A stretch of 64,000 nt of DNA from the NCBI GenBank assembly GCA_948567375.1, contig OX419758.1, positions 12,653,001 to 12,717,000 on the forward strand, in the 5' to 3' direction. How positions within the stretch are numbered: the first letter of the stretch is position 1; each line of letters starts with the position of its first letter. Below the pieces are notes generated by a model. The model worked only from the letters and a program-made list of their open reading frames with translations. It made no database searches and was not told the origin of the DNA. The translations under genes were made by a program, and so were the position numbers. Of this stretch, positions 1 to 64,000 are shown in pieces. The stretch is from Lunularia cruciata (lineage: Eukaryota > Streptophyta > Marchantiopsida > Lunulariales > Lunulariaceae).

Positions 1-2118
1 AGTTTTTATCGACGGTTCATCCACTATTATGCTCACGTGGCTGCACCATTGACTGACCTCTTGGGAAAGAACTCGAGCTTCCAGTGGACCACCAAGCATG
101 AAGAAGCATTCCAGAAGTTAAAGCATATGGTGTCTTCAAGACCTATTCTTCAACCATATGATCCTCAACTACCTTGTGTGGTTGATTTTGATGCTTCTAA
201 CTTTGCAATTGGAGCTGTGTTGCAACAAGAATTTCTAGATGGACTACATCCAATTGCCTTTGTGTCTTGCCGACTAAATACAGCGGAAAGAAATTACTCT
301 GCTCGGGATCGGGAACAACTTGCAATGGTATATGCCACCAAGGTATGGAGGCATTATCTCTTGGGGAAACAAGTGATCATGCGAACTGATCACAAGCCAT
401 TGTTGCAGACCTTACACCTAGAGCACATGAAGAGTCGACATCATCGATGGGAAGAGCAACTCCAATTGTTCGACATCAAACTTGAGTACAAACCAGGTTG
501 GTTCCATGTCATCCCTGATGCTCTATCACGACGACCTGATTTGAAGTCTCTTCCTCTCATCACGGCAGCAATTACAACGGTGTCAATTGATCCCAAGATT
601 CATAACGAGTTTCGGTTAGCCCTACAGCAAGATCCCTTCTTCCAAATGGTACACGGTCGTCTAACAGTACGCGACAAGGAGTACAACACCTTCTCCTTCA
701 AGGAAGGCCTTTTATTCCATGCAGACCAGATCTATGTTCCAACCAAAGGTGATCTTCGACTTGTGCGCCTTCAAGAAGCCCATGATTTACCAATAGCTGG
801 TCACATGGGAGTGGACAAGACCTTGGGCACCCTCCAACGCCAATGGTGGTGGCCCAACATGACACGAGATGTTCGAGACTTTGTCCGATCATGTGAGAGT
901 TGCCAACGGAACAAGGCCAACAACCAGAAGCCGAGTGGACTCCTTCAACCACTCGCCATTCCATCCGCTCGATGGGAGCATGTGAGCTTGGATCTCATCA
1001 CATCCTTGCCAAAGACAAAACAAGGACACACGGCAATTGTGGTGTTTGTGGATAAGCTTAGTAAGCAAATCCACTTGGCACCAACCTGTGATACCGTGGA
1101 TGCTCCAACCTTAGCACAAATCTACTTCGACAATGTCTTCAAGCATCATGGGATGCCACGTGTACTCATCTCCGACCGTGATCCTCGATTTACCGGGAAG
1201 TTTTGGCAAGCACTCTTCCAGATACTCGGCACCAAGCTTGCTTTGTCCACGGCCTATCATCCTCAAACTGATGGACAAACCGAACGCGCCAATCGAACAT
1301 TGGAGGATATGTTGCGGGCCTTTGTCAATGTCCACCATACCAACTGGGATGAATGTCTTGCAGCTGCAGAATTTGCCTACAACAATTCCAAACAGGCAAG
1401 CACTGGATTTTCTCCCTTCTTTCTCAATTTTGGCCAAGATCCGCTTGTTCCAGATTCTCTTCTTGCTCCCCCTCCCTCTCAGGTTCCTCATACTTCTACA
1501 TTCTTGACCACTATATCCCAATCTCTCCAACAAGCCAAATCTCACCTCCTTGTTGCTCAGAATCGCCAAAAACAATATGCAGACCATCATCGTCGTGATC
1601 TCACCTTTGAAGTTGGTGATAAAGTCATGCTATCCTCTAGTAACCTCCCTCTCCCACTTGATACCCAAGTTCGTAAACTTGCTCCTAATTGGATAGGACC
1701 CTTTGATATCACTCACATTATCTCTCCTGTTGCTTATCGTCTTGCCTTACCTTGTCACATGCGTATCCATCCTGTCTTTCATATTTCCAAGTTGAAACCC
1801 TTTGTTCCTAACCCTTCTTCCTTTTCCTCTCGAGTCCAACCTCCCCCTCTTCCTGTCCCTATCAATGATCATGAGGAGTACAAAGTTGACCGTATCCTTG
1901 CGCGTCGCCATATTCAACGAGGCCGTCACCAACATACGGAGTACAAGGTCCTTTGGAAAGGGTATCCCCTTCATGATGCTACATGGGAACCTCTTTCTCA
2001 CCTCCAGAATGCACAGATGGCCATCAAGGAATTCGAAGCTTCACTGGCGACGAGGACGTCACCAACTAGCGGCGGGGGAATATGTAACAATATGGAGTTT
2101 AGTGACGAAGTTAGTTGA
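1..2118 (+). CDS. Chromovirus (Ty3/gypsy) pol, 3' part: RT tail, RNase H, integrase, chromodomain
   Basis: The reading frame is open from the first base of the window, so the true start lies upstream. It begins with the end of the RT domain (FYRRFIHYY, then AAPLTDLL). RNase H follows, with catalytic residues visible in DFDAS, REQLA, TDHK and DALSR. The integrase has an HHCC zinc domain (about 780-905) and a DDE core: an Asp near 990, SDRDPRF near 1170, and the Glu in TDGQTERANR near 1280. A GPY/F-like module (WIGPFDI) comes next. A C-terminal chromodomain lies at about 1876-2040 (EYKVDRILARR, LWKGYP, ATWEPL). In this family the chromodomain steers integration to marked chromatin. There are no internal stops, unlike every other element here, so this insertion is probably recent. 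The stop codon lies 36 bases inside the 3' LTR. Assignment to the chromovirus branch is firm; the clade is not determined. Confidence 0.95.
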   Translation, partial: SFYRRFIHYYAHVAAPLTDLLGKNSSFQWTTKHEEAFQKLKHMVSSRPILQPYDPQLPCVVDFDASNFAIGAVLQQEFLDGLHPIAFVSCRLNTAERNYSARDREQLAMVYATKVWRHYLLGKQVIMRTDHKPLLQTLHLEHMKSRHHRWEEQLQLFDIKLEYKPGWFHVIPDALSRRPDLKSLPLITAAITTVSIDPKIHNEFRLALQQDPFFQMVHGRLTVRDKEYNTFSFKEGLLFHADQIYVPTKGDLRLVRLQEAHDLPIAGHMGVDKTLGTLQRQWWWPNMTRDVRDFVRSCESCQRNKANNQKPSGLLQPLAIPSARWEHVSLDLITSLPKTKQGHTAIVVFVDKLSKQIHLAPTCDTVDAPTLAQIYFDNVFKHHGMPRVLISDRDPRFTGKFWQALFQILGTKLALSTAYHPQTDGQTERANRTLEDMLRAFVNVHHTNWDECLAAAEFAYNNSKQASTGFSPFFLNFGQDPLVPDSLLAPPPSQVPHTSTFLTTISQSLQQAKSHLLVAQNRQKQYADHHRRDLTFEVGDKVMLSSSNLPLPLDTQVRKLAPNWIGPFDITHIISPVAYRLALPCHMRIHPVFHISKLKPFVPNPSSFSSRVQPPPLPVPINDHEEYKVDRILARRHIQRGRHQHTEYKVLWKGYPLHDATWEPLSHLQNAQMAIKEFEASLATRTSPTSGGGICNNMEFSDEVS

Positions 2119-2152
2119 GCTTACGAAGTAGAGAATAAGACAAAATAGCCTA

Positions 2153-2252
2153 GAATATTCTAGAAGCATCTAAGAAGCTTCTTAGGAAGCTTCCTAACTA
2201 GTTAACTTGCGCCCTAAGCAGGTAGCTTCTAGAATAAGCTTCTAGAAGCTTC
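2153..2252 (+). promoter_or_regulatory. Cluster of heat-shock-element motifs in the LTR
   Basis: Two perfect three-unit heat shock elements are visible. At 2153-2165 the order is GAA-TA-TTC-TA-GAA. At 2240-2252 it is TTC-TA-GAA-GC-TTC, preceded at 2227-2234 by another TTC-TA-GAA pair. Further GAAGCTTC blocks lie at 2174-2193. Alternating GAA/TTC units with 2-base spacing is the consensus bound by trimeric heat shock factors. The cluster lies about 140-240 bases upstream of the TATA box, a suitable place for an enhancer. Binding is inferred from the motif alone. Confidence 0.65.
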
Positions 2253-2294
2253 TAACTAGCTTAGCTTGCACGCCAAGTAGGCGGCTTCTAGAAG

Positions 2295-2373
2295 GAAGCT
2301 TCTTGAGAAGCTTCCTAGTTAACTTGGCTTGCACTCCAAGAAAGCGGCTCAAGGAAGCTTCTTGAGAAGCTTC
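2295..2373 (+). repeat. Duplicated 20-bp GAAGCTTC block in the LTR
   Basis: The same 20-base block, two GAAGCTTC palindromes separated by TTGA, occurs at 2295-2314 and 2354-2373, between the heat-shock-like cluster and the TATA box. It extends the GAA/TTC-rich character of the U3 region, but its 4-base spacing does not make a perfect heat shock element. Confidence 0.7.
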
Positions 2374-2392
2374 AAGGGACTTGTATGATACC

Positions 2393-2400
2393 TATAAATA
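2393..2400 (+). promoter_or_regulatory. TATA box of the chromovirus LTR
   Basis: TATAAATA lies within the LTR about 110 bases before its 3' end, where U3 meets R in compact plant LTRs. Transcription from this 3' LTR would run directly into the gag-pol of DNMT-PHD copy A. Confidence 0.7.
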
Positions 2401-2504
2401 CCAAGGCCGAAGCTCATGCTAGGCATTCGGAGTTTTCCCTCATTCAAGTGTCCCAATGTGAATTTCCATTCTCCTATTTCTCTCCTCAGTTTCGGTCTTT
2501 TACA

Positions 2505-4790
2505 AGCCTGTATCTCAGGTCCCAGTGAGGGAGGAGATTGACTCTGAGTTGGAGTTCGACACAGGAGCTGATTCAGTTGAGAGTGCACTTGGTGTGTCCG
2601 CACCGTTGTTGTGGGACATGGATGAGATTTATGGGGCCTCCAAAGGCCCTAGGCGTTACTCTGGTACAGTGGGTACCATTGAGTTGGATGACTTCATCCA
2701 GGAGTTCGATAGTTGGTGTGATCTGCAGCAGATGCGGAACCCGACTTTGTTCACACCCTTCATGGCATGGAAGGGGTTGTTTCAGCACTTGGAGGGTCCA
2801 CCGATGGACGACTACCATGAGTTCACGAGAGCTCATTTGGAGGAGATTGAGTTATGGAGACAGTATTGGTCTCCTCACTATATCTCCATCACTTCAGGCT
2901 CGGTGTCCAGGAGTAGATCGGCTGTACCTACGAGTTCTAGCTCGAGTAGTGTGGGTGGAGCTAGTGGAGGTGCACTAGCTGGAGATAGTGCTACTACGAG
3001 TGGAGGTACCGCTGCATGAGGTGGTGTGGTACTGGGGTTTAACCCCATGGTGGAGTTCTTCCTATGTTTGAGGCAGAACTACCAAGGAGTGCGGACTGAC
3101 AAGCTGAGGAGCTTGCAGGAGTTCCAGCGGAAGGCTAGAGAGAGCCTACGCGAGGCATACACTCGCATGAGGCGGCTGATCAGTTTCACTCAGGGAGTTA
3201 CTGAGGCCCAGGCAGTCCAGTTTTGGTATGGGATACTGGACAGGGAGTTGCGACGTAGAGTTCGTGATGCTACGTTGTTGCAGGCTACTTTGCCTACTTT
3301 GGCAGTAGTCTTTGGTTTGGCTGAGCGTATTGAGCTCAACATGGTGGAGGAGAGAGTGGTGACAGCTGGATTTGGTAGAGAGACCTCATCCACGGTTGTG
3401 ACTTCTTCTAGAGTGCAGCAGAGTGCACCATGCCCAGTTGGTTTTCGAGGACAAGGTGTACAGCCCAGATCCTATGGAGCGAGTGGAGGGCCTAGTGGAG
3501 TTAGACCCTTACCCTCATTTTCGGGTCAGTAGCAGCCAGTGAGTGGTGGTGTTGCTTGTTGGACTTGTGGTGGACCTCACCATAGGAGAGAGTGTACTCA
3601 GGGCAGCGGACCTGATACCTCTGGTGCATCATAGCCAGCACAGAGGCAGTGTGAGCACTGCCACAGATTTGGTCACACTAGTGACCGGTGTTTTGACCTA
3701 CACCCGGAGTTACGGAGTGGTAGGGCTGCTATGGCAGGTAGTAGAGGAGCTCCAGTTCATGGAGGACGAGGTGGTAGAGGTGGTGGTAGAGGATCTACAC
3801 CTAGTAGGGGTGCAGTACCTGCCCTTACTTCTGACACAGCTATGGCTACTCGGATTGAGCAATTGGAGCGGAGATTGGCTAGTATGGCTATTGCTTAGAG
3901 GAGATCAGATTCGGGTGCTGAGGCTTCCACCTCATATGCTGGTGATAGAGATGCTTTGGACTTCATGTGCGGAGCAGCACAGGTGGATGCATCTGCAATA
4001 GTGACTAGGAGTGCAGTACGTGCTCTAGAGCCTAGAGGAGCATCAGTGGAGTTGGACCCACAGAGAGGAGAGGTTGGGAGACAGGTCAGACTTCCCCAAT
4101 CTTTCACGCTATCTGAGGCATTGCAGACGACATCCATGGTTCCTAGACGTCCCAGTGCAGGTGTGGTAGGTGGTGATGGAGTACCTGATGGAGTACCTGC
4201 TAGTCAGCCACCTGCTACTACACAGACTGAGTCTAGCATGATGTTGGGGGCGGCTCAGCTGATTATGCGGCATCCTTTATTTTCAGCCAGTGACATGTTT
4301 ACATTGGGAGTGGACCCAGCCCCAGTGTTCCGGTTGGCTGCCACGTTGTGTGAGAGTAGGGATGGTGCAGTTCCTACTACTAGAGCAGAGGTGGTTGGTA
4401 GTGGAGCTGACTTGGTTGAGGAGCATGGGATCCGTTCAGCGACCAGTGGTTTATGGCAAGCAGCAGCGGCTAGACTGGAGGAGTTGCCAGCTAGACCGGC
4501 CTTTGAGAGAGCGCGGTTTACACCTGGTGTTTTCCTATTGGATAACCAGAGGGGGATCTTTCGTTTGGTAGGACCTTCAGGGAAGGTCTATACACCACAG
4601 AGAGTCTTGTTAGACTCTGGTGCGCAGCCCCTTATGTTGGGGAAGGCTGCAATTGTTGGTCTGGAGTTACGGAAGACCGATGTGGAGAGGTGTCCATTTC
4701 ATCCAGACATCTCTTGGTGGTGGTTCGACATAGTACATCACACGTGGAGAGCTTGTTGTCCAGGTTCAGCCTGGTCATCCAACTGATAGC
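2505..4790 (+). pseudogene. Copy A gag and aspartic protease (decayed)
   Basis: The gag frame starts in mid-protein; copy B keeps the upstream start. A capsid-like helical region (about 2690-3400) is followed by two zinc knuckles: a variant CX2CX3HX4C at 3557-3595 (CWTCGGPHHRREC) and a canonical CX2CX4HX4C at 3650-3691 (CEHCHRFGHTSDRC). A Gly/Arg-rich stretch follows near 3740-3820. The protease is marked by LLDSGAQ near 4608-4628, the catalytic DSG of retroviral-type aspartic proteases. Stops are at 3017 (TGA), 3530, 3632 and 3896 (TAG). A 2-base loss relative to copy B near 4700 shifts the frame just after the protease active site. Copies B and C confirm that the stops interrupt coding sequence. 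Confidence 0.85.
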
Positions 4791-4793
4791 TCG

Positions 4794-5309
4794 GTGGTGA
4801 GAGCTCAGGCTATCGCGACGATAGCTGAGTCCTATGATGTGCTAGTTGGGGGAGCAGTGTTATATCCTATGGGTTTCAGTATTGACTATTGGGAAGAGAC
4901 AGCCTCTTATAGACCTGGTTGGCAATCTGGTGAGGGACGGGTATGTCGTCTACCAGTACGTTTCAGTAGTGGCAGTCTTGGCTCACTACAGTCCGGGACC
5001 ATGGCAGCATCAGTTTTGGCTTTCAGCGGTGCAGTCACTTGGCCTGGTGACTTGTTGGAGGGGAACGCCCATGCAGAGGATACTCCAGTACCAGAGGAGA
5101 TCACTCGGCTATGGAGTACGAGTGGGATTGTTCCATCCACCTTGGATGTTCCATTGTGGAGTTCAGAGGAGGCATTGTAGCAGCATGCAGATCAGTTGGT
5201 GCAGCAGGCTTGGAGTGGAGCCTTTGTACCATCAGGGGATGAGTGTGAGGATGAGCCTCCAGAGGCGATTGCTTTGACACCTCTGGATACCACACTCATT
5301 GCTTGGCAA
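4794..5309 (+). pseudogene. Copy A protease C-terminal part and linker to methyltransferase
   Basis: After the frame change the coding continues with a conserved stretch (IATIAESYDVLVGG, VLYPMGFSIDYW). In copy B this is joined without a break to the protease, so it is probably the protease C-terminal half. A less conserved linker rich in Gln and acidic residues leads into the methyltransferase. A TAG at 5178-5180 stands where copy B has CAG. No separate domain is recognised in the linker. Confidence 0.6.
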
Positions 5310-6300
5310 TATCCAGTAGAGGGGATATGTCTATTGGAGTTGTTTGGTGGGATCAGCACCGGACTAGCTGCGGTGTTACAGGGGGGTATCCGAGTACAGA
5401 GGTACTTGTATGTAGAGAGAGATGAGACTGCTAGGCGAGTCTGTCTACATCATGTGGCACACTTGGCCTATCGGTATCCGGAGTTATTACCGATATCAGC
5501 AGTCAGAGGTTACTAAAAGGCCTTACCAGGAGACATTTCCTTACTAGGGGCGCATGACCTAGAGAGACATGGGCCTGTTCACTTGGTGATTTCTGGATGG
5601 CCATGTCAGGGACATACACGTGCGGGCCGCGGTTTGGGTCTTTAGGATCCTCGTTCTGGTGTGTTTTGGGAGATGTTACGGATACTACGACATCTCCAGG
5701 TTCATCAGTCTGTTTCTCCAGCTTACCTTTTGGAGAACGTTCCATTGATGGGTGATTCTCGCACTAGAGTGGTGGCGAGTACACATTAGGTCCATTCTTG
5801 GATGGGACCTGCTGTATTGTTAGATGCAGCCAGAGTGGGATCACGGGCACATTGTCTTTGTCTTTGGTGGACGAACCTTTTACCCAGAGAGGTTCTACAG
5901 CGTAGTTATGATGGGATTCAGCGACTAGACCACATTCTTGTTGATGATATCTTGGATGCTGGACGTCAGTCTCAGACAGTGGTAGTGGCTGATAGGTCAC
6001 CTATAGCAGTGGTGAACCTAGTTGGACAGCCTAGAGCTGCATTTCCCACACTCATGAGTTTCCCAGGCTCTCATGCTTTTTGAGAGGGAGGAACTGGACT
6101 TGTTTGGGACTCACAGTTACAGCAATTGGTGGAGCCCAATGCTGATGAGAGAGAGCGGGCGATGGGTTTTCACACCGGTATTACCGCTGTTCCAGCAGTG
6201 TCAGAGGCATCTAGGCGTCAGGCGTTAGGTCAGGCTATGGACCTGAACTATTTGACCTGGATTGTGAGCCTTGGTTTGGCAGAGCAGCGTAGGATGCGCT
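5310..6300 (+). pseudogene. Retrotransposon-borne C5-cytosine DNA methyltransferase (copy A, decayed)
   Basis: The frame shows the conserved motifs of C5-cytosine methyltransferases in canonical, non-permuted order. Motif I is LELFGGISTGL (5334-5366), the SAM-binding loop, followed by an acidic YVERD. Motif IV is GWPCQG with the catalytic Cys codon at 5604-5606. RSGVFWEMLRIL follows. Motif VI is ENV at 5733-5741. Motif VIII is LDAARVGSRAH...LWWTN (about 5820-5876). FPTLMSFPGSHAF lies near 6040. A motif X-like RRQALGQAMDLN falls near 6207-6245. Motif I and the VFWEMLRIL stretch look most like DNMT3-type enzymes, while PCQ is DNMT1-like. The enzyme would transfer methyl groups from SAM to cytosine. 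Four stops (5514, 5643, 5787, 6081) interrupt it. Two motif VIII residues expected to be basic are now Cys (TGT), a change CGT would reach by CpG decay. Confidence 0.85.
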
Positions 6301-6749
6301 TGATAGGCATCACCACTCGGACACTTGTGAGCCCTGTGCCGATCGAGACGATTCAGGCACATGCTGGGGGCGATGGACCAAGTGGACATGGTATTCTTGG
6401 GACACATCCAGTAGCTACTAGGGAGAGTGGTCTACTTGGAGTCCATCCAGGTGAGCGTGGGCTACTTGGATTACACCCTTGGTCCACATGGGATGCAGCC
6501 AGAGGACGTGTGGAGCTTGCAGCCAGAGTGGAGGGAGTTTTTCACACAGAGGTTGGGACCTCTAGTGGTTGGGAGCATGACACTATTGCTCCCAAGGGCC
6601 TAGTGTAGCAGCCAGTTAGTACGTCTTCCACTCCTACTACAGTTACAGAGGATACTTGGGAGCCAGATCTTGGACCCAAGCTTATTGGAGAGGAAAGACG
6701 GAGGGTTTGGAGGTTCTCGAGGAGTCACACGAGTTGTTTTGCATTCAGT
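6301..6749 (+). pseudogene. Copy A linker between methyltransferase and RT
   Basis: The frame is the same as the methyltransferase and the RT. It contains repeated short GLLG(V/L)HP-type blocks near 6420-6480 (GLLGVHPGE, GLLGLHPWS). A TAG at 6606-6608 is shared with copy B. No catalytic motif is recognised. The linker may form a spacer or a protease cleavage region between the methyltransferase and RT. Confidence 0.55.
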
Positions 6750-8441
6750 ATGAAGGATTTGGGTGCTCTGAAGGGACCTGGTATACGGATTGAGCTGACT
6801 AGCAACACACCTGTTTTCCGACGTCCTTATCGATATAGTGATATGGAGAGGACATTGATTCAGAGCCGGAGTAGTGACCTTTTTGAGGCTGGTTTGGTGG
6901 AGATTTCACATGGAGAGTATGCATCAGCAACAGTGATGCCAGCCAAGAAGGATATGCATGGCAACTATACAGATAGGCGGATGTGTGGAGATTACCGTCC
7001 TATCAACCGATCAACTAGGGCTGATTGGTATGCCATGCCTACACCGGAGGAGATTTTTGATGCGATTGGGCATGCAAAGGTCTTCAGTACTTTGGATCTT
7101 CGAGCGGGATATCATCAGTTGCCGATCAGGGAGGAGGATAAGTCCAAGACAGCATTTTGGGCTATTGATCCTCACGGCAAGGATGTGTTATATCAGTGGA
7201 GGTTCTTACCATTTGGGTTAAAGAACGCTCCAGCTGAGTTCCAGAGGGTCATGGATAGGATCCTAGCTGGATTGGATTTTGCTCGGTGCTATATTGATGA
7301 CATTTTGGTTTATAGCACTACTGTGGAGGAGCATGAGAGACAGTTGTTGGAGGTGTTTGAGAGGTTGAGATCTCATGGACTCAAATTACATCCTGGGAAG
7401 TGTAGGTTCTTCCATGAGCAGGTTGAGTATTTGGGTCACACTATCTACCCTGGAGGACTTGGTGTTCAGCAGACCAAGGTGGAGGCTATTGCACGTATTC
7501 CTCGGCCTACGGATGTGAGCAGAGTGCGAGCATTCCTTGGGTTGGCGAACTTCTATTGCCGCTATGTTAGAGGATTTAGTGCCATTGCCAAGGCCTTGAC
7601 GAAGCTGACCAAGCTTACACAGGAGTGGTGTTGGGGAGATGAGCATGAGAGAGCTTTTGTAGAGCTCAAGGAGAGGTTGACATCTGCTCCTATTTTGAGG
7701 AGACCGATCAGGGGACGACCATTTCAAGTTCACACTGATTGGAGTATGTTGGGGCTTGGAGCGGTGCTCACCCAACATGATGATGAGGAGAAGGAGTTTG
7801 TGGTGGCCTATGCTAGTCGCTCCAACAATTCAGCGGAGGCGAAGTATAGTTCATATGAGGGAGAGTGCTTGGCAGCAGTTTGGGCAGTAGCACATTTCCG
7901 ATGTTACCTATTTGGTAACCCCTTCACTCTCATCACTGATCATCAGCCGCTGAAGTGGTTGATGGAGTCCGACAAGCTTTCAGGGAAGCTTGCACGATGG
8001 GCTCTGATTTTACAAGAGTATGATTTCACGGTTGTTCACAGACCTGGAGTGGTGAACCGTGATGCAGATGGGTTGAGTAGAAACCCATGTCCCAGCCAGC
8101 ATGATCAGACCGGAGCACGTTGGCATGGTGAGACAGATGAGGAGATGGTGCCAGGTTGGCATGCATCGGCCTTTCTGTGTATATTTGCAGAGACTTTGGT
8201 GGTATCTCTCTCAGCGAATACAGGAGGAGTTATTGAGGTCACAGATCCAGAGAGTGAAGATATTGGTACAGTTCAGCAAGACATTCATGATGATGTCTTA
8301 GTGATGGACTATCTTCGCACTGGTGTTGTGGGTGGCACAGTTGGGGCCAAGGAGAGAGACCGTGTTCTTCAGCGAGCCAGACGGTTCAGATTGGAGGGTA
8401 GACACCTTTTGCGTGTATGGAGGATGGTAGAGTGCGAGTAG
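6750..8441 (+). CDS. Copy A reverse transcriptase and RNase H (open segment)
   Basis: This 563-codon segment has no stops. The gypsy RT fingers and palm are clear: MPAKKD, CGDYRPIN, FSTLDLRAGYHQL, FLPFGLKNAPAEFQRVMD, and the catalytic YIDD at 7290-7301. RNase H follows (about 7720-8090) with TDWS, YEGECLA, ITDHQPL and a final RDADGLSR, which supply the acidic catalytic residues. It would copy element RNA into DNA in cytoplasmic particles. It is part of a polyprotein, so the first Met is not a true start. A 1-base loss near 8420 relative to copy B moves the integrase into another frame. Intact RT/RNase H beside a decayed methyltransferase suggests moderate age. Confidence 0.92.
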   Translation: MKDLGALKGPGIRIELTSNTPVFRRPYRYSDMERTLIQSRSSDLFEAGLVEISHGEYASATVMPAKKDMHGNYTDRRMCGDYRPINRSTRADWYAMPTPEEIFDAIGHAKVFSTLDLRAGYHQLPIREEDKSKTAFWAIDPHGKDVLYQWRFLPFGLKNAPAEFQRVMDRILAGLDFARCYIDDILVYSTTVEEHERQLLEVFERLRSHGLKLHPGKCRFFHEQVEYLGHTIYPGGLGVQQTKVEAIARIPRPTDVSRVRAFLGLANFYCRYVRGFSAIAKALTKLTKLTQEWCWGDEHERAFVELKERLTSAPILRRPIRGRPFQVHTDWSMLGLGAVLTQHDDEEKEFVVAYASRSNNSAEAKYSSYEGECLAAVWAVAHFRCYLFGNPFTLITDHQPLKWLMESDKLSGKLARWALILQEYDFTVVHRPGVVNRDADGLSRNPCPSQHDQTGARWHGETDEEMVPGWHASAFLCIFAETLVVSLSANTGGVIEVTDPESEDIGTVQQDIHDDVLVMDYLRTGVVGGTVGAKERDRVLQRARRFRLEGRHLLRVWRMVECE

Positions 8442-9721
8442 TACCACTTCCATCACAGAGACCACAGTTGGTCCGTCATGCTCATGAGGAGCTAGGACAT
8501 TTTGGAGTAAAGCGTACATATAGCTTACTCCAGAGTCATTATTGGTGGCGCGGTATGGAGACCGAGGTACAGCAATTTGTTGCTAGATGTGTGGTTTGTG
8601 ACCGAGTTAGAGCATCATTCAATGCTCCTACGCCATAGTTACACCCATTACCTATCATGGGATTGGGTTACCGTTGGACTTTGGACTTTGCCGGACCTTT
8701 ACCGCTGACTGTGAGACATCATCGGTATGTTTTGGTGATGGTGGAGCACTTCTCCAAGTGGATTGAGTTGGTAGCACTTCCTGACAAGTCTAGTGAAGGG
8801 ACAGCTTACTTGTTCCTGGATCGAGTTCTTAGTCATTTTGGTGCACCAGCTGAGGTTTTGACTGATCAGGGTACAGAGTTCTTGGGAGAGTTTCAGGTCT
8901 TGTGTGACAAGGCTTTGATTGATCATCGTACTACATCCCGAGATCACCCTGAGGCAGATGGCTTAGCAGAGAGAGTGGTTCAGACGGTGAAGAGAGGATT
9001 GCGAAAGTATGGTTTGCAGAGAGGCCACTTGGGAGATTGGGATCTCCAGTTACCTTGGTTGGCCATGGACTATCGGTTCAGCCGGCAAGCCTCCTTAGCA
9101 TCCTTCTCTCCATACTTTCTACTCTATGGACGAGATCCAGATTTACCTGCAGCCATTCGTCGAGATGCTACTGTAGTTTTGGACTTGGATGACCCCGATG
9201 TATGGATGAGCGCATGTTCTCAACGGGCAGAGATCTTTCGGAGAGTGATGCCGATGGCCTTTGAGAACTTGGCGATTGCTCAGCATAGAGATACTTTACG
9301 CTATGCTACCATTCAAGGAGGAGGTTATAGACCCTCGATCCATCGATTTCATCCCGGTGACTATGTATATCTACAGCAGACAGCACCGACGACACTTGAT
9401 GTCTCTACAGGCCGCACTATCTTGAGAGTGCGCGAGGTTTTGCCATCTGGAGTCCTTGTGTTAGAAGGACGTGATGGTGTTGTTTGGAAGGATCATGTGC
9501 GCAATTGTGCGCCATGCCACCTCCCAAACATTGATGGTACTATGGACCCAAGCTTGGCACTTGTACGTGCAGGCTTGAGGTGTATGTTATGTGGCTCTTC
9601 TGGTGGGGCTGCTACTATGTTAGTGTGTGATAGCTGTTCGAGAGGATGGCATATGGCATGTATGACTCCTCCCCTCACGGTGGTTCCTCAGGGACAGTGG
9701 TTATGTCCTAGATGTACTTGA
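8417..9721 (+). pseudogene. Copy A integrase with C-terminal PHD finger
   Basis: The HHCC zinc domain is at about 8475-8610 (HAHEELGHFG ... CVVCDRV). After a TAG at 8636-8638, also present in copy B, the frame stays open to 9721. The DDE core shows LDFAGP near 8680, LTDQGTEF near 8855 and the Glu of ADGLAERVVQ near 8965. A basic, SH3-like C-terminal region follows (HPGDYVYLQ, LRVREVLPSG). The end is a complete PHD finger of C4-H-C3 type at 9581-9718: CMLC, CDSC, GWHMAC and WLCPRC, including the usual PPLT(V)(V)P stretch. PHD fingers typically bind histone H3 tails. Here the finger occupies the place where chromoviruses carry a chromodomain, which suggests a targeting role. Confidence 0.9.
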
Positions 9722-9890
9722 CCTATAGCTAGTTCATTCTTTATATGGTATAGATTGCAGACAGGCGACTAACGATGGGGCTCCATAGCACCCGGCCTCC
9801 TGATCTTTGCCCATTAGAGGGTATACCATATACTTAGAGTAGATGGCTATCTGGAGTTAGAGGGACCTAACCGCTAGCTAGGGGGGCGAT
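9722..9890 (+). other. Copy A 3' UTR and polypurine tract
   Basis: Non-coding sequence lies between the polyprotein stop and the LTR region. It ends in a purine run (AGGGGGGCGA, 9879-9888) directly before TGTGGCAC. This fits a polypurine tract that primes plus-strand DNA synthesis. Copy B has the corresponding tract in mutated form. Confidence 0.6.
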
Positions 9891-9997
9891 TGTGGCACTT
9901 TAGAGTCTATGTATGACTTATGTGTGAGTTGTGCTTTTATAGTGTATGATGTTGACAGCGATGTATGTTGTGTAGCGATGTATATATGCACGACAGT
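9891..9997 (+). repeat. Direct repeat R1 bracketing the copy A 3' LTR
   Basis: About 105 bases starting TGTGGCACTTTAGAG and ending GCACGAC recur almost unchanged at 10446-10552. The pair encloses the 448-bp LTR core at the 3' end. The same arrangement occurs in copy B. Confidence 0.85.
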
Positions 9998-10445
9998 TGT
10001 CACGCCATTTGTAGTTCCGCATCTAGATGCTCAGACACTAGAGTTCCAATGATGGTAGTTAGAGTTATTCTAGCAGTTTCTCAGGGACTACTTTCCGACG
10101 GTTAGATTTCGTGTTCGGGGTACTGACTTCACGGTGGGGCCCACCGTCACTTTGCACCATTTGCACCGTCGAGTGTGCCATCAGCGGGACCGTTAGGGTT
10201 TCAGGGCTAGCTCAAGTCCAGGGGGTATAGTTTCAAAGTGAGCTCTAGAGAGCTCACTTCTCTGATGTTGAGCCTTCGAGTTCCTGGCTATGGTGGACAG
10301 AGGCCGGCGAGCGTCACCTGGATTCTCTATGCTTGAGTGGGTGTGGCTTGACTGTAATTAGTGCCCAATTGTTGGCAGTTTATAGAGTGACAGATCAAGT
10401 ACTGATCTGAGTTGAGTTGAGTTGGGAGTGTTAAGCAATCTGATT
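9998..10445 (+). repeat. Copy A 3' LTR core (X segment)
   Basis: This segment begins TGTCACGCCATTTGTAG and is homologous to the 5' LTRs of copies B (35890-36177), C (43484-43933) and D (11381-11792), and to the 3' LTR core of B (26147-26591). In the 5' LTRs it starts right at the element edge and ends TTACA, without the flanking R repeats seen here. Confidence 0.8.
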
Positions 10446-10552
10446 ATTGTGGCACTTTAGAGTCTATGTATGACTTATGTGTGAGTTGTGCTTTTATAGT
10501 GTATGATGTTGACAGCGATGTATGTTGTGTAGCGATGTATATACGCACGACA
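10446..10552 (+). repeat. Direct repeat R2 at the copy A 3' terminus
   Basis: This is the second copy of the ~105-bp repeat at 9891, ending CGACA at 10552. Immediately after it the sequence switches to the internal 5' UTR of copy D in reverse orientation. Copy B ends at the same CGACA, which supports this as the real 3' terminus of the family. Confidence 0.75.
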
Positions 10553-11380
10553 AAGGAATGTCAATCTACTCCTATGCTACCAAGATCACCAAGGATAGGA
10601 CCAAATTTCCTCTCCTAGCCAAAGCTATATGTATCAAACTACCAATTATTAGAATAACAAGTGAGGATGGACCAATTGGCTAGGGCACCAATTTAGGAAC
10701 CAAAGATCTACGGTTTTCATAAAATCTTGAAAGGTGTGCAGATTTTGCCAAACAATTACCAAAAACTCAACTAAACTAGCTAGCCACAAACCAATTTGTT
10801 GGCCCTTTTAAACACCAAAATTCAACCATCCAAATCTAGACAACCTCCAAGATATAAGACCTTTCTTCTTGCCAATTCAAACCTTCACCAGTTTGGCTAA
10901 CCTACCAAATTTGGCTCTACCAAATTGAACATCTCCAAATCTAGCCTTCCTCCACCAACTCTAACCTCCAATCTCCAATTCTTTTGCCAATCTAGAAAAC
11001 CTCTAAATATGCACTAAAATAGCACAATTTCTCCAATTCAAGAGATATGTTTTCCAAATCCCTAATTCGAGAAGATGTGTTTCACAATATGCCTCTAATT
11101 TTGCTTTTCAAGTCCAATTTGCAACACCAAGACCTGAAATTTCACTCTCTTGCACTCAAATTGAACATCTAGTGACTTAAAATTGACCTCAATTCTAAGA
11201 ACATTGGGTAGCACTCATGCATACCATCTACTCCACTATCAAATCTACAACAACTTGAACAAGGCTTCCACACAAGATCCACACAATTGAATCAAAACAA
11301 TTGAAAGTACCATCAATTTGCCAAGCTTGAAAATACCACCAACGGCTGAGTTCTTGCACTCAATTTCCCATTGACTCTAA
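10553..11380 (-). mobile_element. DNMT-PHD family copy D: 5' UTR fragment
   Basis: Read on the minus strand, this is homologous to the long 5' UTR of copy B (34848-35889). Shared blocks include CTCTCCTAGCCAAAGCTA and GGACCAATTGGCTAGGGCACCA, both seen on the plus strand. It is cut at 10552/10553 by the end of copy A, as expected if A inserted into D. The gag and the rest of D would then lie left of the window. It is non-coding and decayed. Confidence 0.75.
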
Positions 11381-11792
11381 TGTAGTCAGTTCACATTCAA
11401 CTTGAATCAAAAAGAAATCCTCAACTCAATGGTCTACCAACAGTGGGCCTTGATTATAGTCAAGCGACACCTACTCTAGCTAAGAGACTCCATGTGACAC
11501 TTCAATCAGTCTTTTTCCACCATAGCTAAGAGCTCAAAGGCTCAACATCAAAGAAAAGAGGTCTTTAGAGTTGTAATTCAAAAGGGATACCCCTATGCTC
11601 GACCTAGCTCTCCAACTCCGGTGTTGTTATTGATGGTGCAAATGGTGGGTCTCGTGGTATGATCAATGGCCCTAATATGAAATCTGGCCATTGCCATGTA
11701 GTCTCTGAGCAACTACTTATATAAGTTTAATTGCCAAGACTATCATTCCAACATCCAAGCAAACAAGCTCTTGCATTGCAAATGTTGTGACA
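11381..11792 (-). repeat. Copy D 5' LTR
   Basis: On the minus strand this begins TGTCACAACATTTGC at 11792 and ends GACTACA at 11381, giving TG...CA termini and 412 bp. It matches the LTR core of copies A, B and C but is more diverged. It lacks the R repeats. To its right lies unrelated AT-rich DNA. Confidence 0.75.
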
Positions 11793-13340
11793 ACATGATG
11801 GACTAATTTCAATATAGGCCTCTAATTGTTTTAACTCTTAAAGAGTGTACTGATTATTTTCATAAGAATATTCTTAAAACAATATGGATATTCTTTGAAT
11901 AACTTAACTTTCTAAAGAATATTATAAATTCATATATATAGAAACACTAAATTAAATACTACTTTAGGCCTCTATACATACAGGATACTTATTGATATCC
12001 TATATTTATTTATTTCTCTCTCTCTCTCTCTCCCTCTCTTTGTCTCCTCTCTTGTAGTTTATTTAATTCTTAATTTGTTTCAACCACAATAATAGAGGTT
12101 TAGAGCAGTATTTATTTTAGTGTATCTTAGTTTAAATCTCCAATAAAAATATATATCTTATGTATCCTTAAAAAATATATCCTACAAGGGCTATATCATT
12201 GTGTCATTCTATGTTAATATCTTGTAAATTTTGGCTCAATCTTTTCTTGATCATGGTCTGTTGTAAGATTTATATCATTATATCTCTAATAAAAGCATCT
12301 TGTAACATGCATCATAATGTTATTGAGAATGGAGTGGCTTCACTATCGGTATTTTATATTAATAGTGAAAAGTGCAATGAATCCAAGGCATTACCAAAGT
12401 ATAAGGTCCTTGCTCAACTGCTTTTTGCTTTTACTCTCCACTTTGAGGGAAAAATTCCTGGCTCTAAAAGAATTCAGAGCAACTATTGAGGCACTTCCCA
12501 AGTGTGCTATACTATATGTATTTACTAACTTTGTGATTTCAGTTGAAAGAAAGAACATGTAGCTAATTTGCTAGGTCTCTTTTTTCTACACAACATCATG
12601 TTAACTCTATACAAATGTAGGAATAGAAATATGCTAGTGTATGTGACAATGCATTGATCATACAATCTAAGGAGATGCACTTTGAGTTGATAAAGACAAT
12701 ATAACACAAACCATATATACAATCCATTGAAATGTAACAATGATTGATTTGGAGTGAGGAGGAAAAGAGAAGACTGGTAAACCCTAAACCCTAAAACTGG
12801 TAACTCGTAAATGTGCCTTGTTAATGGAGACTCATTACATCCCACGCTCTTGAGAATAGGGAAGGTGCTACGGACTGAGTAAAACAACATTTTATTGAAG
12901 CTACTTTTGAGGTTGACTACACCCATTGTCATTTCATATAATTTCGAATTTTAATAACGTAGGGAATGTCTCGTACGATAATCAAACAGTGAAAAATGTG
13001 ATAAAAGAACTTTTGTAGGAGAATGAGGCAGTACCCATTACAAAACCCTACGTAAATAGTGTTATTCAAGCACATCATTAGCCTTGTGTACATAAATAAC
13101 AATTAAAAATTTGCTCCCAATGAGGTAACAAGATTCAGCAAATCTTGGGTTCAAAACCGTCCATTAAAAAGAAGAGGTATAGAGTAAATTATGATGGATG
13201 AAGCTAAATATCTCACCAGCCTATTATTAACTTAGCATTCCCAAGTCAAATTCAAATATTCAAATGATCCAAAATTAGTGTGGAAAGGACTCCTCCATCT
13301 CCCTCATAAACACCAAAATGCTCCCATTAATTCTAGAGTA
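11793..13340. other. AT-rich intergenic DNA
   Basis: No gene is recognised. The stretch contains a (TC)n microsatellite at about 12015-12040 and two and a half CCCTAAA telomere-type units at about 12778-12796. Short open frames (for example 12199-12489) match nothing known and have no coding features. Confidence 0.6.
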
Positions 13341-16300
13341 TGGTTGTCTCTAAAACTCATTCCATTTTTCCCAAGCTACTGAAAGAAAGGATGGTTCATG
13401 CAAACTGTCATTCAAACTCAAGCTTTTGATTTGAACGAAAGATTTAGAAGAACGCTCGCACCGAATGTTTGTGGGTGTTCGTCCCATAAACTTTCGAGAG
13501 ACGTCAAGTGATGATAAGACCACTCGCGTATGGATGGATGGAAGCAGTGTGATTGCGCACTGTAGGACAGATGACCGTACCAGACGCGGGGAGATTACAA
13601 TTAATGCACAAAGAATGAACAAGCATGTTCGAGATTTGGAGCCAGGACATGAAAAGTAGAGCCAACAGTGGACATAGTAGGCTGGTGAAAATGTGTAGCA
13701 CGTTTGAAGATTAGTTGTTGAACCTCAGAGGTGAAAAGGGGAGTGGACGCATCGATCAAACTCAGCGACTGCTCGGTGGCACGGTCTACGGTACTCCATG
13801 GATCCAGCCAGGTAAGCGCTTTGAAGAGCAGCGGCAGGAACGTTAAAGTGAAACCATTATGATGAGAAACTAGGAAATAACAACATCGAAAGCTGAAGGG
13901 GCAGCAGCAGCGAACGAGCGGAACCAGTAATCTATGGGGCTACAAGTAGAATTGTACCAAAGGATTTTGGGGAGGAAAGCTGGCATCATAATGGGCACAC
14001 TCACCAGCATATGCATATCTTATGATGCTTACAGCGGGAAAAGCTATGTCGACGACTCTGGCGATATATCAGAGGCGGAAAATCTGCTGCACTATGTACA
14101 GTAGCAGCTAGCTCTATACTGCAGCTTCTGCGGTGAAGAGGTGCAAAGGAAACCAACGAGGTTAAAGTGGACTTTTGAGAAGGGATGGAGGTGAAACAAA
14201 CAAACAAACACTTTTTCCATATGGACTACTCCTTGCTTGCAGAAGAGGACCTGGTAGGATAATCTACCAGAAAGAAAGAAAGGGCAAGGTGACAGTTTGC
14301 TCTTTCTGCAGGGCAGGGAAGTAGCAGATCCAGTCAGCAGTCAAAGAGGAGTGTGCAAATTAGCAGGAGCACTTGAGCATTGAAGGCGTGCAGTGGTGAG
14401 GAATGATTTAACTATTAAATTGTGACCGAATCAATACAGTACTCTCCATTGAGGTGATGATTGGATCAACATCCAAATGACCACAGTAGCGACTCAACCC
14501 GGTCCTTGCATAACCCGGTTGGTGCTTGTCCATCAACTGGATTGAATCGGGTCGTGAATCCCGCTGCAGTCTGTCCACTCTACTCTACTATACTCCACTC
14601 CACCTCCATAGAATCTAACAGTAAGGATTTGTTTCGCCGTGGAAAGGATCTATGAGCAAGATAGTATGAATTTGGTCGGTGGCATCATGTGTACGATAGG
14701 GGCGGAGACTAAACGGTATATACTTTGAACCTGTAAACATCTTCTTCCGTCCCTGCACTATCTATTGTATACGTACTCTCCATCATCCGAAAGACCATAC
14801 TTCAACCGTGGGCAAAGCTGCCACTTTTTATCTTCTGGTCAAATCTAATCTTCAGAACATCCTGGATATCTACCTCCCAGATGTTCCAAGGGCGACACAC
14901 GAAGCATGAACGCATCGAAAGGCCAAAAGGCAACAGCAGGAGGATCAGAGAAGAGGAGACCTTCAAATTCAATGGAAGGAAAGAACCGTGTACCTACTTT
15001 CATAATGCGGGAGAAAGCGAAACGAAGAGATCGAAACATTTGTCTGAAAGAATCACAAGAAAACAGAAGGAATAGTCTTAATTATTGAAAGTGGTGACAT
15101 CCCATATCATATCCATACGTTTTTAGGTTTTTAGGACCACACTCTCTTTGACCACTTCTGGAGAGAGAGAAGAACAGCTGCTGGAGCCCATACCTCTTCT
15201 CAAGAAAAGACGGATCCTCATTGTTGGTGAAGTAAGTGAATCTTCTTGCTAATGGTGGGGGCCAAAGAAGAGCTCAAACCTCAAATGCACTTGACGGATG
15301 CAAATGGAGCTTTAAGTAATGATTTGTCTTCCACATGGAGAAGACTACGGTAGTTCTTTAGAATAAGATTTTAATAGCCTCAATTAGTTTGAGGTCGTAC
15401 CGAGTCCGACACTCCCACACATTGGGTCTTGAACTTTGGAGAACTTGTAGGCAGTTAGTTAAGGCATTGAGGTAGATGCTGTTGTGTTGATTGGAGCATA
15501 AGAAAACATTGCACATGGGTCTAGCTTCTCAATTGGCTATGGCTGCTGGCTCGTAAGGCGCGGTGATTGTGACTACATGTTACTTTTCGTTCGAGCATGT
15601 AACATTGGGCTAGAATCGGATCTGGCCTACCGCTCCACTGCTCACTATTCTTAGATAGTGCTGGCTGGTCTGGACTCTGGACTTCGAGGAAGAAGAAGAG
15701 AAGAAGAAAACCTTTAACTCCAGAGACACACAGTCCTCCTCTTCTTCGTCGAACCATGCATCTTTGAGTCAAAATAAGACAATTAGTGGTTGATAAACTC
15801 TCCTCCAATACATGGGGTTGAGTGAGGCCTGTCCAACCCCCTCAAATTACGTGTCTCCATGTCTTTCTTTGTCGACTATCATTATCCCCTCATGGGCCAG
15901 GATGGAAGACCCTCGAGGGACCACTGATGTTGACAAAGTATTCTTATTCTCCCTCCCTCCCTCTCTTTCTCCCTCTCTCGATCAAAGCGAAGCTGAATCA
16001 AACAGTTCGAAGAGACGAGAACCCGAAGAAAGTCTGTGTATATCTTTAGCTAATTCGTTGATGCTCTAGAAATGTGTGTGCATGTGGGGTAGGCATGGAG
16101 ATAAGATTTGATCATCTTTTACCAAACCCAGTTACTGTCTCGTTAAGGGTTGAGAGATTCCTCCAGCATTCCAGGAAGAGAACCGAACCGAACGGAACAG
16201 CAAATATATGTACTGTATGTGCATGTCACTCCAGCAGCAGCATCTGCACGGGCATAAGGGCTGATAAAGAATTTTCGCTCATGATTTGTCAGAAAGGGAT

Positions 16301-19221
16301 GATACTGTACTGGTAGTAATATTGGAAGTCAGGAAAGTAAGTTCCAATACTGTATAGCCATCATCCACCCATCAACGTATTTATCAAACTCAAGTGGTGC
16401 GATCTGGACGACTTCCCGACACAGGAGTCTTGGAGCCAAGGCATGTATGTCTTTGATAGAGATTGAGTGATATTCTTGAAGGGTGTGAGTGTGAGCTGCT
16501 GCTGCTGCTGCTGCCTAGTGAGTTCCAACAATGATTGTGGGTATTTATGTCTACAATCCTTCGCTTTGGCTCACGTTTGCACGAAGTGTTGGGGAGAATC
16601 ATGAATCTCTTTCGAGTGTTCGCTCGCATGATGCCACCTTTACCCCCATGTGCTTTTCAATGCACGCTCTTATCAGTTTTTGGACGTGTACACATTACTA
16701 TTCCCGTGTGTTCAAACAAAATAACAGTCCTCCTCTTCTTCCTCCTTTTCACCTTCCTTCCAGTCATGCCCACGGTAACAGATTCATGGGGCCACTGTTT
16801 CGACTCCATGCAGCAGCTGCTGCTCCTGCTCACTGTTGCAAAATATTTTGACAATGAGTGCCATATCACAGCAGTGTATGAAGGCAATGTGCTGGAAATG
16901 ATTCATCGACCAAGAAGCGCACATGGCCATGAGTACTTCACCCAATGATTCCTTTGGAACTTATTCAAGTGCGTTGACCTGATGATTGCACGATAAATCA
17001 AATGTATCGACCCCCCTCACAATCAAATGAAAATGCGTATATCTACGGTCAAGTGGTCGTTCACCAGAGGAAAACTGCCAGGATTACTCTCTCCGTTCTT
17101 TCGTTTTCTCCTCACCAAAAGTAGCCCAAGCGAATATTATACATCGTTCAAATTATGCTCTGTCTGTTCTTCAGGTCATCATTTTCTGAGCATTCGTTAG
17201 CAACTTGTTTTTTACGAAAGGGTTTTAGAATCGTAAGCAAACAAGTGTTCGGGAATCTTCTGACATAATTTTGGCATCAATCATAAAATATTGACTTATT
17301 ATACCCATTTCTCGCAACGGCAGATTAGGTTTCAGAAATGTCACGAGCCATTCATTTCACCCAGACATACCCATCATCCAAGTCACTGTGTAAAGTTGTT
17401 TCGAGCCAAATATGAATCATTGCCTTCGCAAATGTCACTTGAGTGTTGGCAAGACGGTGGCAAGACAAATACTTGTAATTTGTTTTTCAAAGATTTGTCA
17501 ATGATTACTCCACTCAGTCGAGGCTTTACTCTCTGCGGTTCTTAGTGTCAAGAGGTTACCCAGGGCCCAATCTTAAACACAGATTATTTCACAAGCTGTT
17601 TATTAGGATATTTGGACCTGGCCTCTATACTCAAGTCTCAGCTTTTTGTACCTCTAGTGAACTAGGCCCGGAAACTACAAGGCTCCTGTTGACCGCCGTT
17701 GCACCAGACTGCATGCTCTTGGTATGGATATAGATAGATAGATTGTGCTCTCTGCAGTCGGAAAACGAACAAGGGAACGAACTTACTACATGGGGCGGCG
17801 AGGCAAAGCAGTAACTCTCAGAAGTCGTAGGCGCAATCAAGTCTGTGCTACGATTGCTCGGACCTTCGAAGCTCTTAGCACACTAGATACATTCGAGTGT
17901 CAATGATGTTCTCCTCTCGATGTCCCAGTAACACACGAGATATCACTCCTGAAAAGCGACTCTCGAGTTTCTACAGGACATTTCTTTCGGTGCTTGCACA
18001 CGAGATGCAAGGCGGTAAAAGGCGAGCCCTGGTCCGAGCTAAGCATCTGCTTCCAAGTGTCAATGAGAGTGCTTTTGACTGCTTGGAACACAGTTATACA
18101 CGAGATCCCACTTCCCACGGCGAATAGGTTCAGATGTCCTGGACGCAGTCAGTCACTAGAGTCACCGTCACATGCTTCCTCTTCGCGGCTGGTACACGAG
18201 AGAGGGTTCTCTATTGGGCCACCTATAAGTTCCTACTCTGCTCGCGCCGACTGCCTGATACAGGTGGATGTTCTCGACTCGTTTCAGTCGTTTCAGGGTA
18301 GTTTAGATTAGGTGCATCTTCGAAGGGCAGTTCTAAGGAACTCGTCATCGTTTACTGCCCGACTGGCATAGTCGCGGAAACATGCCACTGCATGTAGGTC
18401 CACTAGAGCACTCTAGAAAGTGTTTATTCCTCCCAGTAGGTCCCTTTCCTCTGATCGCATTGACTCTTCCATTGGTGGCGGTCGGGGTACGAACTTTGCG
18501 AACTTACTGTAATTACCCAAGTTGCTCCGTATTCCGACCACATTAAGTGGGGACCACCTCATTAGATCACAGCAATTCGAAAGGGTGGTGCTATTTTTTT
18601 ACATCTAGCGTCTTGACAGTGATATTTGCTGTCCTTTGAGGCATGTTTTTACACAACACATATTCCCTGTTATTTCCTGGTCAAGATTCCTTACCAAATC
18701 ATGTCCAAGAGATAGGTCCAACCATCTTAGGGTGAGTCTCGTTCCAACTCCATTTCTCGTTCACAAATTCGTCACATGAGCTGAACTTAAATCCGATCTT
18801 TCCTTTCCAAAATGTCGCTCGCATTCTTTGAACTCATATTCAAAGCACGAGGTCCTTGTCCTCATATCGTTCGCCGCTCTACAGTGGACTACTACGCACC
18901 GATCTTGTGTGAGGACAAATCTCAAACTGGAACTCAGCTTCTAGGGCTGGAGTTTGCGGCCTGTACATACATCTCCGTCTTCTGTGTGATCTGATTATCG
19001 AGGTTCCGAAGTGGAATCAAAAATTGCTTTTCCAGTCCTGAGCCACAAAATTGATGATTTACATTCCATATCCGATAGATACACTAAAATGTGCGAAGCT
19101 ACTTACTTTGTAGGAGGTCTGAATTCCCTCAACTCTTCTAAAAGGTCTCAGATCCCAGCCGGACAAGAATACGTGAAGAAAGAATTGCAGACGAAAGAAC
19201 ATCATTTTGGGCTCTGACGTC
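13341..19221. other. Non-repetitive DNA downstream of eIF3k, no gene recognised
   Basis: Base composition is more balanced than in the retrotransposon and AT-rich parts, and CpG is present, as in the eIF3k introns. No recognisable protein, tRNA or rRNA was found on either strand. Small simple repeats occur: CTG units near 16495-16514 and a CT-rich tract near 15945-15985. Part just left of 19222 should be the eIF3k 3' UTR. Undetected small exons or non-coding RNAs remain possible. Confidence 0.5.
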
Positions 19222-22200
19222 TCAGCTCAAAACAGGGAAAAGCTTCGCGACCAGCTCTAGAGGGATACTATCCGCAGCATTCTTTCTCAGTACAGGATGA
19301 TTGTCCTCATTCAATGGCAGCACCACCAACTGGAAATAACACACATTGCAGTAAAAAGTTAGGACACTACTAGGCCAGCACAACTTTCATCATATTTTCT
19401 AGCGAGATAGAGCTCACAAGCCAAGTGCCTGTTCATTCGTAAAAAATGGATGATAACCCAATCTGTGGTTTAGATAGACACCAGAAGCGCGTGTAGAAAA
19501 TCTGGAAATGAAGAATTGCCTAGGTAAATTTTCTTCCTGATTGCAGGCACTAGCCCAGGTCAACGACGCTTGAAGACATCAATGATAAAGAGGAAACACA
19601 AACGTTTCCAGCCGCATTCTACTAGTCAACATAATGTTTGCAACAATAATTTATGCTCTAGAAGACAATCCGAATAGCCTTAGCATTGCCCTGTGTTCGA
19701 GAGCGGAACGAGTCTATGGTTCTCTTTGTAAAACACTCCGATTTTGTATACAGAAGATGTATCATACACTCGAAATATCTACGCATCGGATGTTTGCTAG
19801 CTTCTTCTAAATTTCTGAGTACGCATGCAAGCCTTGAGCACTATGGACTCTTTTTAATGACAGCAATAGAAATAGCCAGTCAAATCAGTCCGCTGGTTGC
19901 AGATGTTTTAGTTAACTAACAAGTTCCTACTGACGAGTACAACCTGCTAGAAACTTACTCGACCAATAACGAAGTTCTTGGGATTGCGATGGGGAGTATG
20001 ACAGACGTAAATGGAATCCTCGGACGGATGAAGAGAAGAAGTACTAACGATAATGGATGAAAGTGAAGAAAGAGAAAGGAAAATCCCTTCAGAAGAACTT
20101 TTCATGCGCAGAAAAGAACAAATGCACGCTATTTTTCTGAGAGCGGAACGTGGAAAACTAATGAACACCCGAAATGGGAGGTATAATTGTAGAACCTTTT
20201 TTTAACAGACTACGTACGCACAAAAATAATTCTACGAATATGATATGTAGGAGCGGGAGTAAATTCGGATTTTATCTGAAGAAAATATAACAGACAGGAT
20301 TAAAGTGTATCAAGGAAATAAATGAGTCAATCCAAGGATATTGAGAAATCAGAGCAGAAGCCGGTCGAAGAAAGGGGGATAGAGAACCCACTTAGTGCGG
20401 GACCGAGAACACCCATATGGAAGTAATGAATATGCAAGCATCGATATATGCAATTTGAAGGGAAGGTAACATAAGTAAGGAAATACACAATGGGAGACAA
20501 GTAGAAACGGAAAACGAGATAGAAAACAGGAACGGAAATTGATACATTTCATAAGTGGCACCTGTAGTGAACTAATATGCAGAGGAAGTATCTGGAATTG
20601 AAAGCAGAGGAGAATCATTGAGCGAGTAGGAAGATCTATTCGGAAGCAAAGGGAAAATATAGAGCTAGTAGGAAAACATGGCGGAAGCATGCGCTAAGTA
20701 CGACAAGCACCTTGGCGATCTCTGGAAAAACATCGATTAGTCCTGTGGAAATGACAAACGGAATTGCAACATGCGACTGATAAGAGTAGCAGAAGCGAAA
20801 GAGGTAACAAGAGAAAAAACATCGAGATGAATAGGAAGAGCCGAGAAATAGTATTAGAGGAGTGCTAGAGAATGAGGGAGGTCGTTGAAGGAAAGAGGAG
20901 CAAGTAACGAGTGGGTCCAGAGACAAAAATATATCATATCAGAAGGCCCAAAAATTTAGGAATCTATTAGATGATGCTCATCACCAAGAAACGATCAAAA
21001 CGGACAGATCTCCAAGCACCTTCAGCGGAGCTCAAACATAAGATGGTGGATAATGATGCGTGCTCAAACTATTATGGAATGAGATCAAGTCAAAAGCTTA
21101 AGTGCCTGGATGCACAAAATATTCCCTATGGAATATCAAACTCCTCTAGTACTTGACTTGCATCGTAATGGCAGAAGGAAATCCCACACCGAGAAGGGTA
21201 GAAAAGACGAACGTTTTACCCGAGCCAGAATCCATTAGGAACACGTAATGCAACACGTACGGACTAAGACTGCAATCAACCAGAGCAGGTCGAACAAGCT
21301 CCCAAAAGAGCACACGTGCAGTCTGTCTTCAAGGCAACTGGCTGAAAGCCGAACCAGCAGCAACCAGTGAAATCATGATTCTAGGGATTGTTGACCGAAC
21401 TCAGTGATGTCCGTCAAGACAAAAGGTCGTCTTATCGTGGGTCAAGCGAGTAATGCATGGTATAAACAACAGTACCTCTTGCAGCATCTTGCACCACCCA
21501 AGAAACAATGGACTCAGAAGGTAGGGAAGATGACGAAATGCAACTTTGTCAACAGTGGCTTTAAGACAACAAGAAACCTGTGACCGGAATAGAATGAACG
21601 CTTTCATCCATCGTGTAGACTAGGGACGACATCAGTTGAAGACCCCTTAAATAAAGAGCAGAAGGTATGGCGCACGGCTTGAAGCAGGGGTGAAACTCAG
21701 TGTTCTTGATAAGTGACACACGAATCTGGGAGTAAAAGGAAGCCTTCCAATGAAACTTCAGGCGTAACAGCGCATGGAAATTAGGACCGAATACACTTTA
21801 TGATTGGATAAGATGGTATCGTGATGGGAACACGTAGAAGACGGGTGCCTAGTGATGACAAATGTCAGGAATCGTGCTTCCCCATACTCATTGAACTGGA
21901 TGCAAGATCATCTGCAATAGACCTTGTAGAAATGCATCAATTTACCTTGTAACTCCAGACGAGAGGCGGATGTCAGCGGAGAGTGTCATGGGAGTATTTG
22001 CTAGAGACATGTAAAATTGGCTCTCACCTGGCCTCCTGCGTGACCTTTCTCCAGAGACCACCCGTTGTTCACTTGCTGGTGCTCGATGTACTTGTCAAGG
22101 GACAAACCTTCAACATTTATTGCCTGGCCCGAGCAAAATCAAGACAACTCTTATAATTAGCCATTCGTTCAACCACGTCTTTACCATATGTTCCTGGAGC

Positions 22201-25012
22201 CACAAGGCATGTGGTCCAAAATATTGCGTGCAGGAATATGGAACCTGTTTGCTAAAACAGTCCTATCCCCAAGTAGGACTGAACGAGACGTGACATTGTG
22301 AACAAAGTATGAGACGTAATCCCTTGTACATTTGTATACGAGAACAGAAGCCATTCTGGGAACGGGTTATCCCTTGTATGCGAGTATATAAGGACCACAT
22401 CCTTCGTAGACTCATACTGATAGAAAAATTCTGCCGTAATAGCTGACACTTGTCTGCAAGTACCATATATGAAGCAGCCAAACCCTGAACCGATGCTCTG
22501 CCCAGTGATAAAACCCGGAGCCACGTGCAGCTGTAATAACCAACGAAGCAACTTCTTTTCTCATTTGAAATCTTTGACATAGACTCGTAAACTTTTACCT
22601 CGGCAAGGATCTGGCGGGGGAGCTTCTGATACGTTAGCGACAATACGTGGATGGCGTAGTCCTGAATTGCTTGCTCAAAGCCTGCGCAGATCATGCGTGA
22701 TTATTTGAAGAACGGAATTTTATCCTACAGGTAATTTTCGACGTCGTTCCAAACGTCCTTGGTTAGCTGTGGCAGTATCCCGCTGGCAATATATCTTTCA
22801 AGGGTTAAAAAGCGTGAAGTCATAAAGCGTTAAAGGGTGACACGTCTTGCAGAAGACTTCTCTTACCAGGAACAACCTCCAAAATGTCTCGGTTTCTGTT
22901 GGCTTCATCCCAAAACTCCCGGAATCTGGCAGTCTGCAACCAAGTCTAAGTGAGCCACAGAACTCCCAAAAGGACCGATGTAAAATTTATCCTCCTCAAC
23001 CCCACTTGCAGCATTGATCTCTTTCAAACTTCGAAAGGTCTGCTAGAAAATAGGAAGATATATTTCCGTTGTGCAACAAACATAAATGAAATGCATCCCA
23101 CGTGCCTTGAATTCCAAAGTTATTTATATACATATTGGATAAGAGAAAGCAGAACCCGTTGTAAACAACCCGGTTTCATACCCACGTCTGATCGGACTTA
23201 ACTCTGAACGTAACAGTACAAATCGACATATTTATTTCTACAGTCCAGGAAACCAGAAGAGCCGTGCAGGAAATACGTTGAGTCCATCATTACACAGGAG
23301 CTCGAGGGGAAGAGGGGAAGTTTGGGCTGCGCATGATACCTCCAAGAAGTGTGCGAGGGTCGCAAGGGTCAAGAATGGCTCCTCCATTTGCTAGGTAGAA
23401 ATCGGTCAAGGACAGAACATAGTTACAGAAAACGAGAAATGAAATACGATAGAGCGACAAGCAAAACTTAACATGCGAGTGACTAGGATACGAGCCTCTC
23501 GGGAATCAGGAACATGCAGAGGTTAAAATCCGGGGCTGGGAGTGCCATCAATGCCTGCAAGCACAAAATCACGATTTGGGCTTAGTAATGGTTGTATGAC
23601 GGATGGTGAATCCACGCAGCGATTATTAGACATATTGTACTAACTGCTTCCTAAAATCCTCGATGAGGGGTATTAAGAATAAGATCTATTGGCGTAGGAT
23701 TAAACACAAATATGATCGCAGGAAAAAGAACTGCTGTTCTTACCTTCACGAGGATTCTAGTGATGACATGTACGTTCAGACGGGCTGGCTCGAACTGCAA
23801 GACATCCGGCACTAGAAAGTTACGTAACATCAGCAGGACGAGAGGAAATAAACCAACACTTACCTTTCGATGCAGAATTCAACAGTTCGTTAGGATCTAC
23901 TGCCTTAAAAGGAAACCGAAATGCGTGAACGAACCTGATAAAGACGTAATAAGCACAGATTGGCATCCAAGCTGTAAGTCTGCTGAGTGACCTGCATTTC
24001 GGAGAAGAGAGGAATTAGGTCTGAAAGACTGAAGCCATAACACAGATTATCGCGCATTTTGTACTTCGATGTCCAGTAACGGCCATCCTTGCTCCCCGTA
24101 TGGGGAGCAATCTGCTCCAAGGAGACTGGTCCTGATTTCTCCTTGTCTCTTACTCTATATCAGGACTTAGAATAGGGATTGGTGTGTAGTCCAAGTTCGT
24201 TCCGCTCTCATTCATTCTAATCACCTGTGAAAAACTAAATACATATCACAGGCCAGCAATTTCCTCCAGGTAGCGACCAGTTTCATCACATTCCAGATCT
24301 TTCGCGTTAACTTCGGCATGTTTCGGCTCTTTAATTGCCTATACCATCCCTCCACTAAGATTAGGACCGGACTCATGCTGAGAAGTTTTCCACTACAATT
24401 GCACCTCAGATACGTCACTCCGCTTTCAGCACATATCCTTCTCTGTAGACCGGTGTCATATGATCATCATCAACTGAGCTCCGACCTTCTATTCAATTCA
24501 ACCAGCTAGAATGGCCACAATTCTGATCCTACGCTGAGTGAGAGGTCGCGCTGACATTCTTGTGCACTCCTTTAAACCTTCATTTGAGCTGGAAAACTAT
24601 CTAGTTCTCCTCGCATGACAGATCTTCATTTTGACGTGCGCCTCAGCCTTGAAAGTCTGTCGATTATATTCCTCAAGAGCTTCTCCAACTCCACAAGGTT
24701 TGTTTCCTTCCGCTCGATTCTTTCCTTCGATCTTATCTTAAATTCGTATCCTTTCCTTTATCCTTCCGAAAAGTTTTCAAATAATAAAGGATCCAGAAGA
24801 ACTTCTTCTTCTTGGTTCTATACCATATCGGTAATGAGATCCAAAGAAATGCTAAGGCGAAAACTCCACTGATAAAAGTAACCGAAAAGAGATTGGTAAC
24901 ATACCTGCTCCTGTACATAACTCTCAAGATCCGGTAAGATGTCGGGGTTGTAGGGATTTAGCTGCACCAAGTGCTCAACCGTGATAGGAACTTGCTGCGC
25001 GAGGCCCGGCAT
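19222..25012 (-). CDS. eIF3k: Eukaryotic translation initiation factor 3 subunit K, nine exons
   Basis: Nine exons join into 227 codons, close to the length usual for plant eIF3k. In transcript order: 25012-24905, 23991-23935, 23794-23744, 23554-23492, 23390-23340, 22933-22867, 22681-22599, 22123-22028, 19329-19222 (TGA). All introns are GT-AG. Phases match, with only the exon 6/7 junction splitting a codon. The start is the ATG in CCACCATGCC. Hallmarks are LNPYNPDILPDLE, YSLDANLCLLRLYQ, LMALPAPDFNLCMFLIPER, FREFWDEA, FEQAIQDYA, LSLTYQKLPRQ, IEHQQVNNGW and LPLNEDNHPVLRKN. eIF3k belongs to the CSN8/PSMD8/EIF3K family, a helical-repeat plus winged-helix PCI-like protein of the eIF3 complex that helps load mRNA on the 40S subunit. 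The coding sequence has no defects. Confidence 0.96.
19330..22027 (-). other. eIF3k intron 8 (about 2.7 kb)
   Basis: This is the last and by far the largest intron, bounded by GTGAG next to exon 8 and CCAG before exon 9. The other introns run from 101 to 913 bases. No transposon domain or nested gene is visible. Open frames at 20349-20926 on the minus strand have no recognisable features. Confidence 0.85.
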
Positions 25013-26052
25013 GGTGGAAAAAAACGAAAATTGTTGAGAATAATCGAACGACACGAACGATAGATCGATCGTGAGTTCGATAAAAGGTCAAGAGTCCAAA
25101 ATTTCTCGAGCGGAAGAGGCGTGCTAGAGTTCGATACCTCAAGCTTGGTAACTCGCAATACAGTATTAGGGTTCATGACTGCGGTCCGTCAACCACGCTT
25201 GTAGTCTCCATCAACAGTAGGCCGTAAAGAACCTCGTAAGTTACATATCGCCTGTGGTTGCGGGCAGGTATAGAAGTGCAACTTTTCGACCTAAGGTACC
25301 TCGGGATATCTCAAGTACAGTTTGCTCCACAATCATTCGGTAATTAGTATGGACCAAATAATTGCGTTTAGTGATTTTTGGGGTAAGTAGTGTAGACCAC
25401 ACTCAGTAGGAATTCACATTAATAACGAGTTGAAATAATTAGTGTAGAATCAAACAAAAAGTTTTAGGGTAATATAGCCCATGGAACGAATGAAGCTGTA
25501 AATTTAATTTTTGTTCAACTTAATTTGAACTTAAACTTGGAGGCTACATGTAAAGGTGATAAGCATTCTCTAGACTGAAAGGAAGATTTTGATTTCTGAC
25601 TTTTGAATTGTATGTCATACAAAAAATCCAATAATGCGTCTATATTATTGGTATCTTATGGCAATATTCCCATACTTTTTGCATCGATGGGGCAGATTCT
25701 CTAAAAAGTGAAATTTTAATTCATACCTTAATTTGTGTTCAACATAAAATAGTTATGGAAGTCTATATCGGTGTGGATTAAGTATAAACGCCAATTAAAG
25801 GTCCACACGGAAAAGATTGCGGTTAGATATTACAATTACTCTTATTATATTTTCTCAAATAGAGAGATCAGTTTGAATCTCAAACTCATACTAATATAGA
25901 TTTCAAAACTAGCACTTTGTAATGACGGTATCCAAAGTTAGTATAGTACTTATTTGTAATACTTGTCATAAGGTACCTTATATATGTTCTATATAGTTTT
26001 GATATTTTTAATCACAATTATAATTCCATCTTGATCTCGTATCAAAGTTTTT
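25013..26052 (-). promoter_or_regulatory. Upstream region of eIF3k
   Basis: About 1.04 kb separates the eIF3k start codon from the 3' end of DNMT-PHD copy B. The 200 bases next to the ATG are more GC-rich; the rest is AT-rich. The 5' UTR and core promoter must lie here or in the LTR beyond it. No clear TATA box stands out. Confidence 0.45.
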
Positions 26053-26056
26053 AGTT

Positions 26057-26146
26057 TGTCGTGTGCATATATATCGTTGTCAACATCATACACTATAGAA
26101 GCACAACTTACACATAAGTCATACATAGACTCTAAAGTGCCATAAT
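26057..26146 (-). repeat. Direct repeat R2 at the copy B 3' terminus
   Basis: Homologous to R1 (26592-26700), with about 17 bases missing internally. On the minus strand it runs from TTATGGCACTTTAGAG to CACACGACA. It is followed by AGTT, which recurs beside the 5' LTR. Confidence 0.75.
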
Positions 26147-26591
26147 AATCAGATTGTTTACAACTCTTGAATCCACTCAACTCATATCAGTACTTGTCCT
26201 TCTCTAAACTGCCAACAATTGGGCATTGATTACAATCAAAGCCACACCCACTCTAGCTAAGAGAATCCAGGTGATGCTCGCCGGCCTCTATCCACCATAG
26301 CTAGGAACTCGAATGCTCAACATCAAAGAAGTGAGCTCTCTAGAGCTACACTTCAAAAGTCTACCCCCTGGACTCGAGCAAGTCTAAAACCCTAACGGTC
26401 CCGCTGACGGCACACTTGACGGTGGAAACGGTGCAAAGTGACGGTGGGCCTCACCATGAAGTCAGTATCCTGAACACAAAATCTGACCATTGGAAAGTAG
26501 TCTCTGAGAAACTACTGAAATAACTCTAACTACTATCACTAGAGCTCGAATTTCCAAGCAATCTAGATGTTACACTACAAATGGCATGACA
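26147..26591 (-). repeat. Copy B 3' LTR core (X segment)
   Basis: On the minus strand it begins TGTCATGCCATTTGTAG at 26591 and ends AATCTGATTA. It is visibly diverged from the 5' LTR of the same element (I estimate roughly 85% over the shared part), so the insertion is old. Confidence 0.8.
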
Positions 26592-26700
26592 GTTGTCATG
26601 CGTATATACATCACTACACAACATACATCAATGTCAACATCATACACTATAGAAACACAACTCACACATAAGTCATACATAGACTCTAAAGTGCCATAAT
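26592..26700 (-). repeat. Direct repeat R1 of copy B
   Basis: Lies between the 3' UTR and the LTR core on the minus strand. It matches R1 of copy A in sequence and position. Confidence 0.8.
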
Positions 26701-26866
26701 CGCTCCATAGCTGGCGGTTAGGTCCCTCTAACTCTAGATAGCCATCTACTCCAAGTATATGGTATACCCTATGATGGGCAAAGATCAGGAGGCCAAGTGC
26801 TATGGAGCCCCATCGTTAGTCACATGTCTACAATCTATACCATATAAAGAATGAACTAGCTATAGG

Positions 26867-28170
26867 TCAAGTACATCTAGGACATAACCATTGTCCTTGA
26901 GGAACCACCGTGAGGAGAGGAGTCATACATGCCATATGCCATCCTCTCGAACAACTATCACACACTAACATAATAGTAGCTCCACCAGAAGAGCCACATA
27001 ACATACATCTCAAGCCTGCACGTACAAGTGCCAAGCTTGGATCCACAATACCATCAATGTTTGGGAGGTGGTATGGCACACAATTGTGCACATGATCCTT
27101 CCAACCAACACAATCACGTCCTTCTAACACAAGGACTTCATATGGCAAAACCTCATGCACTCTCAAGATAGTGCGGCCTATCAAAACATCAAGTGTTGTT
27201 GGTGTTTTCTACTATAGATTTACATAGTCTCCTAGATGAAATCAACGGACCAAGGGTCTATAACCTCCTCCTCAAATGGTAGCATAGCGTAAAGTATCTC
27301 TATGTTGAGCAATTGCCAAGTTCTCAAAGGCCATCGGCATCACTCTCCAAAAGATCTCTACCCGTTGAGAACATGCACTCATCCATACATCGGGGTCATC
27401 CAAGTCCAAAACTATAGTAGCATCTCGGCAAATGGCTGCAGGTAAATCTGGATCTCATCCATAGAGTAAAAAGTACGTAGAGAAGGATGTTAAGGAGGCT
27501 TGCCGGCTGAACCGATAGCCCATGGCCAACCAAGGTAACTGGAGATCCCAATCTCCCAACCGGCCTCTCTGCAAACCATACTTTTGCAATCCTCTCTTCA
27601 TTGTCTAAACCACTCTCTCTACTAAGCCATCTGCCTCAGGGTGATCTCAAGATGTAGTACAATGATCAATCAAAGCCTTGTCACACAAGACTTGAAACTC
27701 CCCCAAGAACTCTATACCCTGATCAGTCAAAACCTCAGTTGGTGCACCAAAATGACTAAGAACTCGATCCAAGAACAAGTAAGTTATCCTTTCACTAGAC
27801 TTGTCAGGAAGTGCCACCAACTCAATCCATTTGGAGAAGTGCTCCACCATCACCAAAACATATTGATGATGTCTCACAATCAGCGGTAAAGGTCCAGCAA
27901 AGTCCAAACTCCAACAGTAACCCAATCCTATGATAGGTAATGGGTGTAACTATGGCGTAGGAGTATTGAATGATGCTCTAACTTGGTCATAAACCACACA
28001 TCTGCCAACAAACTATTGTACCTTGGTTTGCATACCGCACCACCAAGAATGACTCTAGAGTGAGCTATATGTATGCTTGACTCCAAAATGTCCTAGCTCC
28101 TCATGAGCATGACGGACCAACTATGGTCTTTGAGATAAAAGGGGTACTACTTGCACTATACCATCCTCCC
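26867..28170 (-). pseudogene. Copy B integrase with C-terminal PHD finger
   Basis: The PHD finger is complete (about 27007-26870): CMLC, CDSC, GWHMAC and WLCPRC are all kept. The DDE region is readable near 27925-27650 (LDFAGPLP, LTDQGIEFLGE). The HHCC zinc region upstream is damaged: the cysteine part is interrupted by stops. A TAG on the minus strand near 27955 stands at the same position as the TAG at 8636 in copy A. Retention of all eight PHD metal ligands in two separate copies shows the finger belongs to the family and is not a chance fusion. Confidence 0.85.
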
Positions 28171-29827
28171 ATACACACAAAAGGTCTTTGCTCTCCAATC
28201 TGAACAGTCTGGCTTGTTGAAGAACACGGTCTCTCTCCTTGGCCCAGTTGTGCCACCAACAATACCAGTGTGAAGTTAGTCCATCACTAAGACATCATCA
28301 TGAATGTCTTGTTGAACTATACCAATATCTTCACTCTCTAGACCTAAAACCTCAATAACTCCTCCTGTATGCGCTGAGAGAGATACCACCAAAGCCGCAA
28401 AAAATATACATAAAAAGGTAGATGCATGCCAACCTGGCACCATCTCCTCATTTGTCTCACCATGCCAACGTGCTCCAGTCTGATCCTGTTTGTTGGGACA
28501 TGAGTTTCTACTCAACCCATCTGCATCACGGTTCACCAGTCTAGGTCTATGAACAACCATGAAATTATACTCTTGTAAAATCAGAGCCCATTGTGCAAGC
28601 TTCCCTAAAAGCTTGGCGGACTTCATCAACCACTTCAGTGGTTAATGATCAATGATGAGAGTGAAGGGGTTACCAAATAGGTAACATTATAAATGTGCTA
28701 TTGCCCAAATTGCTACCAAGCACTCTCCCTCATATGAACTATACTTTGCCTCCGCTGAATTGTTGGAGTGACTAGCATAGGCCACCCCTTCTCCTCATCA
28801 TCATGTTGGATGAGCACCGCTCCAAGCCCCAACATACTCCAATCAGTATGAACCTAAAATGGTCATCCTCTGATTGGTCTCCTTAAAATAGGAGCAGATG
28901 TCAACCTCTCCTTGAGCTCTACAAAAGCTCTCTCCTGCTCATCTCTCCAACACCACTCTTTTGTAAGCTTAGTCAGCTTCTTCAAGGCCTTGGCAATAGC
29001 ACTAAATCCTCTAACATAGCAATAATAGAAGTTTGCCAACCCAAGCAATGCTCGCACTCTACTCATATCCGTAGGCCAAGGAATACATGCAATAGCCTTC
29101 ACCTTGGTCTACTGAACACCAAGTCCTCTAGGATAGATAGTGTGACCCAAATACTCAACTTGCTTGTGGAAGAACCTACACTTCCCAAGAATTTAAGTCC
29201 ATGAGATCTCAACCTCTCAAACACCTCCAACAACTATCTCTCATGCTCCTCCATAGTAGTGTTATAGACCAAAATGTCATCAATATAGCACCAAGAAAAA
29301 TCCAATCTAGCTAGAATCCTATCCATGACCCTTTGGAACTAAGTAGGAGCGTTCTTTAACCCAAATGGTAAGAACCTCCACTGATGTAACACATCCTTAC
29401 TGTGAGGATCAATAGCCCCAAATGTTTTCTTGGACTTATCTTCCTCCCTGATCGGCAATTGATGATATCCCACTCAAAGATCCAAAGTACTAAAGACCTT
29501 TGTATGCCCAATCGCATCAAAAATCTCCTCCGGTGTAGGCATGGCATACCAATCAGCCCTGGTCTATCGGTTGATAGGACGGTAATCTCCACACATCCGC
29601 CTATCTATGTAGTTGCCATGCATATCCTTCTTGGTTAGCATCAATATTGCTAATGCATACTCTCCATGTGAAATCTCTACCAAACCAACCTCAAAAAGGT
29701 CACTACTCCCACTCTGAATCAATGTCCTCTCCATATCATTATATTGATAAGGACACCGGAAAACTAATGTATCGCTAGTCAGCTCAATTCATATACCATG
29801 TCCCTTCAGAGCACCCAAATCCTTCAT
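28171..29827 (-). pseudogene. Copy B reverse transcriptase and RNase H
   Basis: Homologous to 6750-8441. The catalytic YIDD is retained at about 29287-29276. Other blocks are readable: FLPFGLKNAP as a decayed match near 29370, the RNase H linker at 29102-28863, and the C-terminal RNase H at 28629-28500 ending in DADGLSR. Stops and frame changes are scattered through it, mostly CAG to TAG and TGG to TAG types, so the segment cannot be functional. Confidence 0.85.
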
Positions 29828-30290
29828 ATTGAAAGCAAAACAACTAGTGTGGCTCCTCAAGAACCTCTATACCCTCCGTCTTTCCTCTCCAATAAGCTTG
29901 GGTCCAAGATTTGGCTCCCAAGTATCCTTTGTAACTATAGTAGGAGTGGAAGATGTCCTGACTAGCTGCTACACTGGGCCCTTGGGAGCAATAGTGTCAT
30001 GCTCCCGACCACTAGAGGTCCCAACCTTTGTGTGAAAAACTCCCTCCACTCTGGTTGCAAGCTCCACACATCCTCTAGCTGCATCCCAAGTGGACCAAGA
30101 AAGTAATCCAAGTAGCTCATGCTCACCTAGATGGACTCCAAGTAGACTTCTCTCCCTAGTAGCTATTTGGTTGTGTCCCAAGAATACAATTTCCACTCGG
30201 TCTATCACTCCCAACATGTGCTTGAATCATCTTGATAGGCACAAGGCTCACAAGTGTCCGAGTGGTGATGCCTATCAAGCGCATCCTAAG
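29828..30290 (-). pseudogene. Copy B linker between methyltransferase and RT
   Basis: Matches 6301-6749 of copy A, including the GVHLGEHELLGL-type repeat (about 30160-30100). It carries a TAG on the minus strand near 29970 at the position of the TAG at 6606 in copy A. Confidence 0.6.
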
Positions 30291-30797
30291 CTACTCTGCC
30301 AAGCCAAGGCTCACAATCTAGGTCAAACAGTTCAGGTCCATAGCCTGACCAAACACCTGACACTTGGATGCCTCTAACACTGCTGGAATAGCGGTAATAC
30401 CGGTGCAAAAACCTATTGCCCGCTCTCTCATCAGTGTTGGGCTCCACCAATTGCTATAATTGTGAGTCTCAAACAAGTCCAGGTCCTCCCTCTCAAAAAG
30501 CATGAGAGCTTAGGAAATTCATGAGTGTGAGAAATACTGCTCTAGGCTATCCAACTAGGTTCACCACTGCCATAGGTGACCTATCAGCCACTACCATTGT
30601 TTGAGATTGACGCCCAACATCCAAGATATCATCAACAAGGATTTTGTCAAGTTGTTGAATCCCATCATAAGCATGTTGTAGAACCTCTCTGGGTAAGAGG
30701 TTCGTCTACCAAAGACAAAGATGATGAGCTCATGATCCCACTCTGGCTCGATCTAACAGTATAGTAGGTCCCATCCAAGAATGGACCTGATGTGTAC
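30291..30797 (-). pseudogene. Copy B methyltransferase, C-terminal half
   Basis: Carries the part after the solo-LTR insertion. The motif VIII region (ARVGS..., then LW*TN) is near 30755-30695. Then follow VVVADRSP, a decayed FPT region, and the motif X-like end near 30380-30300. The residue that is Cys (TGT) in copy A is His (CAT) here, so an ancestral CGT Arg decayed on opposite strands. A TGA on the minus strand near 30496 is shared with copy A (6081). Confidence 0.75.
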
Positions 30798-31489
30798 TGT
30801 GAGCCGGCTTGTCTCTCACTCAGGGTGAACCTCTGATGGCTATTATGGTAGCGCACCATGGACTAAGAAGGCAAGGAACCCCAACTCCATCATACTCCTC
30901 CAAGGCTAACACTCCAAGACTCAAGACATTGCTCACTAGAGAACTCAATGAGAGAGAGATAGTTGCAAATGAAAGGATGTTGAGTACCTCCTCACCCCTT
31001 GTTTATATAGTGATGAAATAGTTACGTACCAAAGTTGCTAAATACCGTAGTAACTCAAGTTACTAGACTAAAAGTCAAATAAAGTCAAAAAGCAAAAAGG
31101 AATATCCATTCACATGGGCATATTCCCCTAAGCATGTGATCTTATCTTGACCCAACCACTAAGTCAAGGATTCCTTCACATGGGCTATCCTTGGACTAAA
31201 GAAGAATCCAAAACAAAAAGGCTTGCGGGCCCAAGAGTTCTCAACTCTTTCCTCAAAGCCAAACACCTAGGAATAATACCTAGTCAACACACTAAAATCC
31301 AAAATAGTGGTGCTCATCTTTTCTACTTCCTCTAAAGTAAGGTCCCATCTATCTTAGCTATGACTAACTTTAGCTAACCATGACTAATATAGAACCATCC
31401 TTTATCTCTATATAAATAATATCTCTTAAGTACTTGTAATACCAAGCTAAATATCACAATACCACACACATGCACAAATGGGTGTTACA
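30798..31489 (-). mobile_element. Solo LTR of family E inside the copy B methyltransferase
   Basis: On the minus strand it starts TGTAACACCCATTTGTG at 31489 and ends GGCTCACA at 30798, giving TG...CA termini and 692 bp. It matches the LTRs at 54387-55079 and 46589/50463-51095. The flanks are GTAC on the left and ATAC on the right, a 4-base target duplication with one mismatch. Removing it would restore alignment with copy A at position 5782. Only the LTR remains, as after LTR-LTR recombination. Confidence 0.88.
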
Positions 31490-31960
31490 ATACTTGCCAC
31501 CACTTTGGTGCAAGAATCACCCATAAAAGGAATATTCTCTAGAAGGTAAGCTAGTGAAACGGATTGATGAACATGGAGATGTCATAGTATATGTAACATC
31601 TCCCAAAACACACCAGACCAAGGATCTTGAAGACCCAAACCTATACCAACATGTGTATGTCCTTGACATGGCCATCCAAAAATCACCAAGTAAATAGGCC
31701 CATGTCTCTCTAGATCATGCGCCCCTAGTTAGGAAATGTCTACTGGTAGGGCCTTCTAGTAACCTCCAACTACTAACATTGGTAATAACTCCGGATATTG
31801 ATAAGCCAAGTGTGCCACATGATGTAGAGAGACTCACCTAGCAGTCTAATCTCTTTCTACATACAAGTACCTTTGTACTCGTATACCTGCCTATAATACC
31901 ACAGCTAGTCCGGTGCTAATCCCACCAAACAACTCCAATATACATATCTCCTCTATTGGT
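31490..31960 (-). pseudogene. Copy B methyltransferase, N-terminal half
   Basis: Motif I (LELFGGISTGLA) is preserved near 31940-31900, as is GIRVQRYLYVERD. Motif IV GWPCQGH is intact near 31675-31650, and WSGVFWEML follows. Motif VI has become ENI. A TAG stands at the position of the TAA at 5514 in copy A. Where copy A has stops at 5643 and 5787, copy B keeps Gln codons. Confidence 0.8.
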
Positions 31961-33190
31961 ACTGCCAAGCAATGAGTGTGGTATCCAAAGGTGTCAAAGT
32001 AAGCAACTCTAGAGGCTCATCCTCACACTTATCTCTTGATGGTATGAAGGCTCCACTCCAAGCATGTTGCACCAATTGATCTACATGTTGCTGCAATGCC
32101 TCCTCTAAACTCCACAATAGAACATCCAAGATGGATAGAAAAATCCCACTTGTACTCCAAATCCAAGTGATCTCCTCTGGTACTAGAGTATCCACTGCAT
32201 GGGCATTCCCCTCCAACAAGTCACCAGGCCAAGTAACTGCACAAGTGAAAGCTAAAATTGATGTTGCCATGGTCGCAGACTATAGTGAGCCAAGATTGCC
32301 ACTACTAAAGCATATTGGTAGGTGACATACTCATCCCTCAATAGACTGCCAACCTGGTCTATAGGAGGCTATCTCTTCCCAATAGTCAATACTAAAACCC
32401 GTGGGGTATAACACTACTCCTCCAACTAGCACATCATATGACTCAGCTATTGTTGCAATAGCATGAGCTCTCACCACCAAGCTATTAGTTGGATGACCAG
32501 GCTGAACTTGGACAACAAGCTCCCCACATGTGATATATTGTGTCAAACCACCACCTAGAGATGTTTGGATCTGAAATAGATACCTCTCCACATTGCTCTT
32601 TCGTAACTCTAGACCAACAACTACAACCTTCCCCAACATAAAGAGCTACACACTAGAGTCTAACAAGACTCTCTATGGTGTATAGACCTTCCTTGAAGGT
32701 CCCACCAAACGGAAATTCCCCCTTTGGTTATCCAATAAGACAACACAAGGTATGAACTGTGCTCTCTCAAAGGCCGGTCTAGCTGGCAACTCCTCCAATC
32801 TAGCCATTGTTGCCTGCCATAAACCATTGGTCGCTGAATGGATCCCATGCTCCTCAACCAAGTCAGCTCTACTACCAACCACCTCTACTCTAGTAGTAGG
32901 AACCACATCATCTCTACTCTCAGAAAGCGTGGCAGCCAACCAGAACATTGGGGTTGGCTCAACTCCCAATATAAATATGTCATTGGTTGAAAACAAAGGG
33001 CACCGCATAATCAGCTGAGCTGTCCCCAACATTGTGTTAGACTCAATCTATATAGTAGCAAGTGATTGACAAGTAGGTAGTTCATCATGCACTCCATCAC
33101 CACCTACCACACCTGCATTGGGACATCTAGGAACCATGGATGTCATCTGCAATGCCTTAGATAGTGTGAAAGACTGGGGAAGTCTGACCT
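31961..33190 (-). pseudogene. Copy B protease and linker
   Basis: The protease active-site region reads LLDSS near 32680-32660 where copy A has LLDSG, and a stop follows directly, so the protease is dead. The downstream block VVRAHAIATIAESYDVLVGG (32639-32331) is in one frame with LGKVVVVGLELRK. This shows that copy A lost two bases near 4700. Confidence 0.75.
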
Positions 33191-34847
33191 ATCTCCCAAC
33201 CTCTCCTCTCTGTGGGTCCAACTCCACGGATGCTCCTCTAGGCTCTGAAGCACGTACAGCACTCCTAATCACTACTATAGATGCATCCACCTGTGTTGCT
33301 CCGCACATGAAGTCCAAAGCATCTCTATCACCAACATATGAGGTGGAAGCCTCAACACCTAAATCTGATCTCCTTTGAGCAATGGCCATATTAGCTAATC
33401 TCTGCTCCAACTGCTCAATCCAAGTAGCCATAGTTGTATCAGAAGTAAGTGCATGTACTGCACCCCTACTAGGTGTAGATCCTCTACCACCACCTTTACC
33501 ACCTTGTCCTCCATGAACCAAAGCTCCTCTACTACCTGCCGTAGCAACCCTACCACTCCGTAACTCCAAGTGTAGGTCAAAACATCAATCATTAGTGTGA
33601 CCAAATCTGTGGCAATGCTCACACTGTCTTTGTGTTGGTTGTGGTACACCCGAGGTATCAGGTCCATTGCCCTGAGTACACTCTCTTCAATGGTGAGGTC
33701 CACCACAAGTCCAACAAGCAACACCACCACTCATTGGCTACAATTGACCCAAAAATGAAGGTAAGAGTCTAACTCCACTAGGCCTTTCACTCGCTCCATA
33801 GGATCTAGGTTGTCCACCCTGTCCTAAAAAAGCAACTAGGTGTGGTGCACTCTGCTGCACTCTAGAAGAAGTCATAGCCGTGGATGAGGTCTCCTTACCA
33901 AATCCAAATGTCACTACTCTCTCCTCCACCATGTTGAGCTCAATATGCTCAGCCAAACTAAAGATCATTGCCAAAGTAGGCAAAGTAGCATGTAACAATG
34001 TAGCATCACAAACTCTACATTGCAACTCCTTGTCCAATATCCCATACCAAAACTGGACTACTTGGGCCTCAATAACTACCTGAGTGAAACTGATCAGCCG
34101 CCTCATGCGAGTGTATGCCTTGCGTAGGCTCTCTCCAGCCTTCCATTGGAACTCTTGCAAGCTCCTCAACTTTTTAGTTCACACTCCTTGGTAGTTCTAC
34201 CTCAAACACTAGAATAAATCCACCATGGGGTTAAACCCCAGTACCACACCGCCTCCTATAGCAGTACCTCCACTTGTGGTAACACTATCTCTAGCTAGTG
34301 CACCTCCACTAGCTCCACCAACACTACTCTAGCTAGAACTTGTAGGTACTGCCAATCTACTCCTAGCCACCAAACCTGAAGTGATAGAGACATAGTTTGG
34401 AGACCAATATTGTCTCCATAATTTGATCTCTTCCAAATGAGCTCTCCTGAACTTATGGTAGTCATCCATTGGCGGACCTTCCAGATGCTGAAACAACTCC
34501 TTCCATGCCATGAAAGGTGTAAAAAAAGTTAGGTTTTGCATCTACTGCAAATCACACCAACCATCAAACTCTTGGATGAAGTCATCCAACTCAATAGTAC
34601 CCACTGTACTAGAGTAACGCCTAGGGCCTTTAGAGACCCCATAAATCTTGTCTATGTTCCACAACAACGGTGCAGACACACCAAGTGCACTCTCAATTGA
34701 ATCAACTCTTGTATCAAATTCCAACTTAGAGTCAATCTCCTCTCTCACTAGGACCTAAGATATAGGCTGATACCAAGTACCGCTCCGACTAAACCCATTT
34801 TGTACTGCAAGGCTATCTCCTCTGGAATCCCCAAAGAAATCCATCAT
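33191..34847 (-). pseudogene. Copy B gag with its original N terminus
   Basis: The start is an ATG at 34847-34845, with a second ATG directly behind it. It begins MMDFFGDSRGDS, and this coding sequence precedes the first residues preserved in copy A. Zinc-knuckle regions lie near 33720-33580; the second still reads CHRFGHT. A Gly/Lys-rich stretch follows (GGQGGKGGGRG). Stops are scattered. The same N terminus (MEFFGDFRGDS) occurs in copy C, which confirms the start. Confidence 0.8.
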
Positions 34848-35889
34848 GACAAAGTAACCGCAACCACAAACTACAACAGCAAACCAGAACCACAAACTGC
34901 AACCGCAAGGACCCCACCAAGTGCCAATACCAACTAAGCACCACCCATTAATGTAACTCTAACCAAGATAACTACACTATGGGAAAGGGCAACCTGTAAC
35001 CAACCATCATAACATGCACTCTCATGATCTGTAGGTCATCACTTCCTGCCTCACCGGAGAGAAACAAAGATAGTCTGACTAATCATCACTCCAGCCTCAC
35101 TATCAAGAGCACACCAGAGCCCCAATGCTCCAAAGTCAGGGCACCTCACACAAACATGGTGCACAAACAGGAAGTAGAGAATGGACAGGGTCCAATCACA
35201 AGAAACTTAAATGAAAACCCTCCATCTCATAAAACAACAAGGACTGACTTTGCCACCATTTGGCATTTGACATAAGAGAAGTTTGTATCTAAGTCCTAAG
35301 CTACCAGGATCACCAAGAATGGGATCAAGCTGCCTCTCCTAGCCAAAGCTACAAGTGTATAGATAATAGTGGCATAGTCACTAAGGCAACAAGTGAGGGT
35401 GGACCAATTGGCTAGGGCACCAATCTAGGAACAAGAGATCTAGGGGTCAAACCCTATTGCACACAATCTAGCAAGAAAGGTGGATTTTGCCAACCAATGA
35501 CCAAGATCTACTCTAAACTAGCTGGCTTGCTGGCCCTTCTAGGCCTTTGTAGCCTCTCATAGCCCATAGCCTTATGTCTCAAAGCCTCTAAATGCCAAAT
35601 GATGTCTTTCTTCTTGCCACTTCAAACCTCCTCCAAAATCTTGCAAAACTCTTCCAAAATCTAGTGAAACTCTTCCAAACTTGCAAAAGTCCTCCAAACT
35701 AGCAAAAGTCCTCCAAATCTAGCCAAAATAAAATATTGGTCATGACTTCACCTCCTAAGCTCAAAATCACAACCACTGCTCAAAATTTGTTCCTTTTGTG
35801 CTCAAAAATTGGCCAGCGCTTCCGCACATCGTCTGCCTTATTGCTAAATCTCCATCAAGCAATGAGCTTCTGCACAACAGGGAAAAATT
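34848..35889 (-). other. Copy B 5' UTR
   Basis: About 1 kb of non-coding sequence lies between LTR and gag, homologous to 43934-44617 in copy C and 10553-11380 in copy D. Part of the LTR and the start of the UTR were lost: the LTR breaks off after GAGTTC at 35890. No convincing primer binding site remains. Confidence 0.65.
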
Positions 35890-36177
35890 GAACTCAAAGG
35901 CTCAACATCAGAGAAGTGAGCTCTTTGGAGCTGCACTTCAAAAGTATACTCCCTAGACTCAAGCTAGGTCTAAAACTCTAACGGTCCCGCTAACAACACA
36001 CTTGACGGTGCAAACAGTGCAAAGTGACGGTGGGCTCCACCGTGAAGTCAATATCCCAAACACAAAATCTAACTGTCAAAAAGTAATCTTTGAGAAATTG
36101 TTGAAATAACTCTGACTAATATCACTGGAACTCCAATGTCCAAGCAATCTAGATATGACACTACAAATGGCATGACA
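35890..36177 (-). repeat. Copy B 5' LTR (3' part deleted)
   Basis: On the minus strand it begins TGTCATGCCATTTGTAG at 36177 and continues for 288 bases before the deletion. It has no R1 repeat before it. The bases beyond the edge (AGTT) match those beyond R2 at the other end of the element. Confidence 0.8.
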
Positions 36178-38529
36178 AGTTTGTTGATAAACATCAGTAC
36201 ATACTTTCAATTCAAAAAATTAGTTTTTATTGTATCACGATTTCAATCTGTAAAAGACTGATGAAGAGCTCATTGACCAAACATAAAGCTTTAACCATAA
36301 CTGATTTTTTTTTATCATCAAGATTTGCGTCATTGATCGATGTCCCTTTAAGGGTAGCTTGTGCAATCACACTAGGTGATGCTTGGGATTCTCCTTTTAA
36401 GTGTGGAGAGCATTGGTTGGTGCAATCACACCCTACAATGCTTCTTTGGATTTTCCCTTACTTACTTTGTAGACCTTATGACTTGCCTAGTTCAGATATC
36501 TTAGGTGCAGTAGATTTCTTGTATCAATACAATGCCTAGCCCCATTTTATCTCTTTTGGCACAAGTAGGGCAGATTTCTCGTATCATTGGGGCCTAGGCC
36601 ATTTTACCTGATTTGCCCCTTTTGCGGCTTGATGAAGTCTTTCCATCTTTTGTATTTGCAATCCGTTGCTTGTTTTCATTTTAATTGATAGGTTTGTGAT
36701 AGCATTTTCTATTATAGAGGTTATATTTGTCTGTTTTGACTTCTTCTCACTACTGAAATTTAGATCTATAACCAGAATTATAACTAGAGTACAGAAAATA
36801 AATTTAATATGTGAGCACTAAAATAATTACATTCCTGTAAAGACAGAATATCTTAAATTTATAAAATAGATAATGGAGAGTGAAAAGAATTTTGACTATA
36901 ACTAAATTATTTTAGACAAAATTTCCTCATAATTTCTTGATTCCATAAATTATAAAATAGAGTAAAATATTTAATAACAAGTTTGAGTTCTTATCAAGTA
37001 TACTCTATGATATAACAGACAACAAATATATATTGCCCTATATTATTTCTTAATCATTGTCTAATAAGGTATTCAGTAAAAATATTACATATCTAAATTT
37101 ACAATCAAAAATTTTTTCTCATCTTTTGTTGCACCATTACACACTTTCTTAAAGAAAGTTCCAAGTGAGGTAACATGATTATCTATTCCAGGGAAATAGA
37201 ATAGCTCATTATAAAGTAACCCAACTTACATTGCTATAATACATATGTATCACACAATATGTTTATAAGTTATTACTCACTCGTATTGTTGTTGTAATAT
37301 ATATTACTATTACTCAATATTACAATAAAATTGAAAGTTCGTAATAATATGGCATAACAAATAAGACATATAACAATCTGCATCAAATTAAATGTATATT
37401 ATTTATATAATATTAAAGTTAAAATTACATCAAACAATGTGTTTGTTGTTATTTGATGTAATCACTACTAGGGACATAAAATTTCATAATGAATAAGGTA
37501 TAAAAGAATCTTCATCAATATAAAGTTATAATCATGTACTTACAAATCTTCTACTTGTATAAAGTTATAAATTACTATCAGAAAATACTAAAAAATGAAT
37601 ATTAAAATAACACTTATAAGAAATAGATACAATTTCTCTTCAATAAATAGTTAAACTTTATGTTCTACTTGCATTAGTCATGAATTACTATTGGAAAATA
37701 CAAAAAGCAATTCAAATATCTATGTAAGACATTAACATAATTTTTTTCAATTGATAGATTAAACTTTTCCATAATGCATTTACAACACACTTAATCTTAT
37801 CAATCATCAATCTTGTATGAATAAATTAATTTATTATTTTTATGTACTCCCCTTGAAGCTCCCATAATTAACTACAACTATGTTCAAATACATCAATAAC
37901 TTGGTCTTTTATCAAGGTATTTGTATTTTTGTATAAATATATTCATATTAGTAATTTTAGTACATGAGCACAAATTATTTATAATTTTAGTATTTTCTAC
38001 ATAATTAATAGTTTCATAATAATTAAATTGAAAGATATAGTCAATTGACTATATTTCTTTAAATCTTGTATTAATTTGCAACTAATAACACTACATACAA
38101 AAATTCCCAAAGATGAAATACTCTTCACTTTCTTATTATCTATCATAAATTTATTATAAAACCATAATAATAACTACTAATAATATTAATAGTACATAGT
38201 AATAATTAATTTATGATCATTAAAACTAACAAGGAAATTTATTATAAAAGTCAATATTTTGACTTATAATATGTCCTAAACAAATGGAAGGTTTAATATA
38301 ACAAAAATGAGATGATATTAAGCACTTTTAGAAGATACAAGGTTTAATAGTAATATTATTTAGCATTTCTAATTTAATGTTGATGATCTTGTATCATGTC
38401 AAATTTTACATAAATTATTTTCTCATTGAATAAATTACATTATTACAAAATTTAATTATAAAAAAATCAAATTTAACTAAAAATCATTCTTTTATCTCTC
38501 AACCTGGCATATAAAAAATAAATTAAATT

Positions 38530-38531
<2 letters not shown>

Positions 38532-38572
<41 letters not shown>
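38532..38572. repeat. (AT)n microsatellite
   Basis: About 41 bases of uninterrupted AT dinucleotides inside AT-rich DNA. Confidence 0.95.
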
Positions 38573-38573
<1 letters not shown>

Positions 38574-38754
38574 CTATAACCTTGATATATCTTGAATGAA
38601 ATAGTTAAAATACCTAAATGCACATCACCAAATCACTATGAAGTGAAAAATAATTAGCATGAAAAAGTCTCACAATTTATACATGTAACAAGGAAGTAAA
38701 TATTTTTTAAATAGAACATTACATACATGTTTAACATGATGGTTTATCCTTTTT

Positions 38755-38864
<110 letters not shown>

Positions 38865-41800
38865 CAAAGATACACAAAATAAAGTAAGGAACAAAAACAA
38901 AATTTTTATTTTTTATAATTATTAATTATTCATATATGTAATATTCTATAATTAATCCCTTTTTTAAATGTGTTTTATTTCAATTTTTCAGATAATTGAA
39001 TATTATCTTGTCTATCTTCAAACTGTCTTGTCTTAGTATATAAGCTGAGGTAGTCCATGGTCACCAAAATGTACATATAATGATACTAAATGTACACCAA
39101 AAACCTATATTGAAGAATACTATATTGTCAATTGCTCTATTAATTGGAGAATGCATAAGGTTCAAAAAGCAAAAGTTACCCATTAAGGATCTCATTTATG
39201 ATCCAATCTTCATTAATCTATAGCTTATGATGAGGTCCATTAAAAAAGTAAGAACAAACATTTTTTTGAGAGGTCTATTGGGTAAAATATGTGATATATT
39301 AAAATTAAGAAAGTTAAGAAATCCATAATAAAATAAGTATAGAAAATCAAGCTTTGCAAAATAGCAAAAGTATATATAGTTTTATAACAAGAACTATAAA
39401 TAGGGTATGTTTCTCATCAATGGAATGAAGGGAGGAATTATTTATTTTTTAATAGTTTTCCATGCAACTTAAGCTTCAATAACCAAGATATAATTTGAGA
39501 TCCTTATTTTATGATCCTTTTTGCACTCATTCTTAGTTTGAAGAACTAGCAAGATGGAGATTTTAAGGTGATTAGATTGCAATTTCAAACCTCATCTATT
39601 TCTTTATTTTTAAGCGGTGACTTACTTTGGCTTAAATCTTATTAGATTGAATTATAATCATTTTTATTTTCATCAAAATTGATCTATTTAAAAGTTTAGG
39701 ATATGAAAAAAATTAGGATCATTATATATATATTCAATACTTATCTCCAAACTAAACTAATGTTACTTATCTTAAATTATCTTGTTAATAAATCTTGAAT
39801 AGTTAGTTTTTGCTTCTCTTATCTTTTTAATATTCCATTTTATTTTTAACAATGAAAAGTACCTAATTTATACTCCAAAATCTAAAAAATTTGAAGTAAA
39901 GACTTGCTTAAATTTAACATTGTATGATATTGAATTTATATAATCTTTGATTTTAATACTCAACTCCTATAGTCTTTTAAAATATAAAATAATTATTTAT
40001 GAATGTTAGATAAAAGAAAATAAACACTTTTTAAAAGTTGGTGTGGAGACCCACCTTTGCAATATTAATCCATTTATTTTTTTGTTTTTTTGTAGTTAGT
40101 GAAAAGCTAGTAAGATATTAAGACTAGAAATATGACAGGGCTACTTATCATTGTTAGAGAAGGAAATCATGCACATGATAAGATGATGATGTAGGAAAAT
40201 GTCCAAGATAACTAAGCATCACAAGAGAGAAGATTCTTTGTTATCATTATCCTTGTTGTAATGACCTTTGGGGGTTTGATCTTGACCATTGTTGTAGTCC
40301 TTTTGATCACGACCTTTGTGATCATGAATCTTTGTCACTTATGACATTAAGGATGACGTTTGGGAACAAAGAATACCTTATGAAATGACATCACTAGGAG
40401 ATATCATTGGCCTACTAGTCAATCAGTCTTGGAGATTTCAAAAATGGCTAAAATGCACCACCAAGCAAAGGATAAAAAGTGATGACCATTTGCATGTGCT
40501 AAGACGCTTGCATGCATGAACAGTGAAGCTTCAGCCAAAAAGTACATGCCAAATTCCAAAATGGTCAGACCCCAACTATAAAATTGCATCTTGGCTCACA
40601 TAGCAACTTCTTTTCACTTCACTTATTTCCAAAATCACATGTGGAGTCTTAGGCAATTTCATTGATGAACATGAGAGTTGAGAGTTGGAGAGTGGAGAAT
40701 CTGAGAGATTGGGCAAGTGGGTGTTCATGGTAGCTTGCAATTGTTGAAAAGGGATTGTGAACAAGCATGACGGTGATTCAACCAAAGAGACAAGGAGCAC
40801 CACCAAAGGTGATTCTAAAATCACTTGAAGTGAGTAAGTGGACAAAATATTGTAGAGATAAATATATATGTGCCAAAAGACTAGACTTCTTGTTGTAGAA
40901 TTGGGGATTGAGTGATCTAGACATGATACTAGAAATCAAGGACAACATGGACCCAAGCTTAGAATTGTTAAGGAGTAATGTCTTTGCTTGGATAGAAGCT
41001 CAATGGAGGAAAGTGCTCAAGCCAATGGTCAAATCTCCTCCCAATGCAATGACCATAGACATCCTATGCGCATGTGCCAAGGGTAAGCTCAACATAAAAA
41101 TGAAGACTCATTTTTGGAGAAGAATTCAAGCAATGGATGGCAAATTGAGAGATATAAAGACCTCAAGTAAAGAGCTATTTTTGAAGTAGTGGTGAAACTA
41201 TTCAAGTTAAAAAAAAGAACATGTGCCAACTTGAGTTAGGCTATCTTCTTTCGATATCTTCACATAGGATAAGGTGGCATCATCATGTCATTTTCTGTGA
41301 TTCACTGCTACCTTGGTATGAAGCTACTCATGAAGGAAGAGAAGAAGAAGTTCCTTTTGCATTTTTATCCTAAGCAATACTTTTATATGCACTCAAGAGA
41401 AAACATAGAATACAAGAAGTATAGGGTGGCCAACTAGAAGTACACAAAATTGAAGGACACATATGTTCATGTAGAAGAAGTGTAAAACACTTTAGGATAC
41501 TTGCAAAAGAAGAACAAGTTGGCGTCATGATCAAAGGTACCAACAACAAGGAAATGGAAGGCACAAGTAGTGAACAACTCCATTTAAGAAAACCAATGCT
41601 ATGTTGTGGTTTGCATAGCCAATGAAAGATAAGTTTGGTATGGTTGATATTCATATTATTGGAGTAGATTGTATGAAAAATCTGGAGGTTGAGCTAATGC
41701 AATATGAGTAATTTATGTACATTTAAGTGATTAGCCATGTGGATTAGGATATTATCATTTTCAAGGGCTTTGATGTATATAGCTGATGGGGATTTCATAG

Positions 41801-43483
41801 ACAAAGGAGGTGTTTAGTCTTAGGAGTCTCAAGTGAAAAGAGGATATTGGAAAGTGAGAGTTATAGTAGAGTATGGGAGTTAGAGTATGAGAGGAAGAAT
41901 TTGAACCAAAGATGTTTTGAACCCGTTCTACCACTCCCAACTCATTTTCTCATCAAGCTTCAGATTTTATGCCATGATCACTTTTGAGCTTAGATAGCTT
42001 TTTAGGCCTATGTTTATGGCATCAATCATGTAAACCTTAGGTTCTATTATCCTTCTTGTGCTTGCTTATAGACAAGTCCAGGACTTGAAAATTTATGTGC
42101 TTTTGTAGAAAGAGGACTAAATGTTTTTCAAGGACTTCAAAGTAGAGTTACGGGTTCCATGTATCTAATGGCTAAAGGAGATATGGTAAAGCAACAAAAT
42201 TGCAAGGAATTGGATCCCAACATACAAAGTTTGAAGTTTTTGGGGATTGAGGAAGTTAAGAAAATGCATTCAAGGTGAGAAGACCATGGCTTCAAAGAAG
42301 AGCCATGAAGAGCTAACAAGGTAGATGTTTGGGGATAAAAATCAAGGCATTTGAGTACAATTTGAGTGGAATATGATAGATTGAAGCAAGGGGGGTCAAA
42401 TTCATACATAAGTGCACAAACTAGAGGATTGTGAGAGTTTTATCATTGATTTTTATGATCTATTAATGGAATTAGAGTATACAAAATAATGGTCAAGTTG
42501 AGTTCAAGAAATTCCACATTTAAGTCAATCTCAAATTTTATCTGATCAAAATTGAAGTTGGAGTATTGGAAATCAAGATGTTGGAAAAGAGATTATGATC
42601 ATGTTTGGGATTTTAGTCACTTCTCAAGTTTTGGTCCATTATTGTTGGTGGTTAGGTCTTGTACATTTGTGCAAAGGTTTCATGTGAATTCTTGTGCAAT
42701 GGTGCAATCCAAACTTGTAGTGAAGAATATGGGGATGTTAAGGAAAAGAGGAATGATGGTATAATCCTTGTACGGCCAGGTGTTCACTTGGCTTGGGGAG
42801 GAATTGTCATGAAGATTTTCTTAGTTGGTCATAAATCCACTAAGATATGGGAATCCCCTATAGACATATATCCTTGGAGATAACTCTTAGGTCTATCATT
42901 CTCGCAAAAAGTTTGGTTTCCTTGGTATGTTCCTTTTCAAACTGGTAAAATATTCCTATGGGTAGGTTTATTATACAACCTACCACTTAAGCAATCAATG
43001 CAATGAGTACCCAAGGAGCATTGACCCATAACATAACATGCATAACTAAAAAAAGCACTTGGATATCACATATAATTAGGGTTGATGTTATCTTTATTAA
43101 GCCTGATTCCTTTGGCACTTAGGCTTGGATTAGTGATACAACTTTGGGAGAAGACTAACCAATTTCTATAGTTACAACTACCAATCTTAGCCTATAGGCT
43201 AAAAAGTAGCTACAATAGATAGTTGAATCTGCCTTCAAAAGAATCCACTATTGTCACGGATTTTAGGTGGAAAATTACCCCACAATGGGAAGAATAGCCC
43301 TCTTAAATAGCTACTCTAACCCTAAAAAGAATGTTTTATCTACCCAAATCACTTCTCTAATTGCAGTTGCCACCTTCTTTGCATGCTTGCACCATAAATG
43401 CCAGTTGGCTCTCCTCCTTAGATGCTCCTACTCTAGATACACATATTTTGATAGTCAAAATGCCACCAAAGTCTTTAATTACT

Positions 43484-43933
43484 TGTCATGCCATTTGCAG
43501 CATTGCACCTAGATTGCTTGGACTCCAAAGTAGTAGTGTTGGTAGTTAGAAGTATTTTGGCAGTTACTCATAGACTACTTATTGACGGTGAGATTTTGTG
43601 TTCAAGGTATTGACTACATGGTGAGGCACATTGTCACTTGCACCCTTTGTAATGTTGGGTGTGCCATTAGTGGGACCATTAGGGTTGGAGACCTAGGTTG
43701 AGACCAAGGAGTATACTTTTAAAGTTCAACTCTAAAGGGCTCACTTCTTTGTTGTTGAGCCTTTGAGTTCTTGACTATGGTGGATAGAGGCCGATGAGCA
43801 TCACCTAAAGTCTCTTAGCTAGAGTGGGTGTGGCTTGACTATAATCAGTGCTCAGTTGTTGGCAGATTATTGAGTGAGAGATCAAGTACTAAGTTGATTG
43901 AGTGTGATTTGAGTTGTGAACAAACTAATTACA
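43484..43933 (+). repeat. DNMT-PHD copy C 5' LTR
   Basis: A 450-bp LTR with TG...CA termini (TGTCATGCC at the start, AATTACA at the end). It is homologous to the LTR core of the other copies, without R repeats. CpG is almost absent. Confidence 0.85.
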
Positions 43934-44617
43934 TCAAAGAAGTGAAGTCAAGGGGAAATTGGGTGTAGAAATGAAGATGTTGGTGGTATCTCCAAGCCTT
44001 GCTGACTCTTGGTAGCTTGATCATTGTTCAAATTTTCCTTGATAGTGATCATGTGCATAAGCTTTTTCAAATTGATGCAGATTTGGCAATGAGGCAGACA
44101 ATGTGCGGAAGTGCTATCCAAATTTCCTTAAAAAGAGAGTCAATCTCAAGCAATGGTGTTTGTTTTGAGCTATGGAAGTGAAAATAGGACCAATTTGGTG
44201 CAAATTGAGCTCAAAGGGCAAAATTGAAGGTGGAATTTGGAACCCATTCTCTCAAATTTGTGAGTTGGAGAACCCTTCTATTCTATACTTCCTATTTGTG
44301 CACCATGTTTGTGTGAGGTGCCTTGACTTTAGAGCGTTGGTACTCTAGTGTGCTCTTGATAATGAGGTTGGAGTGATGACCAATTAGACTACTTATGTTT
44401 CCCTCCGGTGAAGCAAGAAGTGATGACCTACAAACCGTGAGAGTGTGTGTTGTAATAGCAAGTTATAGGTTGCCCTTTCCCCTAGTGTAGTTATCATAGT
44501 TAGAGTTACATTAGTGGGTGACATTTGGTTGGTGGTGTTGGGACTTGGTGGTGATTCTTAGTGGGGTACTTATGGTATTTACGGTTGCGCTTTGCAATTT
44601 TTGGTTACTTTGTCACA
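43934..44617 (+). other. Copy C 5' UTR
   Basis: About 684 bases between LTR and gag, homologous to the UTRs of copies B and D (for example the block GAGGCAGACAATGTGCGGAAG near 44091). No convincing tRNA-complementary primer site was found next to the LTR end. Confidence 0.65.
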
Positions 44618-46588
44618 ATGGAGTTCTTTGGAGATTTTAGAGGAGATAGCATTGTAGTACATAATGGGTTTACCCAAAGTGGCACTTAATATCAATCTAC
44701 ATTTCAAGTCCCAATGAGGGAGGAGATTGACTTTGAGTTGGAATTTGACACAAGAGCTGATCTAGTTGAGAGTGCACTTGGTGTGTTTGCACCATTGTTG
44801 TGAGATATGGACAAGATTTATGGGGCATCCAAAGGACCTATGCTTTACTTTGGTTTAATAAGTACTATTAAGTTGGATGACTTCATCCAAGAGTGCGGTA
44901 GTTGGTGTGATCTACAGTAGATGTGGAACCCAAATTCTTTCACACCCTTCATGGCATGGAAGGAGTTGTTTTAGCACTTGGACGGACTGCCAATGGATGA
45001 TTATCATGAGTTTAGGAGAGCTCACTTGGAGGAGATTGAGCTATAGAGATAGTATTGGTCTCCAAACTATGTCTTTATCACTTCAAGCTTGGTTTCTAGG
45101 AGTAGATTGGTAGTACCTATGAGTTCTAGCTCTAGTAGCATTGGTGGATCTCTTGGAGATGGTGCTACTACAAGTAGAGGTACCACTATAGGAGGTGGTA
45201 TAATATTGGGGTTTAACCCTATGGTAGAGTTCTTCTAATGTTTGAGGTAGAACTATTAGGGAATGCGGATTGACAAGGTCAAGAGCTTGCAAGAGTTCTA
45301 GCAAAAGGCTAGAAGGAGCCTATGCAAGGCATACACTTGCATGAGATGGTTGATCAATTTTACTCAAAGAGTTATTGAGGTCCAAACAATCTAGTTTGGG
45401 TATGGGATACTAGACACAAAGTTGCAACATAGAGTCCATGATACTACATTGTTATATGCTACTTTGCCTACTTTGGTAGTGGTCTTTGGTTTGGTTGAGC
45501 ATATTGAGCTCAACATGGTGGACGAGAGAGTGGTGATATCTGGATTTGGTAAAGAGACCTCATCCACAATTGTAATTTCTTTTAGAGTGCAGCAAATAGC
45601 ACCATGCCATGTTGGTTTCCAAGGACAAGGTGGATAGCCCCAATCTTATGGAGCAAGTGGAAGGCCTAGTGTAGCTAGACTCTTACCTTCATTTTTGGGT
45701 CAACAACTACCAATGAGTGGTGGTGTTGCTTGTTAGACTCGTGGTGGACCTCACCATAGGAGAGAGTGCACTTAGGGCAGTGGACTTAATACCTTTGGTG
45801 CATCATAGCCAACATAGAGATAGTGTGAGCATTGCCACAAATTTGGTCACACTAGTGACCAATGCTTTGACCTACACCCAAATTTATGGAGTGGGAGAGC
45901 TCCTATGGCAAGTGGTAGAGGAGCCATAGATCATGGAGGACAGGATGGTGGTAGAGAATCCACACTTGGTAGGGATGTAGTACATACCCTCACTTTTGAT
46001 ACAACAATGGCAGCACAATGATACACAGTTGCCTTTCTACTTTTGATACAACAATGGCTATTTGGATTGAGCAATTGAAGCAGAGATTGGCTATCATGGC
46101 CATAGCTCAAAGGAGATCAAATTTGGGTGTTGAGGCTTCCACCTCATATGTTGGTGATAGAGACACCTTGGACTTCATGTGTGGAGTAGCACAAGTAGAT
46201 GCAAATCTACCATAATGACTAGGAGTGCAATATGTGCTCTAGAGCTTAGAGGAGCATTAGTGGAGTTGGACCCATAGAGAGGAAAGGTTGGTGGATAGGT
46301 CAGACTTCCTCAATCTTTTACACTCTCTAAGGTACTACAAATGACATCCATGGCTCTTAGACATCCTAGTGCAGGTGTGGTAGGTGGTGATAGGGGTGCA
46401 TGATGGACTACCTACTAATCAACCACCTGCTACTACACCAATTGAGTCTAGCTTGATGTTGGAGGTAGCTCAATTGATTATGCACTATCCTTTGTTCTCA
46501 ACCAATGACATGTTTACATTAAGAGTTGATCCAACCCCAATGTTCCAATTGGGTACTATGCTTTGTGATAGTAGGGATGATGTGGTTC
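44618..46588 (+). pseudogene. DNMT-PHD copy C gag, heavily decayed and cut by E1
   Basis: It starts at an ATG (MEFFGDFRGDS) and follows copies A and B through gag, the zinc-knuckle region (GHTSDQCFDLHP near 45847) and up to the region before the protease. There it is interrupted at 46588 by the LTR of E1. Many stops are present. Nearly every CpG seen in copy A is TpG or CpA here, so C is the oldest of the three coding copies. The methyltransferase, if it ever existed in this copy, would lie beyond the window. Confidence 0.85.
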
Positions 46589-46654
46589 TGTAACACCCAT
46601 TGTGCATGTGTGTGGTATCATGATGTTTAGCTTGGTATTACAAATACTTGAGAG

Positions 46655-49600
46655 TGTGGTGCCCACATTTTTTGTTCTTTCAAAATAAAGAAGAAGAAGT
46701 GTATAGAGAAGTCAGATTGCGCCTGTATGGCCAAAGAAGGCAAAGAAAAGGGACTTTGGGATGAAACGCAAAGTAAAGTGACTTTGGGTCATAAGGCAAA
46801 GTACTCAGAAATGCCCTGTCAGCACACAACCCAAAGTAAGGAGTCTTCATATTGGGGGGAGCTCAACCCAAGGCAAAGATAGTCTAACAACCTTTTGTTG
46901 GGGCGAGAAATTCAAGAAGGGACCGTTTAAAAACCGGCGGCCCATACGCGTAGAAGTTGGTTGACAATGATAGGTGCATGCAGGAGGTGTGATTTCTCAA
47001 TAGAAACTCAAAGTGAAGAAAGATGAAGAAAGCGCAACTCTATAAAAATCAAACTTGCAATGACAAAATGTAAAGTAATTTTCCTTTGCCGTTGAGAAGT
47101 CGTCTTGCAGTCGTCTTGCAGGGAAGGGAAATAAAGTTGGAAATGCGTTAGTGTGTAAGGGAGAAGTTGCAAGAGTGAAATCAAGAGATAGTGAGAAAGT
47201 AGGAGAGATGGGAGGAGGAAAGAAGAACTCTGAACTCATAGTGAGAAATCATGCAATTCGGAGGTTAGATGTGATTGCTAGGATCAAAGTCTTGAGCCGA
47301 CTTTGGATCACTTTCTTGGCGTGGAACTGGAACGTGAGTTTTCTAGGTTTCATGACAGAAATCATCAAGAGTAAGTGTCTTGATAGACCCGAGGAAGAAG
47401 GGAAGAGAGGAAATCTGGCTTGTTGGATAGAGTTGGATTGGAGACTAGTACTTGGGAAGGAAGCAGGCTTGGAGCAGGGGGCCATGTTCTTGGGGAAGGG
47501 AGAGATAGCCCAAGAAACTCAAGAGGTGAGAGATGCATTCTCATCAAAGCAAACAAAGAATGGGTACAAAGTCAAGAGTTACAAGGACCCTGTCAAGAGA
47601 GGAATTGTGAGTGCTTTGATGGCAATCCTGAAGCCGGAGAGAACAACGTATGTGATGAAACACCAAGCGGTGTTCTTTCACAAGTTGTTTGTAGGAGAAC
47701 CGATCAATTGGGTGAGGTGTTTCCATGGAAGAACGCGATAAATGGTGTAGAATCTGCGGGATAAATTGCCTCCACACTACATCGTGCTATTTGCAATGCA
47801 TTTCTACCTCGGGTTGAATTTGCTAAACTCAGCGGAGTGAACTCGGATGGTGTTGCACTTCCATCCTGATTTAAGAAAGGAGGTCAATGTAGAGGAGCGG
47901 CAGTACATTTTACAAATCAGAAGCACCGACAAGTACTACAAGAAGACAGGGAAGACTGTAGAGATCAAAGTGAGTACTCCGAACTCAAAGAAGAGAAGTT
48001 GGCAGGGCAAAGCCAAAGACACAAAGAAACCTTGGAAGATTAGGAGAGGAAACCCAAGGCGAGGTATGGTGGTGATCGAGTCGGAAGATGAAGACTCGGA
48101 AGGTGATGCCGAGCTCAAGACCAAAGACTCGGAACACAAGGAGGAGCCCGAGCTAATACTACAAAGTGGCGATACGAGTTGCGACAATGATGAGGGTGGA
48201 GAAATGACATCGGCACTAGCTGTTGTAGAAGAAGAAGAAGAAGAAGAAGTGCAGGTAGAGATTGAAGCCAAGGACAGTATGCAGTTGGAAGACAAAGTAA
48301 CCAAGCCCGAAGAAAAGAAGATCATAATGCAGAGAGGAGTCCGCTTGAGACATAAGGTGAAGTACAATGCAGGTCCAAGTATGGTGAAGGAAGAAGCACA
48401 TGAAAGCTCAAGAAGCAAGGCGTCTATTCCGATACAAAGACTGTAGAGAAGAAGGCAAGTATCGGATGAAAAAGAAGTACGAAGGGAAGTGGCCGCGCAA
48501 GAAGAAGTAATCCTGAGCAAGGGAGTCAAGTACCTGCGGGAGGTGGTGTGTCCTCTGTTGGTGAAGCTGGAGTACAAGAAGAAGGAGATGTAGTTGACTT
48601 GTCCAGAGGTAAAGATTGTATTGCAGGTGTTGGCGAGATTAGAATAAGAGAACTTGGAGTTGAAGAAGAGTATAACCTTAGGTGAGGAGGAAAGGGAAGT
48701 ATTGCAAGCAAAGGCAGTAGTGAGAAGTCAGGTAATTGAAGACCTGAAGAGAGAAGTGAATTATTGAGAGGATCTTGTTAAGAAGAGTGACATAGCAAGG
48801 AAGAGACAAGTAGCTGAGTATGAGACCTTGAAGCAGTAGTTTGCTGATTCAAGAGTAGAGGTTATCCATGCTATGGCGAGAGTAGCAGCAAAGGATCAAG
48901 AGCTCAATAGGGTGATGGAGAGTGTCAAGGAGAAGAAGCAACTCTGGCAACGAGAGTTGGCAGCACGGTATAGGGAAGAAGAGAGATTACAAGAGATTAC
49001 GAGAGATTATGAGAGTTACTTTGTAATCAGGAGGAGAGAGTTGTACAAAAGGAGAAGGAGAAGGAGACGGTGAAAGCCGAGTTCAAAGCAGAATTGGCAA
49101 TGTACAAGGAGGACTGGCTTGCAGATCGAGAATGAGAGCGGAAGATGAGATTGGAGCCTTTGAAGGAGATAGTCCTCCGGATGAATGCAATGTTGAGTAT
49201 AGAGGCCAGCATTTGGATTGAAGAAATGAGGCTGCACAAGTTGAAGTTGGTGCAGGAGATGAGGCAAAGACAGGCAAAGGACACGTATTTGAATGCCTTG
49301 TTAATTAGTCTCAGAACTCGTGTAGATAGGAAGATCTTAGAGGTAGAAGACAACATTTTGATTAGATTAGACTTAGTGAAACTAGAGATAGAAAAACTTC
49401 GGAAAGATGTTAGAGCAAAACCCGAAGTAGATAACATAGGAGTGCAAATGTCTTTGGAATTACCAATGGAGACATTAGAGAAGAGTGGGTCAAGAGATGA
49501 AGGATTAGAAGGGTTACCCACTAGTGCAATTTCAGATCAAGAAAGAGAATTGTTGGATTTGGTAGATGAAGTAGAAGATATGAAACCGAGGACAAAGTGG

Positions 49601-50462
49601 TAGGAAGTAAAATTACTTTGGGTTTGGGTTTGAAAGCCGATGATGAAGTAGACATCGGATTGGAGTAGTAACAATTTTGAGATTTGAAGAGGCAGATATG
49701 AAGAGGTGCATTGTCATTTTGGATCTGCAGGTTAGAAGAGTTGTTGTAGAATGGTATAGTTGTTAGAATTGTCGATTTGTTCACTACTTAAGAGTGGGAT
49801 TCGCAATTAGATGTTGTTTAGTGCTCATAATTTTTGAGAATAGATAAAGCAAAGTGCTTTGAAGTATTGCTCGTTGCTTGAGCTTGATTTTGAGTATCAA
49901 CGTTGTTCTTGTGTTTGTGAGTGTTTGGAGAAATTTGAAGTGCAAGTTAGTGTGCTTGTTGGATGTTGGATTCCGTAGCCTTGATCTTCATTCTGTGTGT
50001 TTGATCCTGAGTGAAGTGCAATTGAAGCAATGCCTTGATAGATCTAAGAGGAATTGTAGTGTTGGTAGTATTCTGCATTTGTGAGTGCAGTGCGAGGTTG
50101 ATGTGAAGCAATTTTGATCAAGGAAGTTGTGCCTTCAGTGGAGGGGTGGAACACAATTCTAAGGCAAAGTCGTTTTGTAGTGAAGTGCCATTTTTGGGAG
50201 AGCCTGAATCATCACAATCAAGATTGTTTGGAAAGATTTGATAGAGTTGTGATTATGAAGTGTGAATTTGTGACAAGACTACGAATCAGTGCTTGTTACT
50301 CTTGTTTGGGTGTGGTTTCTACCTGAGAGATTAAAGACGCAACCAAGAAGAACTGCAATTGTTACTTTGACTTTGTATTTGACCAATTTTGACTTGTATC
50401 TTTGCGGGAACAAACTTTACTTACTCAATTACCGTAAAAGTGATATTTGCCGGGTTGTCACG
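46655..50462 (+). mobile_element. Family F unit F1 (complete, 3.8 kb)
   Basis: It starts TGTGGTGCCCACATTTT and ends GGGTTGTCACG, with a perfect 5-bp target duplication GAGAG (46650-46654 and 50463-50467). It carries a TATA box at about 47041, one long ORF region and a 3' non-coding part. No RT, integrase or protease is encoded, and no direct terminal repeats were found. The TG...CA-like ends and 5-bp duplication are those of LTR retrotransposon integration. Confidence 0.8.
47208..49603 (+). pseudogene. F1 long coiled-coil ORF (decayed)
   Basis: The ATG at 47208 begins MGGGKKNSEL. The frame stays open to a TAA at 47739 and resumes after three nearby stops; further stops lie at 48444 (CAG to TAG type) and beyond, with a frame change before 49145. 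Features match the F4 protein: an N-terminal region with FLAWNWNVSF and KHQAVFFHKLF, an acidic stretch (ESEDEDSEGDAE), a basic segment and a long coiled coil rich in Glu, Lys and Arg. No known function is recognised. Confidence 0.65.
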
Positions 50463-51095
50463 GAGAGATATTATTTATATAGAGATAAAAGATGGTTCTA
50501 CATTAATTATGATTAACTAAAGTTAGTCATAGCTAAGATAGTGGGGACCTTACTTTCGAGGAAGTGGAAAAGATGACTACTACTATTTTGGATTCTAGTG
50601 TGTTGACTTGGTATTATTCCTAGGTGTTTGGATTTAAGGAAAGAGTTGAGAACTCTTGGGCCTGCAAGCCTTTTTTTTGGATTCTTCTATAGTTCAAGGA
50701 TAGCCCATTTGAAAGAATCCTTGACTTAGTGGTTGGGTCAAGATAAGATCACATGCTTAGTGAAATATGCTCATGTGGATGGATATTCCTTTATACTGTT
50801 TGCCTTGACTTGACTTGACTTTTAGCCTAGTAACTTGAGTTACTTAAGTCATTAGTAACTTTAGTGCGTAACTATTTCATAAGTATATAAACAAGGGGTG
50901 AGGAGGCACTCATCATCCTTTCAGTTACAACTATCTCTCTCTCATTGAATTCTCTAGTGAGCAATGTCTTGAGTCTTGGAGTGTTAGCCTTGGAGGAGTA
51001 TGATGGAGTTAGGGTTCGTTGGCTTCTTAGTCCATGGTGTGCTATCATAATAGCCATCAGAGGTTCATCTTGAGTGAGAGATAGGCCAACTCACA
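50463..51095 (+). repeat. E1 LTR, main part after F1
   Basis: Continues the LTR begun at 46589. It is homologous to 54430-55079 and, inverted, to 30798-31450. It contains the GTATATAAACAAGGGG block near 50883, a possible TATA region. Confidence 0.85.
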
Positions 51096-51115
51096 TTTTT
51101 GGTTCCATTGGCAAG
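51096..51115 (+). promoter_or_regulatory. E1 primer binding site (probable)
   Basis: Directly after the LTR lies TTTTTGGTTCCATTGGCAAG. The E2 counterpart (TGGTTCTGTTGCCAGGA, from 55084) resembles the TGGCGCCGTTGCC-type primer site common in one branch of plant gypsy elements, with C-to-T changes. The tRNA assignment is tentative. Confidence 0.45.
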
Positions 51116-51599
51116 ATCTCTCTATAAGGCAAGATAATGTTCCACATACAATTCTATATTAGACAAAAGGAGGCTATGAGAGCTCACTTGGAGAGAAATT
51201 TAGGGGAGTAGAGGGTTGAACTTATGTTAGAAACTTGGACCCATTTGTATACCTTGTAGTTCATTATGATGTTTTTGAGTTAATTTTGTATATCTTGTAT
51301 ATATGAGAGGATTTGGAGAGATTGTGTGAGGTGGATTGTAGATTTTGGAGATTAATGTGATTTTGGGCAAAATCTCAAGTTTGAGATCTTGACTTGAAAT
51401 TTCTACATATGGTAGCTTGGGTTATCTTCAGTTAGCTCACTTGAAATTATTGTGAGAGCCATTATGTAAACTAAGCATATTATGAAAGTGGATAGGGTAA
51501 ACTATTCCAATAATTGCATGCTCTCTAGAAAATTGTACAAAGTCTGCCATTTCTTCAATTTTAAGTGGATTATTTTGAAACTTTCAAAGAAAATTTAGT

Positions 51600-51677
51600 G
51601 TATTTAGTGTTTAGTGTAACCTAGACCTTAAATTTAGTGTAACCTAAACCTTAAATTTAGTGTACCCTAAACCTTTT
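51600..51677 (+). repeat. Tandem repeat of about 23 bp, three units
   Basis: Units containing TTTAGTGTAACCTAAACC repeat three times with small changes inside the E1 leader. The equivalent part of E2 lacks them, so the expansion arose in E1. Confidence 0.7.
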
Positions 51678-51952
51678 GACACAAAAATTAGAGAAAGATC
51701 ATTCTTGCACAAGGATTTATGAGTTTCTAAAAAGAGGGGGGTGGGTTTTAGACCAAATCTGAAATATGTTTGCTAAATAGAAAGGTGCTTAGGCCAAATG
51801 GCTCAATGAAAAGATCTGAAATTTTTCAAGGAGGGATGCATTGGATTTGTGGTAAATTGTGCAAAATTCAAAGGACTATGATATACCAATTGCAAGATTT
51901 GAGTGAGATTATGAGGAAGGGTCAATTCTGCAGAGTTTAAATCTCATGCATG

Positions 51953-52474
51953 AGAAGTGTGAGAGCAACAAAAAGCATATTTGAGTGTTTAGATTCATCT
52001 TGGGAACATGGAGTGTCACCAAGAGTGGAAATTGAGGCTATGCAAGGTTCCCCAAGGGTTTGAGGTGAGTTTAGGGTGGATTTGAGGAAAAGAGTGTTTA
52101 GAATAAAATTTGAAGAGAGTGTTGAGAGGATCCAAAAACCTACACCACTTGGAGGAAAGAGTGAGTCTTAGTGCTTTCTATGTAGAGATAAGGGACATAA
52201 GGCAAGTCCATGTCCATTGAACTTTGAGAGTAAGAGATTGAGGGAAAGGAGATAATTACCTGACTTGGGTTTGCATGTTGGACCTTCTTTACCAAGATTG
52301 GGAGGGAGAAGATCTAAGACCAAGGAGTTGTATGAGGTTTATGGAGTTGAAGAACTTCCAAAAGGACATGAGTGTAGTGGAGTAAAATCACTTTTGGAGA
52401 TTTTGGTGAAGGATCTTGGAGAGAGTCTTAGTACAGCTATAGAAAGACTACCACCTTCATCAATTAGTTCTTAA
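51953..52474 (+). pseudogene. E1 ORF0 with zinc knuckle
   Basis: Same frame and content as ORF0 of E2 (55881-56411). It starts near MRSVRATKSIFE and contains a canonical CX2CX4HX4C knuckle (CFLCRDKGHKASPC, near 52170-52213). It continues with LHVGPSLPRLGGRRSKTKELYEVYG, here given only as a landmark of conserved frame. It has several stops, such as the TAG before the knuckle. Confidence 0.55.
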
Positions 52475-52573
52475 GATTAGTGATGGAGATAATCTTTCAA
52501 CTTATGGATAAACTATCCATGAGGGTTTGATTAATATGCACTCTAGGATTTGATGTTGCTATAAAAGAGAGAA

Positions 52574-53255
52574 GTGGATACGAACATATAGAGGAGGCCA
52601 ACCAGCCAACAATTTCAATGATAGAAATTGTTTTGGTTGTAAAGGAAGAAGCCATATCCAAAAGAATTGCCCAAATTCCACTTACCATGGAAGAAGGAGC
52701 TATGAAGGAGCCAATAGAGGGAAAGAGGGAGGAAGTGAAACCCAAGTGGCTCCTAATCCAAACAAAGGTAAGGAGATAGCATCTATAGATGTGGTTGAGA
52801 GCAAGTATGAGAAGAGAGACTGCTCAAAGTTCAAGGGTCTTAATTTGGATCTTTTGGCACAAGAGAAGAAGAGAGCTTGTTTTGTAGAGGATGTGAACTC
52901 TTCTCAAGGATTTAGTCTTAGCCAAGATACTCCTATGCCTACTAGGAGCAATTGCACTGGCACTTCAACACCATCAACAACAAAGACTTCAAGGAAGAAG
53001 TTGGGGATGGAGGACTTCTTGATATCAAAGCAAAAATGGAACTACAATGTCTTGGAGGATATTGGAAGTCACAAGGCTAAAATCACAAGGGACCAACTGA
53101 TTGCTTTAAATCGTACTTTGAGAAAGGAGCTTAGAGGTGGTTTGAGTTCTACAAGGAGTAAGAGGAAGAAGAAAGCAAAAGCTCCAGTATCAATGGGAGT
53201 GGTGGATACAAAGCATGATGGGAGGCTTGTGAATATGCCTCCAAGATTGATGTGA
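52574..53255 (+). pseudogene. E1 gag C-terminal part
   Basis: Follows the deletion junction and matches E2 from about 57400 on. The zinc knuckle region reads CFGC-like but is damaged (NCFGCKGRSHIQKNC in a shifted frame near 52629-52672). After it come conserved stretches such as KGLNLDLLAQEKKRACF and MEDFLISKQKWNYNVLED. These lie between gag and protease. Confidence 0.65.
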
Positions 53256-53786
53256 GGGCAAATGGTCACAACATCAAGGACACACTTGTTGATGGAGGAT
53301 AAATAGTGAATGCCATGTCAAAAAGGTTGATGAAGAAGTTGGGTATGATACCCTCAAGACCTTCAACATTTGTGGTGAGCATGGAAAAAAGCAACAAGTT
53401 TGACCAGTAGGGATGATGGATAAGGTTGGAGTTTCAGTTATGAGAGTTTAAAATCTCATGACTTTCCAAGTCTTGAAGGATTCAAGCTATGACTCACTTC
53501 TTGGGAAGCTATGGTTGAGAGAAGCACGCACAACTGATTGATGACACAAAAGGTACTTGAGGATTGGGCTATTAAACTATAGAGTCATAGTTCATGTGAC
53601 TAACACCACCAACACTTCACATTCAAATATACCATCTTTTGATTATTGGGAATCAGATTCTGAAGAAGGAGCTTTAGGTGTGGACACAAGCATGGAAGAA
53701 GAGACTTCTATAGAGGAGGATGAATCTGAATCTAATTCAGATGTGTATCCCTTATGTGCTATGGATTTTGCACCTAAGCTAGAGGT
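53256..53786 (+). pseudogene. E1 protease-like region and linker
   Basis: LVDGG near 53287-53301, followed in the next codons by a stop and VNAMSKRLMKKLG, resembles the active site of gypsy aspartic proteases, where D-G-G replaces D-T/S-G in some plant branches. An acidic stretch (EEETSIEEDESESNSD) lies near 53695-53740. Several stops are present. Confidence 0.55.
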
Positions 53787-54165
53787 TTGAAGGACCCATA
53801 TAAATCACCATTGACACTTGAGGAGATAGAGAGGAGGTTATCTACTCTCAAATATGGTCCAAATATTACCAAGGAGGAGAAGGTGAGATTTGAGGAGATT
53901 TTCTACAAGTTCATCCATGTGTTTGCTTTTAGTTACAAGGATTTGAAGGAAGTCACTTTGGAGGAGCACAAGATAGAGGTGGATTCACATGCAAGACTAA
54001 TCCGCCAAAAGCAATGTTGCATTAGCCCACCAATATCTTTGGTTGTGAAGGAGGAGATTGATAAGCTCAAGGAAGCTGGATTTATTTTTGAGGTGGAAAT
54101 TTAGAATGGGTGTCTCCACTTGTGATTGTGAAGAAAAATAATGGCAAGCTTGGGGTATATGTGGA
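53787..54165 (+). pseudogene. E1 reverse transcriptase, N-terminal part
   Basis: Typical gypsy RT entry: a linker with FSYKDLKEV and EEHKIEVD, then EEIDKLKEAGFIF and, after a stop, VKKNNGKLGVYVD, matching the usual VKKKNGKxRxCVD. F2 interrupts it directly after this motif. It establishes family E as Ty3/gypsy with an RT. Confidence 0.75.
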
Positions 54166-54386
54166 TGTGGTACCCACATTTTTTGTTTTTTTCAAAATGG
54201 AGAAGAAGAAGTGTATAGAGAAGTCGGATTGTGCTTGTATGGTTGAAGAAGGCGAAGAAAAGAGTCTTTGGGATGGAACCTGAGGTAATGTGGCTTTGAG
54301 TCATAAGGCAAAGTACTCGGACTTGCCTTGTTAGCATACAACCCGAAGTAAGAAGTCTTTGTATCGGGGGGAGCTCAACCCGAGGC
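54166..54386 (+). mobile_element. Family F fragment F2 (5' end only, cut by E2)
   Basis: Homologous to the first 221 bases of F1, F3 and F4, from TGTGGTACCCACATTTT to GAGCTCAACCCGAGGC. It then stops exactly where the LTR of E2 begins. The rest of F2 is expected right of the window. Confidence 0.85.
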
Positions 54387-55079
54387 TATAACACCTATTT
54401 GTGCATGTGTGTGGTATTGTGATATTTAGCTTGGTATTACAAGTACTTAAGAGATATTATTTATATAGAGATAAATGATGGTTCTATATTAGTCATGGTT
54501 AGCTAAAGTTAGTCATAGCTAAGATAGAGGGGACCTTACTTTAGAGGAAGTAGAAAAGATGAGCACCACTATTTTGGATTTTAGTGTGTTAACTTGGTAT
54601 TATTACTAGGTGTTTGGCTTTGAGGAAAGAGTTGAGAACTCTTGGGCCCGCAAGCCTTTTTGTTTTGGATTCTTCTTTAGTCCAAAGATAGCCCATGTGA
54701 AGGAATCCTTGACTTAGTGGTTGGGTCAAGATAAGACCACATGCTTAGGGGAATATGCCCATGTGAATGGATATTCCTTTCTACTTTTTGACTTTACTTG
54801 ACTTTTAGTCTAGTAACTTGAGTTACTACGGTAATTAGTAACTTTGGTACGTAACTATTTCACAAGTATGTAAACAAGGAGTGAGGAGATACTCATCATC
54901 TTTTCATTTTGCAACTATCTCTCTCTCATTGAATTCTCTAGTGAGCAATGTCTTGAGTCTTGGAGTGTTAGCCTTGGAAGAGTATGATGGAGTTTGGGTT
55001 CCTTGCCTTCTTAGTCCATGGTGCACTACCATAATAGCCATTAGAGGTTCATCCTAAGTGAGAGACAAGCCAACTCATA
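54387..55079 (+). repeat. E2 5' LTR
   Basis: 693 bp, starting TATAACACC (TGTAACACC in E1) and ending CTCATA (CTCACA in the others). Both terminal dinucleotides have been changed by G-to-A or C-to-T mutation. It matches the 692-bp solo LTR in copy B along its full length. Confidence 0.88.
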
Positions 55080-55880
55080 TTTTTGGTTCTGTTGCCAGGA
55101 CCTCTCTAGAAGGCAAGATAATGTTCCGCATTCAATTCTACATTAGGCAGAAGGAGGCTATGAGAGCTCACTTGGAGAGAACATTAGGAGAGGAGATGGC
55201 TGAACTTATGTTAGAGAACCAAGATCCATTTGTATACCCTATAGTTCATTATGATGTCTTTGAGGTGATTTTGTACATCTTGTACACATGAGAGGAATTG
55301 GAGAGATTGTGTGAGATGGATTGCAGATTTTGGGGATTAAGGTGATTTTGGGTAAAATATCAAGTTTGAGATCTGGACTTGAAATTTCTACACATGATAG
55401 CTTGGGTTATCTTTCAGTTAGCACACTTGAAATTATTGTGAGAGCTACTATGTGCATTGGGCTAGAAGTTTTGAAAGTTGATAGGGTAAAGTGCTCCCGC
55501 AACTACATGCTCTCTAGAAAATTGTATAGAGTCTGCAATTTCCTCAATTTTCAATGAATTGTCTTGAAAATTTTCAAGAAAATTGAGTGCAATGTATCCT
55601 ACCTGCTGCCACAAAAATTAGAAAGAGATCGTTTTTGCGCATGGAGTTATGAGTTTTTGAAGTGAGGGGGGTGGTTTTGAGACCAAATCTGAAATATGTG
55701 TGCTGAATAGAAAGGTGTCTAGGCCAAATGGCTCAATGAAAATATCTGAAATTTCGCAAGGAGGGATTTTCTAGAGTTGTGATCAAGTGTGAAAAATTTC
55801 AGATGACTGTGACATAGTGATTGGGAGATTTGATTGACATTGTGAGGAAGGGTCAATTCTGCAGAGAGGAGATCTCATGC

Positions 55881-56411
55881 ATGAGGAGTTTGAGATCAAC
55901 AAAAAGCATGTTTGAGTATTTAGATTTATCTTGGGAACATGGAGGGTCATCAAGAGTGAAAATTGAGGCTATGCAAGGTTCCCCAAGGGTTTGAGGTGAT
56001 TTTAGGGTGGATTTGAGGAAAAGAGTGTTTACAATAGAATTTGAAGAGAGTGTGGAGAGGACCAAAAAACCTACACCTCTTGGAGGAAAGAGTGAGTCTA
56101 AGTGCTTTCTGTGTGGAGAGAAGGGAAATAAGGCAAGTTCATGTCCATTGACCTTTGAGAGCAAGAGATTGAGAGAAAGGAGAGGCTTACTTGACTTGGG
56201 TTTGCATGTTGGACCTTCTTCATCAAGATTGGGAGGGAGAAGATCTAAGACCAAGGAGTTGTGTGAAGTTTATGGAGTTGAAGAACTTCCAAAAGGACAT
56301 GAGTGTAGTGGAATAAAATCACTTTTGGAGACTTTGGTGAAGGATCTTGGAGAGAGTCTTAGTACAGCTATAGAAATACTACCACCTTCATCAGCTATTT
56401 CTCAAGATTAG
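55881..56411 (+). pseudogene. E2 ORF0: zinc-knuckle ORF upstream of gag
   Basis: About 176 codons with one internal TGA (55992-55994, CGA type), located between LTR and gag. It contains KCFLCGEKGNKASSCP near 56100, a zinc knuckle whose His is Asn here but His in E1. A conserved C-terminal part (VEELPKGHECSG, LVKDLGESLSTAIE) follows. The frame is conserved between E1 and E2, which argues that it was translated. An extra ORF before gag is unusual for gypsy elements. Its function is unknown; nucleic-acid binding is a reasonable guess. Confidence 0.55.
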
Positions 56412-56649
56412 TGATGGAGATAATCTTTCAACTTATGGATAAACTATCCATGAGGGTTCGATTAATATGCACTCTAGGATTTGATGTTGCTATAGAAATC
56501 TTGGAGCAACCTGGACCTTTTGTGTTCCCTAGGGTGGATTATTCTCAAATGTTGTTAATCATGTATATACTCCATTAGTTATAGAGTGAGAGAAAATAAA
56601 AGAGAAAAAGAAAAAAATTGAGAGAAGAGAAAGATAGTGAGAGATTAAG

Positions 56650-58006
56650 ATGGTGAAACTTCCGGTTTTCTTTGGCAAGGATGGAGAAGATGTGGAGGCC
56701 TTTGTGAGAGACTTCAAGAGAGCTTGCATAAGAAACAATGAGAGGAGGCAGAATGAGTGAGCCTCATTATTACCAGATTTCTTTGAGGATGCAACACTTA
56801 CATGGTATGAGTTAGAATATCAAAAGAGAGAGAGGAGAGATGGGGAAGAGGAGTCTTGGGAGACTTTGACTTCAACACTCATTGAGAACTTTCTTCCTGA
56901 TGAGAGTTATGAGAGATTGATGAGTGAGGTTACATTTCTCAAGCAAGAGGATGGAGAGAAAGTGAGAGTCTATGTGGAAAGAGTGGAAAAGTTAGAGTCC
57001 AGATTTTGCATAGTGTTGAGGAAGGGTGGGGATGATGTGGAGACTACAATGATTGGCATAGGGGCCATGCTCACCAAGAATTTTGTGGGAGGGTTGAGAC
57101 CACAAATTAGAAGCAAGGTGAGATATGAGAAACCTTTTTCCAAGGTTGAAGCTATCAAGATCGCAATTTGTATGGAGGAGAGTTTGGAAGGAGATGAGAG
57201 TGATTTGGTGGTGAAGGAGGTTGTGCATCCTCCTCAAGGCTACAAGTATGGTGGAACTTCTGATACTTTGGTGACAAGGGTTGCACCACAAGTAGTAGTT
57301 GCTCCAATTCTTGCACTTCCACCAAAAGATCCACTTCAAACCATCATAGAACAACTTGCGGATCTCAAGATCAATGTGGTGCAACTATGGGAGAAGAGAG
57401 AGGTGGATCAGAATGTAGGGAGAGGGCCTAGGAGTTATGGAAACTATCCATATAGAGGAGGCCAACCAGCCAACAATTTCAATTGTAGAAGTTGTTTTGG
57501 TTGTGGAGGAAGAGGCCATATCCAAAGGAATTGCCCAAATTCCACTTACCATGGAGGAAGAGGTTATGAGGGAGCCAATAGAGGGAAAGAGGGAGGTAGT
57601 GAAACCCAAGTGGCTCCTAATCCCAACAAAGGTAAGGGGATAGCATCCATAGATGTGGTTGAGAGCAAGTATGAGAAGGGAGAGTGCTCAAACTCCAAGG
57701 GTCTTAATTTGGAGCTTTTGGCACAAGAGGAGAAGAGAGCTTGTTTTGCAGAGGATGTTCACTCTTCTCAAGGATTTACTCCAAGCAAGGATACTCCTAT
57801 GTCTACTAAGAGCACTTGCATCTCAACACCATCAACAACAAAGACTCCAAGAAAGAAGTTAAGGATGGAGGATTTCTTGATTTCAAAGCAACAATGGAAC
57901 TACAATGTGTTAGAGGATGTTGGTAGTCACAAGGCTAACATCACAGTGGGCCAATTGATTGCTTTGAACCCTACCTTGAGAAAGGAGCTTAGAGGTGGTT
58001 TGAGTT
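56650..58006 (+). pseudogene. E2 gag (one stop; cut by F3)
   Basis: ATG at 56650 follows a purine-rich leader. The protein begins MVKLPVFFGKDGEDVEAFV, a typical retrotransposon gag start, and continues with LTWYELE and a long capsid-like helical region. A canonical zinc knuckle lies at 57493-57534 (CFGCGGRGHIQRNC). The only stop before the F3 insertion is a TGA at 56758, of CGA type. After 58006 the frame runs into F3. It would form the particle shell and bind element RNA. Confidence 0.8.
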
Positions 58007-59617
58007 TGTGGTGCCCACATTTTTTGTTTTTTTTAAAAATAAAGGAGAAGAAGTGTATAGAGAAGTCGGATTGTGCTTGTATGACCAAAGAAAGCAAAGA
58101 AAGGAGTCTTCGGGAGGAAACCCAAAGTAAAGTGACTTCGGGTCATAAGGCAAAGTACTCAGAAATGCCCTGTCAGCATACAACCCAAAGTAAATTGTCT
58201 TCGGATCGGGGGGAGCTCAACCCGAGGCAAAGACAATCTAACAACCTTTCGTCGGAGCGAGAAATTCAAGAAGGGGCTGTTTCAAAACTGGCGGCTCATA
58301 CGCGCGAAGGTTGATTGACAATGACAGGTGCATGTTGGAGGTGTGATTTCTTGGTAGGAACTCGAAGTGATGGAAGACAAAGAAGCGCAACTCTATAAAA
58401 TTGAAACTACAACAATGAAATGTCAAGCAATTTTCCTTCGCCATTGAGGAGTCGTATTGCAGGTGATCGAGGAAAGGGAATAGAGTTGGACTGGTGTTAG
58501 TGCACAAGGGAGAAGTTGCGAGAGTGAAATTGAGAGAAAGTGAGAAAGTAGAAGAGATGGGAGGAGGGAAGAAGAACTCCAAATTTGCAGTGAGAAATCA
58601 TGCAATTTGGAGATTAGATGTGATAGCAAGGATTGAAGTCTTGAGCCGACTTCGGATCACCTTTTTGGCATGGAACTAGAACGTGAGTTTCCTAGGATTC
58701 ATGACAGAAATCATCAAGAGTAAGTGTCTCGATGGACCCGAGGAAGAAAGAAAGAGAGGAAATCCGGCTTGTTGGACAAAGTTGGATTGGAGAATTGTAC
58801 TCGGGAAGGAGGCAGGCTCAAAGCAAGGAGCCACGTTCTTGGGGAAAGGAGAGATAGCCCAAGAAATGTAGGAGGTGAGAGATGCCTTCTTGTCAAAAAG
58901 AACGAAGAATGGGTATAAGGTTGAGAGCTACAAAGATCCTATCAAGAGGGGAATTGTGAGTGCTCTCATGGCAATCTTGAAACCGGAGAGAACGACTTAT
59001 GTGATGAAACACCAAGCGGTGTTCTTCCATAAGTTGTTTGTAGGAGAACCTATTAATTGGGCGAGGTGTTTTCATGGGAGAACGAGGCAGATGGTGTGGA
59101 ATTTGCGGGATAAGTTGCCTCCACATTACATTGTGCCGTTTGCAGCACACTTCTACCTTGGGCTCAATCTACTGACCTTGGCAGAGTAGAATCGGATGGT
59201 GTCGCACTTCCATCTGGATGTGCGAAAGGAGGTTGATGTTGAGGAGCAGCAATATATTCTCCAAATCCAGAGCACAAACGACTACTATGCAAAGACAGGA
59301 AAGAATGTGGAGGTCGTAGTAAGTACCCCGACGAAGAAGAAGAGTCGGCAAGGAGAAGCCGAAGAAAGCAAGAAACCTTGGAAGATGCAGAGAAGTAACC
59401 CGAGGCAAAGTATGGTGGTGATTGAGTCAGAAGATGAAGACTCAGAAGGCGAGGCCGAGCTCAGGACGGAGGACTCAGAACATGAGGAGGAACCTGAACT
59501 GACATTGCAGAGTGGAGATACGAGCAGTGACAATGAAGAAGGAGGAGAGATGACATCGGTGCCAGCGGCGCCAATGGCTAATGAGGAAGAAGAAGAAGTG
59601 CAAGTTGAGGTGGAAGC
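58007..59617 (+). mobile_element. Family F unit F3, first part
   Basis: Begins TGTGGTGCCCACATTTT inside the gag of E2. It is homologous to F1 and F4 up to the acidic region of the long ORF, where F4 is inserted. It resumes at 63400. Confidence 0.88.
58557..59617 (+). pseudogene. F3 long ORF, N-terminal part
   Basis: ATG at 58557. The same frame runs to the F4 insertion with three stops: 58677 (TGG to TAG type), 58869 (CAG to TAG type) and 59187 (an Arg codon, CGT, in F4). It retains KHQAVFFHKLFVGEPINWARCF and the acidic ESEDEDSEGEAE. It continues after F4 at 63405. Confidence 0.65.
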
Positions 59618-60004
59618 TGTGGTGCCCACATTTTTTGTTTTTTTTCAAAATAAAGGAGAAGAAGTGTATAGAGAAGTCGGATTGCGCCTGTTTGGCCAAA
59701 GAAGACAAAGAAAATTGTCTTCGGGGTGAAACCCGAAGTAAAGTGACTTCGGGTCATAAGGTGAAGTACTCTGAAATGCCGTGTCAGCATACAATACAAA
59801 GTAAATTGTCTTCGGCTCGGGGGGAGCTCAACCCGAGGTAAAGACAGTCTAATAACCTTTCGTTGGGGTGAGAAATTCAAGAAGGGGCCGTTTCAAAATT
59901 GGCGGCTCATACGTGCGAAGGTGGGGCGACAGTGACAGGTGCATGCCAAAGGTGTGATTTCTTGGTAGAAACTCGAAGTGACGGAAGACGAAGAAGTGCA
60001 ACTC

Positions 60005-60012
60005 TATAAAAA
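60005..60012 (+). promoter_or_regulatory. TATA box of F4
   Basis: TATAAAAA about 390 bases from the left end and 160 bases before the ATG of the long ORF. It is conserved in F1 (about 47041) and F3 (about 58394). Confidence 0.6.
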
Positions 60013-60169
60013 TCGAAACTGCAATGACGAAATGTCGAGCAATTTTCCTTTGCCGTTGAGGAGTCGTCTTGCAGGTGATCGGGGAAAGGGACATAGAGTT
60101 GGACTCGTGTTAGTGCGTAAGGGAGAAGTCGAGAGAGAGAAATCGAGAGACCGAAAGAAAGCAAAAGAG

Positions 60170-62605
60170 ATGGGAGGAGGGAAGAAGAACTCCGAATTTG
60201 CAGTGAGAAATCATGCAATTCGGAGATTAGATGTAGTAGCGAGGATCGAAGTCTTGAGCCGACTTCGGATCACCTTTCTGGCATGGAATTGGAACGTAAG
60301 TTTTCCAGGATTCATGACAAAAATCATCGAGAGTAAATGTCTCGATGGTCCCGAGGAAGAAGGGAAGAGAGGAAATCCGGCTTGCTAGACAGAGTCGGAT
60401 TGGAGACTCGTACTCGGGAAGGAGGCAGGATCGGAGCAAGGAGCCACGTTCTTGGGGAAAGGAGAGATAGCTCAAGAAACGCAGGAGGTGAGAGAAGCCT
60501 TCTCGTTGAAGAGGACAAAGAATGGGTATAAAGTTGAGAGTTATAAAGACCCAGTGAGGAGGGGAATTGTGAGTGCACTAATGGCCCTCCTGAAGCCGGA
60601 GAGAACTACCTATGTGATGAAACACCAAGCGGTGTTCTTTCACAAGTTATTTGCAGGAGAACCGATAAATTGGGCAAGGTGCTTTCACGGAAGAACGAGG
60701 CAGATGATGTGGAATCTGCGAGATAAGTCGCCTCCACACTACATCGTACCATTTGCAGCCCACTTTTACCTCGGGTTAAATATGCTCAATGTGGCTGAGC
60801 GTAATCGAATGGTGTCTCATTTCCATCCTGATTTGAGAAGCAAAGTTGACGCGGAGGAGCAGCAATACATTCTCCAAATCCGGAGCACAGACGATTACTA
60901 CGCGAAGACAGGGAAGAACGTGGAGATCGTTGAAAGTACCCCGACGAAGAAGAGAACTCGGCAAGCAGACGCCGAAGAAAACAAGAAACCTCGGAAGATG
61001 CAGAAAAATAACCCGAGGCGAGGAATGGTGGTGATTGAGTCGGAAGATGAAGACTCAGAAGGCAAAGCCGAGCTCAAGACGGAGGACTCAGAACATGAGG
61101 AGGAACCTGAGCTGACACTGCAGAGCGGAGATACAAGCAGTGACAGTGAAGATGGTGGAGAAATGACCTCGGCACCAGCGGCTGAAGAATACGAAGAAGA
61201 AATTCAAGCCGAAGTAAAAGCCGAAGACAATGCGGCACTAGAAGACGAAGTACCGGTGCTCGAGGAGAAGAAGATCATAGTACAGCGAGGAATTCGCTCA
61301 AGACGTAAGGCAAAGTGTGAAGCGGGACCGAGTAGAGTGAAGGAAGAGGTAGAAGGAAGCTCGGGCAGTGAGGCATCAATTCCAATACAAAGACTCCAGA
61401 GAAGAAGGCGAGTATCGGGAGAACACGAAGAAAGAAGAGAGACTACTCCACGGGAGGACGAAGGTATCAGTTATGGAGTAGATTACCTGCAGATGGTAGT
61501 ATGCCCGCTGTTGGTGAAGTTGGAGAAGAAGAAGAAGGAGATGCAGTCAACTTGTCCAGAGGTAAAGACTGTATTGCAGGTGGTATCGAGATTAGAAGAA
61601 GAAAACTCGGAGTTGAAGAAGAGTATAACCCGAGGTGAGAAGGAGAGAGAAGTACTGCAAGCAGAAGCAGTGGAGAGAAGTCAGGTAATCGAAGACCTGA
61701 AGAGAGAAGTGAGCTATCGAGAGGATCTTGCGAGGAAGAGTGACGTCGTAAAGGAGAGACAAGTAGCTGAATTTGAAATCTTGAAGTAGCAGTTTGCTGA
61801 TTCAAGAGTAGAGCTCATCCATGCTATGGCGAGGGTAGCATTGAAGGATCAAGAGCTCGATCGAGTGATGGAGAGTATGGAGGAGAAGAAGCAACTCTGG
61901 CAGCGAGAGTTGGCTGCAAGATATGGAGAAGAAGAGAGATTACGAGACTTACTTCGTAATCAGGAAGAGAAGGTTGCACAGAAGGAGAAAGAGAAGGACG
62001 CGGTGAAGGCCGAATTCGAAGAAGAATTGGCGATGTACAGAGAGGAATGGCTTGCAGATCGGGAACGAGAAAGGAAGACAAGATTAGAGCCATTGTAGGA
62101 GATAGTCCTCAGGGTAAACGTGATGTTAAGTACAGAGACCAACGTTCGAATTGAAGAAGCGCGTCTGCACGAGTTGAAGCTGTTGGTGCAGGAGACGAGG
62201 CGAAGACAAGCGAAAGATACAGATTTGAATGCCTTGTTGATTAAATTGAGAACTCGTGTAGATAGGAAGATCTTAGAAGTAGAAGACAATATCGCGATTA
62301 GATTAGACTTAGTAAGAATAGAGTTAGAAAAGCTTTGGCAGGATGTTAAAGCAAAACCCGAAGTAGATAACATCGGGATCCAAATGTCTTCGGAGTTGCC
62401 CTCAGCGACACTAGAGAAGAGTGGGTCAAAGGATGAGGAGTTAGATAGATTACCCGCTAGTGCAATTTCAGATCAGGAAAGAGAATTGCTGGATCTGGTA
62501 GAAGATGTAGGAGTTGTGAAACCCGAGGACAGAGTAGTAGGAAGTAAGATTACTTCGGGTTCGGGTTTGAAAGCCGAGGAAGAAGTAGACATTGGATCGG
62601 ATTAG
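60170..62605 (+). pseudogene. F4 long coiled-coil ORF (811 codons, three nonsense codons)
   Basis: A single frame runs from ATG 60170 (MGGGKKNSEF) to TAG 62603 without frameshift. It is interrupted only by TAG at 60386 (TGG in F1), 61787 (CAG in F3) and 62096 (AAG in F1). Residues 1 to about 230 form a mixed, probably folded region (ITFLAWNWNVSF, ERTTYVMKHQAVFFHKLF, WNLRDKSPPHYIVPF). About 285-365 is strongly acidic with Ser (ESEDEDSEGKAE). A basic stretch follows (RRRRVSG). From about 440 to 800 the sequence is a long Glu/Lys/Arg/Leu coiled coil. There is no RT, integrase, protease or zinc knuckle. The family is not recognised; a structural, gag-like or chromatin-associated role is possible but unproven. 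Confidence 0.7.
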
Positions 62606-63399
62606 TAACCGATTTGAGATTTGAAGGGGCAGATATGAAGAGGTGCATTGTCATTTCGGATCTGCAGGTTAGAACAATTGTTGTAGAAACGGTATAGTTG
62701 TTAGAACTGTCAATTTGATCACTATTTAAGAGTGGCATTTGCAATATTATGTTGTTCAGTGCTCATTATTTCTGAGAATAGATAAAGCGAAGTGCTATGA
62801 AGCAGTGCTCGTCGCTTGAGCTTGATTCCGAGTATCAACTTTGTAATTGTGTTTGTGAGTGTTTGGAGAAATTCGAAGTGCAAGTCAGAGTGCTTGTTGG
62901 ATGTTGGATTCCACAGCCTTGATCTTCATTTTGTGTGTTTGATCCTGAATGAAGTGCAATCGAAGCAATGCCTTGACAGATCTGAGAGGAATTGTAGTGT
63001 TGGTAGTATTCTGCATTTGTGAGTGCAGTGCGAAGTTGATGTGAAGCAATTTTGATCGAGGAAGTTGTGCCTTCAGTGGAAGGGTGGAACACAATTCTGA
63101 GGCAAAGTCGTTTTGCAGTGAAGTGCCGTTTTTGGGAGAGCTTGAATCATCACAATCAAGATTATTTGGAAAGATTTGATGGAGTTGTGATTATGGAGTG
63201 TTAATTTGTGACAAGACTGCGAGTCAGTGCTTGTTACTCTCTTCTGGGTGTGGTTTCTACCTGAGAGATTAAAGATGCAACCAAGAAGAATTGAAATTGT
63301 TACTTTGCTTCGTATTTGACCAATTCTGACTCGTATCTTTGCAGGAACGAACTTTACTTACCCGATTACCGCAAAAGTGATATTTGTCGGGTTGTCATA

Positions 63400-64000
63400 G
63401 AAGCCGAAGACAACTCGCCGTTGGAAGACAAAGTTCCGGTGGCCAAGGAAAAGAAGATCGCAGTGCAGCAAGGAGTTCACTCACAACGTAAGGCGAAGCG
63501 TGAAGCGGGGCCGAGCAGAGGGAAGGAAGAGGTAGAAGAAAGCTTGGGCAGTGAGGCATCAATCCCGATACAAAGACTCCAAAGAAGAAGGCGAGTATCA
63601 AGAGAACACAAGGAGAAAAGAGAGACCACTCTGCGGGAGGAAGTAGTTGCCAATGATGGAGTCGATTACATGCAAGAGGTAGTGTGCCCGTTGTTGGTGA
63701 AGTTGGAGCACAAGAAGAAGGAGATGCAGTCAACTTGTCTAGAGGTGAAGACTGTTTTGCAGGTCCTATCGAGATTAGAGGAGGAGAACTTGGAGTTGAA
63801 GAGAGGTATAACCCGAGGTGAGGAGGAGAGAGAAGTACTGCAAGCAAAGGCAGTAGAGCGAAGTCAGGTAATTGAAGACATGAAGAGAGAAGTAAATTAT
63901 TGAGAGGATCTTGTGAGGAAGAGTGACGTAGCAAGGGAAAGATAGGTAGCTGAATTCAAAATCTTGAAGCAGCAGTTTGCTGATTCAAGAGTAGAACTTA
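63400..64000 (+). pseudogene. F3 second part: ORF continuation to window end
   Basis: The sequence resumes with the GAAGC duplication and continues the F3 frame (EDNSPLEDKVPV, then RRRRVSREHKEKRE and the coiled coil). A TGA at 63901 stands where F4 reads CGA. At the window end the glutamines that are stops in F4 are intact (KQQFADS). F3 and the outer E2, F2 and E1 remainders should follow. Confidence 0.7.

What the first reader, a model, noticed from the sequence alone, without database searches (positions are those of the whole stretch)
5310..6300. A Ty3/gypsy retrotransposon carrying its own C5-cytosine DNA methyltransferase between protease and RT
Motifs I (LELFGGISTGL), IV (GWPCQG with catalytic Cys), VI (ENV), VIII (LDAARVGSRAH...WWTN) and a motif X-like end occur in canonical order, in the same ancestral frame as protease and RT. 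Copy B (30291-30797 and 31490-31960) shows the same domain in the same place, so it is a stable part of the family. Motif I and VFWEMLRIL look DNMT3-like. A self-encoded methyltransferase could mark new copies, protect cDNA or alter host silencing. As I recall, methyltransferase capture by retrotransposons was reported in dinoflagellates and Klebsormidium (de Mendoza and colleagues, 2018); this copy may extend it to another lineage or represent an independent capture.
Basis: partly seen in the sequence, partly recalled or inferred. Interest (0 to 1): 0.95.

Follow-up and report, generated by a model that had tools for sequence, protein, structure and literature searches.

The report
Retrotransposon carrying its own DNA methyltransferase
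A high-copy jumping gene in what looks like a non-flowering plant genome carries a DNMT3-type DNA-methylating enzyme, placed just before a conserved "leaky" stop codon, which suggests that the element makes much more of the enzyme than of its reverse transcriptase.

Summary
Window 5316-6329 encodes a complete C5-cytosine methyltransferase domain (MT; Pfam E 2.8e-7) between protease and RT of an element with Ty3/gypsy domain order. Its nearest solved structures are DNMT3 (profile of 14 open copies: DNMT3A E 2.6e-12; no DNMT1 or CMT chain at E<=1). Copies A and B are decayed, but 14 of 65 fetched MT domains have neither stop nor indel, and a junction pattern matches 1,920 times in the 566-Mb genome.

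(2) Repeats are DIRS-like (A-coding-B-A-B) with 4-bp target duplications, as published for the Klebsormidium Gypsy-Dnmt3 element. (3) The integrase ends in a PHD finger. (4) Copies decay at CG and CHG sites, so they were methylated.

A new variant of a known kind. Activity, readthrough and kinship with the Klebsormidium element were not tested.

The parts
2505..10552 (+). Copy A: 5'-truncated element (gag, protease, MT, UAG, RT, RNase H, integrase, PHD, B1-A2-B2 repeats); decayed
   Evidence: self-comparison with copy B 87.8% and 90.3%; repeat ends
3020..3532 (+). gag fragment
   Evidence: Pfam Retrotrans_gag E 0.0048, 17.5 bits, below its cut-off of 24.1; weak
4607..4624 (+). protease active-site motif LLDSGA in ORF 3899-4786
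   Evidence: sequence motif; no Pfam hit; motif meaning is general knowledge
5316..6329 (+). DNMT3-like C5-cytosine methyltransferase domain, copy A (4 in-frame stops, both motif VIII arginines lost)
   Evidence: Pfam E 2.8e-7; PDB DNMT3A E 3.2e-9; stops; motifs
5592..5618 (+). motif IV SGWPCQGHT with the catalytic cysteine
   Evidence: Cys kept in 65 of 65 loci, 45 of which were chosen by a profile hit around this motif
6606..6614 (+). conserved in-frame UAG plus CAGCCA = type I readthrough context UAG-CAR-YYA, between MT and RT
   Evidence: signal definition PMC3542737 and PMC5382211 passages
6609..8441 (+). RT and RNase H
   Evidence: Pfam RVT_1 8.4e-32, RT_RNaseH 1.4e-36, RT_RNaseH_2 5.2e-33
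8639..9721 (+). ORF with integrase core and PHD finger
   Evidence: Pfam rve 1.4e-12 at residues 11-104
9581..9715 (+). PHD finger at the integrase C-terminus
   Evidence: Pfam PHD 2.5e-11; PDB relatives CHD4, KMT2C/D, DPF3, KDM5B, PHF21A, ATXR5
9880..9889 (+). purine-rich tract directly before B1 (possible polypurine tract)
   Evidence: sequence
9890..9995 (+). repeat B1 (106 bp)
9998..10446 (+). repeat A2 (449 bp)
10447..10552 (+). repeat B2 (106 bp), 3' end of the element
26057..36177 (-). Copy B: insertion with both ends, target duplication AACT at 26053-26056 and 36178-36181
   Evidence: ends and duplication read by eye
31491..31959 (-). MT domain of copy B, first part (6 stops)
30168..30798 (-). 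MT domain of copy B, second part (8 stops), with the start of the following linker
30799..31490 (-). unrelated insert (part of another repeat family) that splits the MT of copy B
   Evidence: 95.5% to 54389-55077
29969..29971 (-). conserved UAG of copy B (context CAGCTA)
43484..46588 (+). Copy C: repeat A and gag region; similarity ends before the place of the protease motif, where another repeat family starts near 46.65 kb, so no MT is seen here

Best explanation
This is a high-copy retrotransposon with Ty3/gypsy-type domains and DIRS-like split direct repeats. Its first reading frame encodes Gag, protease and a DNMT3-type cytosine methyltransferase (MT), and ends at a leaky UAG. Readthrough adds RT, RNase H and an integrase with a C-terminal PHD finger. 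SHOWN by sequence: the MT domain and its DNMT3 affinity; the order of parts; the UAG with a plant-virus-type readthrough context in the copies examined; A-coding-B-A-B repeats with 4-bp target duplications; copies with MT free of stops and indels; past CG/CHG methylation of copies. INFERRED: MT is made at Gag-like level, enters the particle with Gag, and methylates the element's own cDNA (most likely CG) before or at integration. New copies would then arrive already marked as silent chromatin, avoiding recognition as foreign unmethylated DNA and limiting damage to the host. The PHD finger probably steers integration by reading the H3 tail.
For: Domain and class. Order of parts. UAG: a stop in 65 of 65 loci (64 TAG, 1 TAA), 61 of 65 fit UAG-CAR-YYA; a random hexamer fits CARYYA 1 time in 512 (arithmetic on equal base frequencies). 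Junction pattern with the codon left free: 1,920 hits at up to 2 mismatches, control 0; the 100 listed (zero-mismatch places on C1 and part of C2) show 98 TAG, 2 TAA, no sense codon. Longest open frames holding the MT match are 1,428 aa in 2 of 123 rows, long enough for gag, protease and MT together (their extent was not read directly). Repeats. Decay: C>T 7.05% at CG, 5.24% at CHG, 0.84% at CHH. Precedent: SymbioDIRS-Dnmt3 domains methylate CG de novo in yeast (PMC5890265 section 10).
Against: The closest published relative by architecture, KnitGypsy-Dnmt3, showed no methylation in yeast; its authors call this inconclusive, as DNMT3B failed too. Within the family, shared changes are not significantly more synonymous than singletons (MT ratio 0.61, p 0.12; RT to 7700 0.56, p 0.11), so selection on MT is not shown; recurrent CG/CHG decay blurs this test. 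CG and CHG decay is expected from host silencing alone and does not point to the element's own enzyme. The MT structure model was too weak to use (pLDDT 43, pTM 0.38). No expression, readthrough or methylation data were available.
Confidence: 0.6

Rival explanations
1. MT is kept but does not act on the element's cDNA: it changes the host methylome or a host silencing step in trans (for instance by mis-marking host chromatin), or methylates RNA.
For: An MT made at Gag level could act outside particles; de Mendoza et al. discuss host-wide and RNA effects (discussion). The host has its own DNMT3-, DRM- and CMT-like genes whose marks it could alter.
Against: The copies are heavily CG/CHG-decayed, so no escape from methylation is visible; no host methylome was available.
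Confidence: 0.2
2. MT is a passenger without present function, carried along by a successful element.
For: No significant selection signal within the family; 51 of 65 fetched MT domains have a stop or indel.
Against: Motifs I, IV, VI, VIII, IX and X remain recognisable although the domain is only 28-33% identical to the host DNMT3 first exon piece, so long-term constraint is likely; 14 of 65 domains are open although copies differ by 3.6% on average.
Confidence: 0.12
3. The UAG is not read through; RT is made by splicing out the stop or by re-initiation at the in-frame ATG at 6750.
For: In plant Ogre elements a putative intron separates the Gag and Pol polyproteins (passage of PMC9289625); an in-frame ATG exists at 6750 in copy A. 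The 141-nt stretch between UAG and that ATG shows no coding constraint in the shared/singleton test (ratio 1.4, p 1.0; only 8 shared sites).
Against: UAG is followed by CAR-YYA in 61 of 65 loci, the known plant-virus readthrough signal, and both sides share one frame.
Confidence: 0.12
4. Independent capture: this DNMT3 was taken up separately from the Klebsormidium element.
For: No sequence link to Klebsormidium could be tested.
Against: Same unusual combination of Gypsy domains, DNMT3 and DIRS-like repeats as described in print; low identity to the host gene (28-33%) argues against a recent capture from this host.
Confidence: 0.25
5. Chance similarity or annotation artefact.
For: Copy A is broken by stops.
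Against: E-values; open domains elsewhere in the genome.
Confidence: 0.01

Closest known systems
KnitGypsy-Dnmt3 of Klebsormidium nitens (de Mendoza et al. 2018, PMC5890265; abstract, found passages, sections 9, 10, 11 seen)
   Same: LTR-Gypsy domain set, intronless DNMT3-type MT inside the polyprotein, repeats arranged as in DIRS elements, copies methylated
   Different: Different host; 1,920 junction matches here, whereas the paper says K. nitens has fewer DNMT-retrotransposon copies than Symbiodinium; a conserved UAG-CAR-YYA after MT and an integrase-PHD fusion are not mentioned in the parts I saw; MT position relative to protease and RT there not seen (figures not held)
SymbioDIRS-Dnmt3 and SymbioLINE-Dnmt of Symbiodinium (same paper)
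   Same: Retrotransposon-borne DNMT; the DIRS type has A-coding-B-A-B repeats and a DNMT3-type domain active on CG in yeast
   Different: Tyrosine recombinase or endonuclease elements of dinoflagellates, not DDE-integrase Gypsy-type elements
DNMT3A/3B and the host's own DNMT3-type genes (L001, L004)
   Same: Motif order, motif I with TGL (DNMT3A), ENV, RxR, RQxLG; best PDB match; the host DNMT3 also has PCQ in motif IV
   Different: 28-33% identical to the host exon piece; no ADD or PWWP partner found in the Pfam scan (copy A pieces only); lies in a Gag-protease polyprotein
Orchid Ty3/Gypsy elements with an AlkB-type RNA demethylase (PMC9289625, passages seen)
   Same: Plant Ty3/Gypsy element carrying an extra nucleic-acid-modifying enzyme
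   Different: Demethylase in an additional ORF; Gag and Pol in a single ORF
Tobamovirus-type (type I) readthrough (PMC3542737, PMC5382211 passages seen)
   Same: UAG followed by CARYYA
   Different: Here in a retrotransposon, between MT and RT; not tested functionally
Ginger1 DNA transposons (PMC2836005 passages seen)
   Same: Gypsy-type DDE integrase; one of the listed Ginger1 families carries a PHD domain at the transposase C-terminus
   Different: DNA transposons without RT

Membership tests
C5-cytosine methyltransferase (PF00145) | Profile match over cut-off | tested here: met
   30.7 bits vs 22; 14 of 14 open copies match at E<=0.1; in the two tables shown the matched stretch covers profile positions 48-120 of 324 only
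C5-cytosine methyltransferase (PF00145) | Motifs I, IV (PC), VI (ENV), VIII (RxR), IX, X in order | tested here: met
   Order; over 65 loci motif IV Cys 65, motif VI E 65, N 65, V 64, first motif VIII Arg 57, second 46 (45 of the 65 chosen by a profile hit around motifs IV-VI); copy A itself lacks both arginines
C5-cytosine methyltransferase (PF00145) | Catalytic activity | not testable with these tools
   none
DNMT3 subfamily | Closest to DNMT3 rather than DNMT1, CMT, DRM, DNMT2 or bacterial enzymes | tested here: met
   Profile against PDB: DNMT3A 49.9 bits, 3B 37.4, HaeIII 25.6, tRNA C38 MT 23.4, DRM2 20.5, DNMT2 19.2, HhaI 18.1; no chain named DNMT1 or CMT at E<=1
DNMT3 subfamily | Place in a tree with DNMT3, DRM and retrotransposon DNMTs | not tested
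Ty3/gypsy retrotransposon | Order gag-PR-RT-RH-IN | tested here: met
   (PR by motif only, gag weak)
Ty3/gypsy retrotransposon | RT groups with Ty3/gypsy in a tree | not tested
   only Pfam models were matched
Ty3/gypsy retrotransposon | Same full LTR at both ends | tested here: not met
   5' end has A only, 3' end has B1-A2-B2; hence called Gypsy-type by domains only, as the authors did for theirs
DIRS order | Tyrosine recombinase instead of a DDE integrase, and no target duplication | tested here: not met
   DDE integrase (rve); 4-bp duplications in 6 of 6 pairs where both flanks could be read (of 10 pairs fetched) plus copy B; no tyrosine recombinase in the Pfam scan, not searched further
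KnitGypsy-Dnmt3-like elements | Gypsy domains + DNMT3 in the polyprotein + A-coding-B-A-B repeats | tested here: met
   against the description
KnitGypsy-Dnmt3-like elements | Sequence kinship with the Klebsormidium element | not testable with these tools
   sequence not held
Type I stop-codon readthrough | UAG followed by CARYYA | tested here: met
   61 of 65 loci, plus copies A and B
Type I stop-codon readthrough | Measured readthrough | not testable with these tools
   none

The most novel reading that the evidence does not exclude
The element has moved its methyltransferase onto the abundant, Gag side of a tobamovirus-like leaky stop, so that each particle carries many copies of a de novo DNMT3 and few of RT. 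The cDNA is methylated inside the particle and circularised. The DDE integrase then opens it at the near-palindromic B-A junction (GACA-GC-TGTC) inside a long terminal repeat of a two-LTR circle, which would give the permuted A-coding-B-A-B form with 4-bp duplications. A PHD finger that reads the H3 tail (perhaps unmodified H3K4) directs it to chromatin where the methylated copy is tolerated. The element would thus arrive pre-silenced, and still reach about 1,900 copies.
Probability: 0.25. Interest if true: 0.88.

Novelty: new variant of a known kind. Interest (0 to 1): 0.64.

Why it matters
Most work treats DNA methylation as the host's weapon against transposons. Here a very successful transposon carries its own de novo-type methyltransferase, apparently made at structural-protein level. 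If the land-plant host is right, the known range of Gypsy-Dnmt3 elements would extend beyond one streptophyte alga. The many copies, the conserved readthrough signal and the open MT domains make it a practical system for asking why an element would methylate DNA: protection, self-restraint or changing the host's silencing. The split repeats with a DDE integrase also raise a testable question about how such elements integrate.

Tried and rejected
Chance similarity: rejected. A DNMT1/CMT or bacterial capture: not favoured. Recent capture from this host's DNMT3: not favoured (28% over 74 aa; 33% over its first exon piece). Shared stops in copies A and B as a sign of a dead lineage: the stops at 5514 and 6081 recur in a minority of other copies (4 of 65 and 21 of 64) and fit recurrent C>T decay, while 6606 is a stop in 65 of 65.

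Led nowhere: selection test within the family (not significant); structure model (too weak, so no fold search was made); IMG/VR scan with the MT domain (none confirmed); bacterial and archaeal genomes scanned with the host DNMT3 exon (no relative confirmed); Rfam and tRNA scans of the window (none). Novelty searches in the paper library. No title or abstract start listed there showed a DNMT-bearing retrotransposon of a land plant, or a UAG-CARYYA signal or an integrase-PHD fusion in a DNMT-bearing element; but I read only listings, abstract starts and passages of a few papers (sections only of PMC5890265), and subscription papers and preprints are not held. PMC12344493 (passages) says DNMT3s in retrotransposons were known from streptophytes and dinoflagellates. 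Not answered: the share of sense codons at the UAG over all 505 zero-mismatch junctions (only the 100 listed were seen: 98 TAG, 2 TAA), and a genome-wide count of an MT marker against the junction count, so MT-less relatives cannot be excluded.

Full report
1. What was checked. The claim was a C5-cytosine methyltransferase (MT) between protease and RT of a Ty3/gypsy element at 5310-6300, with a second copy at 30.3-32.0 kb. Translation of 5316-6329 in one frame gives the domain with 4 in-frame stops. Pfam DNA_methylase matches at E 2.8e-7, 30.7 bits, over its cut-off of 22. The downstream ORF gives RVT_1 (8.4e-32) and RNase H models, and the next ORF gives the rve integrase core (1.4e-12) followed by a PHD finger (2.5e-11). 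Protease is identified only by its LLDSGA motif and gag by a weak match below cut-off. The order gag-PR-MT-RT-RH-IN is the Ty3/gypsy order with MT added; no RT tree was made.

2. Copies in the window. Self-comparison shows copy A (2505 to 10552, plus strand, lacking its 5' end), copy B (26057-36177, minus strand) and copy C (from 43484, similarity ending at 46588 before the place of the protease motif, next to another repeat family). The MT of copy B is present but split by a ~690-bp insert that is 95.5% identical to another repeat at 54389-55077. Copy B has both ends and a 4-bp target duplication, AACT (read by eye). Copy C shows no MT in the window.

3. The family in the genome. The window lies in a 565.8-Mb assembly of 74 contigs; the eight contigs met in the first 30 loci are 60-85 Mb each and sum to about 558 Mb. 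A PF00145 search scored 123 of 2,161 first-look candidates; most rows lie at profile positions 48-120, and two rows have a 1,428-aa open frame. I examined 65 element loci: 45 taken from that list and 20 from a DNA search with copy A (which scored 40 of 5,598 candidates, copy A included, all at least 97% identical over at least 1,013 of the 1,014 bases). L001-L004 and L015 were set aside as host genes; the remaining rows of both lists were not fetched. All 65 align over the whole MT; 14 have neither stop nor indel in it (7 of 45 profile-chosen, 7 of 20 DNA-chosen). Mean pairwise identity over MT is 96.4%. All 65 were chosen by MT similarity, so they cannot show that every family member has MT.

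4. What the MT is. A profile of 14 open copies against the PDB gives DNMT3A first (E 2.6e-12, 49.9 bits), then DNMT3B (1.7e-8), HaeIII MT (6.6e-5), a tRNA C38 methyltransferase (3e-4), DRM2 (0.0023), DNMT2 (0.0057) and HhaI (0.012); no chain named DNMT1 or CMT reaches E 1. All 14 match PF00145. The domain is complete by motif: I, IV (PCQ), VI (ENV), VIII (RxR), IX and X. Over 65 loci the motif IV cysteine is kept in 65, the two motif VIII arginines in 57 and 46. Copy A has lost both arginines. The host has DNMT3-type (L001, L004), permuted DRM-type (L002, L015) and CMT-like (L003) genes, named by eye from their motifs; the L001 exon was also checked against the PDB, where DNMT3C and DNMT3A rank first. 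That exon piece is 33% identical to the element MT (28% over 74 aa) and also has PCQ. A structure prediction was too poor to use.

5. A conserved leaky stop. The UAG at 6606-6608 lies in frame between MT and RT. In 27 of 27 copies first looked at (25 loci, A and B) it is TAG. Over all 65 loci it is a stop in 65 (64 TAG, 1 TAA), while the next most frequent in-frame stop in the 4734-7240 stretch is found in 21 of 64. UAG followed by CARYYA is found in 61 of 65. A pattern with the codon left free finds 1,920 junctions in the genome (954 + 966, two mismatches allowed; reversed control 0), and the 100 listed, all zero-mismatch places on C1 and part of C2, show 98 TAG, 2 TAA and no sense codon. With no mismatch there are 505 (256 + 249). 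UAG-CAR-YYA is the type I readthrough signal of tobamoviruses and other plant viruses (PMC3542737 and PMC5382211, passages). The stop shared by the copies examined, together with its signal, makes programmed readthrough the best reading (my estimate 0.85). MT is then made with Gag and protease, and RT, integrase and PHD only after readthrough. The alternatives, splicing or re-initiation at 6750, are not excluded, and the short stretch after the stop shows no coding constraint in a weak test (8 shared sites).

6. Repeats and integration. End pieces of ten copies were fetched. In 8 of 10 pairs a ~449-bp repeat A occurs at both ends, 97.6-99.1% identical (in one pair the 5' piece starts inside A); pairs L073/L074 and L079/L080 gave none. 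At the 5' end A is followed directly by internal sequence; at the 3' end the order is B1 (106 bp), two bases, A2, B2 (106 bp). In L082 A and B are repeated in tandem. Outer ends are TG...CA, with 4-bp target duplications in 6 of 6 pairs where both flanks could be read by eye, plus copy B. A purine-rich tract lies directly before B1. [quoted passage not shown] 4 legend). My inference: reverse transcription makes an LTR of B-GC-A; the integrated form is a two-LTR circle opened at the near-palindromic B-A junction. This was not tested.

7. Decay and age. In the 65 loci (4734-7700) C>T changes hit 7.05% of CG sites, 5.24% of CHG sites and 0.84% of CHH sites. So the copies have been methylated in CG and CHG, which host silencing alone would explain. 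A1/A2 divergence of 0.9-2.4% in the eight measurable pairs marks a young burst; no rate for this host is known, so no date is given. The shared-versus-singleton test for selection is not significant in any segment.

8. PHD finger. Its closest solved relatives include CHD4, KMT2C/D, DPF3, KDM5B, PHF21A (BHC80) and ATXR5. As recalled, several of these bind the H3 tail with unmodified K4; DNMT3 ADD domains do too. That the element's finger does so is inference.

9. Mechanism. Committed reading: MT enters the particle with Gag and methylates the element's cDNA, which then integrates as already marked DNA. Shown: parts, order, conserved stop, repeats, past methylation. Inferred: packaging, activity, target, benefit. 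The isolated MT of the Klebsormidium element gave no methylation in yeast, judged inconclusive by its authors, whereas SymbioDIRS-Dnmt3 domains methylated CG (PMC5890265 section 10). Mechanism confidence about 0.4; identity of the parts about 0.95.

10. Host. DNMT3-, DRM- and CMT-type genes together point to a streptophyte that is not a flowering plant (established knowledge of these families, recalled). Eight large contigs plus little else resembles a dioicous liverwort with eight autosomes and a small sex chromosome (PMC13182070 passages mention microchromosome-like sex chromosomes as typical of dioicous liverworts studied so far). This is an inference of moderate strength.

11. Novelty. DNMT-bearing retrotransposons, including a Gypsy-Dnmt3 with these repeats, are published. 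New here, as far as the searches named in Tried and rejected show: the probable land-plant host, the scale, the conserved UAG-CAR-YYA after MT, and the integrase-PHD fusion. I file it as a new variant of a known kind.

Noticed in passing
window 46648-63998: A second repeat family in four copies or parts (about 46.65-50.46, 58.0-59.6, 59.6-63.4 and 63.4-64.0 kb; 77-87% alike) with long open frames of unknown function (e.g. 60389-61789, no Pfam family above cut-off).
   Followed up: partly
window 50464-58314: Another retroelement pair with gag (Pfam Retrotrans_gag E 6.6e-8 at 56761-58314) and parts about 86-89% alike; a part of it is inserted in the MT of copy B.
   Followed up: partly
window 38500-38890: Long AC/TA dinucleotide arrays in a very AT-rich stretch (GC 0.21 at 38-40 kb).
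   Followed up: no
L082:284-1701: Tandem array of A and B repeats (A-B-A-B-A) at the 3' end of one copy, as expected of multi-LTR joins.
   Followed up: partly
L001, L004, L002, L015, L003: Host DNMT3-type, permuted DRM-type and CMT-like genes; the host DNMT3 has PCQ in motif IV rather than PCN.
   Followed up: partly
window 11049-11792: Inverted fragment of the repeat A region next to copy A.
   Followed up: no
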